In this document: piece after piece, positions 1 to 64,000 of the stretch
Layout: every line of letters begins with the position of its first letter
Numbering within the stretch: position 1 is the first letter of the stretch
Source of the DNA: Roseovarius pelagicus
Lineage (GTDB): Bacteria > Pseudomonadota > Alphaproteobacteria > Rhodobacterales > Rhodobacteraceae
Direction: 5' to 3'
Assembly: GCF_025639885.1 (NCBI RefSeq)
Contig: NZ_CP106738.1
Span: 1,116,001-1,180,000, forward strand
Length of the DNA stretch: 64,000 nt
Made by a program: the position numbers and the translations under genes
Notes under the pieces: generated by a model
What the model was told of the DNA's origin: nothing
What the model saw: the letters and a program-made list of their open reading frames with translations, nothing else
Database searches by the model: none

Positions 1-780
1 GGTTCACTGTTCAAACACCCCGAAATCAGCAAAGCCGTTCGCAGCGGTCAGGTGCCTGCGGGCGAGTTTTTCCTGTCCCTGCTGGCCAATGACAACCCCG
101 CGTTCGCCGCGGATGGGCTGCCGTTTCTGGCGACCAGCTACGAGGATGCAGAACGTCTCTGGGCCGCGCAAAAGGATGTGATCGAAGGGTTGCTTGATGC
201 GCAGGGCATGATGGCGCTTTATGCCGTACCATGGCCACCGCAGGGTCTTTATACCACCAAGGAGGTCAATTCGGTCGCTGACCTCGCCGGGCTGAAGTTC
301 CGCACCAACAACGCCACACTCGAAGAATTCGCCAACCTCGCTGGTGCTGCCCCGACGCAGATCGAAGTGCCCGACATCCCGCAGGCATTCAGCACAGGTC
401 GAGTCGAGGCAATGATTACCTCGCCCTCCACCGGCGCCAATTCCAAGGCGTGGGACTTCCTGACGCACTACACCGATATTCAGGCTTGGATCCCGAAGAA
501 CATCGTCGTGGTCAACAAGCGTGCCTTCCGTCGTCTCGATGAGGCCACGCAGACCGCCATTCTCGATGCAGCCGCCGCAGCAGAAACCCGTGGTTGGGAA
601 ATGAGCAAAGCGGAAACCAGTGCGAAAGTCGCCATTCTTAAGGAAAACGGCATCACAGTGGTGGAACCATCTGACGAGTTGATGACCGGCCTGCGCGCTA
701 TCGGTGACACGATGCTGGAGAACTGGAAAGCCAAGGCAGGTGCCGATGGCGAAGCATTGCTAAGCGCCTACGCAGAGTAA
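1..780 (+). CDS. dctP: TRAP transporter substrate-binding protein, DctP family (5' end missing)
   Basis: Open from the first base of the window, so the signal peptide and N-terminal lobe start lie upstream; about 259 residues are present. The sequence has the DctP-family pattern: a middle stretch where the path from the TTKEVNSVADLAGLKFR segment leads to the conserved arginine region that binds a carboxylate, and a C-terminal half (KNIVVVNKRAF, then a helical tail) typical of periplasmic TRAP receptors. It captures a small organic acid in the periplasm and delivers it to the DctQM permease encoded directly downstream. The substrate is not readable from sequence; the following pxpBCA genes make a 5-oxoproline-like or related carboxylate an attractive inference. 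A terminator-like hairpin follows the stop codon. Confidence 0.9.
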   Translation, partial: GSLFKHPEISKAVRSGQVPAGEFFLSLLANDNPAFAADGLPFLATSYEDAERLWAAQKDVIEGLLDAQGMMALYAVPWPPQGLYTTKEVNSVADLAGLKFRTNNATLEEFANLAGAAPTQIEVPDIPQAFSTGRVEAMITSPSTGANSKAWDFLTHYTDIQAWIPKNIVVVNKRAFRRLDEATQTAILDAAAAAETRGWEMSKAETSAKVAILKENGITVVEPSDELMTGLRAIGDTMLENWKAKAGADGEALLSAYAE

Positions 781-789
781 TCTGCCATC

Positions 790-823
790 GTGGCCGGGAG
801 GGAAACCATCCGGCCACTTTTTT
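790..823 (+). terminator. Hairpin with T6 tail between dctP and dctQ
   Basis: Arms GTGGCCGG (790-797) and CCGGCCAC (810-817) form a perfect 8-bp stem, followed at once by TTTTTT. It sits 10 bases after the dctP stop and before the dctQ ribosome-binding site (a G7 run at 833-839). It looks like a rho-independent terminator that would only partly stop transcription, leaving the binding protein more abundant than the permease. Confidence 0.75.
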
Positions 824-845
824 CTGACCAACGGGGGGGACGGTC

Positions 846-1394
846 ATGCGAAGCAGTCTTGATTTCATCTACAAAGCCGCCGGCGCACTGGCCGCGTTTT
901 TTATCCTAGCCATCGTCGTGCTCGTCTTTGCTCAGGTTTGTTTGAACCTCGCAGATAAGGTTTCAGCCGCCATTACCGGCCATGCGATCGGCCTGACGAT
1001 ACCATCCTATTCAGATTTCACAGGCTTTTTTCTAGCCGCCTCGACCTTTCTTGCATTGGCCTACTGCCTGCGGGCGGGCGGCCACATTCGCGTAACTCTG
1101 GTGCTGGGGCGTTTATCAAAGGGCGCGCAACGCGCCTTTGAAATGCTTGTCACCGCCATCGCTCTGATGATGTCCGCCTATGCCACTTGGTACATGGCGC
1201 TGTTGGTCGCGGAATCGCTGGAATACGGCGATCGCAGTTCCGGCATGGTGTCAGTTCCGATCTGGATACCACAATTGCCCGTGGCGCTCGGCCTCGGCAT
1301 CCTCACCCTTGCCTTGGCAGATGAACTGCTCAGCCTCGCACGCGGCGCCCCTGCATCCTGGGACGGCAAGGGCGAAAACCTGCTGAGCGAATAG
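846..1394 (+). CDS. dctQ: TRAP transporter small permease, DctQ family
   Basis: A 182-residue membrane protein with four hydrophobic segments (roughly residues 12-32, 55-76, 94-118, 137-157), the usual size and topology of the TRAP small subunit. It pairs with the large permease DctM in the inner membrane and helps couple sodium gradient-driven uptake of substrate delivered by the periplasmic receptor. ATG at 846 follows a strongly G-rich Shine-Dalgarno stretch. Gene order P-Q-M is the common TRAP arrangement, with a 12-base gap to dctM. Family assignment is secure, substrate unknown. Confidence 0.9.
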   Translation: MRSSLDFIYKAAGALAAFFILAIVVLVFAQVCLNLADKVSAAITGHAIGLTIPSYSDFTGFFLAASTFLALAYCLRAGGHIRVTLVLGRLSKGAQRAFEMLVTAIALMMSAYATWYMALLVAESLEYGDRSSGMVSVPIWIPQLPVALGLGILTLALADELLSLARGAPASWDGKGENLLSE

Positions 1395-1406
1395 GAGCCG
1401 GAACCA

Positions 1407-2702
1407 ATGTCCATTACCATTCTGTCTGTCATTCTTCTGGTCCTGCTTTTTGCCTTTCTGGGCGCGGGCCTTTGGGTCGCGTTCTCGCTCTTGGGTGTGG
1501 GTATCGCCGCCATGGCGCTGTTCAGTGACGCGCCGCTGGGGTTGGTCATGGCCACCACCATGTGGGGGCATTCCAACAGTTGGGCGCTTGCGGCGCTGCC
1601 CCTGTTCATCTGGATGGGCGAGATCCTGTTTCGCTCTCGCCTTTCTGAGGACATGTTCGCAGGTCTCAGCCCGTGGATGAACCGCCTGCCGGGGCAACTG
1701 CTGCACGTCAATATCTTTGCCTGCGGGATTTTCGCCGCTGTATCCGGCTCTTCGGCTGCCACCGCCGCCACTATTGGCAAATTGTCGATCCCCGAGCTCA
1801 GCGCGCGTGGCTATCCCGAAAAACTGGTGATTGGCACGCTGGCGGGGTCGGCAACGCTGGGTTTGCTGATCCCGCCCTCGATCATCCTGATTGTCTATGG
1901 CGTGGCGACGGAGCAATCCATCGCGCGCCTGTTCGTCGCGGGCGTGCTGCCCGGGGTACTGCTGGTAACGCTGTTTGTAGGCTATGTGATCGTTTGGGCG
2001 TTGCTGAACCGCGCCTCGCTACCGATTGAGGATATGCGCGTCACCTTTGGCGAAAAACTACATCGCGCCCGGCGTCTTTTGCCCGTCATGGGCCTGATCG
2101 CCGGGGTGATTGGATCAATCTATGCCGGAATCGCCTCACCCACCGATGCCGCTGCCGTGGGCGTGGTGCTGGCGCTGATTTTGTCGTGGAGCAGTGGCAC
2201 ACTGTCTCGCCAAAGCTTTGTCGATGGATTGATGGGTGCCACCATTACGTCCTGCATGATCGCCTTTATTTTGGCAGGTGCATCGTTCCTGACCGTCGCC
2301 ATGGGCTTTACCGGTATCCCACGCGTATTGGCCCAGTGGATCGGAGAGATGGGCCTGTCGACCTTTACTTTACTGGCGGCACTCACTCTCTTTTTCATCG
2401 TACTGGGATGTTTCCTTGATGGTATTTCTGTCGTTGTTCTGACGGCATCCGTGATCATGCCGATGGTATTGGAGGCCGGGATTGATCCGCTGTGGTTCGG
2501 TATCTTTCTGGTGATCGTGGTCGAAATGAGCCAGATCACGCCACCGGTAGGGTTCAATCTCTTCGTGCTGCAATCGCTCACAGGACGCGATATCCTGACC
2601 GTTGCCCGTGCGGCGCTGCCGTTCTTCTTTCTGATGGTTCTGGCATTGGTGATTATCGTCATTTTCCCATCAATAGTGACCTTCCTGCCGGAGCAGATGT
2701 GA
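1407..2702 (+). CDS. dctM: TRAP transporter large permease, DctM family
   Basis: A 431-residue protein with about a dozen hydrophobic segments. The segment SGSSAATAATIG near residues 112-123 and the GLLIPPS motif near residues 152-158 are hallmarks of the DctM/ion transporter superfamily, as is the C-terminal TPPVGFNLFVLQ stretch. It is the transport subunit that moves the acid substrate with sodium across the inner membrane. An AGGAG-like site precedes ATG 1407. Its stop overlaps the proposed GTG start of pxpB, which ties the transporter to the 5-oxoprolinase genes in one transcript. Confidence 0.92.
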   Translation: MSITILSVILLVLLFAFLGAGLWVAFSLLGVGIAAMALFSDAPLGLVMATTMWGHSNSWALAALPLFIWMGEILFRSRLSEDMFAGLSPWMNRLPGQLLHVNIFACGIFAAVSGSSAATAATIGKLSIPELSARGYPEKLVIGTLAGSATLGLLIPPSIILIVYGVATEQSIARLFVAGVLPGVLLVTLFVGYVIVWALLNRASLPIEDMRVTFGEKLHRARRLLPVMGLIAGVIGSIYAGIASPTDAAAVGVVLALILSWSSGTLSRQSFVDGLMGATITSCMIAFILAGASFLTVAMGFTGIPRVLAQWIGEMGLSTFTLLAALTLFFIVLGCFLDGISVVVLTASVIMPMVLEAGIDPLWFGIFLVIVVEMSQITPPVGFNLFVLQSLTGRDILTVARAALPFFFLMVLALVIIVIFPSIVTFLPEQM

Positions 2703-3442
2703 CTCACTCCTCATCCACATCCATGCCGCAAATCGTGCCTGCGGGCGTAAACGGAATGCTGGTCCGTTTTGCCGATAAGCTGAGCGAACCTGCCAATCGC
2801 GCTGCGCTGGCGTTTCGCGCAGCAGTCGAAACTCTGGGCTGGGACGGGGTCGAGGAAACATCGTCGACCCTTGTCTCTACCTTCCTGCGGTTCGATCCTT
2901 TGCATTTGTCCCATGACGGGTTGCGAGGAGCTCTGGCGACGCTGCTGAAATCGCGAGACTGGTACGCCGCGGACCTGCCCGAGGGACGGCGATTTTGGCG
3001 CATTCCGGCAGTTTTCGGCACCGATCTGGGTCCGCAATTGCGACAGGCCGCAGAGGCCGCAGGCATGACCGAGGCAGCAGCGATCAAATCGCTCTCGCAG
3101 GCGCGTGTTCGGGTACAAACCATCGGCTTCGCGCCCGGACAGCCCTATCTGGGCGAGTTGCCGGAAGCATGGAATATTTCCCGCCAGACGACGCTGACGC
3201 CACGTATTCCCGAAGGAGCTATTGCCGTCGCGATCCGACAGCTTGTCCTCTTTTCCCGCCCCACTCCGACGGGCTGGCAGCATGTCGGACAAACCGCAAT
3301 GCAACTGTTCCGGCCCGAGACCGAGAAACCCTTTCTGCTGCGCCCCGGTGACGAGGTGCAATTCACTGAAACCGACCCTGATACGCTGGATCAGATGCGT
3401 AGCGATCCGCAGGGCGGCGCCACATCGGAGCCAGTCACTTGA
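2699..3442 (+). CDS. pxpB: 5-oxoprolinase subunit B (KipI-like)
   Basis: About 247 residues of the KipI/allophanate hydrolase subunit 1 family. With PxpA and PxpC it forms the bacterial ATP-dependent 5-oxoprolinase that opens pyroglutamate to glutamate. Visible family features are the N-terminal VPAGVNGMLVRFAD segment, the central FAPGQPYLGELP block (the F-x-G-x-PYL pattern of KipI proteins) and the late PTGWQHVGQT block before a RPGDEVQF end. I prefer GTG 2699, which overlaps the dctM stop and has GGAG five bases upstream; ATG 2723 gives an eight-residue shorter protein but lacks a ribosome-binding site. Its stop overlaps the TTG start of pxpC. Confidence 0.85.
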   Translation: MTHSSSTSMPQIVPAGVNGMLVRFADKLSEPANRAALAFRAAVETLGWDGVEETSSTLVSTFLRFDPLHLSHDGLRGALATLLKSRDWYAADLPEGRRFWRIPAVFGTDLGPQLRQAAEAAGMTEAAAIKSLSQARVRVQTIGFAPGQPYLGELPEAWNISRQTTLTPRIPEGAIAVAIRQLVLFSRPTPTGWQHVGQTAMQLFRPETEKPFLLRPGDEVQFTETDPDTLDQMRSDPQGGATSEPVT

Positions 3443-4457
3443 GTCGGAACCTGACCATCCATCGCGCCGGGCCGGGCCTTACAGTGCAGGACATCGGGCG
3501 CACCGGCTGGCTGGGCTTCGGGCTCTCGCGGGGGGGGCAGCCGATCCGCTGGCCTTGGCCGAAGGGGCCGCATTGCTAGGGGTAAAAAACGCGCATAGCG
3601 CCATTGAAATGGCCGGGTTAGGAGGCGAGTTCGAGGCCTCCGAGGACATGCGCTTTGCCCTGACCGGCGCGCCAATGACGGCCAGCATTGATGGTACACG
3701 CCTGACGTGGAACGCCAGTCACCCGCTGCCTGCGGGTAGCCGCCTGAGCATCGGCGCCGCCCTCAACGGCAACTACGGTTATCTGCATATTGGCGGCGGC
3801 ATCGACACGCCCCAGCATCTTGGAGCCCGGTCGGCCCATCTGGCAGCCGGTATCGGCGCCCCGCTGGAAGCCGGGTCCATTCTGGACATCGGGCCCGACA
3901 AAAGCAGCGTCACGGGCATGGAGATCGACGCCGAGGACAGGTTCAAAGGCGGAGAAATACGCATAGTCGCCAGCTTTCAGACCACGCTCTTTGCACAAGA
4001 CGAGTTAGATAGGCTGGTGACAACCGACCTGCACCGTGATCCGCGCGGGAACCGCATGGGTGTCCGGCTGGAGCCCGACGGCGAAGGCTTTCACGCCAGC
4101 GGCGGGCGCACTGTCGTTTCTGAAGTAATCATGCCCGGCGATATTCAGATAACGGGCGATGGCATCCCTTTCGTTTTGATGAGCGAATGCCAAACCACAG
4201 GTGGTTATCCGCGCATCGGCACCGTCCTGCCATGCGATCTGCGCCGCGTCGCGCAGGCCGCCCCCGGTGCACGACTGCGGTTCCGGTTTGTCACGCTGGA
4301 CGAGGCCGTGGCGCTGGAACGTACAGATCGCAAGATGCTGGCCGATTTACCGCAACGCCTGCACCCCTTGATCCGCGACCCGCGCATGATGCATGACCTG
4401 CTATCCTATCAGCTGATCAGCGGCGCTGTCAGTGGCACCGAAGGAGATACCGAATGA
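3439..4457 (+). pseudogene. pxpC: 5-oxoprolinase subunit C (KipA-like), frameshifted at a G8 run
   Basis: Member of the biotin-dependent carboxyltransferase/KipA family. Translation from TTG 3439 (GGAG eight bases upstream, overlapping the pxpB stop) gives SRNLTIHRAGPGLTVQDIGRTGWLGFGLSRGG, the expected N-terminus with its V-Q-D-x-G-R motif. The reading frame then breaks: the run at 3530-3537 has eight G, and nine are needed to continue into AADPLALAEGAALLG, after which the rest of the family (YGYLHIGGGIDTP, GGYPRIGTV) reads on to 4457. Repairing one base gives 339 residues, normal for PxpC. Either the base was missed in sequencing, or the subunit is really inactivated or expressed through slippage. 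Its end overlaps pxpA as ATGA. Confidence 0.8.
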
Positions 4458-5227
4458 GCAAGACTGTCGATCTGAACGCCGATATGGGCGAAGGCTATGG
4501 CGCGTGGGACATCGGCGACGATGCGGCGTTACTGGATATCGTCACCTCCGCCAACATCGCCTGTGGCATGCATGCCGGTGACTGGGACGTGATGGCCCGA
4601 ACAATGAGGTTAGCGGTTGAAAACGATGTCGGAATCGGGGCGCATCCCGGCTTTCCCGATCTACACGGATTCGGTCGCCGTCGGATGCAGCTTCCCTTGC
4701 CATCTCTTCAAAATCTGGTGCGATATCAGGTCGGTGCGGCACTGGCCATGGCACGCGCTGCGGGCGGTGCAGTCCGTCATCTGAAGCTACACGGCGCGCT
4801 GGCAAACATGACCTCAGAGGATGTGGAAATGGCGCGTGCGTGCTACGAGGCGGCGCTGTCTGTCGCCCCGAACATCATCGTGATGGTGCTGGCAGGCACC
4901 GCCCAGCAACGTGCAGCGACTGATCTGGGCTGCGCAATGGCGTGCGAGATTTTCGCCGACCGTGCGTATAATGATGATGCAACGCTGGTCGACCGCTCCC
5001 TGCCCGGTGCGGTCATCCACGACCCGGATGTGGCCGGACCGCGCATGGCCGAGATGATCCGCGAAGGCGCAATCATCACCGCCAGCGGAAAACGGATCGA
5101 GACGCGCATTGATACGATCTGCCTGCATGGCGATACCCCCACTGCGGTCAAGATCGCGGGACAGGTGCGCCGTGCCTTAGAGGATAGCGGCGTAACGCTG
5201 GAACGATTTAAGGGCGCGCCGGGGTAG
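4454..5227 (+). CDS. pxpA: 5-oxoprolinase subunit A (LamB/YcsF family)
   Basis: A 257-residue protein starting with the family signature DLNADMGEGYG (residues 6-16) and SANIACGMHAGD (about residues 33-44); further family blocks include GAHPGFPDLHGFGRR, the VRHLKLHGAL segment, and a C-terminal CLHGDTP motif near residue 231. It is the TIM-barrel-like subunit of ATP-dependent 5-oxoprolinase with PxpB and PxpC. The ATG overlaps the pxpC stop by four bases, so the three subunits are translationally coupled. Together with the upstream TRAP genes this suggests uptake and opening of 5-oxoproline or a similar lactam, although the transporter link is inference. Confidence 0.92.
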   Translation: MSKTVDLNADMGEGYGAWDIGDDAALLDIVTSANIACGMHAGDWDVMARTMRLAVENDVGIGAHPGFPDLHGFGRRRMQLPLPSLQNLVRYQVGAALAMARAAGGAVRHLKLHGALANMTSEDVEMARACYEAALSVAPNIIVMVLAGTAQQRAATDLGCAMACEIFADRAYNDDATLVDRSLPGAVIHDPDVAGPRMAEMIREGAIITASGKRIETRIDTICLHGDTPTAVKIAGQVRRALEDSGVTLERFKGAPG

Positions 5228-5244
5228 TTTCACGCCTCCGCTGT

Positions 5245-5466
5245 TTACTCTTGGGGTTCAGAGACAGGCGGCGTCAGGGAACAACCTTCCTTTTTCACAC
5301 CGGCAGCCAAGGCCTGTTCACAGGCTTTGGCCTTGCGCGCTTCATGAATCTTCTGCATCCCGCTCTTGCGACCGGCGCAGACATCACATTCCTGTTTTTC
5401 AGTAACCGCATCCTGAGCGTCAGCGGACACAGAAATAGCCAGCAACGCCGCTAACACAAACTGCAT
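5245..5466 (-). CDS. Small exported protein with four cysteines, function unknown
   Basis: A 73-residue protein (ATG 5466; a TTG one codon earlier is also possible). Residues 1-17 form a signal peptide (hydrophobic FVLAALLAISVSADA, likely cut after ADA). The mature part of about 56 residues is charged and holds a C-x2-C pair (ECDVCAGRK) and two further cysteines, so metal binding or disulfides are possible. The start codon overlaps the stop of the TMADH-like gene (TGATG), so the two are translationally coupled and this is the last gene of the operon. I do not recognise a family. Short but supported by coupling and the clear signal peptide. Confidence 0.6.
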   Translation of the reverse strand: MQFVLAALLAISVSADAQDAVTEKQECDVCAGRKSGMQKIHEARKAKACEQALAAGVKKEGCSLTPPVSEPQE

Positions 5467-7541
5467 CAATTAGCCCCCAACCCGACATCAACCCGATCAT
5501 GGCGCAACGGTTCGTCGATATCGACAACCGTTTCCAATTCGCGCGCATAGCGATGCCCGGCATAGACTGCCGATGCGATGATCGCAGGTGCCTCGCAATC
5601 TCCGATACGGCGCAGGGTAAAGGGCAGCGCCCCCGCCCGCGCCCCGCCCAGTAGATCGTAGTAGAGCGCATCATTCGGCGTTCGCGCCGTGACCATCACC
5701 ACGTGGCTGGCGGATACAGCCCTGTCAGCCCCGGTATAGGCACAGGTCAAACGTGCCGTATGCCCGTCGAACCCGGCAATCGAATGGGCCGTTTCGATCC
5801 CGATCCCGAGGGTCATCATATGTGTGCGGATGCGCCATCGTTCGGACGTGTTCGCAGCCCAGCGCGACACGCTGTCGGCCGGTGTGCAATAGGTCACATC
5901 CAGCCCGACCCGATGCAGATGCTCGGCAATGACACCGCCCATGTAATATCCATCGCCATCATAGACCAATGTCGGTCCATCCGGCAGCCTGCCATCCATG
6001 ATATCGTCCGGCGTCAGCACGCGTGCAGCCGCATCACCCGTTGCAATCTGGTGGAACATCTCATCATCGAACATCTCTGGGCGCCAGCGCGATCCGGTGG
6101 CGATGGCGACGTGATCCGCCTCTACTGCCATAACATCGGCCACATCCATCATGCTCTCGCGAAAGATATCGACATTGGGCATGACCAGCAGTTGCTGTTT
6201 GCGGTAATCGCGAACGCGGATGTATTCGCTCATTCCCGGCAGCGCCGCCTCGCGTGTCACCCGCCCGCCAATCTCGCGGCCCGCCTCCGCCAGCATCACC
6301 TCGTAACCGCGTTTACCCAGTCCGCGCGCGGCCTCTAACCCAGCGGGGCCGGACCCCACCACCAGAACACGTCCCTCAGTCGCTTTTTCGCTGATGATTT
6401 CGGGATGCCAGCCACGGCGCCATTCCTCTCCCATCGTGGGGTTCTGGGTACATCGGATCGGCGCGCTCAGACTGTCGCCCGCATAGCAAATGTTGCAGCC
6501 GATACATTCGCGGATCTCTTCGGAACGGCCCTCTTCGATTTTCTTTGGCAGAAACGGGTCGGCAATGGACGGCCGCGCCGCGCCGATGAAATCGGTCACG
6601 CCGCGTTTGATCTGCGACACCATCGTGTCGGGTGAGGTAAAGCGACCGACGGTAACGACGGGCTTGTCAGTGACTGATTTCACCCAAGACATGTAAGGCT
6701 CAAGCGGGGCTTCCTTGACGAAGCGGGATACCCCCATCTCCAGCGAATAATCAGCAATGTTGATGTCCCAAAGATCGGGGAGCGACTGCAACATCTCGAA
6801 CATTTCCCGCCGCTCGCCATAGATTGGCACACCGTCCTCGCCAACCTCTTCGTCCGACGAAAACCTGACGGCGACAGCACAGGTATCGCCCACTGCTTCC
6901 TTGGTTTCTTCGATCAGTTCGCGCACTAGGCGCACACGGTTTTCCAATGAACCGCCATATTCGTCACTGCGGGTGTTCATGCGTGGATTTAGGAAATTGG
7001 ACAGCAGATAGCCGTGCGTCGCGTAAACATAAACAATATCAAAGCCGGCATCGCGCGCCCGGATCGCAGCGCGGCGGTGCCAGTGGCGAAATGTGCGAAT
7101 ATCGTCCTTGTCCATTGCGCGGCACTGAAACGGGTGCCCGGCAGTGTTGGGCACCGAGGCAAGGTCCATCGGCGGCAGGCGGCTCATCATGTTGGGGGAG
7201 CGCGCGCCGCCATACCATAGCTCTGCCCCCGCGAGGCTACCATGTTTGTGGACCGCATCTGTCATCAATCGGTGCGCCCTTACATCGCTGTCATCCCAGA
7301 GTGACGCATAGGCATGGGGCAGATCGTCGGATGTCGGGTGGATAGAGTTATATTCCGTACAGACCACCCCCCAGCCGCCTTCGGCCTTTACCCCACGCAT
7401 TGCCGCCAGTGTACGTGGGCGCAAAAAACCCATGCCGGTACAATGCGGCACTTGGTAGAAACGGTTCGGCGCGGTGACCGGCCCGATTTTTAACGGCTCA
7501 AACAAAATGTCATACCGGGGATCTCTGGTCATGCGTGTCAC
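5466..7541 (-). CDS. Trimethylamine-dehydrogenase-like FMN/4Fe-4S/FAD-type oxidoreductase (probable N-demethylase)
   Basis: A 691-residue protein with the full TMADH/DgcA/2,4-dienoyl-CoA reductase architecture: an N-terminal FMN TIM barrel (about 1-345), a 4Fe-4S motif C346-x2-C349-x2-C352-x11-C364, and a C-terminal nucleotide-binding half starting with GSGPAG at 396-401. Cys34 in FYQVPHC matches the cysteine that carries covalent FMN in trimethylamine dehydrogenase, and Tyr173/His176 match its catalytic pair. Of the remembered aromatic cage, Tyr64 is kept but the two tryptophans seem absent, so trimethylamine itself is unlikely; a dimethylglycine- or N-methylproline-type substrate fits better. 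It lies behind an ABC importer and a TetR gene in one operon. Confidence 0.85.
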   Translation of the reverse strand: MTRMTRDPRYDILFEPLKIGPVTAPNRFYQVPHCTGMGFLRPRTLAAMRGVKAEGGWGVVCTEYNSIHPTSDDLPHAYASLWDDSDVRAHRLMTDAVHKHGSLAGAELWYGGARSPNMMSRLPPMDLASVPNTAGHPFQCRAMDKDDIRTFRHWHRRAAIRARDAGFDIVYVYATHGYLLSNFLNPRMNTRSDEYGGSLENRVRLVRELIEETKEAVGDTCAVAVRFSSDEEVGEDGVPIYGERREMFEMLQSLPDLWDINIADYSLEMGVSRFVKEAPLEPYMSWVKSVTDKPVVTVGRFTSPDTMVSQIKRGVTDFIGAARPSIADPFLPKKIEEGRSEEIRECIGCNICYAGDSLSAPIRCTQNPTMGEEWRRGWHPEIISEKATEGRVLVVGSGPAGLEAARGLGKRGYEVMLAEAGREIGGRVTREAALPGMSEYIRVRDYRKQQLLVMPNVDIFRESMMDVADVMAVEADHVAIATGSRWRPEMFDDEMFHQIATGDAAARVLTPDDIMDGRLPDGPTLVYDGDGYYMGGVIAEHLHRVGLDVTYCTPADSVSRWAANTSERWRIRTHMMTLGIGIETAHSIAGFDGHTARLTCAYTGADRAVSASHVVMVTARTPNDALYYDLLGGARAGALPFTLRRIGDCEAPAIIASAVYAGHRYARELETVVDIDEPLRHDRVDVGLGAN

Positions 7542-7564
7542 TCCATTCGCGACGGTTAGGGGCT

Positions 7565-7590
7565 GTCAGGCAGAGCAGCGTCAGCCTGAC
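7565..7590. repeat. Inverted repeat between the TetR gene and the TMADH-like gene
   Basis: GTCAGGC (7565-7571) and GCCTGAC (7584-7590) are perfect 7-bp arms around a 12-base spacer in the 52-base gap upstream of the TMADH-like start. No T run follows on the minus strand. It may be an RNA stem-loop affecting translation or stability, or a weak regulator site. Confidence 0.4.
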
Positions 7591-7593
7591 TGC

Positions 7594-8298
7594 TTACCCG
7601 GAACCTCGGTTTTGCGCGCCGCGCACGTCATCCTCGTCAAAGATGGGCATATCGATATTGCCGGGGAAAACCGATGCCAGATAGGCACGTATCTGGGCCT
7701 TGGCCTGATCGCGGCTAAACTGATCGGGATACATCAGGATATTGAGGCAAATCCCATCGTATAGCCCTTCGAGCGTCTTGGCGATCTGGGTCGCCGGCGG
7801 GCCATCATGCGGGCCGTCGTCGATAATTTCCTGGCACAGCGCTTGGGACACATCAAAACGCTCGTCATCTATCTCATCCACCAGATCGCGATACCTGGCG
7901 CGACGTCCGGCCTCTCCGTAAAATGCATACCAAACGGCAATTTTCTTGCGCGTACAGATGCGCGGATGGAAGTGTGCATCGACAATAGCCAGCAGCTTTT
8001 CAGGCGCATTCAGCCCGGCGTCGCGATAATATTTCCACCAGTGATCGTGATGTTCGCGCGCCAAATGCATCAGCGTTTCGTCCAGCAGGTTCTGCTTGCT
8101 CTTGAAATGGAAATTCACGATGCCAATGGATAGTCCGGCGAACTCGGTCACAGTGGACATCGTCGTGCCGGCGATGCCGTGTTTCGCGATCGAGTTGATC
8201 GTTGCATCAATCAACTGACTGCGTCGCACTTCCTTGGAGGCCGTCCGCCGCGGCGCAGATTTCTTGCCCTCTGGGCGGTTTGCATCGGTGGTGGCCAT
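7594..8298 (-). CDS. TetR/AcrR family regulator, BetI-like
   Basis: A 234-residue regulator. After a basic, disordered N-terminal tail (about 1-24) comes a TetR helix-turn-helix (about 25-72, with GIAGTTMSTVTEFAGLSIGIVNFHFKSK split over its helices) followed by a ligand-binding domain with the WYAFYGEA block that recurs in BetI-type regulators. BetI proteins respond to choline or related quaternary amines. It is embedded between the ABC importer genes and the TMADH-like gene, so it probably controls its own operon, plausibly through the palindrome at 12536. The specific ligand is not known. Confidence 0.82.
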   Translation of the reverse strand: MATTDANRPEGKKSAPRRTASKEVRRSQLIDATINSIAKHGIAGTTMSTVTEFAGLSIGIVNFHFKSKQNLLDETLMHLAREHHDHWWKYYRDAGLNAPEKLLAIVDAHFHPRICTRKKIAVWYAFYGEAGRRARYRDLVDEIDDERFDVSQALCQEIIDDGPHDGPPATQIAKTLEGLYDGICLNILMYPDQFSRDQAKAQIRAYLASVFPGNIDMPIFDEDDVRGAQNRGSG

Positions 8299-8354
8299 GA
8301 GGCTCCTGTCCTTGGGCTATTGACCCGCCATTTGGTCGAGCGGTTCCTAGACGG

Positions 8355-9459
8355 TCAGTCGCTTTTCAGGATCACGACAGACTTTGGTGACCAGGACAAC
8401 CAGACCGGTGCGCCGATCCGCTGCTCCAGTCCCTCGCGCCCTCCACGCGATTGATTGGGGGTAGAGATGGCGATGGGCGCCTCTTTGCCATCAATTGCAA
8501 CGTAAAAATGGCTGCGTTCGCCCAGATAGGCTGCTTCGCGTACCTTCCCCGCAACGGCGTGTTCGGTATCGGGTTTTTCTGGTGAAAGAGAGAATTTTTC
8601 CGGGCGCAACGCCAGTAGAACCGGCGCACCATCGGGTTGTGTGATCTGCTCGATGTCCATGGGAACCGTACCCAGCCCTTCGGTCTCGACGGCAGCATTG
8701 CTGCCATTGCGGCGCACGGTACCGGGAAAGAAATTCATGTTGCCGATGAAACTGGCTACCTCGCGGGTTTTGGGTGTTTCGTACAGGCCTTCGGGCGTAT
8801 CCACTTGCAGAACCTTGCCGCCGGACATCACCGCAATCCGGTCCGACAGGGTCAGCGCCTCTTCCTGATCGTGCGTCACGAAAACAAAGGTGATCCCCAC
8901 CTGTCGTTGCAGCGCGCGCAACTCCAGTTGCATCTGCTCGCGCAGTTGCTTGTCCAGCGCGCCCAGCGGCTCATCCAGCAACAACACCTTTGGGCGCAGG
9001 ATCAACGCCCGAGCCAAGGCGATCCGCTGTCTCTGTCCACCCGACAGCTGCGTCGCCTTACGATCACCATATCCCGGCAGCTTGATCAGATCGAGCATCT
9101 CATCAATCATTTCACGCCGCTTGGCCTTGGCTAGTTTCTGTTTACGCAATCCGTAGGCGATGTTGTCCGCGACACTTAAGTGCGGAAAGATCGCGTAGCT
9201 CTGGAAAACCATGTTCACCGGCCGATGATGCGGCGGCACGTCCGACATTGGCTGTCCGTCGATGTAAATCTCGCCCTTGGTGGTCGATTCTGAATCCCGC
9301 CAACATCCGTAAAAGCGTGGTCTTGCCGCACCCCGAAGCACCCAGCAGCGAGAAGAATTCCCCTTGCCCTATATCCATCGAAATATTCTCGATGGCCTGA
9401 AAAGAACCGAAGAATTTGCTCACATTGTCGATCGAGATGTATGCGTCTGCATTGGTCAT
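8355..9459 (-). pseudogene. ABC transporter ATP-binding protein, PotA type, frameshifted near codon 57
   Basis: Two overlapping frames together form one normal polyamine/spermidine-type ATPase of about 368 residues. The first part (from ATG 9459) carries Walker A GASGCGKTT at about 40-48 and stays good through RMLAGF. One extra base at 9291 (plus strand T in GATTCTGAATC; the expected reading is GATTCGAATC) then shifts the frame; after it the protein resumes as ESTTKGEIYIDGQ and continues with the Q-loop, LSGGQRQRIALARA signature, Walker B LLLDEPLGALD and a TOBE-like C-terminus. The site is not a homopolymer. If real, the importer of this operon has no working ATPase; a sequencing error is also possible. 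Confidence 0.82.
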
Positions 9460-9473
9460 ATGCCGGGCAGCCT

Positions 9474-10280
9474 TTACTGGTCTGGGTCCAATCCCTGTCG
9501 TCCCAGATACTGGGCGACAAAGACGACGAAGAACGAAACAAAGAGGATAAGTGAAGATAGCGCCAGAACAGATGGAAACTGCTGCGGAAAGCGCAACTGC
9601 CCCCAGATGTACATCGGCAGGGTCGGGTCGGTTCCCGTCAAGAAAAATGCCATGATGAATTCATCGAAGGAGATGGTGAACGACAGCAGCAGGCTTGCCA
9701 CAATGCCGGGAAACACCATCGGCATGGTCACGCGCCAGAACGTCCACCAGCCATTTTCGCCCAGATCGGCCGAGGCTTCTTCCATCGACTTGTCGAAGCC
9801 TTCGAAGCGCGGCAGCAATGTCGCCACCGCGAAAGGAAGACAAACAATCAGGTGCCCCAGCGTTACGGTATACAACGACAGCGGCACGCCCATGCGGCTC
9901 ATCAACACGAGCAGAGCCACCCCAAAAATGATCCCCGGAATGACCAGCGGCATCATAATGAACGTGACCAGTGCATTCTTGCCCGGCAGGCGGTAGCGCG
10001 TGATCCCCCGCGCCGCGACGACGCCAAGGATCGTCGAAATAATCGAAACCACCCCGCCGACTTTGACGCTGTTCCAGAGGGCTGCCCACATCGGCTCTCT
10101 TGACCACAGCTCAACATACCATTGGGTCGTCACGCCAGTCAGCGGAAACTTGGCATAAACCGAGTCGTTGAAACTGAAGAGCGGAATGAAGAGGATAGGC
10201 ACGTAGAGCACAATCAAAAAGATGACTGCATAGACCTGCAGCGGACGGTTCGGACGCTTTATATACGACAGGTCACTCAT
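9474..10280 (-). CDS. ABC transporter permease, PotC type
   Basis: A 268-residue inner-membrane permease with six hydrophobic segments. The EAA-loop that contacts the ATPase is seen as MEEASADLGENGWWTFWRVTMP around residues 165-186 (E-A-S-x3-G pattern). It belongs to the spermidine/putrescine/thiamine-type binding-protein-dependent permease family and would pair with the PotB-type permease whose stop codon overlaps its start by four bases. The actual substrate is uncertain; neighbouring demethylase genes suggest an N-methylated amine or betaine rather than a plain polyamine. Confidence 0.9.
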   Translation of the reverse strand: MSDLSYIKRPNRPLQVYAVIFLIVLYVPILFIPLFSFNDSVYAKFPLTGVTTQWYVELWSREPMWAALWNSVKVGGVVSIISTILGVVAARGITRYRLPGKNALVTFIMMPLVIPGIIFGVALLVLMSRMGVPLSLYTVTLGHLIVCLPFAVATLLPRFEGFDKSMEEASADLGENGWWTFWRVTMPMVFPGIVASLLLSFTISFDEFIMAFFLTGTDPTLPMYIWGQLRFPQQFPSVLALSSLILFVSFFVVFVAQYLGRQGLDPDQ

Positions 10281-11203
10281 GCTATCTTATCCTTAGCCAA
10301 ACGGGTGATGAACAAAAACACCAGCGCGATCGCCGACACCCACAACATCAACACAATCGACAGAGTTGCGCCCATCGGCCAGTTGTTCACTGGGCCAAAT
10401 TGCAACTGGATGAAATTGCCGATCATCGCACCGTCGGGCCCTCCCAGAAGTGCCGGGGTGATGTAATCGCCCGTGGTTGGAATAAAGATCAGGAATGCCG
10501 CCGCGATGATCCCCGGCAGAGACAGCGGCAGTGTCACCCGCAAGAATCGCGCCACAGGCCCGTCCCCCAGATCGGTTGCAGCCTCCAGCAAGGATTTGTC
10601 GATTTTCTCTAGGCTCACATATAACGGAAGGATCGCAAACGCGGCCCAAGCATGCGCCAGCGTGATAATCACCGCCTCACGGCTGTAGAGCAAAAATTCG
10701 AGTGGTTCTTCGATCAATCCGACCACCATCAGACCAGAGTTGATCACCCCCTCATAGCCCAGGATCACCTTCCATGCGAAAACCCGCAGCAGATAGCTGG
10801 TCCAGAATGGCAGCGTCATCAGGATGATCCACATCATCTTGTTACGATGGACGTGGAAGGCGACGTAGTAGGCCATAGGATAGCACAAGGCGACAGTCAC
10901 GACTGTGGCGATCCCCGAGATCCAGAAGGATCGCTTCAGAAGCGCGCCAAAGATCGGCTCGGTCCAGGCACGTTCGTAATTCGCCATCGTCAGAGCCGTG
11001 TCAAAGCTGAAGCCGTCACGGGTCCATAGGCTCATCGTTACGAGAATCAGGAACGGTGCAAGAATACCGATGCTCATCACCAGCAATGTCGGCGACATCA
11101 GCAGATAACCGCGTAGGTTCTCGCTGCGATGGAGCAGCCCACTCAGCCCGCCCTTGTTCCGGGCGCGTTGCTTTCGCGTGCTGGAAACCGACGTTTCTGT
11201 CAT
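10277..11203 (-). CDS. ABC transporter permease, PotB type
   Basis: A 308-residue permease with a hydrophilic, basic N-terminus (about 1-30) followed by six membrane segments. The EAA loop is visible as LLEAATDLGDGPVARFLRVTLP near residues 204-225. Family members form a heterodimer with PotC-type proteins to import polyamines, betaines or related cations. It is separated from the upstream binding-protein gene by a 72-base gap containing a strong hairpin with a T4 run, and overlaps the PotC-type gene. Confidence 0.9.
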   Translation of the reverse strand: MTETSVSSTRKQRARNKGGLSGLLHRSENLRGYLLMSPTLLVMSIGILAPFLILVTMSLWTRDGFSFDTALTMANYERAWTEPIFGALLKRSFWISGIATVVTVALCYPMAYYVAFHVHRNKMMWIILMTLPFWTSYLLRVFAWKVILGYEGVINSGLMVVGLIEEPLEFLLYSREAVIITLAHAWAAFAILPLYVSLEKIDKSLLEAATDLGDGPVARFLRVTLPLSLPGIIAAAFLIFIPTTGDYITPALLGGPDGAMIGNFIQLQFGPVNNWPMGATLSIVLMLWVSAIALVFLFITRLAKDKIA

Positions 11204-11234
11204 CCGGCCCTACCAAATCTGGAATGTTTGAAAA

Positions 11235-11261
11235 GGCCCGCCAACCTAGGGTTGGCGGGCC
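11235..11261 (-). terminator. Terminator-like hairpin after the binding-protein gene
   Basis: GGCCCGCCAACC (11235-11246) and GGTTGGCGGGCC (11250-11261) make a perfect 12-bp stem with a three-base loop. On the minus strand the stem is followed by TTTTC, so transcription from the binding-protein gene would be reduced before the permease genes. It lies wholly between the two coding regions. Confidence 0.8.
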
Positions 11262-11275
11262 GTGGATCGTTGAAA

Positions 11276-12403
11276 TCAGAAACCAGCTTTGATCTGCTCG
11301 AACATTTCGTTCATCTTGGTTTCCCATTCCTGCGTCTGCGGTATCTGGAAGTGCCCCGCCTGAAGGATTTCAATCGGGTTCTTGCTTAGACCAAGCCCCG
11401 TAAGCGTCTCTTCGTCGAACTCATCGAACGCCTTCTTGTTGGAATGGCCATATCCGTAATCGCCAATCAGGAACTTGCCGCTTTCGACGCTGATCAGGCT
11501 GTCGATAATCTCGTATGCCTTGTCCAGCTTGGGCGCGTCCTTGTGCACCATCAGACCACATACCCAAGTCAGAGCGCCCTCTTTCGGCTTGGCGAACTTG
11601 ACTGGCACGCCTTCGGCCTGCAATTGCACTGCAGAGCTGTTCCACGTCATGGACGCGACCATCTCACCCGACGACAGCGCCTGTTCAAGCGTGGTGTTAT
11701 CATCCGTATATGTGCGGATCAGTGGACGTTGCTCGCGCATCACTGCGGCGATCTTTTCGAACGCTTCTGGCGTATCGAGCTGATCGAACGGCACACCGGC
11801 CTTAATTGCACCGATCCACCACGCGTCCGCGCCCGCGCCCAGCGATCCCAGCTTGCCCTTGTACTTGGGGTCCCACAGGATATCCCAGCTTTCTTCCTCA
11901 CCTTCCAGATCGATCAGATCGGTCCGGTAGGTGATTGATGTCTGCCCCCAGTCAAAGGGCGCCATCCAGATGTCGTTGCCTTCAGCCATATTGCCCGGCA
12001 GATCGACCAGTTCCGGCATCACATCGGGCCAATTGCTAAGGCGCGACGTGTCGATTGATTGGAACAGACCCGTCTTGACCCAGCGCGGCAGGGCCGAATT
12101 GCAGGGGTGCGAAACATCTACGACGAAACCGCCGCGCATCTTGGTCAGCGCCTCTTCAGAGCCACCGAACACGGCGAAATTAGGCAACTCGCCGTTGGCT
12201 TCATTGTAGGGTTGGAACAATTCAGGGATGTCGTACCCACCCCATGTAAAATACGTTCCCTGATCTTCGGCCGCAGCCATCGCGCGCCTTGCGCCGACCG
12301 GAACGCTCGCAATCGCCACGCCACTTGCCAGTAGTGAGCGCGTGAATGCACGGCGGCTCATTTTGCCTTCGCGCATGGCACCTAGCTGATCAACAACATC
12401 CAT
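11276..12403 (-). CDS. Periplasmic substrate-binding protein of a PotD/spermidine-type ABC importer, Tat-exported
   Basis: A 375-residue extracellular solute-binding protein of the PotD/PotF class (SBP family 1/8-like). A twin-arginine signal is present: SRRAFTRSL around residues 16-24 followed by a hydrophobic stretch ending near ARRAMAA at about 38-44. The body has the family's YFTWGGYDIPELFQPY opening and the SGEMVASMTWNSS block near the hinge. First gene of a minus-strand operon; a terminator-like hairpin follows its stop. The promoter region carries the TGAATG palindrome at 12536-12549. Substrate unknown, probably a quaternary or methylated amine given the downstream flavoprotein. Confidence 0.9.
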   Translation of the reverse strand: MDVVDQLGAMREGKMSRRAFTRSLLASGVAIASVPVGARRAMAAAEDQGTYFTWGGYDIPELFQPYNEANGELPNFAVFGGSEEALTKMRGGFVVDVSHPCNSALPRWVKTGLFQSIDTSRLSNWPDVMPELVDLPGNMAEGNDIWMAPFDWGQTSITYRTDLIDLEGEEESWDILWDPKYKGKLGSLGAGADAWWIGAIKAGVPFDQLDTPEAFEKIAAVMREQRPLIRTYTDDNTTLEQALSSGEMVASMTWNSSAVQLQAEGVPVKFAKPKEGALTWVCGLMVHKDAPKLDKAYEIIDSLISVESGKFLIGDYGYGHSNKKAFDEFDEETLTGLGLSKNPIEILQAGHFQIPQTQEWETKMNEMFEQIKAGF

Positions 12404-12535
12404 CTCTGTCAGACTCCCTTTGGTATGGCCCGGATTGTTCCGCGCCTGTTATGTGTGGATGATCACCCGGTCTACATGCGTCCGTCAATGTAAAAGAATG
12501 TAGTCATGTAGGGCGGGACCTCGGCATCCACTTAT

Positions 12536-12558
12536 TGAATGTTCATTCAGTAACTGAA
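12536..12558. promoter_or_regulatory. Overlapping palindromes, candidate BetI-like operator
   Basis: TGAATG-TT-CATTCA (12536-12549) is a perfect 14-bp palindrome and runs into a second one, TTCAGT-A-ACTGAA (12546-12558). They lie about 135 bases upstream of the minus-strand binding-protein gene. A near-identical palindrome stands before the DMGDH-like gene at 21497. Form and size suit a TetR-family dimer site. Confidence 0.65.
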
Positions 12559-12665
12559 CAGCAAATCAAATCAGGTCGACCATTGAGCCATTATTCATAT
12601 CCTCCGACTATTGCCGGATTATGCTTGGCCGATCTGATATGCCTGATGCGCAGCACAGTGATTTT

Positions 12666-13310
12666 CTATTTATCTGCGTCAATACTCCCCACCAATGCTG
12701 GCACCAGCCTGGCCAGACAGACCCGCGCGGCACGTTCTGCGCGCGCGCGCGTCATTCCACCCGGCGCGATGTGCAAATGTTGCCAATACCCATCCGTCAG
12801 CGTTTCCATCCAGTCACACAATTCATCAGCATCCCCGGATGCGCCATTCTGTATCAACGCATCCCAGACCCGCGTCAGCGCCTCGCGGCGACGCTGGTCG
12901 AATTCCTGCGCAACTTCGGCATATTGCGCGGAAAAGCGCAGCTCCCCCCAGAACGCGAACCAGAGCGGCAGCACCTTTGGTCCGCACGCCTTAGCTTCAA
13001 AATCTGTGGCGATCAGCGCGCTTAGCTGATCGCGCGGATCACTCCCTGCCCGCTCCAGCGCGCCCATCCAGAGCACCTCGTACTGGGAGTAGAGATCGCG
13101 CAGCGTCTCGGCCAACAGGCCATTCTTGGACTTGAAATAAAACGCCGCCACGCCCTGACTTAGCCCAGCCTCTTCGGCCACGGTTGCCAGCGTTGTCCTG
13201 GCCAGACCATGCGCTAGGATCGACCGCTTCGCCGCATCCAGCAACTGTCGCCGTCGCCGATTCGCATTTTCGGTGCGCTCTTTGCGCGGCTTAGTGCGTG
13301 ATTCCGCCAT
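12666..13310 (-). CDS. TetR/AcrR family regulator, BetI-like
   Basis: A 214-residue regulator with a highly basic N-terminus (about 1-22), a TetR helix-turn-helix at about 23-68 (ATVAEEAGLSQGVAAFYFKSK region) and a C-terminal domain with the PLWFAFWGELR block, which parallels the WYAFYGEAG block of the TetR protein at 7594. It is divergent from the phytoene-desaturase-like operon starting at 13452, which it probably controls, and it also lies just upstream of the ABC operon on the same strand. Ligand and sites are not known; a TGAATG palindrome sits 117 bases beyond its stop codon. Confidence 0.82.
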   Translation of the reverse strand: MAESRTKPRKERTENANRRRRQLLDAAKRSILAHGLARTTLATVAEEAGLSQGVAAFYFKSKNGLLAETLRDLYSQYEVLWMGALERAGSDPRDQLSALIATDFEAKACGPKVLPLWFAFWGELRFSAQYAEVAQEFDQRRREALTRVWDALIQNGASGDADELCDWMETLTDGYWQHLHIAPGGMTRARAERAARVCLARLVPALVGSIDADK

Positions 13311-13368
13311 TAATCATCCCATTGTCGACGCCATACTCCCTATTTTGTCACAGAAATTCAGCCTCGTC

Positions 13369-13392
13369 AGTAAAAAAATTTATTTATTTACT
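13369..13392. promoter_or_regulatory. AT-rich inverted repeat in a divergent promoter region
   Basis: AGTAAA (13369-13374) and TTTACT (13387-13392) flank an all-AT spacer in an otherwise GC-rich genome, in the 141-base gap between the TetR gene (minus) and the operon starting at 13452 (plus). Suited to a promoter plus regulator site for both genes. The pairing is partly expected by chance in such AT-rich sequence. Confidence 0.4.
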
Positions 13393-13451
13393 CAAATAAA
13401 CTTTACGAAACACTCAACTCCAGTCTAGTCTGGCTTCAGGATTTCAAATTC

Positions 13452-15089
13452 ATGGCAAAACAGACATCATATGACGCGATCATCGCTGGCGCGGGCCATA
13501 ATGGCCTGACCACTGCCGCCTATCTGGCGCGCGCTGGCTTGCAGGTATTGGTGGTCGAAAAAAACGACTGGATCGGCGGTGCGGCAGTCAGCCGCTCGCT
13601 GCACGAGGGCTGGACCTACTCAAACTGCTCGTACGTCTGCTCGCTGTTGCGGCGCGAGATTGTACGCGATCTCGACCTGCCCAGATACGGCCTGCAAGTC
13701 ATCCCCTACGAAGGCGGCGCCAGCTTTACCAAGAGCGGCGACTACTTCGCCTACTACTCGGATCATGATGCGTTGCGCCGTGAAATGGCGCGCCACTCCC
13801 CCCGCGATGCGGATGCTTACGCCCATTACAGTCAGGCGATCATGCGCCAATGCCGGTTCATTCGTCCCTTCCTCCTGCGCGATGCGCCCGATCCCACGTC
13901 AATGCGTCCGCGCGACCTGAGTGAACTGGCATATCTGGTGAAAAAGGCCCACGGGCTGGGCAAGAAGGAATTGGGCGAAACACTGCGCTTCTGGACTATG
14001 TCCATTGGTGATCTTCTAGATGAACATTTCGAAAATGACCTGATCAAGGCGCATTTGGCGGGCTCCGGCATTATCGGTACCGGTCTGGGCGTCTATTCCC
14101 CCGGCACAGCCTATGTTCTGTTGCACCATTACATGGGCGACATTGATGGTGGCATCGGCGCATGGGGGTTTGCCCGCGGCGGAATGGGCGCGATTTCGGC
14201 CTCGATGGCCGCAGCATTCAAGGATCACGACGGCACTATCCTGACGGGGTCAGGTGTCGAGGAGTTCATCATAGAGGATGGCCGCGTAACTGGCGTGGCA
14301 CTGGAAAACGGCGACACGTTCCATGCGCCTGTTGTGGCCTCCAACATGGATGTAAAGCGCACATTCCTGAACCACGTTCCGCGCGCTAAACTACCCGGTG
14401 ACTTCGTTAAGGGCGTCGAGCGATTCAAAATACGCGGCTCATCGGCCAAGCTGAACATCGCGCTCGACCGGATGCCTGACATGCCTGCGGCCCCTGCTCA
14501 TGCCGGCTTCCTGCGCGGCGATATGCACGTCTCCGAAAGCTTGATGGATCTGGAGCGCGCCTATGATGACTGGAAGGACGGGCGCTGGTCAGTCAGGCCC
14601 TATATCGACATGCTGATCCCCAGTCAGATAGATCCCACCATGGCGCCGACAGGCAGCCACATGATGACGGTATTCGTGCAGTATGCACCCTATGATCTGG
14701 AGGTCGACGGCATCCGGTCTGGCGCAAACTGGGATGATGCGCAGCGCGCCGCCATGGCCGAGGCCGTCATTGACCAGATCGCCATTGCCTGCCCCGACAT
14801 ACGTGAGCGTATCGTACACAAGGAAGTGCGCAGCCCCGCAGATATCGAACGTGAAGTAGGGCTGACTGAGGGCAACATCTTTCAGGGTGAACTGACATTC
14901 GACCAACTGTTGTTCAACCGTCCTGTACCGGGCTTTGCCCAGTACGAGTCGCCCATCAAGGGGCTGTATCTGGTCGGATCCTCAGCGCATCCCGGTGGTG
15001 GCGTCATGGGTGCCCCCGGTGCCAATGCCGCGCGCACGATCCTGCGCCGTGAAACCCGCGACAAACGGATGAAAGGCTACGCCGCATGA
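13452..15089 (+). CDS. FAD-dependent oxidoreductase of the phytoene-desaturase-like family (first of a pair)
   Basis: A 545-residue flavoprotein. The N-terminal FAD-binding motif GAGHNGLTTAAYLARAG starts at residue 13 and is followed by VVEKNDWIGGAA, the acidic residue that binds the ribose. The C-terminal YLVGSSAHPGGGVMGAPGANAA block closes the FAD site and is typical of the carotenoid isomerooxygenase/pyridine nucleotide-disulfide oxidoreductase domain 2 group. Members outside carotenoid clusters are mostly uncharacterised. No carotenoid genes are near; instead it is first in an operon with a paralogue, a GcvT-like protein, an aminotransferase and a dioxygenase, so oxidation of an amine or amino acid is more likely. 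Stop overlaps the next start by ATGA. Confidence 0.85.
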   Translation: MAKQTSYDAIIAGAGHNGLTTAAYLARAGLQVLVVEKNDWIGGAAVSRSLHEGWTYSNCSYVCSLLRREIVRDLDLPRYGLQVIPYEGGASFTKSGDYFAYYSDHDALRREMARHSPRDADAYAHYSQAIMRQCRFIRPFLLRDAPDPTSMRPRDLSELAYLVKKAHGLGKKELGETLRFWTMSIGDLLDEHFENDLIKAHLAGSGIIGTGLGVYSPGTAYVLLHHYMGDIDGGIGAWGFARGGMGAISASMAAAFKDHDGTILTGSGVEEFIIEDGRVTGVALENGDTFHAPVVASNMDVKRTFLNHVPRAKLPGDFVKGVERFKIRGSSAKLNIALDRMPDMPAAPAHAGFLRGDMHVSESLMDLERAYDDWKDGRWSVRPYIDMLIPSQIDPTMAPTGSHMMTVFVQYAPYDLEVDGIRSGANWDDAQRAAMAEAVIDQIAIACPDIRERIVHKEVRSPADIEREVGLTEGNIFQGELTFDQLLFNRPVPGFAQYESPIKGLYLVGSSAHPGGGVMGAPGANAARTILRRETRDKRMKGYAA

Positions 15090-16642
15090 GCCGCTTTGAC
15101 GCAATCGTAATCGGCGGCGGAATCAACGGGCTGAGCGCGGCGAGCGTGCTGGCTAGGCGCGGCAAATCCGTCTGTCTGCTGGAACAGTCCGAGACACTGG
15201 GCGGCATGGCTGCCCCCGGCCCCGATGGCGCACCGCGGTGCGCGCATCTGCTTTATAATCTCAGCCCGGTTGTCCGCGCCGATATCGGTCTGGGCAAGGG
15301 TGGTTGGCCATTTCGCACAACGCCACTGCCCACTGTGGCGCTGGCACCCGATGGCGCGCATGTCGTGCTGCACGCCGGTGAGGCGACGCTGACGGATGGC
15401 AGTGCGCATCCTGACGCAGATGCCTACCGCACTCTGCACGATAGACTGGTCAAATACGGTGCCCTGCTACGGCAGTTGGCCGAGAATGCGCCACCTGGTT
15501 TTGACGCCCCTCTGGCTTCACGCGGCGCATTACGGCAATTGACGCGACTCGGGTGGCTTGGCCTCGGGATCAAGCGGATGGGCCGGGATGAAATGCGCAA
15601 TTTCCTGCGCGTGTTGCTGTCCAACGCGTTCGACACGATTCTGGACGAAATGCCCGATGGCCCGATGGCCGGTCTGCTGGCCACCGATGCAGTGCGCGGC
15701 GCAGCGATGGGACCGCGCGCGCCCGGCACGGTCTTTAGCCTGATTTACCGGATGGGGCATGGCGGCGAGGCCACGCTACCAATGGGTGGCATGACCGCGC
15801 TTTGCGGCGCCTTCGCCGGAGCCGCACGCGGTGCGGGCTGCCGGATAGAGACAGGCGTAAGCGTTTCCCGATTGTTGATCGAGAATGGCGCAGTCACCGG
15901 TGTCGAGACGTCCGATGGTCGTTGCCTCACTGCGCCGCTGGTCCTGACCAGTACAGGAGCCGAGGCCACCTGCCGCCTTGCCGGGTCGCAGCATTTCGAT
16001 ATCGAGGCCGCGCGGCGCATGCGCAACGTCCGCGCGCGGGGCACGGCGGCCAAGGTCAATCTGCGCCTTGGTGGACTGCCAGCGATCTCCGGCCTGCCCG
16101 ATAGCCTGACCGGCGCGCGTATGGTCGTCGCGCCCTCTGCAGCTTATGTCGAGCGCGCCTTCAACCCCTCAAAGTACCGCGAGATGTCATCTGCCCCGGT
16201 GATTGAAGCGATCATACCATCCGTCACAGACCCGACTCTCGCACCGGATGGTGGTCATCTTCTATCTGCCATCGTGCAATACGCGCCATGCGATTTGCAG
16301 GGGGGCTGGACCGAAACGGCCAAGAAAGCCCTGGCAAAGACAGCCATCGACACGCTCGCCGCCTACATGCCCGATCTGCCCGGGCAGATCACCGCGACAG
16401 AAGTTCTGACCCCCGCCGATATCGAGGCTGAGACCGGCGCGCCGGGTGGGCATTGGCATCACGCGGAAATGAGCCTTGATCAGTTGCTGACACTGCGCCC
16501 GGCCAGCGGGCTGGGGCGCTATGCGCTGGGGCCGGATGGCCTCTACCTTTGCGGTGCGTCGGCGCATCCGGGAGGCGATATCATGGGGCTGGCGGGGCGC
16601 AACGCGGCGCTGGTCGCCCTAGCGGCGGAGGGGCGCAAATGA
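15086..16642 (+). CDS. FAD-dependent oxidoreductase of the phytoene-desaturase-like family (second of a pair)
   Basis: A 518-residue flavoprotein of the same family as its upstream neighbour, with GGGINGLSAASVLARRG (FAD motif from about residue 11), LLEQSETLGGMAAPG, and the closing YLCGASAHPGGDIMGLAGRNAA block near the C-terminus. The two proteins align along their whole length but differ clearly, which suggests a heterodimer or two successive oxidation steps rather than a recent duplication. Four-base ATGA overlaps on both sides (with 13452-15089 and with the GcvT-like gene) show tight translational coupling. Specific substrate unknown. Confidence 0.85.
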   Translation: MSRFDAIVIGGGINGLSAASVLARRGKSVCLLEQSETLGGMAAPGPDGAPRCAHLLYNLSPVVRADIGLGKGGWPFRTTPLPTVALAPDGAHVVLHAGEATLTDGSAHPDADAYRTLHDRLVKYGALLRQLAENAPPGFDAPLASRGALRQLTRLGWLGLGIKRMGRDEMRNFLRVLLSNAFDTILDEMPDGPMAGLLATDAVRGAAMGPRAPGTVFSLIYRMGHGGEATLPMGGMTALCGAFAGAARGAGCRIETGVSVSRLLIENGAVTGVETSDGRCLTAPLVLTSTGAEATCRLAGSQHFDIEAARRMRNVRARGTAAKVNLRLGGLPAISGLPDSLTGARMVVAPSAAYVERAFNPSKYREMSSAPVIEAIIPSVTDPTLAPDGGHLLSAIVQYAPCDLQGGWTETAKKALAKTAIDTLAAYMPDLPGQITATEVLTPADIEAETGAPGGHWHHAEMSLDQLLTLRPASGLGRYALGPDGLYLCGASAHPGGDIMGLAGRNAALVALAAEGRK

Positions 16643-17817
16643 GTATTTTCACCGATCCCGCACTCGGCCTGCGTGGTGGCCCTTTTCAGCCCCGATTGGA
16701 AGAGCAGAGCCGCAGCAAGGCATGGTATGGCTGGGCCGGATACATCGCCCCCGCATCGCTGGATAATGTGGAGTTCGAATATTTCGCGCTGCGCAATCAG
16801 GCCGCGCTCTTTGATATATCGCCGATGAAGAAATATCGGATTACCGGCCCCGACGCGCTGACCGCGATAAATCGGCTGATCACCCGCGATGCAGCAAAAA
16901 TCCGCGTGGGCCGCGTCGGCTATTGCGTCTGGTGCGACGAAGAGGGGATGGTCATCGACGACGGCACGCTCTTTCGTCTGGCCGAGAATGACTGGCGGCT
17001 GTGCTGTCAGGAACCGATGCTGACATGGCTGTTGGATGCCACATGGGGCATGGACGCTGATGTGATCGACGAAACCGACACTCTCGCGGCCCTCGCACTG
17101 CAAGGGCCGACCTCCTATGCGATCCTTGAGGCGGCCGGTCTGGAGGTGGCGCAGATGAAACCCTTCGACCACGCCGAAGTCGAGCCGGGTTTGATGATTT
17201 CGCGCACCGGCTTTACCGGCGATCTGGGGTACGAGTTGTGGACCGACCGCGATGCGGCCCTGCCGCTCTGGGATCGGATTTGGCAGGCAAGCACGCATCA
17301 GGGCCTGCGCGCCATCGGATACGAGGCGGTCAACATCGCCCGGATTGAGGCCGGCTATCTGGCCGCCGGGATTGATTTTCAACCCGTTCACGCCACCGAG
17401 CGGCTGCATCGCGGACAGACCCCGTTCGAACTGGGCTTAGGCTGGCAGGTTAACTGGGACAAAGGCCACTTTAACGGTCGCCGTGCCCTGCGCGCGGCAC
17501 AGGACTCACCGCGCAGCCTGCTGATGAAACTGGATGTTGAAGGGTTCAAACCCGCCAACGGCGCACTGGTCTATCATCGCAAACGGCGCGAGGTGGGCCA
17601 TATCACGTCGGGCCTGTGGTCACCGACGGCCAAGCGCAACATCGCACTGGCGCATGTCAAGACGTCCTACGCCCGTCCGCGCGCGCCTGATCTCTGGGCC
17701 GAAGTTTATACATCCGAAGAAGGTCGCTGGACCACGCGCATGGCCCGGCTCACCCCGATGACGACGCCGTTCTTCGCCCCGGCTCGCGCCCGCGCAACAC
17801 CGCCCGGCCGATTGTGA
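16639..17817 (+). CDS. GcvT-like aminomethyltransferase (folate-binding)
   Basis: A 392-residue protein of the glycine cleavage T-protein/DMGDH C-terminal family. ATG 16639 overlaps the preceding stop; the open frame extends upstream but without justification. Visible features: [18 protein letters not shown] (about 56-73) as in T-proteins, [13 protein letters not shown] (about 189-201), the family's folate-site region, and a C-terminal barrel with [10 protein letters not shown]. It probably transfers a one-carbon unit from an N-methyl or aminomethyl substrate to tetrahydrofolate. In DMGDH-type enzymes this module is fused to an FAD domain; here it is a separate gene next to two flavoproteins. 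It is not the classical gcvT because no gcvH or gcvP is nearby. Confidence 0.85.
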
Positions 17818-17860
17818 CCACAGATCGCCGCGCCTCACAGACTTCAAACCGGAGAAACCG

Positions 17861-19252
17861 ATGACCGACCTTGCAACCGCCCCCGCCAACAGCCCCAGTG
17901 ATACCGACATCACCGACTGGGACCGCGACCATAACCTCCACCCTTGGGCCACCACTGACAGTTGGCGCACGGATGATTACATGCGGATCAACACCGCCAA
18001 GGGCATCTACGTGTGGGACAGCACCGGCAAGAAGTTCATCGACGGACCCGGCGGCATGTGGTGCGTGCAGATTGGGTATGGCCGACAAGACATGGCCGAC
18101 GCCATCGCCAAGCAGGTGATGGAAATGCCCTATGCCTCGCCTTGGTCCTCGACATCCGAACCCGCGGCGATATTGGCGCGCAAGATTGCCGAGATGACGC
18201 CCGGCGACCTAGATACCGTGTTCTTCACCACCGGCGGCTCCACCGCTGTCGATACCGCGCTGCGCACAGTACAGTTTTACAACAACCGTCTCGGACGGCC
18301 CGAGAAGAAGCTGATCATGGCCCGCGAGAAAGGTTATCACGGATCGACCTATCTCGCCTCTTCCGTGACTGGCAAGGAGCGGTTCAACACCAAATACGAC
18401 AATGCCAGCGATCTGGTGCGTTTCCTGCCTGATGTGAATCCCTATGGTCGCCCCGAGGGGACAACGCTGGACCAGTGGTGCGATCAGAAAGTTGCCGATA
18501 TGGAGGCGCTGATCGAACGCGAAGGTGCGGACAATATCGGTGCATTCATCGCCGAACCCATCCTGTGCTCGGGAGGGGTCATCGTGCCGCCGCCCGGCTA
18601 CCACAAGCGCACGCTCGATCTCTGTCGCAAGCATGACATTCTCTATATTTCCGACGAGGTTGTGACCGGATTTGGCCGCCTCGGGCATTGGTTCGCCTCC
18701 GAGGAAGTGTTCGACATTGTGCCCGACATGATCACCTGCGCCAAAGGGCTGACATCAGGCTATCTGCCGCTGGGCGCGTGTATCATGTCCAACGCGCTGA
18801 TGAAGCGCATGGAGGATCCAACCGGCGAAGAGGTTTTCTACAACGGCTACACCTATACCGGTCACCCTGTCAGTTGCGCTGCGGCACTCAAGAATATCGA
18901 GATCATGGAAGACGAGGATATTCTCGGCCATGTGCAGCGCGTCACACCGCATTTTCAAGATCGATTGAAGGCGATAGGCGAAAAGTTCGACATTGTCGGC
19001 GACGTACGCGGCATGGGATTGCTGGGGTGTATCGAGTGTCGCCCAGACCTGCCGCAAGACACATTCGACGCGCATCTCAAGTTCGGCGCCAAGCTGGATA
19101 TGGCTTGCGAGGAAATGGGGCTGATGCTGCGTCCGTTCGGGAATATGGCGGTATTCTCGCCGCCGCTGATCATCAGCAAAGAAGAAATTGACGATATGTT
19201 CGACATCATGGAGGCGGGGCTGGAAAAGCTCAGCGCAGAGTACAATGGTTGA
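17861..19252 (+). CDS. Class III (omega) aminotransferase
   Basis: A 463-residue PLP enzyme of the class III family, which transfers amino groups from omega-amino acids or amines to a keto acid. The [11 protein letters not shown] block binds PLP and Lys295 in [15 protein letters not shown] is the Schiff-base lysine; the [15 protein letters not shown] region lies around residues 121-135. RBS GGAG lies before ATG 17861. A 43-base gap separates it from the GcvT-like gene, and its 3' end overlaps the dioxygenase gene by eight bases. Its substrate is unknown; in this operon it may process the amine or aldehyde freed by the flavoproteins. Confidence 0.88.
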
Positions 19253-20036
19253 TATCAAGAGACTGAACAATGACGCGGATGCTGTGGCAGAGGCCCTGCT
19301 ATCTGACGGCGGCGTAATCGTTGAAAACCTCGCAGAGCCTGCTCTGCTGGACCAGATACTGGCGGATTTCGACGCACCATTCGATGAGCAAGGCGATAAG
19401 TTCGCCAATGACTTTAACGGGTTCAAAACGCGCAGACTGGCCAGCATTCTGGCCTACAGTACCGCTTCGGCGGACCTGATTGCACATGATCTGGTCATGG
19501 GCGTCGCCGACCGCGTGCTGAAACGCCATTGCAAGACCTATCGGCTGGGCAGTTCCACCGCGATCGAAATACACCCCGGCGAAGGTGGTCAACAGTTGCA
19601 CCGCGACGACGACTTCTACCCTATTCGCATTCCCGGCGTGGAATTCCAGATTTCCGCGATGTGGGCGCTGACCGATTTTACCATTGAAAACGGCGCCACC
19701 CGCGTCGTTCCCGGTTCGCAGGACCTGCGCAAGATCAAGGACATCCCCGAAACGGATGTCACGCAGGCGGCCATGCCGCGCGGGTCGGTTCTGTTCTATC
19801 TGGGTGGTACCGTGCACGGCGGTGGCAAGAATGAAAGCACCGAGCCGCGTACCGGACTGATCACCACCTATTCGCTGGGCTGGCTGCGACAGGAAGAGAA
19901 CATGTACCTCTCCGTCCCTCGCGAGAAGGCGGATTCCTATCCCGACCACGTCCGCCGCTTGATGGGCTATCAGTCACATGGGCCTTATCTGGGGGTCTAT
20001 CCGGGCGACCCGGACAATCACTGGTTCGATGCCTGA
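19245..20036 (+). CDS. Phytanoyl-CoA dioxygenase (PhyH) family Fe(II)/2-oxoglutarate oxygenase
   Basis: A 263-residue protein with a double-stranded beta-helix fold. The iron site is visible as His119-x-Asp121 (LHRDDD) and distal His191 (GTVHGGG); an arginine for 2-oxoglutarate is likely in EPRTG a few residues later. ATG 19245 overlaps the aminotransferase by eight bases. PhyH-family enzymes hydroxylate many small molecules, including ectoine and N-methylated amines, so a hydroxylation or oxidative demethylation step fits this operon. The gene converges with the GNAT gene, overlapping it by 19 bases at 20018-20036. Confidence 0.85.
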
Positions 20037-20617
20037 TCGGCCTGCCACTCGGCGCGCGTGATCTCGAACCACGGCACGTCTTCGGCATAGGCCCGTCCCA
20101 TGCCGCAATCACGCAGGCCGCATTTCAGCAGCACCCGTTGCGATGCTGCATTTTCGGGGTCCGTGCAGGCCACCACCAAATCCAGCGTGGTGGCCTCGAA
20201 CGCAAAACGCAGCAGGCGCGTGCAGATCTCTGAGGCATAGCCCTGCCCCCACGCCGACTGCTTCAGCATATAGCCGACCTCGATCTGGTCGTCGGGATAG
20301 GCATCCGGCACCAGCGCCTCCCATTCAATGTCGTCCGCTTCCACCGGGATCGGGGTCAGGACGCCATCGCCGATCTTCTCGCCGGTATCCAGCCGCTCGG
20401 CGCACCACATGCCGATCCGACCACCGGCACCGCGCCGGGTAATGAGCGACATCGCCTCTGCCACTTGCTCCGGCGTTTTCGGATCACACACGTATCTGGT
20501 CACCGCTGGATCACACAGTACATCGCGCGCCACATCCTCGTCGTCCAGCGCATAGGGTCGCAGGCGCAGGCGCGGCGTCTCCAGTATCAGTTCGGCGGAC
20601 GACAAGGCAGGGATCAT
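20018..20617 (-). CDS. GNAT family N-acetyltransferase (RimJ/RimL-like)
   Basis: A 199-residue acetyltransferase. The N-terminal [11 protein letters not shown] opening is typical of the RimJ/RimL subgroup; the acetyl-CoA motif is seen as [22 protein letters not shown] around residues 129-150, followed by [14 protein letters not shown], the usual N-x2-S-x-R-x4-G-F/L pattern. I start at ATG 20617, whose ATGA overlaps the methyltransferase stop; a longer upstream reading runs through that gene and is not credible. Target unknown, perhaps a small amine or ribosomal protein N-terminus. Overlaps the converging dioxygenase gene at its 3' end. Confidence 0.8.
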
Positions 20618-21420
20618 ACCGGCTTGCGCCCACGTATGTGATGGGGGCAATGCTCGCCCGATTGCAGCACTGGCACCATGGCCTGCCATGTCGCAATCTG
20701 CTCGGCGATGAAATCCGCGCCATAACGCGCCTCCCAAGCGCCGCGCCTTGCACCGGACAGTTGTTCTAACTCATCCACTGAGACACCGGCATACCAACGG
20801 TTGCGGTTGACCAGTTCGACATCCTCGAACCCCGCATCGCGCATCGCCACCCCGTATCGTGCGGGCGAGGCCATGGCGAAGTCCAGCGCCTCGGCGGCGA
20901 TGTAATCAGCCATCTCACGGCTAGGCGCACCATCATGCGAGATCAGCCAGTCCGATGCCGCGAACATGCCACCCGGTTTCAGCACCCGGAACGCCTCTTT
21001 GGTCAGCGCTTCTTTGTCTGGGATGTGGATGATGGAGTCCTTGGAAAACACAACGTCGAATGTCGCATCCGCAAATGGAAAGGGGCCCGGCGTCACCTTC
21101 TTGATCGTGATCTTATCCGCGAGTTCCGCCGCCTCGGCCCGCTCCCGCGCCGCGCGGCAAACCGGGTCCTCGACGTCGATGCCGGTGACGTGCCCTGCAC
21201 CGTGACTGCGCACCAGTTCCAAGGCAATGGCACCCGACCCGCACCCGATATCCAGCACATGTTTGCCCGCCAGATCGACCGCCTCGATCACGCGGGCCAC
21301 CTCGTCCGGTCCGCCGGGTGACAGATACCCTTCGCCCCACAGCTCTTCTAGAAAATCTATGTGTATCTGGTCGTATAGATCATCGCCCGGCATGACATCC
21401 TCCGCTGCGTTTCCATTCAA
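20614..21420 (-). CDS. SAM-dependent methyltransferase, phosphoethanolamine/sarcosine N-methyltransferase-like
   Basis: A 268-residue class I methyltransferase. SAM motif I is [13 protein letters not shown] (about residues 55-67), followed by VTGIDVED (motif II) and [13 protein letters not shown] (post II). The upstream stretch [11 protein letters not shown] (about 28-38) resembles phosphoethanolamine and glycine/sarcosine N-methyltransferases, which methylate amines stepwise. Start at 21420, or at ATG 21393 (MPGDDLYDQ) if shorter. It is divergent from the DMGDH-like gene across a 131-base promoter region with a TGAATG palindrome. Substrate unproven; the neighbourhood favours a methylated amine. 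Confidence 0.75.
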
Positions 21421-21496
21421 TTTAGTGAACCGCGAAACGCGCAGCCGGACAAGTCAATACTGCCGCAGCATCTTGCGGAATTCCACCCTTGCCGAC

Positions 21497-21510
21497 TGAA
21501 TGATCATTCA
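21497..21510. promoter_or_regulatory. Palindrome, candidate BetI-like operator before the DMGDH-like gene
   Basis: TGAATG-AT-CATTCA is a perfect 14-bp palindrome, 42 bases upstream of ATG 21552 and 77 bases upstream of the divergent methyltransferase gene. The same half-sites with the same 2-base spacer occur at 12536-12549 before the ABC/TMADH-like operon, which points to a shared TetR-family regulator. Confidence 0.68.
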
Positions 21511-21551
21511 ATAGCCTGCCTCTATGTCCACCATGTATTCAGGAACCAACC

Positions 21552-24011
21552 ATGCCTGCCAATCTGCCCAGCCATGCCCGGACAGTTATCATCGGTGGCG
21601 GCTCTATTGGCTGCAACACGGCCTACCACCTGACCAAACTCGGGCACGCGGACGTGGTCGTTCTGGAACAGGGGCAGTTGACCTCCGGCACCACCTGGCA
21701 CGCCGCCGGGCTGATCGTCGCAGGGTTGTTGAAGTCAGAGTCCGAATGCGAAATCTATACTCATGGGCGTGACCTCTATGCCCGTCTGGAACAGGAAACC
21801 GGCCTGCCAACCGGCTTTCGCGATGTTGGTTACCTTCAGATCGCCACCAACGACGAGCGTACACACGAGATGCGCCGCGCAGCGCCGTTCATGCGGCGAT
21901 ACGGCATCAATTGCTACGAAGTGTCACCGCGCGAGGCGCAGGATCTCTTTCCCGTCGGCGATCTTAACAACGTAAAATCCGCATTCTACATCCCCGAAGA
22001 TGGCCGTGCGAACCCGGTTGATGTGACCATGTCGCTGGGCAAGGGCGCGCGTATGGGGGGCGCGCAGATATTCGAGGGTGTCCGCGTGACAGAGATTACC
22101 GCCAAGAACGGCACCGCCACTGGCATCTGCACGCAGGACGGTCAGGCGATCACCTGCGAAAACATCGTGATCTGCGGCGGCATGTGGTCACGACAATTGG
22201 GCGCAAAGGCCGGCATTAACCTGCCTCTACAGGCCGCCGAACATTACTATCTGATCACCGAAGCCATCCCCGGCCTGCCCCGTGATCTGCCAGTGCTCGA
22301 AGACCCCAGCACCTACACTTACTACCGCGAGGAAATGGGCGGGATGATGCTGGGCCTGTTCGAGCCGGGTGCCGCCGCGTGGAAGCTGGACGGCATTCCC
22401 GACGATTTCCAGTTCGGCGAGATTGAACCGGACTGGGACCGTGTCACCCCCGATCTGGAAAAGGCCTATAGCCGCGTCCCAGATATGATGACCCATGGTG
22501 TGAAAAAGCTCTTTTGCGGACCAGAGAGTTTTACCCCGGATCTGGCTCCGCTGGTTGGCCCGACGCCGGAGTTGCGCAACGCATGGGTTGCCTGCGGCAT
22601 GAACTCGCTCGGCATCCTAAACGGTGCGGGCACTGGCATGGTTCTGGCGCACTGGATCGTCGATGGCCTGCCGCCCGTCGATGTGACGGGCATCAACGTC
22701 AACCGCTTTGGCAAATCCGAAGCAACACCTGCGTTTCGCCGTGACCGCACACCAGAGCAGCTGGGTATGCTCTTTGGTCAACATTGGCCGGATGAATCAC
22801 CAAAGACCGCGCGCAATGTCAAACGCTCGGTTCTGCATGACCGGTTGGCTGCGGCGGGGGCCTATTTCGCCGAAGGACACGGTTGGGAAATGCCGGACTG
22901 GTTCGCGCCGACACCCGGTCAGGCCAAGATCGAAAATCATAGCTGGTTCCGTCAACATTGGTGGGACTGGCACGCCGGAGAACACCGCGCCGCGCGCGAA
23001 GACGTGATCGTTATGGATATGAGCACCATGTCGTGCTTTGCCGTCGAAGGTCCGCATGCCTGCGCGCTGCTGTCCCGCCTCAGTTGCAACGAGGTCGATG
23101 TGGCACCGGGTCGGGTCGTCTATACCGCGTGGGTCAACGAAGCCGGCGGGTTCGAGGCGGACCTGACTGTGACGCGGTTGACCCGAGACAAATTCATGGT
23201 CGTGGTCGGTGAAAACAGCCACGGCCACACCGAAATGCGTCTGCGCCGCCATATCGCGGAGGATGAATTTGTTGTCATAACCGATGTCACTGCCGCGCGT
23301 TCGCAGATCAACGTGCACGGCCCTAAATCGCGCGAACTTCTCAGCCGCGTATCGGGCGCGGACCTCGGTAACGATGCATTTCCCTTTATGACTGCGCGCG
23401 AGATCGACGTCGGCTATGCTGTTGTGCTGGCCATGCGCGTCACCTTTGTGGGCGAGTTGGGATGGGAATTGCACGTCCCTGCGACGCAAGCAGTGCAAAC
23501 CTATGATCTGATCACTGACGCAGGCCATGATTTGGGCCTGCGCAATGCCGGCATGCAAACGCTGAATTCCCTACGGCTAGAGAAAGCATATCGCGATTTT
23601 GGGTTGGATGTGGACAACACAGACAACCCGATCGAGGCTGGATTGGGCTTTGCCGTCAAACTGGACAAGCCCGGCGGCTTTATCGGGCGCGATGCGCTGG
23701 CCGCGATCAAGGCGCGCGGTGTCCCGCACGCCCGGATGCTGCAATTCCTGCTGCGCGATCCCGAGCCGTTACTATATGGCAACGAGTTGATTTATCTGGA
23801 TGGCCGTGAAGTCGGCTACATTCAGGTTGGCGGCTACGGACACACGCTGGGCGGCGCGGTGGGGCTGGGCTTTGCCGAATTGGACGCTCCCCTGACCGCC
23901 GCGCGGGTCGAGGCAGGCCACTGGCAGATCGACATTGCCGGACAGCGATACGCGGCGACGGCGTCGCTCAGACCTCTTTATGATCCGGACATGACAAAGA
24001 TCAAAGTGTAA
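21552..24011 (+). CDS. Dimethylglycine/sarcosine dehydrogenase-like FAD-folate enzyme
   Basis: An 819-residue two-module protein. The N-terminal FAD domain has GGGSIG at residues 15-20 and TSGTTWHAAG, where His50 is the likely covalent FAD site as in mammalian DMGDH. The C-terminal half (about 430-819) is a GcvT-like folate domain with FVGELGWELHVP and a long glycine-rich end. The enzyme is expected to oxidise an N-methyl group and hand the C1 unit to tetrahydrofolate. Dimethylglycine and sarcosine are the classic substrates, but related N-methyl amines cannot be excluded. Monocistronic, divergent from a methyltransferase, with a palindrome in its promoter. Confidence 0.87.
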   Translation: MPANLPSHARTVIIGGGSIGCNTAYHLTKLGHADVVVLEQGQLTSGTTWHAAGLIVAGLLKSESECEIYTHGRDLYARLEQETGLPTGFRDVGYLQIATNDERTHEMRRAAPFMRRYGINCYEVSPREAQDLFPVGDLNNVKSAFYIPEDGRANPVDVTMSLGKGARMGGAQIFEGVRVTEITAKNGTATGICTQDGQAITCENIVICGGMWSRQLGAKAGINLPLQAAEHYYLITEAIPGLPRDLPVLEDPSTYTYYREEMGGMMLGLFEPGAAAWKLDGIPDDFQFGEIEPDWDRVTPDLEKAYSRVPDMMTHGVKKLFCGPESFTPDLAPLVGPTPELRNAWVACGMNSLGILNGAGTGMVLAHWIVDGLPPVDVTGINVNRFGKSEATPAFRRDRTPEQLGMLFGQHWPDESPKTARNVKRSVLHDRLAAAGAYFAEGHGWEMPDWFAPTPGQAKIENHSWFRQHWWDWHAGEHRAAREDVIVMDMSTMSCFAVEGPHACALLSRLSCNEVDVAPGRVVYTAWVNEAGGFEADLTVTRLTRDKFMVVVGENSHGHTEMRLRRHIAEDEFVVITDVTAARSQINVHGPKSRELLSRVSGADLGNDAFPFMTAREIDVGYAVVLAMRVTFVGELGWELHVPATQAVQTYDLITDAGHDLGLRNAGMQTLNSLRLEKAYRDFGLDVDNTDNPIEAGLGFAVKLDKPGGFIGRDALAAIKARGVPHARMLQFLLRDPEPLLYGNELIYLDGREVGYIQVGGYGHTLGGAVGLGFAELDAPLTAARVEAGHWQIDIAGQRYAATASLRPLYDPDMTKIKV

Positions 24012-24015
24012 CAGC

Positions 24016-24037
24016 GCATGGCGCTCTGTCGCCATGC
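24016..24037. terminator. Hairpin between convergent genes
   Basis: GCATGGCG (24016-24023) and CGCCATGC (24030-24037) give a perfect 8-bp stem with a six-base loop in the 49-base gap between the DMGDH-like gene and the converging MarR gene. No T run on either side, so termination, if any, would not follow the classic rule. Confidence 0.4.
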
Positions 24038-24060
24038 AGGCCAGTCGTAGGGGCTGGACA

Positions 24061-24549
24061 TCAGCCGCGCCGGTTTTCTTCCTTGTAGGGCGGCAATTGC
24101 TGCCAGCGCGGCACGTCACGCCCCATCCGGTCCAACAGCTTTTCCAACAGATCACGCTCTTGAACGCTCAGCGAAGCGGTCAGATGTGTCTCGGCCTCGA
24201 CGAACCACGTCATCACGGCGTCGTATTGCGCCCGCCCTGCTGGCTCCAGAAACAGCAGCTTGCGCCGCCCATCGCGGGTATCCCCCCGTCGGCTGATCAT
24301 CCCCTTGGCCAGCAGAGATGACACCGCGCGGCTGATCGTGTTCGAGGGTTGTTCAGTTACCTCGCATACATCGCTGGAACTCAACCCCTCGCGATAAACC
24401 AGACAGATCAGCACTGTCCATTCAGGCCGTATCAACCCGTACTCGCGCTCCATGCGGCGCAGCAACGGCTCGCGCATGAAGTTGGTCAGAAAAGCCATGC
24501 GATAGCCGATGGGGATCGCTGTCTCGCCCAAGATATCAATCAGTTTCAT
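24061..24549 (-). CDS. MarR family transcriptional regulator
   Basis: A 162-residue winged-helix regulator. The DNA-binding part spans about residues 45-115, with SSDVCEVTEQPSNTISRAVSSLLAKGMISRRGDTRDGRRKLL covering the recognition helix and the wing (DxRxGRR pattern). It is divergent from the TRAP operon starting at 24665, and a long inverted repeat lies in the shared 115-base region, so it probably represses the TRAP genes and itself until an effector binds. Effector unknown. The RBS is weak; ATG 24549 is the clearest start. Confidence 0.87.
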   Translation of the reverse strand: MKLIDILGETAIPIGYRMAFLTNFMREPLLRRMEREYGLIRPEWTVLICLVYREGLSSSDVCEVTEQPSNTISRAVSSLLAKGMISRRGDTRDGRRKLLFLEPAGRAQYDAVMTWFVEAETHLTASLSVQERDLLEKLLDRMGRDVPRWQQLPPYKEENRRG

Positions 24550-24583
24550 GGTTTCTCCCAGATGTCAGGTTCGACTATGCCTT

Positions 24584-24630
24584 AAATTAGCTCCATATGG
24601 AAATAATTTTGTTCCATTCGGAGCTAATTT
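24584..24630. promoter_or_regulatory. Paired inverted sites, candidate MarR operator
   Basis: AAATTAGCTCC (24584-24594) and GGAGCTAATTT (24620-24630) are perfect 11-bp arms. Extending inward, both sides follow the same pattern GCTCC-N2-ATGGAA (GCTCCATATGGAA and the complement GCTCCGAATGGAA), so this is two oppositely oriented copies of one site. It lies between the MarR gene and the TRAP operon. Confidence 0.65.
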
Positions 24631-24664
24631 GATTTACGGTCATTGCCGACAGGGGAGAGTCACA

Positions 24665-25204
24665 ATGCCAGCCGGAACGGGGATGAAATCACTGGGCGAC
24701 ACAATGCTGAACGCATTGGCCGTGCTTGTGATTGCACTGATGCTCTGCGTGGTTCTTCAAGTTGCGTGCAGCTTTTTTGACATAAACCCACTGATATCGT
24801 TTGAAAACCGCGTTGGCTTTTTCGGCAAGGGGATCACTCTGAATTCACTACTTGATCTGCAATGGCATCTCTTTGCGCTGATCTGCCTCGTGCCGTCTGG
24901 CGCCGTCCTGATCCGTGACACCCACGTACGCGTGGATTTCCTCTATGATCGTCTTGGGCCAAATGCACGCCGTGGCATCGACGGGGTTGGCCACGTGGTC
25001 TTTGCCCTGCCCTTCTTTGTCATGGCTCTGCCTGCAGCGTGGGATTTCGCAATGCGCGCCTATCGTTCCGGCGAAGGCTCGCGCAATGGTGGGCTGGATG
25101 ATCTGTGGATCATCAAGCTGGTGCTGCCCGTTGGCCTTGGCCTCTTGGCTGTCGCAATCGTGTGGGAAACCGGACGCTTGATCCGGGGAAACCGCGCAAC
25201 ATGA
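24665..25204 (+). CDS. dctQ: TRAP transporter small permease, DctQ family
   Basis: A 179-residue four-segment membrane protein of the DctQ family. I start at ATG 24665, preceded by GGGGAGA at good spacing; a longer frame upstream covers the promoter and is not credible. A charged loop (SGAVLIRDTHVRVDFLYDRLGP) around residues 80-101 is characteristic of DctQ proteins, which carry R-G/D-x-H-V-x-V-D. It works with the large permease whose ATG overlaps its stop, in sodium-driven uptake. Substrate unknown. Confidence 0.88.
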   Translation: MPAGTGMKSLGDTMLNALAVLVIALMLCVVLQVACSFFDINPLISFENRVGFFGKGITLNSLLDLQWHLFALICLVPSGAVLIRDTHVRVDFLYDRLGPNARRGIDGVGHVVFALPFFVMALPAAWDFAMRAYRSGEGSRNGGLDDLWIIKLVLPVGLGLLAVAIVWETGRLIRGNRAT

Positions 25205-26511
25205 CCGAATTTGCCCTGCCTATGGCGATGGCTGCCCTGACGATGCTGGGTATTGTTCTGGGCTACCGCGTGGCATTGGTACTGGCGGGCACCGCCGCGC
25301 TCTTTATCCTCGTGTCAGATCTGCCGACCGCCTTTTTCAAGCTCATTGTCAGCCGGATCTACGCCAATGTCCTGTCAAACTGGCTCTTTGTGGCGATCCC
25401 AATGTTCATTTTCATGGGATTGATCTTGGAAAAATCCGGCGTTGCGGAACGCTCTCTCAAAGGTGCTCAGCGGGCACTGGGCGGCACCCCTGCCGGTATG
25501 GGAATTTCAGTTCTGGTCGTCGGTTTGTTGCTCGCTGCGTCATCCGGGGTCGTGGGCGCATCTGTGGTGCTGCTGTCGCTGCTGGCGCTGCCCCGGATGC
25601 AGGAGGCCGGGTTCGACACGCCGACCAGCGCCGGTCTGGTTGCCGCCTCGGGCACCATGTCAATCCTTGTGCCCCCGTCTGTGATGCTGATCGTGCTGGG
25701 CGACCAATTGCAAACATCCGTGCCTGCGATGTTCGCAGGGGCCATCGGGCCGGGGCTATTGCTGGTCGCGCTGTACGGTGCCTACGTTCTGTGGCGCGCA
25801 CGAGGTCTGCCCCGGCAACCGACGGCATCGGATGGGCGCAACGGTATCGCCGCGTTGCTGATCGACGTCGCGCCATTGGTGGTTTTGATCATCTGTGTAC
25901 TCGGCTCGATCATCGGCGGGCTGGCGACCCCAACCGAGGCAAGCGGGCTGGGCGCATTCGGCGCGGTCATCGTCACGCTGATTTACCGCCGGTTCAGCCT
26001 GTCCATGTTGATGGACGCGGCCCGCGACACTGTCACGACGACCGCAATGGTCGCTCTGGTGATCATCGGCGCGACTTGTTTTGCTGCCGTTTTTCGCGGC
26101 GTCGGTGGAGATGAAATGATCCAGTCGGGTCTGGGTAGCTTCGGCACCAGCCCCTGGGCGGTGATGGCCGTGGTGATGGCGGCGATTTTCATACTCGGGT
26201 TCTTCCTCGACTGGCTGGAGATCACTCTGATCCTGATCCCGATCTTTGCGCCTGTCATCGCCGGACTAGACTTTGGCAATGGGCTGGCGGGGCAGGATCT
26301 GTTGATCTGGTTCGGCATCCTGGTTGCGGTAAACCTACAAACCTCATTCCTGACGCCACCTTTTGGATTTGCACTGTTTTATGTGCGGGGCGCCGTCGGC
26401 GACCGCGTCAGCACGGGTCAGATTTATCGCGGTGTACTGCCCTTTATCGGGCTGCAACTGTTGGCCATGGGCCTGCTGATGGCCATGCCCGGCCTGATCA
26501 TCGGATTTTGA
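25201..26511 (+). CDS. dctM: TRAP transporter large permease, DctM family
   Basis: A 436-residue, roughly 12-segment permease (DctM). ATG 25201 overlaps the DctQ stop. Family blocks: FVAIPMFIFMGLILEKSGVAE (about 60-80), VGASVVLLSLLALPRM, GTMSILVPPSVMLIVLG and the C-terminal LTPPFGFALFYVRG. This copy is clearly different from the DctM at 1407, and it has a DctQMP gene order rather than DctPQM. Transports a small acid; identity unknown. Confidence 0.9.
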   Translation: MTEFALPMAMAALTMLGIVLGYRVALVLAGTAALFILVSDLPTAFFKLIVSRIYANVLSNWLFVAIPMFIFMGLILEKSGVAERSLKGAQRALGGTPAGMGISVLVVGLLLAASSGVVGASVVLLSLLALPRMQEAGFDTPTSAGLVAASGTMSILVPPSVMLIVLGDQLQTSVPAMFAGAIGPGLLLVALYGAYVLWRARGLPRQPTASDGRNGIAALLIDVAPLVVLIICVLGSIIGGLATPTEASGLGAFGAVIVTLIYRRFSLSMLMDAARDTVTTTAMVALVIIGATCFAAVFRGVGGDEMIQSGLGSFGTSPWAVMAVVMAAIFILGFFLDWLEITLILIPIFAPVIAGLDFGNGLAGQDLLIWFGILVAVNLQTSFLTPPFGFALFYVRGAVGDRVSTGQIYRGVLPFIGLQLLAMGLLMAMPGLIIGF

Positions 26512-26540
26512 CGAATAAACACCAAATGGGAGGATACCAC

Positions 26541-27563
26541 ATGATCAAGACGACAATCGCGGCACTCGCCGCCTGCACACTTGCGCTGCCCGTTACGGCA
26601 GAAAGCTATAACCTGCAAAGCGCATTTGGCAAAACGCTCCCGGTGCTAGGCGCGGCAGCAGACCGTTTCGTGGCCAATGTCGCCGCGCTGACCGATGGCG
26701 CGGTAGAGTTCAAGCATCTGGGCGCAGGAGAGTTGTCTCCTGCGTTCGAGATTTTCGACAATGTCAGCGTCGGAGCTATCGACGCTGCGTGGTCATTTGC
26801 CGCCTATGCCAGCGGCAAGGAACCGGCCGCAGCCCTCTTTGGCTCTGTGCCCTTTGGCGGTGAACCATTGCAATATATCTCTTGGCTGAACCACGGCGGC
26901 GGTCTGGAGCTATGGCGCGAGATCTATGCCCCTTATGATCTGGTGCCGATGGCCTGTGGTGTAATCCTGTCAGAGGCTGGAGGCTGGTACACCAAAGCCA
27001 TCGAAACTCCGGCGGACCTGCAAGGACTGAACATCCGCATCGGTGGTCTGGGTGGCGATATTCTGTCCAAACTGGGCGCGAACGCCATGTCCCTGCCCGT
27101 GGGCGAGATTTCAACATCGCTGGAAACCGGACGTCTGGACGCGACCGAGCTCAGCTTTCCTCTGGTGGACAAGCTGCTGGGCTTCGACAAGGTTGCCAAG
27201 AATTACTATTTTCCCGGCTGGCACCAACCTGCGGGCTTTATCGAGTTCTATATGAACAAGGGTAAATGGGACGCGCTAACCGATGCCCAGCGTACCGCGA
27301 TCGAAGTCGGATGCAACGATATCAACCTCTACACGCTGGGCGTGGCCGCTGGGGCACAGAGCGAAATCCTGCAAGAGTTTCGCGACAACGGCGTGAACGT
27401 TGCACGGTTCCCCGACAGCGTCGTGGACGCCCTGCGTAACGCCGCCGACGAGGTCTACGCCGAAAAATCCGCAGAGGACGAGATGTTCAAGCGGGTGATC
27501 GACAGCTATCGCGCCTATGGCGAGAAGTACCGCGAATATCAGGCGCTGGTTGCGCTAGACTGA
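26541..27563 (+). CDS. dctP: TRAP transporter substrate-binding protein, DctP family
   Basis: A 340-residue periplasmic receptor. ATG 26541 is preceded by GGGAGG at the right spacing; a signal peptide (MIKTTIAALAACTLALPVTAES) is split into a basic start, hydrophobic core and an ALPVTA cleavage site near residue 20. The segment TPADLQGLNIRIGG contains the conserved arginine region of DctP proteins. Here the receptor is last of the three TRAP genes and there is no hairpin after it, unlike the other transporter operons in this window. An alpha/beta hydrolase gene follows 14 bases later. Confidence 0.88.
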   Translation: MIKTTIAALAACTLALPVTAESYNLQSAFGKTLPVLGAAADRFVANVAALTDGAVEFKHLGAGELSPAFEIFDNVSVGAIDAAWSFAAYASGKEPAAALFGSVPFGGEPLQYISWLNHGGGLELWREIYAPYDLVPMACGVILSEAGGWYTKAIETPADLQGLNIRIGGLGGDILSKLGANAMSLPVGEISTSLETGRLDATELSFPLVDKLLGFDKVAKNYYFPGWHQPAGFIEFYMNKGKWDALTDAQRTAIEVGCNDINLYTLGVAAGAQSEILQEFRDNGVNVARFPDSVVDALRNAADEVYAEKSAEDEMFKRVIDSYRAYGEKYREYQALVALD

Positions 27564-27577
27564 CCGGACGTCGGGTG

Positions 27578-28492
27578 ATGGCATATATCTTGCGCGATTT
27601 TGGCAGCTATACGGTGGGCGGGCACGTCCATCGTGTGACGCAAGGCACGACGCGCGAGGTGAATTTCACCCGAAGCGCCAGCTATACTTATGACCCGCGC
27701 GGTAGTTTTCGCGTGGGTCAAACCTACGTTCAATATTTCATCCCTGAGCGGATGCGCGACGCGCCACCCATGGTACTGGTCCACGGCGGCGGCATGCATG
27801 GCAGCACATGGGAGACGACACCCGATGGTCGCCCGGGCTGGCTACATTTGTTGCTGGGTCGTGGTTATGCGGTGCACGTAGTTGATCTGGTTGAACGCGG
27901 GCGTTCCGGCTTTGCCGCTGGTATTTGGAACGAGGCGCCGATCCTGCGATCCGCCGAGGAAGCGTGGAGCCTGTTTCGTATCGGTGCACCAGAAGGCTAT
28001 AGCCAGCGTCGCGCGCATGATGCGCAACAATTTCCGGTAGACCATTTCGATACATTTTGTTCCCAGATGGTGCCGCGCTGGTTAAACACCTCAGACCTGC
28101 AAGTGGCGGGTGTTGTCGCGGTGCTGGATCGGTTGAAGTGCGCAACCTTGGTTTGTCACAGTCAGGGCGGAGAAATCTGCCTCGACGCAACTCGCGAACG
28201 CCCCGACCTCGTTGCCGGTATCCTTGCGGTCGAACCCTCCGCGCTGCCCGATGCGGCGCTGCCCTGCCCGATTGCCCTGCTTGCAGGGGACTATCTTAAT
28301 ACGGCACCACACTGGGTCCAACGTCGCAAAGACTGGCAGCGATCCATTCGGCAGATCACAGAAACCGGCCGGGTGGCGCATTACATTGATACGGCAACAG
28401 AGGTAGCGCCCGGCGGCAGTCATATGCTGATGATGGACCAGCATGGGCCAGAATGTCTGGAGGCAGGGTTAGCGCGCTTGGCGTTGGTCTGA
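27578..28492 (+). CDS. Alpha/beta hydrolase
   Basis: A 304-residue alpha/beta-hydrolase-fold protein. The oxyanion-hole motif is VHGGGMHG near residue 66; the nucleophile elbow is CHSQGG (serine near residue 192, the usual G-x-S-x-G with Cys first); a likely acid is in LLAGDYLN and the catalytic histidine in GGSHMLMMD near residue 287. ATG 27578 is preceded directly by a GTG that could also start it; the RBS is weak. It follows the TRAP receptor gene, so it may split an ester or lactone taken up by that transporter. Confidence 0.8.
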   Translation: MAYILRDFGSYTVGGHVHRVTQGTTREVNFTRSASYTYDPRGSFRVGQTYVQYFIPERMRDAPPMVLVHGGGMHGSTWETTPDGRPGWLHLLLGRGYAVHVVDLVERGRSGFAAGIWNEAPILRSAEEAWSLFRIGAPEGYSQRRAHDAQQFPVDHFDTFCSQMVPRWLNTSDLQVAGVVAVLDRLKCATLVCHSQGGEICLDATRERPDLVAGILAVEPSALPDAALPCPIALLAGDYLNTAPHWVQRRKDWQRSIRQITETGRVAHYIDTATEVAPGGSHMLMMDQHGPECLEAGLARLALV

Positions 28493-28531
28493 CACCATTG
28501 CTGCGCTCTCGTTGTCAGAGCGGCATGTCGA

Positions 28532-28921
28532 TCACGCGTCTTGCTGCACCGCAATCTCGCGATCCGCCTCGGGTACGTCGAACGTCGCCCAAGTTTCATC
28601 CTGCGGTGGCTTCGGCGGCGTTTCGCACGATCCGCGATGGATGTTAACCTTGCCCAGAAAATTGGCCGAGATCGGGGCGGTGACAAACAAGAATGCCATG
28701 ATCAATATCTGATGCGCCGATCCGTGGTCGGTCACGTAAGCGTTGATAATGGAGGCCAGCAACAAGGCGCCCACCCCCATCGTGCCAACCTTGGTCGGAG
28801 CGTGCAGGCGGGTCATCGAGTCATTGAACCTGAGCAGGCCGATCACCCCCACCAACATGAAGAACGCACCTATCAGTAGACAAATTCCAATGGCGAACAT
28901 TGCCAGCGTTTCAATCGTCAT
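28532..28921 (-). CDS. mnhG: Mrp Na+/H+ antiporter subunit G
   Basis: A 129-residue protein of the MnhG/PhaG family with three hydrophobic segments; the GVIGLLRFNDSMTRLHAPTKVGTMG block (about 26-50) is the family's conserved loop and segment. Last gene of the six-gene mrp operon. Start overlaps the mnhF stop (ATGA). The C-terminal hydrophilic tail (after about residue 95) is longer than in many homologues. Part of the multi-subunit antiporter complex in the inner membrane. Confidence 0.92.
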   Translation of the reverse strand: MTIETLAMFAIGICLLIGAFFMLVGVIGLLRFNDSMTRLHAPTKVGTMGVGALLLASIINAYVTDHGSAHQILIMAFLFVTAPISANFLGKVNIHRGSCETPPKPPQDETWATFDVPEADREIAVQQDA

Positions 28922-29205
28922 TCGATGATATCCCCCCGCAACACGAACCGCGCATAGGCGACAGTGGAAACAAAACCCAGCATCGCGATGATCAGGGCCA
29001 CCTCGAAATAGATCGACGTCCCCTGCGAAATACCCAGCAGTACGATCAACCCAATCGCATTCACCACCATCGTATCCAATGCCAGAATACGGTCCCCGGT
29101 GCTGGGTCCGATCACCAGCCGGATCATCGACAGGATTTGAGCCACCGCGACCGACACGAACGCGATGATCAGCGCCACGTTCATAAAATCCGCTGCAACG
29201 CTCAT
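28918..29205 (-). CDS. mnhF: Mrp Na+/H+ antiporter subunit F
   Basis: A 95-residue membrane protein with three segments. The block RLVIGPSTGDRILALDTMVVNAIG (about 29-52) is the MnhF signature (G-P-x3-D-R-x2-A-x-D). Both ends overlap neighbouring subunit genes, indicating tight coupling within the antiporter operon. Confidence 0.93.
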   Translation of the reverse strand: MSVAADFMNVALIIAFVSVAVAQILSMIRLVIGPSTGDRILALDTMVVNAIGLIVLLGISQGTSIYFEVALIIAMLGFVSTVAYARFVLRGDIIE

Positions 29206-29702
29206 ACGAAAATCTCCTTCAGACGACGCTCGTAACGCTGTTTGATCTCGTCCCGCACCCCGTCCGGATCATCCGTATCCAGCGTATGCACCAGCAGGCT
29301 GTGCCCATCGCTGGACAGGTCGGTGGACACCGTGCCGGGCGTTAGCGTTATCGTGCCCGCCAAAACCGTGATTGCCTCGGGCTGACGCAGGTCCAACGGT
29401 ACCACGACCCAGGCCGGGCGCAGTTTCGAATTGGGGCGCGTCAGTACGATCCAGGCGACCTGAACATTGGCGATCAAGATATCCCATATCACCAGCACCA
29501 TATAGGACATCATCCGCCCGACCCGTATCTTCGTCGGTCTGTCTGGCCACCAGCCGACCGTGAACCTCGGAATGATAATTCCAAGGATGAAGCCAAAGAC
29601 CACCATTCCCGCAGACACATCGTTTTGCAGCAGCGTCCAGACCGCCGTCAGAAGCAGCGTCAGCAATGGGTGCGGAAAGAGCCAGCGAAATGCGCGTATC
29701 AT
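29202..29702 (-). CDS. mnhE: Mrp Na+/H+ antiporter subunit E
   Basis: A 166-residue MnhE-family protein: two or three N-terminal hydrophobic segments, then a soluble C-terminal domain with the ITLTPGTVSTDLSSDGHSLLVHTLD region (about 115-139), which matches the family pattern TLTPGT. ATG overlaps the mnhF region by ATGA and lies two bases after the mnhD stop. Confidence 0.92.
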   Translation of the reverse strand: MIRAFRWLFPHPLLTLLLTAVWTLLQNDVSAGMVVFGFILGIIIPRFTVGWWPDRPTKIRVGRMMSYMVLVIWDILIANVQVAWIVLTRPNSKLRPAWVVVPLDLRQPEAITVLAGTITLTPGTVSTDLSSDGHSLLVHTLDTDDPDGVRDEIKQRYERRLKEIFV

Positions 29703-29704
29703 GT

Positions 29705-31339
29705 TCAGTGCCCTTCCTCAGCGTTTGTATGGCCGTCATCATGGGCGGCGTCGGTGCCATGACTGCTCTCGTCGCCCTGCCCGTCCTCCGCGTTCGGTAC
29801 CTTGGCGGGCTTTGGTCTGGTCAGCTTGCCAGGTGTATTGACCACTTTGGAAATATAAGGACCGGGAGCAAAGAGTTGGGCCGACGTACGGCTCATGTAT
29901 TCATGCGCCTTGCCCGCAAAAACCGTGTACAGCACCAACAGCCCCAACAGACCACCCACCGCAACATAGGACAGGCCCGAAGGATGCGGCGCTGGCTCTA
30001 CTCCTTCGGCATATGGAACGCTCTCGGCTTTCCAGAAGAGCGTGCTGCCTGCTCGGGCAAAACCAACCAGACTGATCAGGCTGGCGCCAAGTACGATTGC
30101 CCAAACCCAGACCACGGACTCCGTTCCGAACGACGCGTCGAGAATTAACAGCTTGCCGACGAAACCCGACAGCGGCGGCACGCCAACCATCGCAATACCC
30201 GCAACAAAGAACATCGCCGCCGTCAGTGCCGCACCAGACACGGGCGGCTGCGCCCGCAGGTCAAGATTGTCACGTCCCGCGCGCACCAGATCAGTTATCA
30301 GGAACAGCGCACCAGCCGCCAAGGTCGAATGCACTATATAGTATAGCGCCGCCGCAATCCCCGCTTGGGTAAACAGTGATATGGCAACCATCACCATACC
30401 CATGGACCCGATGACGGCAAACGCCACGAGCCTGTCCAGCTTGCGCGCTGCCAGCACGCCGATCATCCCGATCGCCAGCGATACCAGCGCCGCAGGCAGC
30501 AACAATGCGCCATGCAGGTCCGCCGTCACAGCCAGATCAGGAGGGAAGACAATAGTGTAGACGCGGATGATCGCATAGGCACCCACTTTGGTCATGATCG
30601 CAAAGAGCGCCGCCACTGGTGCTGGCGCTTCGGCATAGCTTGATGGCAACCAGAAATGCAGCGGCACCACCGCCGCCTTGATGGCAAAGACCAGTAACAA
30701 TAGCACCGCCGCAATGCGGATACCGGCCGTCGAGTCCGCCCCGATCATTTGCGCACGCTCTGCCAGATCGGCCATGTTGAGCGTGCCTGTCTCGGCGTAG
30801 ATCGACCCGAGCGCAAACAGAAACAGCGTAGAGCCAAGAAGGTTAAACAGCACATACTGCACCCCTGCGCGCAGCCGTACATTGCCGCCCGCATGGATCA
30901 TCAGGCCATAAGAGGCAATCAGCAGCACTTCGAAAAATACAAAGAGGTTGAACAGGTCGCCGGTCAGGAACGCCCCCATGATCCCCATCAACTGAAACTG
31001 ATAGAGCGCATGGAAATGTCGACCCCGATTGTCCCAACCCGATCCGATGGCGTAGAGCAGCACAAAGAGCGCCAGCACCGCCGTCAATAGCACCATCAGC
31101 GTCGACAGTCTGTCAGCGACAAGCACAATGCCAAAAGGCGCGGCCCAATCGCTCAGCTGATAGAGTGTGATCGTTCCGTCAGAAGCTTGCCATGCCAGCC
31201 CGGCAGCGATCACGATCAGGGACATCACGCCCGCGACGGACACCGCACGCTGGATACCGATATGATACCGTGCAGCCAGCACGATGAACGGGGCAAGAAT
31301 GGCAGGCAGGACGACAGGCAGAATAATCCAATGACTCAT
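29705..31339 (-). CDS. mnhD: Mrp Na+/H+ antiporter subunit D
   Basis: A 544-residue polytopic protein related to NADH dehydrogenase subunit N (NuoN). The core contains FFEVLLIASYGLMIHAG (a conserved glutamate in a membrane segment), AIKAAVVPLHFWLPSSYAEAPAPVAALFA (conserved lysine of the proton path) and MTKVGAYAIIRV. A long charged, histidine-rich C-terminal tail (about 505-544) is unusual. It is a likely proton-conducting subunit of the antiporter. Start overlaps the mnhC stop by four bases. Confidence 0.93.
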   Translation of the reverse strand: MSHWIILPVVLPAILAPFIVLAARYHIGIQRAVSVAGVMSLIVIAAGLAWQASDGTITLYQLSDWAAPFGIVLVADRLSTLMVLLTAVLALFVLLYAIGSGWDNRGRHFHALYQFQLMGIMGAFLTGDLFNLFVFFEVLLIASYGLMIHAGGNVRLRAGVQYVLFNLLGSTLFLFALGSIYAETGTLNMADLAERAQMIGADSTAGIRIAAVLLLLVFAIKAAVVPLHFWLPSSYAEAPAPVAALFAIMTKVGAYAIIRVYTIVFPPDLAVTADLHGALLLPAALVSLAIGMIGVLAARKLDRLVAFAVIGSMGMVMVAISLFTQAGIAAALYYIVHSTLAAGALFLITDLVRAGRDNLDLRAQPPVSGAALTAAMFFVAGIAMVGVPPLSGFVGKLLILDASFGTESVVWVWAIVLGASLISLVGFARAGSTLFWKAESVPYAEGVEPAPHPSGLSYVAVGGLLGLLVLYTVFAGKAHEYMSRTSAQLFAPGPYISKVVNTPGKLTRPKPAKVPNAEDGQGDESSHGTDAAHDDGHTNAEEGH

Positions 31340-31701
31340 GCCCGATCCCCCTGCACAGACGTGCCGGAAGTATCATCCTCATCGATGTCATCCACATGAT
31401 CGTCGTCCGACCCCAGATAGGCCCCCAGCGCGATCATCACGATTACCGCCGTCATCCCAAAAGAGATCACGATCGCGGTCAGTACCAGTGCCTGCGGCAG
31501 CGGATCGGTATAGGTCTCGACCCCTTTTTGCAGGATCGGCGGCGCGCCGACGGTCAACCGACCCGAGGCAAAGAGAAAGACGTTTACCGCGTAAGTCAGC
31601 AGCGACATGCCCATAATCACCGGGAATGTGCGCAGACGCAGTACCAGATACAGCCCGGCGGCTGTCAGAATGCCGATGGCAGAAGCGACGAGAAGTTCCA
31701 T
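31336..31701 (-). CDS. mnhC: Mrp Na+/H+ antiporter subunit C
   Basis: A 121-residue NuoK-like protein with three hydrophobic segments. I start at ATG 31701 (MELLVASAIG), with a strong G-rich ribosome-binding site just before it; the open frame goes further upstream without support. The block LPQALVLTAIVISFGMTAVIV (about 72-92) is typical for MnhC/NuoK. The C-terminus is acidic (DDDHVDDIDEDD), a feature not common to all homologues. Confidence 0.92.
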   Translation of the reverse strand: MELLVASAIGILTAAGLYLVLRLRTFPVIMGMSLLTYAVNVFLFASGRLTVGAPPILQKGVETYTDPLPQALVLTAIVISFGMTAVIVMIALGAYLGSDDDHVDDIDEDDTSGTSVQGDRA

Positions 31702-31702
31702 G

Positions 31703-34582
31703 TTACCCCTCCCCCCTTGCAGCGGGTTCTGCGCTCGCGGTTGATTCGTCGCGGGACGGGTCAATATCCATAGCATGCTCGCTCTCAGTCATTTGCGCAC
31801 GCCGCGCGAGGCGCGAAAAGCTTTCGAGCGACAGCATTACCGCGCCCACAACTGCCAGAAACACTCCCAGATCAAACAGCGCGGCAGTTGCCAACTCGAA
31901 CTCCTCAAAAGGTGGGATACGGACATAGGTGAAGTCCGATGTCAGGAAGGGTTTATCGACGAACCATGATCCCATTCCTGTCAACCCAGCGATCAGCACA
32001 CCCGATCCGATGATGCCATGATATGGGTAATGCTGTCGCGCCGACGCCCAGCTGAATCCACTCGCCATATATTGCATCACCACGGCAATGGACACGATCA
32101 GCCCGGCAATGAACCCGCCGCCCGGTTCGTTGTGACCCCGCAGGAAGATGTAGAATCCGACCATCAGAACCACCGGCATGATTACGCGGGTCAACACCAC
32201 CATCATCGTCGGATGCATATCACCTGCGCGCGCCTGATCCGGTTTGCGGTTCAGCAAACGCGCCCGGACCGGCCCGGCCAGCAGCGTTTCGGTCAGCGCA
32301 TAGATCAGCAGTGCCGCGATCCCCAGCACGATGATCTCGCCATACGTGTCAAACCCCCGGAAGTCGACAAGGATCACATTGACGACATTGGTGCCTCCGC
32401 CGCCCTTATAGGAATTGGCAAGATGGAATTCGGAAATCGGCGTCGATACGGCATCCCGCAACAGATAGTGATAGGCCAGCCCCATCGCGCCCAGCCCACC
32501 CGCTATCGCCACCGCACCGTCGCGGGTCCGCCGCAACAGGCTGCTCTCGACCGGTGTGCGGTTGGGCAGGAAATTCAGCGCCAGCAGCAGCAGGATAATT
32601 GTTACCACCTCGACTGTGATTTGGGTCATCGCCAGATCCGGCGCGCTGAGGAATACAAAGCCGATCGACACCATCAATCCGACGATGGCGATCAGGATGA
32701 GCGCCAACAATCGGTTGCGGTGCAGAAACACCATACCGACTGTTGCCGACACCAGCATGAGCCAACCTGCAATTGGTACAGCGCCCGGCGATTGCAAAGT
32801 CCGCGTCGGTGCGCTCACGGTGCCGGTGCTCCACGCATAATAGCCCGCTGCCAGCACGGTCACTGCCATAATGGCGCCGTAGCGCGTGAAGGCGCCGTCA
32901 TGCAGGGGTCGGACCACGCCACGTGCGACCCAAACTGAACCCGCGATAATCCGGTCGAAAATGATTTTTGCCTCGGGGCGCGGGGCCGCGTTCCAGCCGC
33001 GCAAAAGCGGGGTGAACAGCGCCAAAACGATCAAACCGCCGCCCACCGCGACAATCGACATGTATAGGGGCGTCGTCAGTCCATGCCAGATTTTCAGATG
33101 CGCCGTGGGCATTGGTAGGGCATTGCCCAACACGGCACCGGTCACCAGCTTGACGAATGGCTCTGCCAGAAACGGTGCCACACCGATGACGACGACCAAT
33201 ACGACCAGAATCGCAGGCGGCAGCCACATGCCCGATCCCGGATCATGCGGATGCGACGGGTAATCGTCGCGCTTGGGGCCCAGAAACGTGTGGCTGATAA
33301 AGCGAAAACAGTAAGCCGCGGAAAAGAGCGAGCCGACAGTCGCCATCACTGGCACCAGCCACCACGTCCCATAAAGGGTCGTATGCACTGCTTCTTCGAG
33401 CATCATCTCCTTGCTCAGAAATCCGTTCAGCAACGGGATACCCGCCATCGACAGCGCCGCCAGCGTGGCGATCACGAATGTCACCGGCATCAGGTGCCGT
33501 AGCCCTCCCAGACGTCGGATATCGCGGGTATGTGCCTCGTGGTCGATGATACCAGCCGACATAAATAGCGCGGCCTTGAACGTCGCATGGTTAAGGATAT
33601 GGAACACCGCCGCCATCGCACCGAATGCTGTACCTGTGCCGAGCAGCATGGTGATCAGCCCCAGATGTGACACCGTCGAGAACGCCAGCAGCGCCTTCAG
33701 GTCATGCTTGAAGAGGGCAATTACCGCGCCCAGCACCATGGTGATCAGCCCGGCGGTCGTCACGATCATCACCCATTCTGGCGTGCCGGACAGCACCGGC
33801 CACATGCGGGCCATCAGGAAAATACCCGCCTTGACCATCGTGGCAGAGTGTAGATAGGCACTGACCGGCGTAGGCGCGGCCATCGCATGCGGCAGCCAGA
33901 AATGGAACGGAAATTGCGCCGATTTGGTGAAACACCCCATCAGGATCAACAACAACGCGGGTATATAGAGCGGATCGGCCTGAATCATGTCACGGTTCTG
34001 CAAGATGACGCTCAGATCGTAACTGCCGACAATCTGACCAAGGATCAACATTCCCCCGATCATCGCCAGCCCACCCATTCCGGTTACAGCCAGCGCCATG
34101 CGTGCGCCCTGACGCCCTTCCGGCAGATGTTTCCAATAGCCGATCAGCAAAAAGGACGAGAGCGATGTCAGTTCCCAGAAAACTAATAATAGCAATATGT
34201 TATCGCTAAGAACAATACCAACCATCGCCCCCTGAAAGAGCAGGAGGTAGGTAAAGAATTCGCCCATGTTGTCATCGCGCGACAGGTAGAAGCGACCATA
34301 GGTGATGATCAACAGGCCAATGCCAAGGATCAGGAACGCAAAGAAAAATCCGAGCGCATCCAACATCAGCGTGAAATTGAGCCCAAGCGTTGGCAGCCAG
34401 TCCACCCGCGCCGTGATGACGTCACCCGCAAAGATCGCGGGGACATGTGACATAAGCCCGACAAAAGCCAGCAACGACACCATGAAGGTCACACCTGCGC
34501 AGGCCTGCCTGCCCGCTGAATTCATCAATCCTGGGAGCAATGCGCCCAGAAAGGGCAAGGCGACGATTAGGAAGAGGGACAA
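31703..34582 (-). CDS. mnhA: Mrp Na+/H+ antiporter subunit A/B fusion
   Basis: A 959-residue protein combining an MrpA (NuoL-like, about residues 1-780) and an MrpB-like domain (about 790-930), the arrangement found in many alpha- and gammaproteobacterial Mrp systems. Conserved points: the VFWELTSLSSFLLIGYW block with a membrane glutamate (about 123-141), FPFHFWLPHAMAAPTPVSAYLHSATMVKAG with two conserved histidines and a lysine (about 223-252), and the B-domain FYIFLRGHNEPGGGFIAGL. First gene of the antiporter operon. The complex exchanges Na+ for H+ and supports salt and pH tolerance in the inner membrane. The 251-base region upstream likely holds the promoter, which I could not localise. 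Confidence 0.93.
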   Translation of the reverse strand: MSLFLIVALPFLGALLPGLMNSAGRQACAGVTFMVSLLAFVGLMSHVPAIFAGDVITARVDWLPTLGLNFTLMLDALGFFFAFLILGIGLLIITYGRFYLSRDDNMGEFFTYLLLFQGAMVGIVLSDNILLLLVFWELTSLSSFLLIGYWKHLPEGRQGARMALAVTGMGGLAMIGGMLILGQIVGSYDLSVILQNRDMIQADPLYIPALLLILMGCFTKSAQFPFHFWLPHAMAAPTPVSAYLHSATMVKAGIFLMARMWPVLSGTPEWVMIVTTAGLITMVLGAVIALFKHDLKALLAFSTVSHLGLITMLLGTGTAFGAMAAVFHILNHATFKAALFMSAGIIDHEAHTRDIRRLGGLRHLMPVTFVIATLAALSMAGIPLLNGFLSKEMMLEEAVHTTLYGTWWLVPVMATVGSLFSAAYCFRFISHTFLGPKRDDYPSHPHDPGSGMWLPPAILVVLVVVIGVAPFLAEPFVKLVTGAVLGNALPMPTAHLKIWHGLTTPLYMSIVAVGGGLIVLALFTPLLRGWNAAPRPEAKIIFDRIIAGSVWVARGVVRPLHDGAFTRYGAIMAVTVLAAGYYAWSTGTVSAPTRTLQSPGAVPIAGWLMLVSATVGMVFLHRNRLLALILIAIVGLMVSIGFVFLSAPDLAMTQITVEVVTIILLLLALNFLPNRTPVESSLLRRTRDGAVAIAGGLGAMGLAYHYLLRDAVSTPISEFHLANSYKGGGGTNVVNVILVDFRGFDTYGEIIVLGIAALLIYALTETLLAGPVRARLLNRKPDQARAGDMHPTMMVVLTRVIMPVVLMVGFYIFLRGHNEPGGGFIAGLIVSIAVVMQYMASGFSWASARQHYPYHGIIGSGVLIAGLTGMGSWFVDKPFLTSDFTYVRIPPFEEFELATAALFDLGVFLAVVGAVMLSLESFSRLARRAQMTESEHAMDIDPSRDESTASAEPAARGEG

Positions 34583-34833
34583 CGCGATCTCCTGATCAAG
34601 GGGCCAATGGGTTCCACAATTTGTGTTCTAAACTCGGGGCAGGCTCAAGCGAAACCCGGAAAAACCGTCATAATACCGTTGGGAACGCAATTAAAGTCCG
34701 GTTTTCAGCGTTGCCAGCCGGGCGATCACATCAATTCTGTGGACCCGGTGCCATTTACAAGACATCGGGCCGGGGGCATCGCGCGGGACTTCAGGATATT
34801 CCCGGCCAGCAGACACCGTTGCCGAGATATGTG

Positions 34834-35943
34834 TCAGGGATGTACCGTGCCCTCGAAACGCTCGGGTGACAGAGCGCGCAGCAAATCCGGCCCCACCGAC
34901 GGTTCACCGCGCAGCAGGCCCGCAGCGATCTGCGACAGTGCCGGGGCTGTCTGCACTCCATACCCGCCCTGTCCGGCGAGCCAGAAGAATCCCTCGGCGC
35001 GACGATCGAGCCCGACGACGGGCGTGGCATCCGGTGCAAACGTGCGCAGCCCGGCCCAGGACCGTTCAACCCGCGTCACGGGGACCGTGACTGCGCATTC
35101 GTAGCGGTGCAGTCCTTCGGCCAGCACCATGTCATCGGGCCAGGCGTCGTGCGGCTCCACCGCGTCGGCATCAGCGGGGCTGACCATCAAGCGGCCGGCG
35201 TCGGGTTTTGCGTACCACGTTTCGGCGACCGACCCGAAGAGCGGCCATCGTTCGGTCTCATATCCGTCCGGTGCGGGCAGGAGTGCGGCAGAGCGGCGTT
35301 TTGGTGTCAGCGTGATCGGGACCGCCCCTGCCAGCTGCCCCATTTGCCCGGCCCATGCCCCGGCAGCATTGATCACAATCGGCGCCGTATGAACATCACT
35401 GCCCGCCGTTACCTGCCATAGCCCGCCTGAGCGGGTCAGCCCCGTCACCGGTGCGTCAGTCACGACCCGCCCACCGCGTGATCGCAATAGACGTGCGTAG
35501 CCTTGCAGCATGCGGTCTACGTCGATCCCTTGCGCGTCGTTTTCATAAATCGCGGCGGTGATCCGATCTTCGCGCAGGATAGGCACCAAAGCCACCGCCT
35601 CTGCAGCGGTTAACCGATCCAGCCCCTCCGCCCCGGCAGCGTAGGATTCGAGCGCGCCCATCTCGGCTTCGGAGGCCAACAGCAATTCGCCGCGGGGCGA
35701 CAAGAGTGTTTCATCCGCGATACCGGCAGGATTTTCCAACACCGGCACCGCCAGTGCGTTGAGCGCGCGCAAAGTTGCGTTGCCATAGTTACGGATAAAA
35801 ATCGCTGCCGAACGCCCGGTTGAATGGTATCCTAGGTGCGGCTCTGCCTCTAACAACAGAACCGATGCATCTGCGGCGATCTCAGCCCCCGCGCTGGTCC
35901 CGGCAATCCCGCCGCCGATGATGATAACATCTGCAGAACTCAT
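34834..35943 (-). CDS. FAD-dependent D-amino acid (D-arginine-type) dehydrogenase, DauA-like
   Basis: A 369-residue DAO-family flavoprotein. FAD motif GGGIAGTSAG starts at residue 9; GYHSTGRSAA (about 38-47) and WAGLRTFAPDATPVVG plus EGFFWLAGQGGYGVQT near the C-terminus closely follow the pattern I recall from Pseudomonas D-arginine dehydrogenase (DauA). The enzyme would oxidise a D-amino acid or a related amine to an imino acid. It is the last gene of a nine-gene operon, with its ATG overlapping the deacetylase stop. The amine substrate within this operon is not settled. Confidence 0.83.
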   Translation of the reverse strand: MSSADVIIIGGGIAGTSAGAEIAADASVLLLEAEPHLGYHSTGRSAAIFIRNYGNATLRALNALAVPVLENPAGIADETLLSPRGELLLASEAEMGALESYAAGAEGLDRLTAAEAVALVPILREDRITAAIYENDAQGIDVDRMLQGYARLLRSRGGRVVTDAPVTGLTRSGGLWQVTAGSDVHTAPIVINAAGAWAGQMGQLAGAVPITLTPKRRSAALLPAPDGYETERWPLFGSVAETWYAKPDAGRLMVSPADADAVEPHDAWPDDMVLAEGLHRYECAVTVPVTRVERSWAGLRTFAPDATPVVGLDRRAEGFFWLAGQGGYGVQTAPALSQIAAGLLRGEPSVGPDLLRALSPERFEGTVHP

Positions 35944-36962
35944 AGTGCACCGTACCCTTCTAGTGTGCGCGTCAGATTCGCCCCCAACGTGTCCGATATA
36001 TATCCCCCTTCCTGAACAAAGAGCACCGGCAACCCGGTTTTGGCGAAGGTATCGCCAATCCGGGCAAACCCGTCCTGCGTCACCGCAAATCCCTGAAACG
36101 GATCGTCAATCGAGGCATCCAACCCCAGCGCAACCACAATCACATCCGCGCCAAAGCTGTCGACGCAAGCCAACGACGCATCCAGCGCGCGCAAGAATGC
36201 ATTGTCATCGGTGCCGCGTGGCAATGGCAGGTTCAGGTTAGCGCCCAGCCCGGCGCCTTCTCCGCGTTCTTGCGCGTGCCCCCAGAAAAACGGGTAGAAA
36301 CGGACGGGATCGGCATGGATCGACACCGTTAGAACATCCCCGCGCGTATAAAAGATACCTTGGGTGCCATTGCCGTGATGCACGTCCACATCAACAATCG
36401 CAGGGCGCAACCCAGCGGCGCGCAGGCGCTCTGCCGCGATGGCGGAATTATTCAGGAAACAGAATCCGCCCGCCAGATCCGCAAAGGCATGATGCCCCGG
36501 TGGGCGCGACAGAACATAGGTCGCACGCGTGCCACGAGCGATGCAATCAGCCCCCGCCACTGCGCTTTGTGCCGACCAATAGGCCGCATCCCATGTGCCC
36601 GCCGCGATCGGGCAGGCCGTATCAGCCTGATGATACCCGGCCTGCCCCACAGCTGATCTTGGGTAGCCATCGGAGCGGTTCGCCGGGTGGATGTTGGGGA
36701 TTACCTCCGGGCCAGCACCCTCGATCCGCAGCCAGCGGGTGTGGATATTGCGTAAAAACGTCAGATATTCCGCCGTATGAACAGCCGCGATAGGGCCAAG
36801 CCCGGCATCATTCGGCGCGTCAAAGTCGCAACCGGCATCTACGGCTGCCGCGCGCAGTATCTCGATTCGGCGAGGCTGTTCAGGGTTTGGCGAAAATGCA
36901 CCATTGGCCATGAAATTCTGCGGATCATGCGCCCATTGCCGGTCATCAAAAAACGCTTTCAT
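35940..36962 (-). CDS. Histone-deacetylase-family amidohydrolase (acetylpolyamine deacetylase-like)
   Basis: A 340-residue HDAC-fold zinc hydrolase. ATG 36962 overlaps the GNAT stop as ATGA; a longer frame is not supported. Visible: a HH pair in PPGHHAFADLAGGFCFLNN (catalytic tandem histidines), Zn ligands D-x-H in VDVDVHHGNGTQ, a second aspartate in LGLDASIDDP, and EGGYI with the transition-state tyrosine. Class resembles bacterial acetylpolyamine amidohydrolases, which remove acetyl groups from N-acetyl polyamines. Its location next to a PotABCD-like importer and amine-oxidising genes supports a role in degrading N-acetylated amines. Confidence 0.85.
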   Translation of the reverse strand: MKAFFDDRQWAHDPQNFMANGAFSPNPEQPRRIEILRAAAVDAGCDFDAPNDAGLGPIAAVHTAEYLTFLRNIHTRWLRIEGAGPEVIPNIHPANRSDGYPRSAVGQAGYHQADTACPIAAGTWDAAYWSAQSAVAGADCIARGTRATYVLSRPPGHHAFADLAGGFCFLNNSAIAAERLRAAGLRPAIVDVDVHHGNGTQGIFYTRGDVLTVSIHADPVRFYPFFWGHAQERGEGAGLGANLNLPLPRGTDDNAFLRALDASLACVDSFGADVIVVALGLDASIDDPFQGFAVTQDGFARIGDTFAKTGLPVLFVQEGGYISDTLGANLTRTLEGYGAL

Positions 36963-37441
36963 ACATCGCCTCCCAGTGCCGTGCATCCGGTCGCGTCCAG
37001 ATGCATTTCTGTACTTCCCTCAGCCGGACCAAACCCCAGCCGCTCGTAGAACCGTCGCGCTGCGGGGCTGGTGTCATAGACCGTCAGCTTCATCCAGCGC
37101 GCATCCCATTCCGATCGTGCATCGTCCATGACCGCGCGCAATATGTCCTGCCCCAGCCCCGTGCCGCGATGGTCGGTCAGGACCCATAGATCAGATACAT
37201 ATGCGACGACACACCCCCGCGAGGTCGAAAAAAGCGGCGAATAGACCGCCACGCCAGCGAGTGTCGTACCCACCTCGGCCAAAATCGCGCGAAACGCCGG
37301 ATGCGTGCCTTCGATCGCCCGCATCAGGTCTGCGACCTCCGAGCGATGACAATCCCCCAACTCAGCCGATAGCGCGGCCAGCGCGGTATTCAGTTGCGCC
37401 GCATCGTCGCGCCCAGCAATTCGAAAATGCACATCCGTCAT
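36959..37441 (-). CDS. GNAT family N-acetyltransferase
   Basis: A 160-residue protein of the GNAT fold. The acetyl-CoA loop is TDHRGTGLGQDILRAVMDDARSEW (about 94-117, R-x-x-G-x-G/L pattern) and the end motif YDTSPAARRFYERLGF is typical. Both ends overlap neighbouring genes by four bases (HDAC-like and BKACE genes), which shows it belongs to the operon. A deacetylase and an acetyltransferase in one operon may act on the same amine in opposite directions or on different intermediates. Substrate unknown. Confidence 0.83.
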   Translation of the reverse strand: MTDVHFRIAGRDDAAQLNTALAALSAELGDCHRSEVADLMRAIEGTHPAFRAILAEVGTTLAGVAVYSPLFSTSRGCVVAYVSDLWVLTDHRGTGLGQDILRAVMDDARSEWDARWMKLTVYDTSPAARRFYERLGFGPAEGSTEMHLDATGCTALGGDV

Positions 37442-38364
37442 ATCGCCGTCTTGCCTGCACCCTTCAGTGCCAGCATCGCCCGCGCCTCTGCGGGGGTCGC
37501 CGGATGGCGTCCCGTCTGCTCAACGAGACCGCGCACCTTATCCACCAGCTCTGCGTTAGAACGTGCCAGTTGCCCCTTGGCAAGGCTCAGATTATCCTCC
37601 AGTCCGACCCGCACATGCCCGCCCATTTCGGCGGCGGTCTGCGCCATCGGCATCTGATGTCGACCCGCCGCAAGAACAGAGAACATGTAATCACCGCCTA
37701 ACAGCTTGTCCGCCATGTGCTTCATGTGGCGCAGGTTATCGGCATCTGCCCCCATCCCACCCAACACGCCAAAAACGAATTGCAGAAACACCGGCCCTTC
37801 GACCAGCCCGCGATCCATGAAGTGACGCAGCATGTGCAGGTGGCTCACGTCATAGCACTCGAACTCGAACCGCGCGCCGCGCGCCTGCCCCAGATCGGTC
37901 AGGATACGGGTTATGTCGCGCGGCGTGTTCTTGAACACCAGATCATCTGAGTTTTCCAGAAATGGCTTCTCCCAGTCGAAACGCCATTCTCCCTTGCGGG
38001 CCGCCATTGGATAAAGCGCGAAATTCATGCTGCCCATGTTCAGGCTGCACATCTCTGGTGCGGCCATCAGCGGGGCCGCCAGCCGGTCGTCCAGGCTCAT
38101 CACCGCACTGCCGCCGGTGGTCATGTTGATCACCGCATCCGTGCCCGCCTTGATACGTGGCAGGAAGGCGCGCCAATGGTCAACGTCGGCAGAGGGTCGG
38201 CCATTGGCGGGGTCGCGCGCATGCAGATGCAGGATGGCCGCCCCCGCTTGGGCCGCAGCGATGGATTGCTCTGCAATCTGGTCGGCAGTGTAGGGCAGAT
38301 GGGGCGACATCGAGGGCGTATGGATCGAGCCGGTGATCGCACAGGTAATGATCGCGACGGACAT
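37438..38364 (-). CDS. Beta-keto acid cleavage enzyme (BKACE/3-keto-5-aminohexanoate cleavage family)
   Basis: A 308-residue TIM-barrel protein of the BKACE family. The zinc pair His46-x-His48 in HLHARD matches the numbering recalled from the lysine-fermentation enzyme Kce; TTGG and the late GHVRVGLEDN segment (Zn-ligand glutamate) are also conserved. The position of Kce Glu14 does not look conserved (Ile), so the active site may differ. These enzymes react a beta-keto acid with acetyl-CoA to give acetoacetate and a CoA thioester. Overlaps both neighbours and follows the aminotransferase, so it may cleave the keto acid that the aminotransferase makes. Confidence 0.87.
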   Translation of the reverse strand: MSVAIITCAITGSIHTPSMSPHLPYTADQIAEQSIAAAQAGAAILHLHARDPANGRPSADVDHWRAFLPRIKAGTDAVINMTTGGSAVMSLDDRLAAPLMAAPEMCSLNMGSMNFALYPMAARKGEWRFDWEKPFLENSDDLVFKNTPRDITRILTDLGQARGARFEFECYDVSHLHMLRHFMDRGLVEGPVFLQFVFGVLGGMGADADNLRHMKHMADKLLGGDYMFSVLAAGRHQMPMAQTAAEMGGHVRVGLEDNLSLAKGQLARSNAELVDKVRGLVEQTGRHPATPAEARAMLALKGAGKTAI

Positions 38365-39701
38365 CAGGCCATCTCCTTTAGCGCGGGCAGTTCAGCAGTG
38401 AACTGCTGCAAGGACTGGTCTAGAACTTCGATGATTTCGTCTAGATGCGTATTCGTCACCGTCAGGGGTGGACAGACCAGAATGTGATCTCCTTCTACTC
38501 CGTCCCGCGTCCGCCGCGCGTAAACGATCAGGCCTTTTTCATAGGCAATCTCGACAAAGCGAAGATAGGCGTCGTACTCCTTGGGCAGCGGTCGCTTGCT
38601 CACCCGGTCTGCCATGAATTCGAAGGCCAGCAACAGGCCCTTGCCCCGTACGTCGCCGATGATCTCGTGACGCTCCATCAATCCATCAAGGCGGGCACGC
38701 AACCGGTCCCCCATGCGCGCGGCATTCTTGATCAGGCCCAGCCGGTCAATCTCCTCCAGCACTGCATGGCCAGCGGCACAGGCCAGCGGATTGCCCGCAT
38801 AGGTGAACCCATGCGCAAACCCACCTGCATCCAGCACCGGATCGACGATGGCATCACTGGCGACGATGGCCCCCAGCGGCGCGTAACCGGCGGCAAAACC
38901 CTTGGACAGGACGACAATATCCGGCGTGACACCCCAGTGGTCCGCCCCCAGAAAGGCCCCGGTACGGCCCGCACCGGTCATCACCTCATCCATGATCAGG
39001 ATGATGTCGTGCCGGTCACATATCTGGCGGATACGTTTCATATAGCCTGTCGGCGGCACCAGCGCGCCGGTGGATGCGCCGCCGACAGGCTCCATCAGGA
39101 AGGCCAGGACGCTGGCTGCCCCTTCGCGGGCGATGCAATCCTCCAGCATGTCGGCATAGTGATCACCCGTCGCCGGATCAGTCGGGTCCAACCCGTCGAG
39201 ATAGGCGCGTGGCGCAGGGATTTTCGGCATCTCCCGCATCATCGGGGCAAAGGGTTGGGTGAGCGTTGCGTAGCCCGTCACCGCCAGCGCGCCCAAGGTG
39301 CAGCCGTGATAGGACGGGCTGCGCGAAATCACTTTCCAGCGCTGCTCTCTGCCTGTCGCGATAGCATGCTGGCGTGCCAGCTTCATCGCACTTTCCACCG
39401 CCTCTGATCCGCCGGAAACAAAAAACACCTTGTTCAGACCGACCGGCGTCTTTTCCACTGTTCTCGCCGCCAATCTCTCTGACGCTTCGGTTTCAAAGTG
39501 CAGGCGATACCCGAAGGTTGATTTTTCCATCTGACGGCGCATCGCTTCCAGCACGGCCTCGTTGGAGTGGCCGATATTGCAAACCATCGCGCCGCTCGAT
39601 CCGTCGAGATATCGCTTACCGCCCTCGTCCCACATATAGACGCCGCGCGCCTGCGCCAGCACCGGTTTGCGCGTGCGACCCTGATAGAATAGATGGCTCA
39701 T
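38364..39701 (-). CDS. Class III (omega) aminotransferase
   Basis: A 445-residue PLP enzyme. MDEVMTGAGRTGAFLGADHWGVTPDIVVLSKGFAAGYAPLGA contains both the PLP-binding aspartate and the Schiff-base lysine; VFFVSGGSEAVESAMKLAR is the cofactor phosphate site. The start overlaps the PotA-type ATPase stop and the stop overlaps the BKACE start by one base. Such enzymes act on omega-amino acids, beta-amino acids and diamines; with BKACE next, a beta-amino acid giving a beta-keto acid is a reasonable guess. Confidence 0.87.
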   Translation of the reverse strand: MSHLFYQGRTRKPVLAQARGVYMWDEGGKRYLDGSSGAMVCNIGHSNEAVLEAMRRQMEKSTFGYRLHFETEASERLAARTVEKTPVGLNKVFFVSGGSEAVESAMKLARQHAIATGREQRWKVISRSPSYHGCTLGALAVTGYATLTQPFAPMMREMPKIPAPRAYLDGLDPTDPATGDHYADMLEDCIAREGAASVLAFLMEPVGGASTGALVPPTGYMKRIRQICDRHDIILIMDEVMTGAGRTGAFLGADHWGVTPDIVVLSKGFAAGYAPLGAIVASDAIVDPVLDAGGFAHGFTYAGNPLACAAGHAVLEEIDRLGLIKNAARMGDRLRARLDGLMERHEIIGDVRGKGLLLAFEFMADRVSKRPLPKEYDAYLRFVEIAYEKGLIVYARRTRDGVEGDHILVCPPLTVTNTHLDEIIEVLDQSLQQFTAELPALKEMA

Positions 39702-40777
39702 TGTACCGCCAGTGCCGACCCGTCTCTGGGGCGGAACGCGACTATGGCTGCGCTGCCTTGGGAAAACGGGTGATCGTCGATCATGTTGAGCGCCTGTAGT
39801 TGCGTATCCCCGACCCGCACGAAATAGCGCACAGTCTGGCCCTGATAATCTACGGTTTCGACCGTGGCAGGCGCAGTAATCATCCCTTCAGGTGCCTTGC
39901 CCTCTTTCATCACTTGCAATTTTTCCGCGCGCAGCACCAGCTTGGCCGGGCCTGGGCCGCTGAGGCGGACGGATTTCGCAGGCGGTAATGGCACGTCACC
40001 GAATAGAGCCGTGTCCAGTAACGCACCACCTGCCTCTAGCGCGCGGCAATCGGCGTCAAGCACGTTGGACGCGCCGAGGAAGTTGGCGACGAACTCGCTC
40101 GCCGGGTTGTTGTAAACCTCTTCGGGTGCGCCGACCTGCTCTATACGGCCCGCGCTCATCACCACGATATGATCGGACATCGCCAGCGCCTCGGACTGGT
40201 CGTGGGTGACAAACACCGTGGTCACGCCGATCTGGTCCTGAATGCGTTTCAACTCTACCCGCATATCTTCGCGCAGGTTGGCGTCCAGCGCACTAAGCGG
40301 TTCGTCCAGCAGCAGAACATCAGGCTCGATCACGATCGCGCGCGCCAAAGCGATCCGCTGTTGTTGCCCGCCCGACAGTTCTTTTGGGTAACGGTGGCCC
40401 ACATCGGGCAGTTGCACCAGTTCCAACGCCGCCTGCACCTTGCCCGGTATCTCGCTGGCGGGGACATCGCGGTATTTGAGGCCAAAAGCGATATTATCCG
40501 CCACCGTCTTGTGCGGGAACAATGCATAATTCTGGAACACAATCCCAAGGTTGCGTTTATGAATTGGCACGTCGTTGACGCGCCGCCCCCCGATCAGGAT
40601 TTCACCCTCGCTGGGGTCAAGCAACCCTGCGATCATCCGCAGGTTGGTGGTTTTGCCGCAGCCCGACGGGCCAAGAAGCGTGACAAACGCGCCTTCGGGA
40701 ATTTCCAGATTCGCCTTGTGCACAGCAGTAAAACTGCCAAAGCGTTTGACGATATTGTTAAGGCTGACGGAACTCAT
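39698..40777 (-). CDS. ABC transporter ATP-binding protein, PotA type
   Basis: A 359-residue ATPase with Walker A GPSGCGKTT at about residues 36-44, Q-loop in VFQNYALFPH, signature LSGGQQQRIALARA, Walker B LLLDEPLSALD and a C-terminal TOBE domain of the spermidine/putrescine type. Energises the binding-protein-dependent importer whose two permeases and receptor are encoded upstream. Separated from the receptor gene by a 69-base gap with a terminator-like hairpin. Confidence 0.92.
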   Translation of the reverse strand: MSSVSLNNIVKRFGSFTAVHKANLEIPEGAFVTLLGPSGCGKTTNLRMIAGLLDPSEGEILIGGRRVNDVPIHKRNLGIVFQNYALFPHKTVADNIAFGLKYRDVPASEIPGKVQAALELVQLPDVGHRYPKELSGGQQQRIALARAIVIEPDVLLLDEPLSALDANLREDMRVELKRIQDQIGVTTVFVTHDQSEALAMSDHIVVMSAGRIEQVGAPEEVYNNPASEFVANFLGASNVLDADCRALEAGGALLDTALFGDVPLPPAKSVRLSGPGPAKLVLRAEKLQVMKEGKAPEGMITAPATVETVDYQGQTVRYFVRVGDTQLQALNMIDDHPFSQGSAAIVAFRPRDGSALAVQ

Positions 40778-40813
40778 GGCGGCAGTATCCTGTTCGGATC
40801 GAATTCGGAAAAC

Positions 40814-40840
40814 CCCGCCCCGGACCGAATCCGAGGCGGG
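40814..40840 (-). terminator. Terminator-like hairpin after the binding-protein gene
   Basis: Nested arms CCCGCC/GGCGGG and CGGA/TCCG with one mismatch, loop CCGAA, then on the minus strand GTTTTCC. Lies between the receptor gene (stop 40847) and the ATPase gene, the third such case in this window. Confidence 0.65.
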
Positions 40841-40846
40841 CGCTAC

Positions 40847-41992
40847 TTAGTACCCTTTTTGGACGCGGCCAAAGGTTTTTGCCCACTCCGCTTCGTTGCC
40901 GTTCCAATAGCCCGGATCGGCGAAGGTCAGGTTTTCGAGCGTGCCATTGGGATCGAACGCGGGCAACGTCGGGATCTTCTTGCCCAGGTCAACCTTGTTG
41001 GGATCAAGTGCCGGCGGATAATTCTGCCCTTCGGCCACGGCGATCGACGTTTCCGGTGCCAGCATGAAGTTCAACAATTCCTCGCACGCCTCCATCGGGC
41101 TGCCCTTGATCACGAACATGCACTCCTGCCAGCCAAATCCGTTGGGCGGATCCATGTAGCCGATATCGTGACCCTGTTCCTGCAGCGCATAGATGCGGCC
41201 AGACCAGCCTTCGGTCACATGGATTTCCTCTTCGGCCAGCAGGCTCATCAATTCGGCACCGGAACCCCAGTATTTCAGGCTAAGGTCGCGGTGCTGACGC
41301 ACGGCATCCCATGCGGCCTCCACATCCGTGATGTCGTTGGGCGATTGACCAGTCTGCAAAGCAGCGTACCACATCCGCGTGCGCCAGTCAGACCAGCCTG
41401 CGATCTTGCCCTTGCGATCGGCGTCCAGCAGGATCATCGCGCCCTTTTCCTGCATCTCTTCGTCCGAGATATGCTTGCGATTGTAGGCGAGGCCAGTAGT
41501 GCCGTAATCGTAGGGGACGCAGCTCAGCTTGCCATCGGTCACGCCGCGGAACACGTCGATCAGCTTGGGAATGACGAATTCGAGGTTCGGAATGTTATCC
41601 TCGTTCAGTTCGGAACTGAGGCCCAGATTGTGATAACGCGCGTAGTCGAACACGCCCGACAAGTGGGCAATGTTGTACTCGCCCGGCTGGCTGGCCTTCA
41701 CGCGGCTCAGGTATTCGTCACCGCCACCGAACGTGCCGTCGACGACCTTCATGCCCGTCTCGTTTTCAAAGGGATCGAATGCATTGGCGCGCAGCGCCTC
41801 GGAAACGACGCCACCCCAACCGTCAAAACGGACCTCGGTCACGTCCGCCGCCATAGCGCGGTAGGGCGTCACAAGGCCATAGGCCGCACCAGCCGCGCCC
41901 AGCAGGCCTAGAAAATTACGGCGGCTCAGGTCGCCGTTCATATACCGCTCGCGCAGCCGCTCATAGCGTTTGGTGTTGTCGATCTTGGTCAT
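40847..41992 (-). CDS. Periplasmic substrate-binding protein of a PotD-type ABC importer, Tat-exported
   Basis: A 381-residue extracellular solute-binding protein. ATG 41992 follows a GGAGG-like site; an in-frame start five codons earlier is less well placed. Twin-arginine signal LSRRNFLGLLGAAG at about 22-35. Body contains the RFDGWGGVV opening and the VPYDYGTTGLAYNR segment of the PotD family. Third gene in the operon, after two permeases. Substrate not known. Confidence 0.88.
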   Translation of the reverse strand: MTKIDNTKRYERLRERYMNGDLSRRNFLGLLGAAGAAYGLVTPYRAMAADVTEVRFDGWGGVVSEALRANAFDPFENETGMKVVDGTFGGGDEYLSRVKASQPGEYNIAHLSGVFDYARYHNLGLSSELNEDNIPNLEFVIPKLIDVFRGVTDGKLSCVPYDYGTTGLAYNRKHISDEEMQEKGAMILLDADRKGKIAGWSDWRTRMWYAALQTGQSPNDITDVEAAWDAVRQHRDLSLKYWGSGAELMSLLAEEEIHVTEGWSGRIYALQEQGHDIGYMDPPNGFGWQECMFVIKGSPMEACEELLNFMLAPETSIAVAEGQNYPPALDPNKVDLGKKIPTLPAFDPNGTLENLTFADPGYWNGNEAEWAKTFGRVQKGY

Positions 41993-42033
41993 GTTGGTTT
42001 CCTCCATTGGATCGGGTTAATTTCAGCGGATCG

Positions 42034-42840
42034 TCAGAGCCCGCTTTTCTTTGAAAGTTGTCTAGCGATGGCCGCGCCCAACAGGGGCAGACCCACGGTC
42101 ATCACGATCATCACAGTCCCCAGCGCGTTGATCTCGGGGCTGATGGAATTGCGCAGCATCGCGAAAATCTGCGTCGGCACGGTCTCGACGCCGCCCGGCT
42201 TCCAAAACAGAGTGCCGGTGATGTCGTCAAAACTGATCGTAAAGGCGAAAAGTGCGCCGGCCAGAACCGCAGGTAGCATCAGCGGCAGCGTCACTTGAAA
42301 AAACGTCTGCACCGGCGAAGCGCCGAGGCTCATCGCCGCCTCTTCGACGTCACGTCGGATGGCGATCAGCCGCGCCTGCACGACGAGAATAACAAACGGC
42401 AGGGTAAAGATCACATGGCCAAAAAGCAGTAACGCGAAACTCTTGTTTACGCCCAGAAAGTTCAGGAACAACAGCAGCGCCACCGCCAGCACCACTTCGG
42501 GGACCAGAATGGGGGCGATCAGGATGGTCGAGATCATGTTCGCCCCCGGCACTCGGTACCGCACCAAGGCGAGGCTGGCCAACACGCCAAGCGTGGTCGA
42601 GATGGCCGCCGTCAACAGACCCAGAATGACCGACGTTCGGAACGCGCGCAGGATCGCCTCGTTCTCCCACAACTCGATAAACCAGCGAAACGAAAATCCG
42701 GTCATCGGGAAGCTGCCGAATTGACTGGCGTTGAAGCTGAGCAGCACGACCACCATCACCGGCAGGAACATGAAAATATAGACCAACACCGCGTATCCAC
42801 GGATCATATGCCAGCCAAAGGATGTCGTGCGCTCAGCCAT
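42034..42840 (-). CDS. ABC transporter permease, PotC type
   Basis: A 268-residue inner-membrane permease, six hydrophobic segments, EAA loop VEEAAMSLGASPVQTFFQVTLPLM around residues 166-189. Start overlaps the upstream permease stop by one base. Together with the PotB-type permease forms the channel for a polyamine-like solute. Confidence 0.9.
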   Translation of the reverse strand: MAERTTSFGWHMIRGYAVLVYIFMFLPVMVVVLLSFNASQFGSFPMTGFSFRWFIELWENEAILRAFRTSVILGLLTAAISTTLGVLASLALVRYRVPGANMISTILIAPILVPEVVLAVALLLFLNFLGVNKSFALLLFGHVIFTLPFVILVVQARLIAIRRDVEEAAMSLGASPVQTFFQVTLPLMLPAVLAGALFAFTISFDDITGTLFWKPGGVETVPTQIFAMLRNSISPEINALGTVMIVMTVGLPLLGAAIARQLSKKSGL

Positions 42841-43706
42841 CAGCCCAGCCCCTTCATCAATTGCGCCATGCCCAGATAACGGTTGTAGATCATCACCAGT
42901 ACGCCAAGCACAGCCAGCAACATCAGCGATAGCGCGCTACCCAGCGGCCAGTTCAGCTGTGTGATGATCGCTTCGAATACCAGATTGGCGAACATCGCGT
43001 CGGAGGTACCACCCAGCACCAGCGGTGTGATGTAGGTCCCTGCACCCAGTACAAAGCACAGCAACCCACCCGCCGCGAGACCGGGCAATGACAAAGGCAG
43101 CGTGACCTGAAGGAAAGACTGCCAGCGCGTCGCGCCCAGAGAGTTCGCCGCGTCCTCTAGCGTTTCGTCAATGCCATCGAGGCTGACAAAGACGTTCAGC
43201 ACCATGAAGGGCAGCAAAAAATGCACGAGGCCAAGGATCACTGTCGCCTCATTGTAAAGCATCTGCATCGGCTCGTTGATGATGCCGATCCACAGCAGGA
43301 ATGTATTGAGCGCGCCCGACACCCCGAGGATGTTGATCCAGCTCATCGTGCGGATGATGTAGCTGATCCAAAAGGGCAGCATCAGCAATAACAGCAGAAC
43401 TGGCTTGTTACCCTTCGAGCGCGCGATGAAATAGGCCGCTGGATAGCCCATGACAGCGCAAAGCAATGTGGTGATGGCCGCGATGCGCAGCGTATGTAGC
43501 AGGATGTCGCGATAGAACGCATCGGTCAGCGCCTCGCGCCAGTTGTCCAGATAAAATCCGACTTCATCCGCGCCCGTCGCGGTGCGCAGCCAGAAACTGT
43601 AAACGAGGATGAAAAGCAGCGGAATGAACAGCAGCAGCGTGATCGCCGTTAACGCGGGCGATAATAATATCCACGGCTGGCGCTTTTCGCGCGCTTCGAC
43701 CGACAT
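42840..43706 (-). CDS. ABC transporter permease, PotB type
   Basis: A 288-residue permease with six hydrophobic segments. I start at ATG 43706 (MSVEAREKR), with a strong G-rich RBS eight bases before; the open frame begins earlier but has no RBS there. EAA loop LEDAANSLGATRWQSFLQVTLPLS around residues 183-206. First gene of the operon, divergent from the LysR gene across about 90 bases, which should hold both promoters. Confidence 0.9.
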   Translation of the reverse strand: MSVEAREKRQPWILLSPALTAITLLLFIPLLFILVYSFWLRTATGADEVGFYLDNWREALTDAFYRDILLHTLRIAAITTLLCAVMGYPAAYFIARSKGNKPVLLLLLMLPFWISYIIRTMSWINILGVSGALNTFLLWIGIINEPMQMLYNEATVILGLVHFLLPFMVLNVFVSLDGIDETLEDAANSLGATRWQSFLQVTLPLSLPGLAAGGLLCFVLGAGTYITPLVLGGTSDAMFANLVFEAIITQLNWPLGSALSLMLLAVLGVLVMIYNRYLGMAQLMKGLG

Positions 43707-43797
43707 ATGGACGACTCCCCCCAGTTTCTTCTTGCACAAAGCATGCGGAGCGGAGGATCATCGCGCAAATAGATAATTAGAATGATGAGTATTGCCA

Positions 43798-44775
43798 ATG
43801 TCTATTGTTGGTTCGGATGACCACCGTTACAGCCCGCAACGCATCGCGCGCGAGTTGGACTGGAACCTGCTTCGCACCTTTGTCGTATTGGCTGAATCCC
43901 GGTCGATCACCGACGCATCCGAACGGCTGCGCCTAAAGCAACCTTCGGTGTCTACCGCATTGAAACGTCTGGAAGATCGCGTCGGCCGTCAACTGATAGA
44001 TCGACGCCCCGGCCACTATTCCCTGACTGATGCCGGCCGCCTCCTCTATCGTGAAGCGTTGGACATAAACGGATCGATCCTGCGGTTGTCCACACTGTTG
44101 CGCGAAATGACAGATGACGTGCGCGGGCATGTGGATTTGGTCGTGGCAAGCCATGTAGTTTGTCCGTTTTTCGACCGGATCCTGTCCGATTGGCACCGCG
44201 CAAACCCACAAACGACGCTCACTGTCGAAGTGCTGTCCAGCATCGACGCTATTGCCGAAGTGCAGGCGAAACGCGCTTCCTTTGCGCTGTGCCTCGTGCG
44301 CAGCCGCAATGCGCGACTGGAATACCGGCAACTATACCGCGAGTTCTTTGGCCTCTATTGCGGGCCGGGTCATCCGCTGTTTGGACGCGGCAGCCTGTCG
44401 CCCGCCGATCTGGAGGGTAGTAATTCAGTCAGCTTCGATACTGATCGTCTGCAGGATGTCCTAAGTCCCGTGACCTTGATGCGTGCGCAATCCAGCATGA
44501 GTGAAAAGATCGTCGGCACATCCAGTAATCTGGAAGAGGTGCGGCGGATGATCATGGCCGGGATCGGGATCGGGCCGCTGCCTGTACACGTCGCAGCCCG
44601 CGACGTGGCCGATGGTGCGCTATGGCAGGTGCCGCCCTACGATGACCTGCCCGCCATCGACGTGCATCTGGTGTGGAACCCGCACGCGGTGATGAACCGC
44701 GCCGAAGAGATTTTGCTGCTTATGCTTCAGGACAAGATCGACAACACGCCGATCGCGGATCGCACTTACAGCTGA
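43798..44775 (+). CDS. LysR family transcriptional regulator
   Basis: A 325-residue regulator. The winged helix-turn-helix is at about residues 20-75 (LLRTFVVLAESRSITDASERLRLKQPSVSTALKRLE), followed by a periplasmic-binding-like effector domain. ATG 43798 is used; a TTG six bases earlier is possible. Divergent from the ABC/aminotransferase/BKACE operon, so it probably activates those genes in response to a pathway metabolite. Ends 15 bases from the converging OrdL-like gene. Operator not identified. Confidence 0.87.
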   Translation: MSIVGSDDHRYSPQRIARELDWNLLRTFVVLAESRSITDASERLRLKQPSVSTALKRLEDRVGRQLIDRRPGHYSLTDAGRLLYREALDINGSILRLSTLLREMTDDVRGHVDLVVASHVVCPFFDRILSDWHRANPQTTLTVEVLSSIDAIAEVQAKRASFALCLVRSRNARLEYRQLYREFFGLYCGPGHPLFGRGSLSPADLEGSNSVSFDTDRLQDVLSPVTLMRAQSSMSEKIVGTSSNLEEVRRMIMAGIGIGPLPVHVAARDVADGALWQVPPYDDLPAIDVHLVWNPHAVMNRAEEILLLMLQDKIDNTPIADRTYS

Positions 44776-44790
44776 CAGCTTGGGCGCATC

Positions 44791-46077
44791 TTAGATCCCG
44801 AAACGGTCACGGAAACGGTAAACCATGATTGACGGGGCCAGAAACCACGGGTTCCCGGTGTAGAAGGGTCGCGTCGGGAATGGAATACGCCCAAAGGCCG
44901 TCTCGCCCGCCGGATCATCCGCCGCCTGAAGGCCGATCTTCATGCCCAGATAGCTGGCCATGCCCACGCCTGAGCCACAATAGCCCATGGCATAGTACAG
45001 TCCGTCGTCTTGTCCGCAGTGCATCAGCGTGTCGAAAGTATATCCGACATACCCGGACCAAGAATAGCTGATCTTGACGGTTTCCAACTCGGGAAACAGC
45101 GCAACCAGCATACTCTTCAGACGCGGGCCGGTGATGGTCGGGTTCATCTCTTTCAATGATACGCGCCCGCCAAACAGGATACGTTTGCGATCAGGCGAAG
45201 GGCGATAGTAGACAACCAGCTTGCGTGTGTCTGACAGCACCCGGTTGGTGGGCATCAGCCGATCCATCTGCGCCTTCGGCAACTCTTCGGTCGCAATGAT
45301 ATAGGACCCGATAGGTATGACCCGGCGCTGCTGCCATGGCGTCAGCCCGGTCGTATAGCCGTTCGTGGCAACGATGACGCGTTTTGCCATCACCTCGCCC
45401 CGTTCGGTGCGTACGCGAAATCCCGGTGCCTGCCGATCGATTGCCGTTACACGACAATGCGACACCATTTGCGCGCCGGCCTTGCGCACCACATCGCGCA
45501 ATCCCTTGTGGTAGAGTGCCGGATGCACGCTTGCGTGTTTGGGAAAGACGATCCCCCCATAATAAGCGTCGGTGCCCAACTCGGCATGCTGATCCGCGCG
45601 CGGGACCATGAATGCCTCGGTGTCGATCCCGTCGCCCATAGATGCCACATACGCCGCCAGCTTGTCATACTGCCCGGCCGTGTGCGCACCGTGAAAGCGA
45701 CCCGGCACACGCAAATGACAGTCGATTCCTTCTTCGGCGATAAAGTCCTGAAAGTAATCCAGCGATGCTTGGGCATCGTGGATGATCCCGCGAGCCGTGT
45801 CTTCACCATAGCGCCGTTTGAGCGCCGCGAAATCAGGTTTGATAGAGGTCGAAACCTGCCCGCCATTGCGGCTGCTGGCGCCATGGCCCAACGCTTCTGC
45901 CTCAAGCACCAGTGTGCTGCGCCCGGCGCGCGCGGTGCGCAGCGCGGCATGTAGGCCAGTGTAACCTGATCCAATGACAAGAACATCAACTGTTTTTGGC
46001 AATTCGCTGCTGCGCGCGTCCTCGGGCGCGGCTGCATCCCACCAGTAGGGCTGGTCCTTGAAATCATCTGTGAACAT
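44791..46077 (-). CDS. FAD-dependent amine oxidoreductase, PuuB/OrdL-like
   Basis: A 428-residue DAO-fold flavoprotein. GSGYTGLHAALRTARAG starts at residue 36, the GHGASSRNGGQVSTSIK region binds FAD, and a C-terminal GYCGSGVGMASYLG loop is typical for gamma-glutamylputrescine oxidase (PuuB/OrdL). It oxidises a primary or gamma-glutamylated amine to an aldehyde. Its start lies immediately after the stop of the GMC oxidoreductase gene. Last gene of the ABC/GMC operon; polyamine breakdown is likely but the exact amine is not determined. Confidence 0.82.
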   Translation of the reverse strand: MFTDDFKDQPYWWDAAAPEDARSSELPKTVDVLVIGSGYTGLHAALRTARAGRSTLVLEAEALGHGASSRNGGQVSTSIKPDFAALKRRYGEDTARGIIHDAQASLDYFQDFIAEEGIDCHLRVPGRFHGAHTAGQYDKLAAYVASMGDGIDTEAFMVPRADQHAELGTDAYYGGIVFPKHASVHPALYHKGLRDVVRKAGAQMVSHCRVTAIDRQAPGFRVRTERGEVMAKRVIVATNGYTTGLTPWQQRRVIPIGSYIIATEELPKAQMDRLMPTNRVLSDTRKLVVYYRPSPDRKRILFGGRVSLKEMNPTITGPRLKSMLVALFPELETVKISYSWSGYVGYTFDTLMHCGQDDGLYYAMGYCGSGVGMASYLGMKIGLQAADDPAGETAFGRIPFPTRPFYTGNPWFLAPSIMVYRFRDRFGI

Positions 46078-47700
46078 CTACTGCCCCTTTGCATCCTCAA
46101 GGATCATATCGGCCCCCTTTTCCCCCACCATGATCGCGGGAGCATTGGTGTTGCCAGATGTAAGCGTCGGAAATATTGACGCATCCACCACACGCAACCC
46201 TTGCAAACCGTAGACCCGCAAACGTGAATCGACAACATCCACCTGCGGGTCCGGCCCCATTCGGCAGGTACTGACCGGGTGAAAGACGGTGCCAGCGCGA
46301 GCGCGAACATCGGCGGCAAAATCTGCGTCGCTTTGCACGTCGCGGCCCGGAACAATCTCGGCTTCGATAATATCGGCAAGAGCGGGTGCGGCAGCAAGTT
46401 TGCGGATAAATCGCAACCCCTCGATTTGCTCCTGCATGTCGAAATCCGTGCTGAGGTAATTGGGATGAATAGCAGGCGGCGCGAACGGGTCCGCACTGGC
46501 GATCTCGATATGACCACGGCTGGTGGGCCGTGTTGGCTGCGACCCGATCAGGAAACCGGCAAATGGGTCGGGGTTCATCAGCGGACGTTTACCCGGCGGG
46601 GCCTTGGTATAGCTGACCGGGGAGAAGAAGAGTTGCATGTTGGGTCGTGTCAGCCCAGCGCGCGTGCGGACAAATCCGCCCCCCTGATTGACCCCGAGTG
46701 ACAGTGGCCCGCCACGGGTCAAAACATAACGCATCCCCTGCCAAAGCTTGCCGTACCAACTGTGCAACTGGTTGTTGAGGGTCGGCAGCTTGGAGCGATA
46801 GAGGAAATCCATGCCCAGATGGTCCTGCAAATGCTGCCCCACGCCGGGCGTATCCTGCACGACATCGACCCCGTGTTCGCGCAAGAGCGCCCCCGGCCCC
46901 ACGCCCGACAATTGCAAGAGTTGCGGCGAGTTGACCGCACCCGCCGATACGATCACTTCACGTGACGCCATCGCGCGACAGGTTTTTCCGTTCTGGACGT
47001 ACTCCACCCCGCCCGCGCGTGTCCCGTCAAAGATCAGCCGAGTCGCCATCGCGCGCTTTTCTATCCGCAGATTGGCGCGTCCGCGCGCAGGCCGGATATA
47101 GGCGCGCGCCGTGCTCATCCGCATGCCATCACGGGCTGTGTTCTGATAGGTGCCTACGCCCTCTTGGCGCGCACCGTTGAAATCGGGATTGTGCGGCACC
47201 TGTATCTGTTCGCCCGCCTTGATGAAGTTCTGGCAGAGCGGATGCAGGTAGCGATCCATCGTGCTCACCGCGAGCGGCCCGTCGCCGCCGCGCCAGTCAT
47301 CCGCGCCACGATCATTGCTCTCTGATTTGCGGAAATAGGGCAGCACATCATCCCAGCCCCAGCCCGGATTCCCCATCGCGCGCCAATCTTCGAAATCCTC
47401 CGCCTGCCCGCGGACGTAAACCATTGCGTTGATTGAACTGGAGCCGCCCATGACCTTGCCGCGGGGCCAATAGCTCACGCGTCCGTTCAGGCCTGCATCG
47501 GGCTGGCTCTGGTACATCCAGTTGACGGATTTGCGGTAGAACGTCTTGCCATAGCCGATCGGCATCCAAATCCACAGACTGGCATCCGACCCGCCGGCTT
47601 CCAGCAGCAACACACGGTATTTACCATCCGCACTCAGCCGGTTCGCCAAAACACAGCCTGCTGACCCCGCTCCGACGATGACGAAATCATAACGATCCAT
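46078..47700 (-). CDS. GMC-family oxidoreductase, choline-dehydrogenase-like
   Basis: A 540-residue GMC flavoprotein. GAGSAG at residues 10-15 is the FAD motif; GKVMGGSSSINAMVYVRGQ (about 81-99) is GMC signature 1, and GAVNSPQLLQLSGVGP is signature 2. Catalytic His is in TVFHPVSTCRMG with Asn in SGNTNAPAI near the C-terminus. Family members oxidise choline or other alcohols to aldehydes. Not proven to be BetA: no betB or betI adjoin, and it sits between an ABC importer and an OrdL-like oxidase. Confidence 0.85.
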   Translation of the reverse strand: MDRYDFVIVGAGSAGCVLANRLSADGKYRVLLLEAGGSDASLWIWMPIGYGKTFYRKSVNWMYQSQPDAGLNGRVSYWPRGKVMGGSSSINAMVYVRGQAEDFEDWRAMGNPGWGWDDVLPYFRKSESNDRGADDWRGGDGPLAVSTMDRYLHPLCQNFIKAGEQIQVPHNPDFNGARQEGVGTYQNTARDGMRMSTARAYIRPARGRANLRIEKRAMATRLIFDGTRAGGVEYVQNGKTCRAMASREVIVSAGAVNSPQLLQLSGVGPGALLREHGVDVVQDTPGVGQHLQDHLGMDFLYRSKLPTLNNQLHSWYGKLWQGMRYVLTRGGPLSLGVNQGGGFVRTRAGLTRPNMQLFFSPVSYTKAPPGKRPLMNPDPFAGFLIGSQPTRPTSRGHIEIASADPFAPPAIHPNYLSTDFDMQEQIEGLRFIRKLAAAPALADIIEAEIVPGRDVQSDADFAADVRARAGTVFHPVSTCRMGPDPQVDVVDSRLRVYGLQGLRVVDASIFPTLTSGNTNAPAIMVGEKGADMILEDAKGQ

Positions 47701-47710
47701 TTTGTTCGCC

Positions 47711-48571
47711 TTAGCCGCCGGATTTATCGCGCTGGATCACGACACTGATCAGCGCCAAAAGACCCGAACCGACAATCAGGAAGAAGGATACCGCGTTCAG
47801 CACCGGAGTCGAGCCGACCTTGGCCATACGGTCAAACATGGTGATGGTCAGAGGCGATTCCGACCCGACAAGGAAGAGCGTCGTGTTGAAATTCTCGAAA
47901 CTGACCAGAAACGCGACAATGCCCGCTGCGATCATCGCGGGCCGCAGAAACGGTAGGGTGACAGTGCGCAGCACTTGCAAGCGGCTCGCACCGAGGTTCA
48001 GCGCGGCCTCTTCCATCGTGTAGTCGAATTTCTTCAGCCGCGCTGTGATCACCAGTGACGTGATCGTGGTGACAAACGAAAACTGCCCCAACACCACCAG
48101 CAGGATACCGGGTCGAAGGAATTCCAGTTCGATCCCATAGTTATCCTCTAGCCCGTTGGCGATGTTGCTGGCCATGACCAGAATCGAGATGCCGAGGATA
48201 ACGCCCGGAATGACGAGCGGCAGCACCATCAGGATGTAAAAGAAATTCTTGGCCGGAAAATCACCGCGGACGAAAAGGAATGCATTGCAGGTGCCCACGA
48301 AGACAGACAGCGATGACACCAGCACACCGATGATCGCAGAGTAATACAGCCCGCGCAGCAGACGACGATCGTGGAACATGCCCAGTTGCGGATCGGTATC
48401 GTTAAAGAACCAGTCGAGCGTGAAACCCTGCCACGGCAAGGCCGGAAACAGGGAATCGTTGAATGCAAACGTACCCGCCGCCACCAATGGAGCGGCGAGG
48501 AAGATGAAGAATGCGATCACATAGGCGCGGTAACCGAATAGGAGCGCCTTGTTCTGGGTTGCTACTGCCAT
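47711..48571 (-). CDS. ABC transporter permease, PotC/PotI type
   Basis: A 286-residue permease with six hydrophobic segments; EAA loop MEEAALNLGASRLQVLRTVTLPFL around residues 183-206. N-terminal tail is short. Separated by 13 bases from the preceding permease and 10 bases from the GMC gene. Polyamine-type family. Confidence 0.88.
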   Translation of the reverse strand: MAVATQNKALLFGYRAYVIAFFIFLAAPLVAAGTFAFNDSLFPALPWQGFTLDWFFNDTDPQLGMFHDRRLLRGLYYSAIIGVLVSSLSVFVGTCNAFLFVRGDFPAKNFFYILMVLPLVIPGVILGISILVMASNIANGLEDNYGIELEFLRPGILLVVLGQFSFVTTITSLVITARLKKFDYTMEEAALNLGASRLQVLRTVTLPFLRPAMIAAGIVAFLVSFENFNTTLFLVGSESPLTITMFDRMAKVGSTPVLNAVSFFLIVGSGLLALISVVIQRDKSGG

Positions 48572-48584
48572 CTGACTCTCCTCC

Positions 48585-49451
48585 TCAGCTCTTTGCCACG
48601 GTATTGGCCAGTGTCTGACCGGTCAGTTTGAGGCCCAACCACACCACCAGCGACGTGAATGCCAGCAGCAGGAAGCCGAAGGCCGCGCCGCTCTCCCAAT
48701 TGAACCGCGTAATGAACTGGTCATAGATTTGCTCGGTAAACCAACTGGAGTTTTTGCCGCCCAGCAGGATCGGGGTCAGGTAACTGCCCGCCGTGAGCAT
48801 AAACACCACGATACAGCCCGACACGATACCCGGCATGGCATAGGGCACAATGATTTTGCGCAGCACGGTAAAACCGCTGCCGCCAAGGTTATAGCCTGCC
48901 TCGATCATATCATCGCCCATGCCGTCCAGCGTGGACACCAATGGCACGATCATGAACAAAATCACGGTGTAGACAAGGCCGATGACCACCGTGACGTCGT
49001 TATAGAGAAATTCGATCGGTTGACTGACCAACCCTGTATTCTGCAGGAAAGTCGACACGACGCCGGTTTCGCGCAGCAGCAAAATCCAGCCAAACGCGCG
49101 GATCAGGTCGCTGACCCACAATGGAATGAGGCATAACAGGAACAGCGCCCCGCGCGACCGGTTGCCGGCAATCTTGGCGATATAGTAGGCAATCGGAAAC
49201 CCGATCAGCAGCGCCAGAACGGTTACCAGGATCGACATGGAGCCGGTGCGCAGCAGCGTGTTCCAGTAGATCGGTTCCTGAATGAAATCTATGTAGTTGC
49301 CAAAACCGAACTCGTAGACACGCGGCGCCACCTTCTCGCGCAGCGACAGGGCCACGATCCCAATATGCGGCAGGATGATCAGCAGCAGCAGCCAGAGCGC
49401 GAAAGGCGCAAAGAGCAGGATCAGCGAGAGGCGTTTGATGTCACTTTGCAT
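48585..49451 (-). CDS. ABC transporter permease, PotB/PotH type
   Basis: A 288-residue permease with six hydrophobic segments and an EAA-like loop (MIEAGYNLGGSGFTVLRKIIVP, about 181-202) in the last third; the alanine is replaced by glycine, a common variation. Start lies five bases after the ATPase stop. Partner of the permease encoded at 47711-48571. Confidence 0.88.
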   Translation of the reverse strand: MQSDIKRLSLILLFAPFALWLLLLIILPHIGIVALSLREKVAPRVYEFGFGNYIDFIQEPIYWNTLLRTGSMSILVTVLALLIGFPIAYYIAKIAGNRSRGALFLLCLIPLWVSDLIRAFGWILLLRETGVVSTFLQNTGLVSQPIEFLYNDVTVVIGLVYTVILFMIVPLVSTLDGMGDDMIEAGYNLGGSGFTVLRKIIVPYAMPGIVSGCIVVFMLTAGSYLTPILLGGKNSSWFTEQIYDQFITRFNWESGAAFGFLLLAFTSLVVWLGLKLTGQTLANTVAKS

Positions 49452-49456
49452 CTATC

Positions 49457-50569
49457 CTACCCCGCGAAACACATGGTCTGTTGTGCTGCCCAGCTAAGGC
49501 AGACGCCATCGCCTTGGCGCAAATCCTCTGCCCCACCGGTCACGACGACATCGGCCTCTATCAGCTCGGCGCTGGGGCCGCGCACCAGAACTCTGCTATT
49601 GGCCCCGTTGAAGAGAACGGAATCGACAGTGCCGGTCAGCGTGTTGTCAGCATTGGCCGCGCTACCTGCTTTCTGTGCGGTGATAAACTCTGGGCGCACG
49701 AATATCTCGACCGTCTGCCCCGCGTTCAGTTCCTCGCCCTTGCGGCGTTTGCAGATCATGGTCAGTCCGGCATCAGTCTCAACCCGCGCGCTGTCGGATT
49801 TCACCTCGGCGACCTTGCCTTTCCAGCGGTTCGAGTCGCCGACAAAACCCGCGACGAAACTGGTCGCCGGGTTATGATAGAGCGCCTCGGGTCGCCCGAT
49901 CTGTTCAAAACGACCGTTGTTCATGATGGCAACGTGATCAGACATCACCAGCGCCTCTGATTGGTCATGGGTGATGTAGACAAACGTGGTGTTGAACTGG
50001 TGTTGCAACAGCTTCAACTCGATCTTCATCGCCTCGCGCAGCTTCAGGTCCAGCGCGCCGAGCGGTTCATCGAGCAACAGCACATCAGGGTCCAGAACCA
50101 TGCAGCGCGCAATCGCGATACGTTGCTTCTGCCCGCCCGAGAGCTGATGTATTTCACGTTGCGCCACATCGGGCAACGCGATCCGGTCCAACACGTCGCG
50201 CACCTTGCCTTCGATTTCGGATTTTGGCGTGCCTGCGCAACGCAGCCCGTAGGCGATATTGTCATAGACATTCATCATCGGGAACAGCGCGAGGTGTTGG
50301 AACACCATCTTTACGTTGCGCTTGTTCGGCGGCACATCGAGGACCGAGCGGCCCTTGATGCGGATATCGCCGCTGGTCGGGTTTTCGAACCCGGCGATCA
50401 TGCGCATCAGCGTTGTCTTGCCACAGCCCGATGGACCGAGGATCGAAAAGAACGACCCTGACGGAATTTCAAAAGATACATCCTCGACCGCGCGGATCGA
50501 TCCGAAATCCTTGGTGATGTTGGTGCATTCCAGATCGTAGGCAGCTTGGTCACTCATTGGGGCGTCCAT
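49457..50569 (-). CDS. ABC transporter ATP-binding protein, PotA type
   Basis: A 370-residue ATPase. Walker A GPSGCGKTT at about 44-52, VFQHLALFPM Q-loop, LSGGQKQRIAIARC signature, Walker B LLLDEPLGALD and a TOBE-type end. ATG 50569 or an in-frame ATG at 50557 are both possible, with no clear RBS at either. Third polyamine-type ATPase in the window, distinct in sequence from those at 8355 and 39698. Confidence 0.9.
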   Translation of the reverse strand: MDAPMSDQAAYDLECTNITKDFGSIRAVEDVSFEIPSGSFFSILGPSGCGKTTLMRMIAGFENPTSGDIRIKGRSVLDVPPNKRNVKMVFQHLALFPMMNVYDNIAYGLRCAGTPKSEIEGKVRDVLDRIALPDVAQREIHQLSGGQKQRIAIARCMVLDPDVLLLDEPLGALDLKLREAMKIELKLLQHQFNTTFVYITHDQSEALVMSDHVAIMNNGRFEQIGRPEALYHNPATSFVAGFVGDSNRWKGKVAEVKSDSARVETDAGLTMICKRRKGEELNAGQTVEIFVRPEFITAQKAGSAANADNTLTGTVDSVLFNGANSRVLVRGPSAELIEADVVVTGGAEDLRQGDGVCLSWAAQQTMCFAG

Positions 50570-50590
50570 CTTGGGATGTTGAAAATAGGT

Positions 50591-50620
50591 GGGGCGGCGC
50601 GCACATCGGCACGCCGCCCC
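50591..50620 (-). terminator. GC-rich hairpin after the binding-protein gene
   Basis: GGGGCGGCG (50591-50599) and CGCCGCCCC (50612-50620) give a perfect 9-bp stem, with additional pairing inside. On the minus strand it is followed by ACCTATTTTC, a weak T tract. It lies between the receptor stop (50636) and the ATPase start (50569). Confidence 0.6.
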
Positions 50621-50635
50621 AAGGATCAGATCAGA

Positions 50636-51715
50636 TCATTCGCTGCCCGTGGCCGCTTTGATCTTTTCCAGAGTCTTGCCTTCCATGTCCTCTACACCCG
50701 GAGGGATGTTGGCGAAGAATTTCAGGTTGTCGATATCTGCATCGGTAAAGGCGGCGTTGACAGCCATCTTCTTGTCCTCGGGCAGCAGATCCTTGGCCCC
50801 TTTGACGGAGGCAATAGCACCCGTGCTGCCGGACATGATCGTGACATTCTCGGGCTCGAGCACGAAGTTGATCCACTTGTAGGCTGCATCATCCGCCTTA
50901 CCCTTGCGCGGGATGGCAAAGGTATCGATCCACGCCAGTGCGCCGGTTTCTGGCGGCACAAACACGATATCAGGGTTTTGCGCGAACAGCCGGTAGGCCG
51001 TGCTGTCCCATGTTTCGGACGCGACGATTTCGCCTGACAGCATCATTGCGGACAGATCATCGCCACCCTTCCAGTAGGCTTTGATATTGGATTTGCATTC
51101 GATCAGCTTTTCCGCGACCTCGTCGAGGATGTTCTGATACTCGTCCAGATCGGCATAGGCCGCAAACGGGTCTTTGCCCATTGCAAATGCTGTGCCCAGC
51201 AGGATTGTACGCTTAAGGCGCATCGACGTTTTGCCCTGATACGCGGGATCGCACAGGTCATCCCAGCCGTTGAAATCGGGGGCTTCCTTCTTGTTCTTCA
51301 TCAGGCCGGAGGTGCCCCACTGGTGCGGCACGGCATAGACTTCACCGTCGATGGTGGTGTTGGCTTTCACACCATTCAGCAGCGATTCGTTCATCACATC
51401 TGTGTTGATCTTGCTCAGATCGAGCGGCTTGTAGATGTCATATTCCAGCTGGGCGGCATAAATCCGGTCATGGCTGGGCTGGGCAAGGTCAAAGCCAGCG
51501 CCGCCGGTGGCGCGCAGCTTGGCAATCATTTCTTCGTTGTTCGAGAACGTGACTTCAACGTTGATGTCGGGATACTTTTCCTCGAACTTTTGAACCAGTT
51601 CCTCTGGCGCATAAGAACCCCAAGTCATCAGGCGCAGTGTTTCGGCCGATCCGACCGATACCGTTCCCATCATTAACGCGGCAACAAGGCCCGTTGTTTT
51701 AAGTGTTCTGATCAT
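50636..51715 (-). CDS. Periplasmic substrate-binding protein of a PotD/PotF-type ABC importer
   Basis: A 359-residue receptor with a Sec signal peptide (basic MIRTLKTTG, hydrophobic core, cut near SVGSA at residue 24). The mature part begins TLRLMTWGSYAPEELV, the opening of PotD/PotF receptors, and includes MLSGEIVASETWDS and PETGALAWIDTF. First gene of the operon ending with GMC and OrdL-like genes. Polyamine is the likely substrate class; specificity residues not assigned. Confidence 0.9.
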   Translation of the reverse strand: MIRTLKTTGLVAALMMGTVSVGSAETLRLMTWGSYAPEELVQKFEEKYPDINVEVTFSNNEEMIAKLRATGGAGFDLAQPSHDRIYAAQLEYDIYKPLDLSKINTDVMNESLLNGVKANTTIDGEVYAVPHQWGTSGLMKNKKEAPDFNGWDDLCDPAYQGKTSMRLKRTILLGTAFAMGKDPFAAYADLDEYQNILDEVAEKLIECKSNIKAYWKGGDDLSAMMLSGEIVASETWDSTAYRLFAQNPDIVFVPPETGALAWIDTFAIPRKGKADDAAYKWINFVLEPENVTIMSGSTGAIASVKGAKDLLPEDKKMAVNAAFTDADIDNLKFFANIPPGVEDMEGKTLEKIKAATGSE

Positions 51716-51786
51716 TTGATCCTCCCTTATGTACGGCGCAGATGCACCGCTATTATGGTCAAATTGCCGCCAAAGCTTAGGCGTAG

Positions 51787-51832
51787 ATTGGTCTGCCTCT
51801 CATATCCATTATGGAAAATTGTGCAGACCAAT
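51787..51832. promoter_or_regulatory. Long-spaced inverted repeat upstream of the ABC receptor gene
   Basis: ATTGGTCTGC (51787-51796) and GCAGACCAAT (51823-51832) are perfect 10-bp arms 26 bases apart, in the 117-base gap between the receptor start (51715) and the MocR stop (51833). Arm centres are 36 bases apart. A site for a dimeric regulator, perhaps the adjacent MocR protein, is plausible; a transcript hairpin is the alternative. Confidence 0.55.
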
Positions 51833-53313
51833 TCAAACCCGAAGTGCAGGCATCTCTCGCAGCACCCTAATCCCAGCACGAATCTCGTCCGGGCCGGTGC
51901 TACCAAAGCCGAGTACCAACCCATTGTAACCAAGAGGCGACAGCGCGTAACGACTAATCGGAACAATCGTGACTCCGGCACTCCGCGCCTGATTTATCAG
52001 CAGTTGCACGTCCACCCGACCATCCAACAGTGCCGTTGTGTGGAACCCGCTCGTCGTTGGCTGCACCTTGATACTCTCTGGCAGGGCGGGTGATTCTTCC
52101 ATCAGTGTCTGATAGCGCGCCTTGTAGAGCCGCCGCATGATACGGATATGCGTGGCAAACAGGCCCTCATCCATGAATTCGGCCACACTGGCCTGAGTTG
52201 CGGTGGGCGGAGTGCTGATCCAACTGGCAAAAAGACGATCAAATGCCGTGACCAGACTGCGCGGGACCAGAACAAACCCCAATCGCAACGATGGAAACAT
52301 CGTCTTGGAGAACGTCCCGACATAGAGCACGCGATCCTCGGTATCGATACTCTTGAGCGGTGGCATGGGGCGATCACCGTAGTAAAACTCACCATCATAA
52401 TCATCCTCGATGATGAGGGCCTGTGCCGCATTCGCCGCCTCCAGCAACTCCAGTCGACGCGCCAGTGACATGACGTGCCCCAACGGTTGCTGGTGCGACG
52501 GGGTGACGAAAGCCAGCCGGAAATGCGGCGCCTTGGCGCGTCCCTCCTCTACATCCAGCCCCTCAGCGCCCACGTTTACGGGCACCAGATCCGCTCCGGC
52601 CGCGATCAGAGCGTTGCGCGCCCCGGTGGCGCCGGGGTTCTCGTACCAAACCCCGTCACCGGGATTAAGCAGCACCCGGCCAATCAGCGAAAATGCCTGT
52701 TGCGCGCCGCCGGTCACGAAAATCTGGTCGGGATCACACTTGATCCCCCGGCTGGCATTTAGGTGACTGGCAATGGCGCGGCGCAATCCCGGATGACCTG
52801 CGGGCGGGCCATATCCCATAATTGTCTCGCGGTCACCGCGCAGATGTCGGGCCGAAATCCGCGCCCAATGTGCAACGGGAAACGCATCGAGCGCGGGCAG
52901 TGCCGTGACGAAGGCACCTGCGCTGTGAGGTAACTGCGCGCGCGGTGCATACGCTTCGAACGCATGGTCGATGGTATGCGACAGGCGCGGCGTGGGCGCC
53001 GGCACACCGGGGGGGCAGCGACGGGGGGTGTCGGGCGTTGATGCTCCAGAATGTCGCTGACAAAGGTGCCCGCACCAACACGAGAGACCAGCATTCCCTC
53101 GGCGACCAGCCGTTCAATCGCGTCAATCACAGTGGTGCGCGACACCCCCACTTCTCGCGCCAGAATACGGCTGGCTGGCAGCCGGTCACCCGGTCCCAGC
53201 CCCCCTGATAGGATGATATCACGCAAGGCGAGGTAGAGTTGCACGCTCACTTTTCGGGGCGCATCACGATCAATCGCGATCGAGGACAAGAGTGCGCCAG
53301 CCTGTTGTTTCAT
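51833..53313 (-). pseudogene. MocR-type PLP-dependent regulator, frameshifted at a G7/C7 run
   Basis: Two frames together make one MocR protein: an N-terminal GntR winged helix (from ATG 53313, RBS GGGAGG; QLYLALRDIILSGGLGPGDRLPASR and GVSRTTVIDAIERL) and a C-terminal aminotransferase-fold domain (IMGYGPPAGHPGLRRAIASHL, IIEDDYDGEFYY, and the lysine region VGTFSKTMFPSLRLGF). The break falls in the linker: the run at 53009-53015 has seven G (plus strand), and eight would join the frames. Repaired length is about 493 residues, normal for MocR. It would control the divergent gene at 53494 and/or the ABC operon downstream. Sequencing error or real loss cannot be separated here. Confidence 0.82.
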
Positions 53314-53347
53314 CTGGCGCCTCCCCATTATCCACAAAAATCGGCAC

Positions 53348-53396
53348 GACAAATTGGCCTGACAAATTGGCCGTAATGGACCTATCTTAGGGTCCA
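53348..53396. promoter_or_regulatory. Direct repeat plus inverted repeat in the MocR/enolase divergent region
   Basis: GACAAATTGGCC occurs twice, at 53348-53359 and 53361-53372, offset by 13 bases; immediately after lies TGGACC (53377-53382) with GGTCCA (53391-53396). MocR regulators commonly bind direct repeats in such divergent promoters, and the motif core resembles the ATTGG arm at 51787. Candidate autoregulatory site. Confidence 0.6.
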
Positions 53397-53424
53397 ATTC
53401 TGCTTATGGTCAATGCCAGTATCA

Positions 53425-53453
53425 CGTCGGTATTGCGTCGGTATTGCGTAGGT
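53425..53453. repeat. Short tandem repeat upstream of the enolase-superfamily gene
   Basis: CGTCGGTATTG is repeated exactly at 53425-53435 and 53436-53446, followed by a partial third copy CGTAGGT (53447-53453). It is in the 5' leader or promoter of the gene starting at 53494. An 11-base period puts the copies on the same helix face, so cooperative protein binding is possible; slippage-generated repeat is the simple alternative. Confidence 0.6.
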
Positions 53454-53493
53454 CCGATGCCCCGTCAGTTCTCAAAATTGCGCCGGATGTCCC

Positions 53494-54600
53494 ATGAAAA
53501 TCACCTCTATCGAAACCTTCTCTGACGAATTCATCTGCTTTACCCGTGTCACCACAGAGGATGGCGCACAGGGCTGGGGCCAGGTCGCGCCCTATTATGC
53601 CGACATTACCGCGCATGTGGTGCATCGACAGGTGGCTCCCTATGCACTGGACCGGGACTCGGGCGATATCGACGCTATTCTGGAAACCGTGCGTGACCGC
53701 GAGCATAAATTTCCCGGATCCTATCTGCGGCGCGCGATGGGCGGGCTGGATACCGCACTGTGGGACCTGCGCGGTCGGCGCGAGAACAAGCCGGTCTGCG
53801 CTCTGATCGGCGGCACGCCGGGCACGGTGCGCGCCTACGGTTCGTCAATGAAGCGCGACATCACCCCGCAAGACGAGGCTGATCGTCTGGTTCGACTGCG
53901 CGACGAGAAGGGTTTTGATGCGTTCAAGTTTCGCATCGGCGCCGAGGTCGGCCATGACGTGGACGAATGGGAGGGCCGCACCGAAGAGATCGTCCCGACC
54001 ATGCGCCGCGCGATGGGCGAGGACATTGCGCTGCTGGTCGATGCCAATTCATGTTATTCGCCCAAACGTGCCATCGAAGTTGGCCGGATGCTGGAGCAGC
54101 ACGGCATTTCGCACTACGAAGAGCCTTGCCCCTACTGGGAGTTCGCCCAGACCAAGGAAGTGACCGATACGCTGGATATTGATGTGACGGGCGGTGAGCA
54201 AGACTGCATGATGGCCAACTGGCGTGGCATGATCGACGGGCGCGTGGTGGATATCCTCCAACCCGACATCTGCTATCTGGGCGGCATCAGCCGGACGTTG
54301 CAGGTCTGCAAAATGGCCGAAGAGGCCGGAATGCCGATCACGCCACATGCGGCGAACCTGTCGATGGTGACGATGTTCACCATGCACCTGCTGCGGGCCA
54401 TCCCGAACGCGGGCAAATATCTGGAGTTCTCGATCGAGGGGCTGGATTACTACCCTTGGCAGGACCAGATTTTCGTCAATGACCCCTACGAGATCGTTGA
54501 CGGCCATGCGACCGTCACGGATGCGCCGGGCTGGGGGCTTGAGGTTAACCCCGAGTGGCTGGCGAAGGCCGCGTATAGGATAAGTGAATTGGACCGATAG
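53494..54600 (+). CDS. Enolase-superfamily enzyme, mandelate racemase subgroup
   Basis: A 368-residue enzyme with the capping domain (about 1-125) and TIM barrel. Metal ligands Asp183, Glu209 and Glu235 are each 26 apart, and an Asp258-His285 dyad is 27 apart; these intervals match those of mandelate racemase. The first base motif is K145-F-R147, i.e. K-x-R in place of K-x-K. With no second lysine, a dehydratase on a sugar acid or a hydroxy acid is more likely than a racemase. ATG 53494 stands downstream of repeats; it is followed by a bidirectional terminator. Substrate not known. Confidence 0.85.
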   Translation: MKITSIETFSDEFICFTRVTTEDGAQGWGQVAPYYADITAHVVHRQVAPYALDRDSGDIDAILETVRDREHKFPGSYLRRAMGGLDTALWDLRGRRENKPVCALIGGTPGTVRAYGSSMKRDITPQDEADRLVRLRDEKGFDAFKFRIGAEVGHDVDEWEGRTEEIVPTMRRAMGEDIALLVDANSCYSPKRAIEVGRMLEQHGISHYEEPCPYWEFAQTKEVTDTLDIDVTGGEQDCMMANWRGMIDGRVVDILQPDICYLGGISRTLQVCKMAEEAGMPITPHAANLSMVTMFTMHLLRAIPNAGKYLEFSIEGLDYYPWQDQIFVNDPYEIVDGHATVTDAPGWGLEVNPEWLAKAAYRISELDR

Positions 54601-54648
54601 GGGCTTTGATTCCGCGTGACGGTGTGCGCGGCCAATATCTGAACGAAT

Positions 54649-54682
54649 AAAGGCCCGCGCGGATCGCTCCACGCGGGCCTTT
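54649..54682. terminator. Bidirectional terminator
   Basis: AAAGGCCCGCG (54649-54659) and CGCGGGCCTTT (54672-54682) form a perfect 11-bp stem with additional pairing in the loop. T runs on both strands serve the enolase gene (plus) and the gabT gene (minus), which converge here. Confidence 0.85.
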
Positions 54683-54702
54683 TGAATGCATTTGCTGTCA
54701 GA

Positions 54703-55992
54703 TCACGCCGCTTTGGCCTGCTTGCGCACTGCGGCAATCGACGCCTCGAGGATATCAAGCCCCTCGGCGAACACTTCGTCCTGCACTGTGATCGGCGCGA
54801 GGAAACGGATGACGTTACCGTAAACACCACAGCTGAGTAGGATCAGGCCACGCTTTTGCGCCTCGGCGCGGATCGCGTTCACCATATCGGGGTTCGGCGA
54901 TTTGCCATCAGCGGTGTTGAACTCTGCCGCAACCATGAAGCCGGGGCCGCGCACATCGATCATCTCTGGCGTGCTGGCGCGGATCGATTCGAGGCGCTGC
55001 TTCAAACGCGAGCCAAGCTCGTTGGCGCGGTTGCACAGGTCCTCTTCTTCAATCACGTCGAGAACGGCATTGGCCGCCGCGATCCCCAGTGGGTTACCGC
55101 CATAGGTACCGCCCAGACCGCCGGGATGCGCCGCATCCATCAGGTCCGCGCGTCCGGTCAGCGCCGCCAGCGGCAGGCCACCGGCAAGGCCCTTGGCCAT
55201 CGTGGTGATGTCTGCGGCCACGTCGTAGCCTTCCATCGCGAACAGATGCCCGGTACGGGCAAAACCGGTTTGCACTTCGTCCGCGATCATGACGATGCCA
55301 TGCTCGTCGCACAGGGCGCGCAACCCGCGCATCAGTTCTGCCGGGGCGGGATAGAAACCACCCTCGCCCTGAACTGGCTCGATGATGATCGCCGCGACGC
55401 GGCTAGGGTCAAGATCAGCCTTGAACAGCTTGGTCAGCGCGCCCAATGCCTCGTCTACACCAGTGCCGTGCAATTCGACCGGGAACGGGACGTGATAGAC
55501 GTCGGGCATCATCGCGCCGAAGCCCTTTTTATATGGAACAACCTTGCCTGTCAGGGACATGCCCATGAAGGTCCGACCGTGGAACGCACCACCAAAGGCG
55601 ATGATCGCCGGACGCTGAGTCGCGATACGCGCAACCTTGATGGCGTTTTCGACTGCTTCGGCACCGGTGGTGACGAAAACGGTTTTCTTGTCAAAATTGC
55701 CCGGCACCTTTTCGTTCAGGCGTTCGGCCAGACGGACATAGTTTTCGTATGGCAGGACCTGATGGCAGGTGTGGGTAAAGCGCGCGGCCTGTTCTGCGAC
55801 AGCGGACATGACCTTTGGATGGCAATGGCCTGTATTGACCACCGCGATGCCGGCGGCGAAATCAATGTAGCGGTTGCCTTCGACATCCCAAACTTCGGAA
55901 TTCTCGGCACGATCCACATAGATCTGGGTCATCATGCCCACGCCCTGGCTGACGGCAGCCTCGCGGCGCTTTGCGATGTCTGCGTTCAACAT
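54703..55992 (-). CDS. gabT: 4-aminobutyrate aminotransferase
   Basis: A 429-residue class III aminotransferase. I start at ATG 55992 (MLNADIAKRRE) with GAAAGGA just before; the longer frame starts in noncoding sequence. Typical GabT blocks: FVTTGAEAVENAIKVAR, GGAFHGRTFMGMSLTGK, IADEVQTGFARTGHLFAMEGY and TTMAKGLAGGLPLAALTG (Schiff-base lysine). It moves the amino group of GABA to 2-oxoglutarate, giving succinic semialdehyde. It is divergent from a HTH-cupin regulator (56146) of the PuuR kind, consistent with polyamine/GABA degradation. No gabD is in the window. Confidence 0.87.
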   Translation of the reverse strand: MLNADIAKRREAAVSQGVGMMTQIYVDRAENSEVWDVEGNRYIDFAAGIAVVNTGHCHPKVMSAVAEQAARFTHTCHQVLPYENYVRLAERLNEKVPGNFDKKTVFVTTGAEAVENAIKVARIATQRPAIIAFGGAFHGRTFMGMSLTGKVVPYKKGFGAMMPDVYHVPFPVELHGTGVDEALGALTKLFKADLDPSRVAAIIIEPVQGEGGFYPAPAELMRGLRALCDEHGIVMIADEVQTGFARTGHLFAMEGYDVAADITTMAKGLAGGLPLAALTGRADLMDAAHPGGLGGTYGGNPLGIAAANAVLDVIEEEDLCNRANELGSRLKQRLESIRASTPEMIDVRGPGFMVAAEFNTADGKSPNPDMVNAIRAEAQKRGLILLSCGVYGNVIRFLAPITVQDEVFAEGLDILEASIAAVRKQAKAA

Positions 55993-56145
55993 AGTGCTTC
56001 CTTTCAGGTGTTCGGGCAGCGCGGCTGCCCTGATTTTGATCTGCGGACAATATGGTGTTTCGAGCAAACACAAAAGAGGATTTCTTGCGCAGTGCAAGCC
56101 GCTGAATTACATGGGGTCGCAGGCCAAGTGTTGAAAGTACTGAAC

Positions 56146-56712
56146 ATGTCGAACACCCCACCGGATGATATTGAACTCGGTTTGCGACTACGCGCATTGC
56201 GAATACATGCAGGCCTGTCCCAGCGCGCGTTGGCCAAACGTTCGGGGGTGCCGAACTCGACCATATCATTGATAGAGGCAGGCAAAGTGAACCCGTCGGT
56301 TGCCGCGCTAAAGCGTATCCTGGAGGGGGTCCCCGTCGGCCTGTCAGAGTTTTTCGCCTATCAGCCAGAGGCAGAGCGCAAGGTATTTTATGCCGCAGAA
56401 GACCTGACCGAGATCGGCAAGAACGGCGTATCACTGAAACAAGTGGGCGCGACGCTATTTGGTCGGGCGATGATGATTTTGAAAGAAACCTATGAGGTCG
56501 GTGCCGATACCGGGCGGGGCATGATCGGACACGAGGCCGAAGAGGGCGGGATCGTGGTCAAGGGGCGCGTCGAAGTAACTGTAGGCGACCAGCGCAAGGT
56601 TCTGGGGCCGGGTGACGCGTATTATTTCGACAGTCGCACGCCCCACCGGTTCCGGCAGGTCGGGCCAGAGCGGTGCGAAGTCATCAGCGCCTGCACCCCA
56701 CCGACCTTCTGA
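56146..56712 (+). CDS. HTH-cupin transcriptional regulator, PuuR-like
   Basis: A 188-residue regulator: an N-terminal XRE-type helix-turn-helix (about 9-65, LRALRIHAGLSQRALAKRSGVPNSTISLIEAGKVNPSVAALKRIL) and a C-terminal cupin domain (about 105-185, with GGIVVKGRVEVTVGDQRKVLGPGDAYYFDSRTPHRF). The pairing is that of PuuR, the regulator of putrescine degradation. A very long open frame through the antisense of gabT precedes ATG 56146 but is not coding. The divergent 153-base gap to gabT is a good place for a shared operator. Confidence 0.85.
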   Translation: MSNTPPDDIELGLRLRALRIHAGLSQRALAKRSGVPNSTISLIEAGKVNPSVAALKRILEGVPVGLSEFFAYQPEAERKVFYAAEDLTEIGKNGVSLKQVGATLFGRAMMILKETYEVGADTGRGMIGHEAEEGGIVVKGRVEVTVGDQRKVLGPGDAYYFDSRTPHRFRQVGPERCEVISACTPPTF

Positions 56713-56729
56713 GCCGCGCGCCTTTCCGC

Positions 56730-56748
56730 GCGCGACGCGGTGTCGCGC
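56730..56748 (+). terminator. Hairpin after the PuuR-like gene
   Basis: GCGCGAC (56730-56736) and GTCGCGC (56742-56748), a 7-bp GC stem with loop GCGGT, followed by AAATTTCACTTTT. Located 17 bases after the regulator stop. Weak T tract, so efficiency uncertain. Confidence 0.5.
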
Positions 56749-56789
56749 AAATTTCACTTTTGGTTGGGGTGCAACTGGTTTAAGATTTC

Positions 56790-56806
56790 CCGAAAGTAAC
56801 TTTCGG
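56790..56806. promoter_or_regulatory. Palindrome just upstream of the DegT-type gene
   Basis: CCGAAAG (56790-56796), TAA, CTTTCGG (56800-56806). The palindrome is followed by an A-rich stretch (AAAAAATAAAAAC) and then ATG 56820, with no clear Shine-Dalgarno. It could be a regulator site or a 5' leader stem-loop that affects translation start. Confidence 0.5.
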
Positions 56807-56819
56807 AAAAAATAAAAAC

Positions 56820-58031
56820 ATGACACTTGCGCCCAACACCTATGACGCCGAGCCGATCCCCGAAGCCGCCCGCGCGGCCATCGATACGATGCTGCAATCG
56901 GGCGACCTGTTCCGCTATACCGCGCCGCAGGATGCGCCCGTGGCCCTGCTGGAGCACGAGTTTGCCGCGCTGATGGGCAGCAGATACGCACTGGCGGTCT
57001 CATCATGTTCCGCAGCGCTATTTTTGTCGCTCAAGGCGCTGGACCTGCCGCGCGATGCACGGGTTCTGATCCCGGCCTTTACCTTTGCCGCGGTGCCGTC
57101 GTCGGTTCTGCATGCGGATTGCCTGCCGGTGCTGTGCGAAGTGGGAGCGAATTACCGCATCGACATGGATGATTTTGCGGCCAAGTTGGACGCGGACATC
57201 AGCGCGGTCATCATCAGCCACATGCGCGGCCACACCTCGGACATGGATGCAATCATGGCGCTGTGTGATGCACGCAGCATCCCGGTGATTGAGGACGCGG
57301 CACATTCGCTGGGCACGCGCTGGCATGGGCGTAACATCGGGACGCTGGGCCGCATGGGCTGTTTCAGTTTCCAGTCCTACAAGCTGGTGAACGCGGGCGA
57401 AGGTGGGATCATGATCACCGACGACGCCGATCTGGTCGCCCGCGCGATTATCATGTCAGGGGCATATGAACATAATTGGGCCAAGCACATTGCCGGGACG
57501 GACCCTGACCTTGCTGCTGCCTTTGCGCGTTGGCAAAATCGACTGCCGCTCTACAACCTGCGTTTGAGCAACCTGAGTGCGGCCATCATCCGCCCGCAAC
57601 TGGACGAGATCCCACGCCGGGTGCGTGACGGGCGTGCCAATCACGACTATGTGGCAGAGCAGCTTAGCCGCAGCCCATGGCTGGATGTGCCGCCGCCACT
57701 GGCCCCCGAAGAACGCGCGCCAGATTCGATCCAGTTCAATCTGGTCGATATGGACGACACCGCCGCCAGCGGCTTTGCCGCCGCTGCCGCCGCGCGCGGG
57801 GTCAAAGTGCAGGTGTTCGGCCAGTCGACGGATAACGCGCGCGCCTTCTGGAACTGGCGCTTTATTCCCGGTGACGTACCAGACCTGCCGCAAACCCGTG
57901 CGATGCTGATGTCGGCCTGCGATACCCGCCTGCCCGCGCGCCTGACACGCGCCGAACTGGACGTGATCATCGGCGCGCTGCTGGGCGCCGCGACCGACGT
58001 GATGGGCCCCGAGGCACGTTACGGCACCTGA
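56820..58031 (+). CDS. DegT/DnrJ/EryC1/StrS-type aminotransferase
   Basis: A 403-residue PLP enzyme of the sugar aminotransferase family. Conserved elements: SSCSAALFLSLKAL (cofactor phosphate loop), PVIEDAAHSLGTRWHGRNIG, and FSFQSYKLVNAGEGG with Schiff-base Lys188. Family members usually make amino sugars for surface polysaccharides or antibiotics, or AHBA. No other sugar genes are near; it stands with a class IV aminotransferase and a LysR regulator, so a different amino substrate is possible. ATG follows an A-rich leader rather than a clear RBS. Confidence 0.82.
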   Translation: MTLAPNTYDAEPIPEAARAAIDTMLQSGDLFRYTAPQDAPVALLEHEFAALMGSRYALAVSSCSAALFLSLKALDLPRDARVLIPAFTFAAVPSSVLHADCLPVLCEVGANYRIDMDDFAAKLDADISAVIISHMRGHTSDMDAIMALCDARSIPVIEDAAHSLGTRWHGRNIGTLGRMGCFSFQSYKLVNAGEGGIMITDDADLVARAIIMSGAYEHNWAKHIAGTDPDLAAAFARWQNRLPLYNLRLSNLSAAIIRPQLDEIPRRVRDGRANHDYVAEQLSRSPWLDVPPPLAPEERAPDSIQFNLVDMDDTAASGFAAAAAARGVKVQVFGQSTDNARAFWNWRFIPGDVPDLPQTRAMLMSACDTRLPARLTRAELDVIIGALLGAATDVMGPEARYGT

Positions 58032-58097
58032 TCCGCAGTCACACCTTGTGCTGTACGTTCCCTCGCGCCACTCTGGGTGCGCGAGGGGGATATTGAG

Positions 58098-59003
58098 ATG
58101 ACCGATTTCAGCAACGGCGCGGCGTGGATCAAAGGCCGTATCGTGCCGATCGCAGAGGCGACGATTGGCGTCACCGACTGGGCCGTGACCCACTCGGATG
58201 TGACTTATGACGTGGTGCCGGTCTGGGACGGCGCGTTTTTCCGACTGGTTGATTATCTGGACCGGTTCGAGGCCTCTATAGCGGCGTGTCACATGAATAT
58301 CGGTATGGACCGCACGGAAATCACGCGCGCGTTGACCGATATGGTCGCGCAATCCGGCCTGCGCCGCGCCTATGTGGCGATGGTCGCAGCGCGTGGCACC
58401 CCGATGATACCGGGCAGTCGCGATCCGCGCGAGTGTGCCAATCACTTTTACGGCTGGTGCGTGCCTTATGTGCATGTGATCAAACCCGACGTGGCAGACG
58501 CCGGCGCGCGCATCTGGCTGTCCGACACTGTCAGGCGCATACCGCATAACAGCGTCAATCCGTTGGCGAAAAACTATCACTGGGGCGATTTCACCCAAGG
58601 GCTGTTCGAGGCCAAGGAGGCCGGGTTTGACACGGTTCTGCTGCCCGATGATGCAGGCAACGTCACCGAGGGGCCGGGATTTAACGTCTTTGCTGTAAAG
58701 GGTCGTTCGGTCGTGACGCCGCAGGACGGTGTGCTGCACGGGATCACCCGCAAGAACGCGATGGAGATGTGTGCGGCCAATGGCATGGATGTCGAGAGCC
58801 GCGCGCTGCCGATTGCAGAGCTGATGGAAGCCGACGAAGTGTTTCTGTCGACCTCCGGCGGCGGCATCATTCCGGTGGCACAGATCGGCGAACGGCGATT
58901 TTCCAACGGGGCCGCCGGACCAGTGGCCACGGCACTGCGGGCACAATATTTTGAACGTCTGGCCGATCCGGCATACCGCACCGAAATCGACTATCCGGGG
59001 TGA
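58098..59003 (+). CDS. Class IV aminotransferase (branched-chain/D-amino acid type)
   Basis: A 301-residue PLP enzyme of fold type IV. Lys158 in NPLAKNYHWGDF is the expected Schiff-base lysine, and the segment LLPDDAGNVTEGPGFNVFAV holds the family's E-G-x3-N-x-F motif around residue 193. STSGGGIIPV near residue 254 covers the cofactor phosphate. ATG 58098 with GAGGGGG ten bases before; a GTG seven codons earlier is possible. Either branched-chain or D-amino acid substrates fit; R-selective amine transaminases also belong here. Follows the DegT-type gene after 66 bases. Confidence 0.85.
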   Translation: MTDFSNGAAWIKGRIVPIAEATIGVTDWAVTHSDVTYDVVPVWDGAFFRLVDYLDRFEASIAACHMNIGMDRTEITRALTDMVAQSGLRRAYVAMVAARGTPMIPGSRDPRECANHFYGWCVPYVHVIKPDVADAGARIWLSDTVRRIPHNSVNPLAKNYHWGDFTQGLFEAKEAGFDTVLLPDDAGNVTEGPGFNVFAVKGRSVVTPQDGVLHGITRKNAMEMCAANGMDVESRALPIAELMEADEVFLSTSGGGIIPVAQIGERRFSNGAAGPVATALRAQYFERLADPAYRTEIDYPG

Positions 59004-59041
59004 TGAGTGGTTCTGGAACGATGCACAGCATGGGCGCGCTG

Positions 59042-60007
59042 TTACAGCACTTTGATCTCACCCTGAAGAAAGGGGTGCCGGGCGATGGCCGGGGTGACAA
59101 TGCTGGCCTCAAGTATCGGTTTCAACGTCGCGGCGACCTGCGCGGGCATGTCCTGTAGGATTCCCTTGCGGGCGGTCAGGCTGATGGTGCGGCTGAGCGG
59201 TTCGAACGGCAGGGGCAGCACGTCGATCTGATCGGCAAAGCGGCGCGCGCGCATCAACGCCAGCGGTGTCAGGATGGTCCAGCCACTCCCCTGCCCGACC
59301 ATGGCAAGGATCGCGTGATAGCTGTCCAGTTCGAACCGGTGCGGTAACGAGATGTTCTGACGAGCCAGATGCGACGTCACGAGACGGCCCATGTAATGCC
59401 GTTGGGTGTATTGCACCATCGGCGCGCGTTTCAGCTGGCGCAGCACGTCCTTTTCGGGATTTATCATGCCTTTGGGCGTGGCGACGACGAAGCTTTCGCG
59501 CATCAGGGGATGAACTTCGACCCAATCCGCCTCGCCGCCCACTTCAGCGGCCACGATCACGTCGAGCGCGCGCGCGTCGAGCAGATCGTAGAGGCTGTGG
59601 CTGGGTCCGGTTTCCAGCAGGAACTGGCAGCTTTTCAGTTCACCCGCCATGTGAGTCAGCAGCTTTGGCGTGACGTCGGCCTCGAAATCCTCGATCATAC
59701 CTAGGCGAAACCGGGTCAACATCGCCAGATCGGACATCGCCAGTTCGGCGCGTGCCTGTGCGGCCTCGTTGAGGATTGCCTGTGCGCGGCGGTGCATGAT
59801 TTCACCCGCGCGGGTCAGCCGGACGGGGCGCGAATTGCGTTGTAGCAGCGTCGCGCCCACGGCGGTTTCGAGATTGGTCAGCTGTTGACTGACCGTCGAC
59901 GGGCTGGCCCCCAGACGGCGGGCGGCGGCCGAAATGGACCGCTCGTCAGCAGCGGCCATAAAGACCTCGATCCCCCAAAGCGTGATCCGGCCCGGGCTAT
60001 CAACCAT
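59042..60007 (-). CDS. LysR family transcriptional regulator
   Basis: A 321-residue regulator. The DNA-binding domain is at about 11-68 (AAADERSISAAARRLGASPSTVSQQLTNLETAVGATLLQR) and an effector domain follows. It converges with the class IV aminotransferase gene (38-base gap) and lies 17 bases downstream of phaR. The target is not evident; it could regulate the aminotransferase pair. Confidence 0.87.
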   Translation of the reverse strand: MVDSPGRITLWGIEVFMAAADERSISAAARRLGASPSTVSQQLTNLETAVGATLLQRNSRPVRLTRAGEIMHRRAQAILNEAAQARAELAMSDLAMLTRFRLGMIEDFEADVTPKLLTHMAGELKSCQFLLETGPSHSLYDLLDARALDVIVAAEVGGEADWVEVHPLMRESFVVATPKGMINPEKDVLRQLKRAPMVQYTQRHYMGRLVTSHLARQNISLPHRFELDSYHAILAMVGQGSGWTILTPLALMRARRFADQIDVLPLPFEPLSRTISLTARKGILQDMPAQVAATLKPILEASIVTPAIARHPFLQGEIKVL

Positions 60008-60024
60008 TGCAGCGCCTGATCTCG

Positions 60025-60600
60025 TTAGTTGCCAAGGTTGGACAGTTTGCGTTGCAGTTCGGCGAGCTGCTGTTTGATCTCGTCGAGATTGTCATCGCTG
60101 CGCTTGTCGTTTTTGCTGGCTTTTGGCTCTGCCTTGTCAGGCTCGACCGTGGTGCCCATCGGCCCAAGGCCGCCGGTCATTGCCTTGAAAAAAGCCTCTT
60201 GCTGGGCGCGCATGGCTTCCATGCCGGGCATTGCTGCCATCGGGTTGGATTTGGTCATGTTTTCCAGCATCTTGGACTGACCGTCGCGCAGCATTTCGAA
60301 GCTGGCCTGAAGAAACTCGGGCACGACGCTGGAGGCCTGCGTGGTGTAGCTACGCACCAGATCATTCAATACGTTGGTCGGCAGCACATTTTCGCCGCGG
60401 CTTTCGTGTTCGGCGATGATCTGAAGCAGGTATTGCCGCGTGAGGTCATCGCCTGATTTCAGGTCGATGATCTGTACTTCGCGCCCGTCGCGGATGAATT
60501 GGCTGATATCTTCGAGCGTCACGTAGTCAGACGTCTCGGTGTTATAGAGCCGACGGCTGGCGTACCGCTTGATCAGAAGAGGTTTTGGGGTGTCGGCCAC
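60025..60600 (-). CDS. phaR: Polyhydroxyalkanoate synthesis repressor
   Basis: A 191-residue PhaR. The N-terminal DNA-binding/PHB accumulation domain (about 1-65) starts IKRYASRRLYNTETSDYVTLEDI, the family signature, followed by a granule-associated domain (about 70-115) with LLQIIAEHESRGENVLPTNVL, and a charged, lysine-rich C-terminus with a short coiled-coil. PhaR represses phasin and its own gene until PHB is present. Its promoter region (60601-60750) contains TGCAG-rich motifs including ATGCAGCAGTGCAG at 60709-60722. Confidence 0.93.
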   Translation of the reverse strand: MADTPKPLLIKRYASRRLYNTETSDYVTLEDISQFIRDGREVQIIDLKSGDDLTRQYLLQIIAEHESRGENVLPTNVLNDLVRSYTTQASSVVPEFLQASFEMLRDGQSKMLENMTKSNPMAAMPGMEAMRAQQEAFFKAMTGGLGPMGTTVEPDKAEPKASKNDKRSDDNLDEIKQQLAELQRKLSNLGN

Positions 60601-60754
60601 GTTAGGTTTCCTTCCCTAGAGCGTTTCAGCAGCTACCTGCAACAGCATCATGCCGACATGCGGGCGCATCTTTCAAGTGCTGCATGGGTTTCAAAAAACG
60701 TTCTGAAAATGCAGCAGTGCAGAAAATCCTAGACGCATGCGCAGCAAAAAGAAA

Positions 60755-60777
60755 GGGCGAGCCGATACGGCTCGCCC
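60755..60777 (-). terminator. Terminator of the phasin gene
   Basis: GGGCGAGCCG (60755-60764) and CGGCTCGCCC (60768-60777) give a perfect 10-bp stem with loop ATA. On the minus strand it is followed by TTTCTTTTTGC, a proper T tract. It ends phaP transcription about 50 bases beyond its stop. Confidence 0.85.
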
Positions 60778-60830
60778 TCATCCGTTCGCAACCATCGCAG
60801 GGAGGAGCAATGGTGCGCTCTGATGTTTTC

Positions 60831-61274
60831 TTACTTCGTGGTCGCTTTTTTAGCAGCTGCCGTCATGTCGTCGGTCGCTTTTTTCACTGCTTTGGAAGCG
60901 TCAGCCTGAATGTCGCGGCCTGCGGACATCATCAGTTCAACGGTTTCCATTTGCACTTTTTTCGCTACTTCAGCGAAAGCGGCCATGTTTTCGGCTGCCA
61001 CTTCAGCGTTGGCCGATGCGAAATCGGTCATTGCTTTGGCGTAGTCGGCGGGCTCTGCTTTGGCTTTCGACATGTCCGACAGTTTTGCCAGAGTCGATTT
61101 GGTCCATGCGCTGGAGATTTCTGCCGATTTCTCGGCTGCGTCCAGGGCAACGCCCGACAGTTTTTCATTCAGAGCGGCTTGGCTCTTGAATGCGTCTTCC
61201 ATCGCTTTGGTGTCGACGGGGAATGCGCCCATGATGTCTTTCATCGCGGCGGTGAAGTCTTGTTGCTTAGCCAT
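60831..61274 (-). CDS. phaP: Phasin (PHA granule-associated protein)
   Basis: A 147-residue phasin of the alphaproteobacterial TIGR01841-like family: alanine- and lysine-rich helices with FKSQAALNEKLSGVALDAAEKSAEISSAWTKSTLAKL as the core and a lysine-rich C-terminus (KKATDDMTAAAKKATTK). ATG 61274 follows GAAAGGA; the open frame upstream reads through the regulatory region. It coats PHA granules. PhaR-type sites lie in the 131-base gap to phaC. Confidence 0.88.
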   Translation of the reverse strand: MAKQQDFTAAMKDIMGAFPVDTKAMEDAFKSQAALNEKLSGVALDAAEKSAEISSAWTKSTLAKLSDMSKAKAEPADYAKAMTDFASANAEVAAENMAAFAEVAKKVQMETVELMMSAGRDIQADASKAVKKATDDMTAAAKKATTK

Positions 61275-61367
61275 CTGGTTAATCCTTTCATCGCTTGCGG
61301 GCCGATCCCGCTTTGCTGCGTCTGCAAACAATATGCATGCTGCAGCGCGGCATTTCAAGGATTTTTT

Positions 61368-61378
61368 CTGCATTGCAG
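61368..61378. promoter_or_regulatory. CTGC-N3-GCAG, candidate PhaR site before phaP
   Basis: CTGCATTGCAG lies 94 bases upstream of the phaP start, with a second TGC-rich element (GCATGCTGCAGC) nearby at 61335-61346. The pattern matches what I recall for PhaR operators in Paracoccus (CTGC-N3-4-GCAG). Confidence 0.7.
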
Positions 61379-61405
61379 CATAAATTTCATAAGCTGCTGA
61401 ATAGA

Positions 61406-63217
61406 CTAAGAAACACCCTCGTTAGCCTTGCGGGTTACATAGGTTCCGGGGGCCGGGCAGATGGGCGGATGGTCAGAATCACCGGGCTGACGCGCCGCGA
61501 CCTTCTTGCCAGAACGCTTGCGCAGCCACGCTTCCCAGCGGGGCCACCAGCTACCGTCATGCCGTTTGGCCCCGTCCAGCCATTCATCGGGCGTACCTTT
61601 GATGTCAGCATTGGTGTAATGGCCATATTTCTTCTTGCTGGGTGGGTTCACGATCCCTGCGATGTGGCCTGATTCCGATACGATAAAGGTACGGTCCTTC
61701 GCTCCGGTCTGCTGAAACCCGCGGTAGCAATCCTTCCACGGTGCGATGTGGTCGGTCTGACAGGTGATCGACATCAGCGGCACCTTGACGTCACTGATAT
61801 GCAGTTTCTCCCCCAACACATTGATACCGTCGGTGACGAACGCATTGCGCTGACACAGGTTGCGCAGGTACTCGACCGCCATCGCGCCCGGCAGGTTGGC
61901 CCCGTCCCCGTTCCAGTAGAGCAGATCAAAGGCCGGGGGCTGTTCGCCCAGCATGTAGCTCTTGATTGCCGGTTGATAAATCAGATCGTTGGAGCGCAGG
62001 AACGACATGGTGCGGCCAAGGATGAAGGCGCGCAGAACGCCCTGTTCGGCGACTTCCTCCTCGATCCCGTCGATGAAATCGTCCTGAAGAAACGGCGTAA
62101 ACTCGCCCTGCTCGGAAAAATCCGTGAGCGCGGTAAAGAACGTAGCCGATTTGATGCTGGTATCCTTGCGCTTGGCCATCAGCGACAGCGTCATGTGCAA
62201 TGTCGTACCCGCGATGCAGTATCCAACAGCATTGACCTGCTTGGTTCCGGCGATTGCGCGGGCTTCGCGCACGGCTGTCAGGAACCCTTGTTCAATGTAA
62301 TCGCCCATGCCGATATGGGCGTGGCTTGCATCCGGATTGAACCACGAGACGACAAACAGTGTATAGCCCTGATCGGTGATCCATTTGATCAGGCTATTCT
62401 GTTCCTTGAGGTCAAGAATGTAGAATTTGTTGATCCACGGCGGAAAGATCACCAGCGGTATCTCGTGCACCTCGTCGGTTGTCGGTGCGTATTGGATCAG
62501 TTCCATCACGTCATTGCGATAGACCACCTCGCCCGGCGTGGTGGCAATGTTTTCGCCAATTTTAAAGGCACTTTCATCCGCCAGTCGCACAACCATTTCG
62601 CCATTGTTGGCCTCTAGATCGGCGACAAGGTTCTCCAGCCCCTTAACCAGCGATTCGCCGTCCGTCTCGACGGCGCGTTCCAGCGCATCGGGGTTGGTGC
62701 CCAGAAAATTGGTCGGCGACATCATATCAATGATCTGTTGCGAGAAATATTCGAGCCGCCGTTTCTCCTTTGGGGCGAGGTCATCAACATCCGCCACCGC
62801 CTGCGCGATTGCCTCGGCGTTGAGCTGGTACTGCTCGCGCACCAGATTGAAGTAGGGGTTGGTATCCCACATCGGGTTGGAAAAGCGTTTATCCTTGAGA
62901 CGATCCTTGGCTTCGCCGGGGGCCTGAGCATGCTCCCCTTTGAGCAACATCTGCTGTGAATCCATGAAATGACGGACCGATTTACCCCAGTATTCCAACT
63001 GCTGTTCGTAGATCCTGCCGGGGTTTTCCAAGGCCTCGGACCAGTATGACATTGCCGCCTTGGCAAAGAGATCCTGACTGGGACCGCTAAGCGCGGCGTT
63101 GGCTGGGTTTTTCTTGGACAATGCTTCGATCAACCGCTGAGATAGCTCTTCGACCCGCTCCAGATTTGCATTCATCTTTTCAAGGTTCTCGCCCATCGCG
63201 CCCTCTTGCGTTGTCAT
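61406..63217 (-). CDS. phaC: Class I poly(3-hydroxyalkanoate) polymerase
   Basis: A 603-residue PHA synthase. The N-terminal part (about 1-110) is followed by the conserved PhaC N-terminal domain (PHB_acc region) with NPMWDTNPYFNLVREQY, then an alpha/beta-hydrolase domain. The lipase-like box GYCIAGTTL has the catalytic cysteine near residue 334; a later aspartate (CQTDHIAPW) and His in SGHIAGIVNPP complete the site. It polymerises hydroxyacyl-CoA, mainly 3-hydroxybutyryl-CoA. RBS AAGGGGA before ATG 63217. Divergent from phaZ. Confidence 0.94.
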   Translation of the reverse strand: MTTQEGAMGENLEKMNANLERVEELSQRLIEALSKKNPANAALSGPSQDLFAKAAMSYWSEALENPGRIYEQQLEYWGKSVRHFMDSQQMLLKGEHAQAPGEAKDRLKDKRFSNPMWDTNPYFNLVREQYQLNAEAIAQAVADVDDLAPKEKRRLEYFSQQIIDMMSPTNFLGTNPDALERAVETDGESLVKGLENLVADLEANNGEMVVRLADESAFKIGENIATTPGEVVYRNDVMELIQYAPTTDEVHEIPLVIFPPWINKFYILDLKEQNSLIKWITDQGYTLFVVSWFNPDASHAHIGMGDYIEQGFLTAVREARAIAGTKQVNAVGYCIAGTTLHMTLSLMAKRKDTSIKSATFFTALTDFSEQGEFTPFLQDDFIDGIEEEVAEQGVLRAFILGRTMSFLRSNDLIYQPAIKSYMLGEQPPAFDLLYWNGDGANLPGAMAVEYLRNLCQRNAFVTDGINVLGEKLHISDVKVPLMSITCQTDHIAPWKDCYRGFQQTGAKDRTFIVSESGHIAGIVNPPSKKKYGHYTNADIKGTPDEWLDGAKRHDGSWWPRWEAWLRKRSGKKVAARQPGDSDHPPICPAPGTYVTRKANEGVS

Positions 63218-63241
63218 TTGAATGGTTTCCCCTTAATCTTT

Positions 63242-63252
63242 CTGCTATGCAG
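63242..63252. promoter_or_regulatory. CTGC-N3-GCAG, candidate PhaR site between phaC and phaZ
   Basis: CTGCTATGCAG has the same pattern as the site before phaP (61368). It is 25 bases upstream of phaC and about 70 bases upstream of phaZ, so PhaR could control both genes. Confidence 0.65.
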
Positions 63253-63274
63253 CATTACGTCGTTTTGTCGGGAG

Positions 63275-63308
63275 GGGCACCGCGACACCAAGAATCGGGC
63301 ACCGCGAC
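63275..63308. repeat. Direct repeat in the phaZ leader
   Basis: GGGCACCGCGAC occurs at 63275-63286 and 63297-63308, exactly 22 bases (two helical turns) apart, ending 14 bases before phaZ ATG 63323. May be a regulator site or chance. Confidence 0.45.
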
Positions 63309-63322
63309 CTTAGGAGATATTC

Positions 63323-64000
63323 ATGCGCTATATGGCCACATACGATCTGATGGAAACCCTCCGTAACACGAACCAGTGGCTTGGAGCCACCGCGCTTTCC
63401 ATGGCATCTTATCCGATCTTCAGTATGACTCCAAACCCTGCGTTTCAGTGGATTTCGGCGTGGGGTGAAGTCACGGAGCGTACATTCCAGCGCATGGTCA
63501 CAAAGCCGGACTGGGGCATTCACACCTTTACCTGCGAGGACGGCAAGGATCATCTGGTCAGCATCGACACCGTCGTTGAAAAGCCGTTCGGCGACCTGAT
63601 CCACTTTGCCGTTCCCGGCCGCAAGCCGATGAAGCGGCGCGTTCTACTGGTCGCGCCGATGTCGGGCCATTATGCGACTCTGCTGCGATCGACCGTCAAA
63701 AGCCTGCTGGTCGATTGCGAGGTGTTTGTGACCGACTGGCACAACGCGCGTGATATTCCCGTGAGCGCAGGTAAATTCGACGTCGAGGATTATACGCTCT
63801 ATCTGACGGAATTCATGCGCGCCATGGGCCCGGATACCCATGTGATCGCCGTGTGCCAGCCAGCGCCGTTGGCATTGGCGGCGACTGCTCTGCTGGCCGA
63901 GGAAGAGCCGGAGGCGCAGCCGCGTTCGCTGACCCTGATCGGTGGGCCGGTTGATCCTGATGCCAGCCCGACCGAAGTGACAGATTTTGGCCGTCGTGTG
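63323..64000 (+). CDS. phaZ: Intracellular poly(3-hydroxybutyrate) depolymerase (3' end missing)
   Basis: The frame is open from ATG 63323 (RBS TAGGAGAT) to the end of the window, 226 residues. It starts MRYMATYDLMETLRN and reads on through FQWISAWGEVTERTF and LLVAPMSGHYATLLR, which are the family's N-terminal and oxyanion blocks. A nucleophile box VCQPAPLALAAT (Cys, as in intracellular PHB depolymerases of the PhaZ1 type) is present near residue 175. It mobilises stored PHB. Divergent from phaC across a region with a PhaR-type site. Confidence 0.9.
   Translation, partial: MRYMATYDLMETLRNTNQWLGATALSMASYPIFSMTPNPAFQWISAWGEVTERTFQRMVTKPDWGIHTFTCEDGKDHLVSIDTVVEKPFGDLIHFAVPGRKPMKRRVLLVAPMSGHYATLLRSTVKSLLVDCEVFVTDWHNARDIPVSAGKFDVEDYTLYLTEFMRAMGPDTHVIAVCQPAPLALAATALLAEEEPEAQPRSLTLIGGPVDPDASPTEVTDFGRRV

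Follow-up and report, generated by a model that had tools for sequence, protein, structure and literature searches.

Folate-linked demethylases and the gene set at 13452–20036

Methylated amines are carriers of nitrogen and one-carbon units in the sea and in soil. In DMGDH/DMGO and in TMAO demethylase, each a single chain with a GcvT domain at its end, the N-methyl carbon is passed to THF by that GcvT-type domain; the N-terminal part of TMAO demethylase is, to our knowledge, not a flavoprotein. Heterotetrameric sarcosine oxidase (SoxBDAG) draws its flavoprotein and its GcvT-like subunit from neighbouring genes, and DmdA demethylates DMSP by methyl transfer to folate. The window (the whole stretch of 64,000 nucleotides that was analysed) holds five plus-strand genes, present at the coordinates given in the first-pass annotation:

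13452–15089, plus strand: g1, CrtI/CrtO-like FAD protein, core gene 1 (545 aa)
15086–16642, plus strand: g2, second CrtI/CrtO-like FAD protein, core gene 2 (518 aa)
16639–17817, plus strand: g3, stand-alone GcvT-family protein, core gene 3 (392 aa, ATG at 16639)
17861–19252, plus strand: g4, class III aminotransferase (463 aa)
19245–20036, plus strand: g5, PhyH-type Fe(II)/2-oxoglutarate oxygenase (263 aa, ATG at 19245)

They had been described as mostly overlapping by 4–8 bases, which is correct for three junctions—g1/g2 and g2/g3 by 4 bases each (ATGA), and g4/g5 by 8—while 43 bases lie between g3 and g4.

Both flavoproteins match DAO, NAD_binding_8 and Amino_oxidase-type FAD models and carry FAD-binding motifs (GAGHNG in g1). 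They are 30–33% identical to each other, g2 evolves faster, and in a tree of relatives each forms one clade. Predicted structures (pLDDT 86.8 for g1, with the fold of the CrtI/flavin amine oxidase group, and 89.9 for g2) have a gamma-carotenoid desaturase as their nearest match, and by predicted overall fold the proteins are members of that fold group. Sequence family and predicted fold are common to g1, g2 and CrtO/CrtI, and CrtO is the top-ranked NCBIfam model for both; however, neither reaches the curated cut-off that CrtI/CrtO membership requires, the scores falling far below it (277 of 1000 and 117 of 238 bits for g1, 159 of 1000 and 102 of 238 bits for g2), and they differ further from these enzymes in lacking a carotenoid context and in having a GcvT partner. 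We regard g1 as a probable N-methyl amine oxidase or dehydrogenase.

The g3 protein has GCV_T and GCV_T_C domains (Pfam GCV_T, 181.5 bits) and resembles GcvT as well as the GcvT domains of DMGDH/DMGO and TMAO demethylase. It is most like GcvT and the C-terminal part of TMAO demethylase, scoring 241 bits with the TMAO demethylase model, 202 with GcvT, 140 with SoxA and 128 with DMSP demethylase. The last value compares with 410 bits for DmdA model NF009133, so the cut-off is missed and g3 does not qualify as a DmdA; against structure 3tfh, which we take to be DmdA, it scores 98 bits. Residues D107, D108, E199 and R235, which presumably serve in folate handling, are invariant in 36 sequences (the window and 35 relatives). 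Two of the attributes expected of a folate-linked N-demethylase are present: a GcvT-type protein with conserved site residues, and an FAD enzyme that shares its chain or its operon, g1 and g2 adjoining g3 in all of the 73 loci described below.

The arrangement nonetheless departs from the systems named above. Members of the DMGDH/DMGO family have DAO, FAO_M and GCV_T in one chain, whereas g1, g2 and g3 are separate proteins without FAO_M, and the partners of the independent GcvT protein are two CrtI/CrtO-like flavoproteins instead of a DAO part of the same chain. The trio differs from SoxBDAG in that its two FAD proteins are long and come from another family, with no small gene of the SoxD or SoxG type in between.

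Conservation and genomic company

The trio was examined in the best 80 loci of at least 583 relatives, and the counts therefore describe near relatives. Order and strand of g1-g2-g3 are kept in 73 of the 73 loci whose contig is long enough (again among the best of at least 583), so that the arrangement is not due to chance; the conservation beyond this strain on which the first-pass reading depended is thus borne out for the trio. Loci with the trio are widespread, occurring in alpha-, beta- and gammaproteobacteria; culturable roseobacters with the cluster include Roseovarius mucosus DSM 17069 (L029) and Falsiruegeria mediterranea (L018). At each of the two junctions the commonest spacing is −4 bases (19 of 59 and 25 of 73 loci, respectively), as counted from start codons picked by script and not by a gene finder. 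Of the unit of five genes originally proposed, the conserved core is g1, g2 and g3; the aminotransferase (g4: Aminotran_3 domain, NF005447 above cut-off, PLP lysine 295 by motif) and the PhyH protein (g5: PhyH domain, HxD at residues 119–121 and a later His) are accessory, PhyH being found in only 5 of the best 80 of at least 583 loci.

In a sample of the phylum (398 genomes), 54 have a match at E ≤ 1e-100, and 11 of these, including the genome studied here, reach at least 800 bits; loci from two of the 11 (L148 and L149) contain the trio. Matches below 800 bits comprise a lower-scoring group of single-gene flavoproteins together with g2-type copies. No GcvT match lies near the 17 loci of the single-gene group that were examined, and the single DMGDH-like match among them (L143) spans the DAO part, not GcvT.

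The system had been confined to 13452–20036, a limit that is too narrow: a transporter, a TMADH-like enzyme and an N-methyltransferase-like gene outside it are also taken in. The neighbouring features are:

5466–7541, minus strand: TMADH/histamine-dehydrogenase-like FMN protein (CxxCxxCx11C motif, domains)
7594–8298, minus strand: second TetR gene (34% identity to the first)
8355–9341, minus strand: ABC ATPase (frame breaks just past the Walker A region)
9474–10280, minus strand: ABC permease 2 (name taken from annotated relatives)
10277–11203, minus strand: ABC permease 1 of a Pot-type transporter (name taken from annotated relatives)
11276–12403, minus strand: PotF/PotD-type periplasmic binding protein (sequence match)
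12666–13310, minus strand: BetI-like TetR regulator, divergent from g1 (domains, BetI models)
13379–13400, no strand: diverged palindrome copy, candidate operator (17 of 22 matches to the relatives' consensus)
20614–21420, minus strand: N-methyltransferase-like protein (nearest solved structures are phosphoethanolamine N-methyltransferases)
21552–24011, plus strand: DMGDH/DMGO-like fused FAD and GcvT protein (DAO, FAO_M and GCV_T in one chain)

The divergent BetI-like regulator and the adjoining polyamine/betaine-type ABC operon were both recognized at first pass. The regulator has a BetI-type C-terminal domain and scores 103 of 201 and 97 of 118 bits with BetI models, both under the cut-off; the minus-strand genes beyond it form a PotF/PotD-type ABC set, whose ATPase frame is broken in this strain and unbroken in a near relative (L017). 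The protein at 5466–7541 has the OYE domain, the Pyr_redox domain and the four-cysteine motif of the TMADH/histamine dehydrogenase family (697 bits to 3k30, 539 bits to 1djn), but is accessory to the conserved trio. The fused DMGDH/DMGO-like gene adjoins the trio in 5 of the best 80 of at least 583 loci, and its membership in the cluster is uncertain.

Recurrent neighbours of the trio in relatives are Pot-type ABC transporters, class III aminotransferases, GbcA-like Rieske oxygenases and the TMADH/histamine-dehydrogenase-like enzyme, and Puu-like genes are found in some loci. Among the 59 loci of at least 15 kb, tblastn detects the aminotransferase in 56, the binding protein in 51, Pot-type permeases in 49, Rieske in 29, Puu-like genes in 19 and the TMADH-like enzyme in 12. 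None of these 59 has both a PhyH and a Rieske match (Rieske in 0 of 5 loci with PhyH and in 29 of 54 others; Fisher p = 0.052). Two Rieske representatives match GbcA at 272 and 165 of 670 bits, and the GS-, DAO-, ALDH- and GATase-type neighbours resemble PuuA, PuuB, PuuC and PuuD of the putrescine route; every tested NCBIfam match is, however, under its curated cut-off, and these genes occur in relatives and are absent from the cluster of the window.

A shared palindrome in relatives

A 22-base palindrome precedes the core in relatives, mostly Rhodobacterales, where copies also stand before the genes for the TMADH-like enzyme, the binding protein and the Rieske oxygenases, and before the transporter operon. 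It lies before g1 in 17 of the best 80 of at least 583 loci. Sites with at least 16 matches number 28: these 17, seven before other cluster genes, and four (in L057, L072, L091 and L096) that we judge to be chance. Plain shuffling gave no sites, and order-1 resampling gave 1, 1, 0, 1 and 4. The strict form occurs 12 times in nine genomes (39.6 Mb), always inside the cluster, with two of the copies preceding transporter operons. From these positions, the trio, transporter, TMADH-like and Rieske genes look like a single regulon that serves the use of methylated amines. In the window, a scan for the exact pattern that allowed up to three mismatches found no site; the diverged copy at 13379–13400 is the candidate here, and the TetR protein would be what binds the operator.

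Proposed route, alternatives and PYROXD2

The probable task of the trio is to remove methyl groups from amines, along a route that had not been described before. We favour, with a probability of roughly 0.6, a catabolic regulon for an imported methylated amine, in which the trio would act as a folate-linked N-demethylase and transamination would follow. We infer all of the catalytic steps and their order. The amine would enter through the Pot-type ABC transporter; an oxygenase would first open a quaternary nitrogen (a Rieske enzyme in many relatives; for this strain we propose PhyH), and the TMADH-like enzyme would take one methyl off a tertiary amine. The g1 protein would oxidise N-CH3 to a methylene-iminium, with g2 perhaps as its partner or serving a second methyl, and g3 would move the methyl carbon to tetrahydrofolate, yielding methylene-THF in place of escaping formaldehyde. 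The primary amine left over would be removed by the class III aminotransferase, or elsewhere by Puu-like genes.

The earlier suggestion that separate flavoproteins and a GcvT protein act on methylated nitrogen draws support from conservation, neighbours and the shared operator. It had also pointed to an osmolyte; the methylated nitrogen stands, but the Pot-type transporters, Puu-like genes and aminotransferases lead away from a classic osmolyte betaine and favour a diamine, polyamine or lysine-like amine, so that a methylated di- or polyamine or lysine-like compound is most likely the substrate. No known pathway with this gene set was found in one library of openly licensed papers, which does not prove its absence from print. 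The accessible parts of that literature on phytoene-desaturase/GcvT operons and on methyl-lysine, methylated polyamine and butyrobetaine catabolism do not describe the set, and those on the homarine pathway, for which an operon has reportedly been described in an earlier paper, hold no gene-level match.

It is conceivable, if unlikely, that the substrate is a betaine or cyclic amine whose carbon skeleton g1 and g2 desaturate or oxidise, and that g3 alone demethylates it by transfer to folate as DmdA does, with the flavin and folate steps separate. The relatives of CrtI are desaturases, hydroxylation of a ring or chain would suit PhyH and Rieske genes, and g3 does match the DMSP demethylase model and 3tfh; yet TMAO demethylase and GcvT are nearer to g3 than DmdA is, and translational coupling and strict co-inheritance of the trio suggest a joint step. 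Less likely still is a cluster that makes or remodels a methylated amine, in biosynthesis or salvage, centred on the N-methyltransferase-like gene. A PMT-like methyltransferase gene is present in 40 of the best 80 of at least 583 loci, and in L166 and L167, where relatives of the 20614–21420 protein sit under the shared operator, it ends operator-bearing transporter units. Against this, catabolism is the usual setting for an importer, oxygenases, aminotransferases and Puu-like genes, and there is no methyltransferase match in loci titled beta- or gammaproteobacteria.

A role of g1 and g2 in desaturating carotenoids, lipids or quinones, with GcvT as a bystander, seems very improbable. The top structural match and the first-ranked NCBIfam model would fit such a role, as would the one PF00494 (squalene/phytoene synthase family) protein of the genome, which is not diagnostic for carotenoid synthesis. 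But g1 scores far below the carotenoid cut-offs, and synteny, together with the operator in relatives, ties g1 and g2 to genes of amine transport and oxidation; carotenoid work is also unlikely because the genome has no CrtI-family match over the cut-off. Action on carotenoids or lipids only, named at first pass as an outcome contrary to its reading, is not what was found as far as sequence allows.

The folate-linked demethylase reading bears on PYROXD2. The human-type protein is, in the accessible parts of the published accounts, an orphan with a genetic link to N-methyl-lysines and methylamines, and house-finch PYROXD2 is given there as ~35% identical to CrtO (PMC12010460); by this published identity to CrtO only, PYROXD2 would fall in the same broad family as g1 and g2. 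We tentatively raise the possibility, short of an even chance, that the trio represents a new class of folate-dependent N-demethylase complex, one based on flavoproteins of the CrtO/PYROXD2 family. It would then be a further evolutionary solution alongside demethylases of the DAO and TMADH types, and human PYROXD2, variants of which correlate with levels of N-methyl-lysine and methylamine, would be predicted to be an N-methyl amine oxidase. A regulon linking the trio to amine uptake and demethylation would add a new enzyme architecture for N-demethylation, supply a bacterial model for PYROXD2 biochemistry and mend a widespread annotation: current names of such proteins include 'phytoene desaturase family protein', and therefore suggest pigment genes. 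The database name of one relative begins 'Pyridine nucleotide-disulfide'.

The five genes and a conserved trio

The first-pass annotation had described five plus-strand, mostly overlapping genes as a candidate undescribed operon for demethylation or oxidation of a methylated-nitrogen osmolyte, and both their coordinates and their layout are borne out by the gene map. The junctions comprise 4-, 4- and 8-base overlaps and a single gap of 43 bases between g3 and g4; the product of g5 retains both the HxD and the later His of PhyH proteins. The host genome is 4.27 Mb, and the nearest named relative among the matches listed is Pseudohalocynthiibacter aestuariivivens (99% identity in g1).

Genes of the cluster, as assigned with Pfam and NCBIfam
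13452-15089, plus strand: g1, CrtI/CrtO-like FAD protein
15086-16642, plus strand: g2, CrtI/CrtO-like FAD protein
16639-17817, plus strand: g3, GcvT-family protein
17861-19252, plus strand: g4, class III aminotransferase, above the NF005447 cut-off
19245-20036, plus strand: g5, PhyH oxygenase

With one genome scanned per species, at least 583 relatives of g1 came up, and the best 80 of these were used as loci; by tblastn, g1 is matched in 80, g2 in 78 and g3 in 73. All seven loci without g3 stop within 1,356 bases of g1, so the same-strand order g1-g2-g3 is present in 73 of the 73 loci able to show it. The five-gene order proposed earlier thus stands for this trio but not for the whole set, PhyH being matched in just 5 of 59 loci. 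Judged by record names, the trio loci span genera of Rhodobacterales and Hyphomicrobiales as well as beta- and gammaproteobacteria, and the most frequent spacing is −4 bases, at 19/59 for one trio junction and 25/73 for the other. In a 39-sequence tree g1 and g2 each form one clade (support 100/100 each). Mean column identity is 72% for g1, 60% for g3 and 50% for g2, which is therefore less conserved. In a control set of 17 loci from a related single-gene flavoprotein group (32–40% identical), g3 is matched nowhere. Within a sample of the order, g1 matches at E ≤ 1e-80 occur in 13 of 196 genomes: the own genome, ten at 63–82% identity and two at 36–38%.

Protein models and the PYROXD2 lead

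Against NCBIfam models g3 scores 241 bits with TMAO demethylase (C-terminal part of the model), 202 with GcvT and 128 with DmdA. Residues D107, D108, E199 and R235, invariant in 36 sequences, sit in motifs common to solved TMAO demethylase and GcvT; in GcvT, residues at these positions bind folate. The predicted models of g1 (pLDDT 86.8) and g2 (pLDDT 89.9) adopt the fold common to carotenoid desaturases and flavin amine oxidases, a carotenoid desaturase being the best match; because the two groups share this fold, it does not by itself decide function. An amine role is preferred to a carotenoid one since the neighbouring genes are for amine import and oxidation and the own genome has no CrtI-family match over the cut-off.

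Published CrtO identity and methylamine genetics offer a lead from the trio flavoproteins to PYROXD2. House-finch PYROXD2 is reported to be ~35% identical to Synechocystis CrtO, and carotenoid-metabolising activity was not detected for it (PMC12010460). One plasma study has PYROXD2 with N6-methyllysine as its top genetic link and also lists dimethyllysine and N-methylpipecolate (PMC8109053); in a paediatric cohort the top link of all is that of PYROXD2 with dimethyllysine (PMC9730628), and for urine trimethylamine was the compound assigned to a PYROXD2 signal of P < 1e-307 (PMC4564198). No description of the trio was found in the available portions of the openly licensed literature.

An operator palindrome in relatives

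The palindrome TTTATTTGAGCGCTCAAATAAA lies upstream of g1 in relatives. Scanning the 80 loci (1.47 Mb) at ≥16/22 matches gave 28 sites, of which 17 precede g1 (47 to 80 bases ahead of the match, mostly ~50), 7 precede other cluster genes and 4 are judged to be chance; plain shuffling gave 0 sites and order-1 resampling 0 to 4. The seven lie between divergent TMADH-like and binding-protein genes (L024, L025), before the TMADH-like gene (L031, L042), before a Rieske gene and before a binding protein (both in L027), and before a binding protein (L030). A strict form, searched genome-wide in nine genomes (39.6 Mb by rounded sizes), has 12 sites in eight of them, and its reversed control 0 in the same nine. 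Ten of the 12 fall inside studied cluster loci by coordinates, and the other two ~2 kb beyond. These two stand ahead of a permease-permease-ATPase-methyltransferase run in L166 and of a Rieske-permease-permease-ATPase-Rieske-methyltransferase run in L167. From these positions, relatives pooled, one operator is common to the trio, transporter, Rieske, TMADH-like and methyltransferase-like genes, and in the strict search it occurs nowhere else. We infer that the adjacent BetI-like TetR protein binds it.

The window's own copy has diverged (17/22 at 13379), as it has in the near relative L017. No good copy accompanies the window's transporter and TMADH-like genes, the best (15/22) being inside the TMADH-like gene, and the sole own-genome match to the 10-base core is outside the window. 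A phosphoethanolamine-N-methyltransferase-like gene (window 20614-21420) accompanies the putative demethylation regulon and is under the operator in L166 and L167.

Neighbouring genes and a candidate route

Neighbours were counted by tblastn (E ≤ 1e-10) in 59 loci of at least 15 kb, the matches denoting family resemblance only and the aldehyde-dehydrogenase and DAO queries also picking up unrelated members of those large families. Matches were found for the aminotransferase in 56 loci, the binding protein in 51, Pot-type permeases in 49, the N-methyltransferase-like gene in 35, Rieske in 29, a Puu-like gene in 19, TMADH-like in 12 and PhyH in 5. Three loci (L073, L080, L096) add GS-, DAO- and GATase-type genes resembling PuuA, PuuB and PuuD. 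In the annotations of four plasmid records (Parasedimentitalea, Shinella, Rhizobium and Fuscovulum) the trio is each time accompanied by an aminotransferase, genes of an ABC transporter and Rieske-type genes for ring-hydroxylating dioxygenases, and in that of Shinella also by a gene annotated as NADH:flavin oxidoreductase; an Ensifer record carries no annotated features. Two of the Rieske representatives resemble GbcA (272 and 165 bits, cut-off 670). The window gene at 5466-7541 (minus strand) carries the CxxCxxCx11C motif and, scoring 697 bits with histamine dehydrogenase and 539 with trimethylamine dehydrogenase, belongs by sequence with these enzymes.

The best reading of the cluster is a putative stepwise N-demethylation of a methylated amine. 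An oxygenase would act on the quaternary nitrogen and a TMADH-like enzyme on the tertiary amine, the flavoprotein(s) with GcvT would then yield methylene-THF, and transamination would end the route. PhyH may replace Rieske in the window's strain: Rieske is matched in 0/5 PhyH loci versus 29/54 other loci of at least 15 kb (p = 0.052). The own genome does have Rieske-type proteins elsewhere, with 13 PF00848 matches, none of them within the window. The core step would be a folate-linked oxidative N-demethylation, which is a known kind of reaction, carried out by an unusual flavoprotein family.

Several observations count against stepwise demethylation. The N-methyltransferase-like gene does not fit a pure demethylation scheme, the TMADH-like and Rieske genes are found in only part of the loci, and the operator precedes g1 in just 17/80 loci. 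In alignment with PotD, the binding protein shows a Cys at the place of an amine-binding Asp, and the window's ABC ATPase (8355-9341, minus strand), intact in L017, has a frame break just past Walker A, caused either by recent mutation or by an error in sequencing.

Other genes near the trio vary among loci. A GntE/HemL-like PLP enzyme lies immediately upstream of g1 in 15/80 loci (L040, L043, L045, L092, L095 and others), where it takes the place of the g4-type aminotransferase that other loci have elsewhere in the cluster. A small conserved protein (81 aa in L098, without a Pfam match) occurs in 30/80 loci, mostly Hyphomicrobiales and between L036 and L094, and is directly 3′ of g3 in 29 of the 30. 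A DMGDH-like fused DAO and GcvT protein (window 21552-24011) adjoins the cluster, as such a neighbour does in 5/80 loci. At the own-genome locus L102 (C1), a g1-like flavoprotein (32%) lies within 7 kb of a Rieske gene and an aldehyde dehydrogenase, GcvT being unmatched there, a possible single-gene amine oxidase setting. Window 38364-56000 has more ABC genes of the Pot type, together with a DAO-type gene and two stretches resembling aminotransferases (~25–43% matches to cluster proteins), and possibly holds further amine-catabolic clusters.
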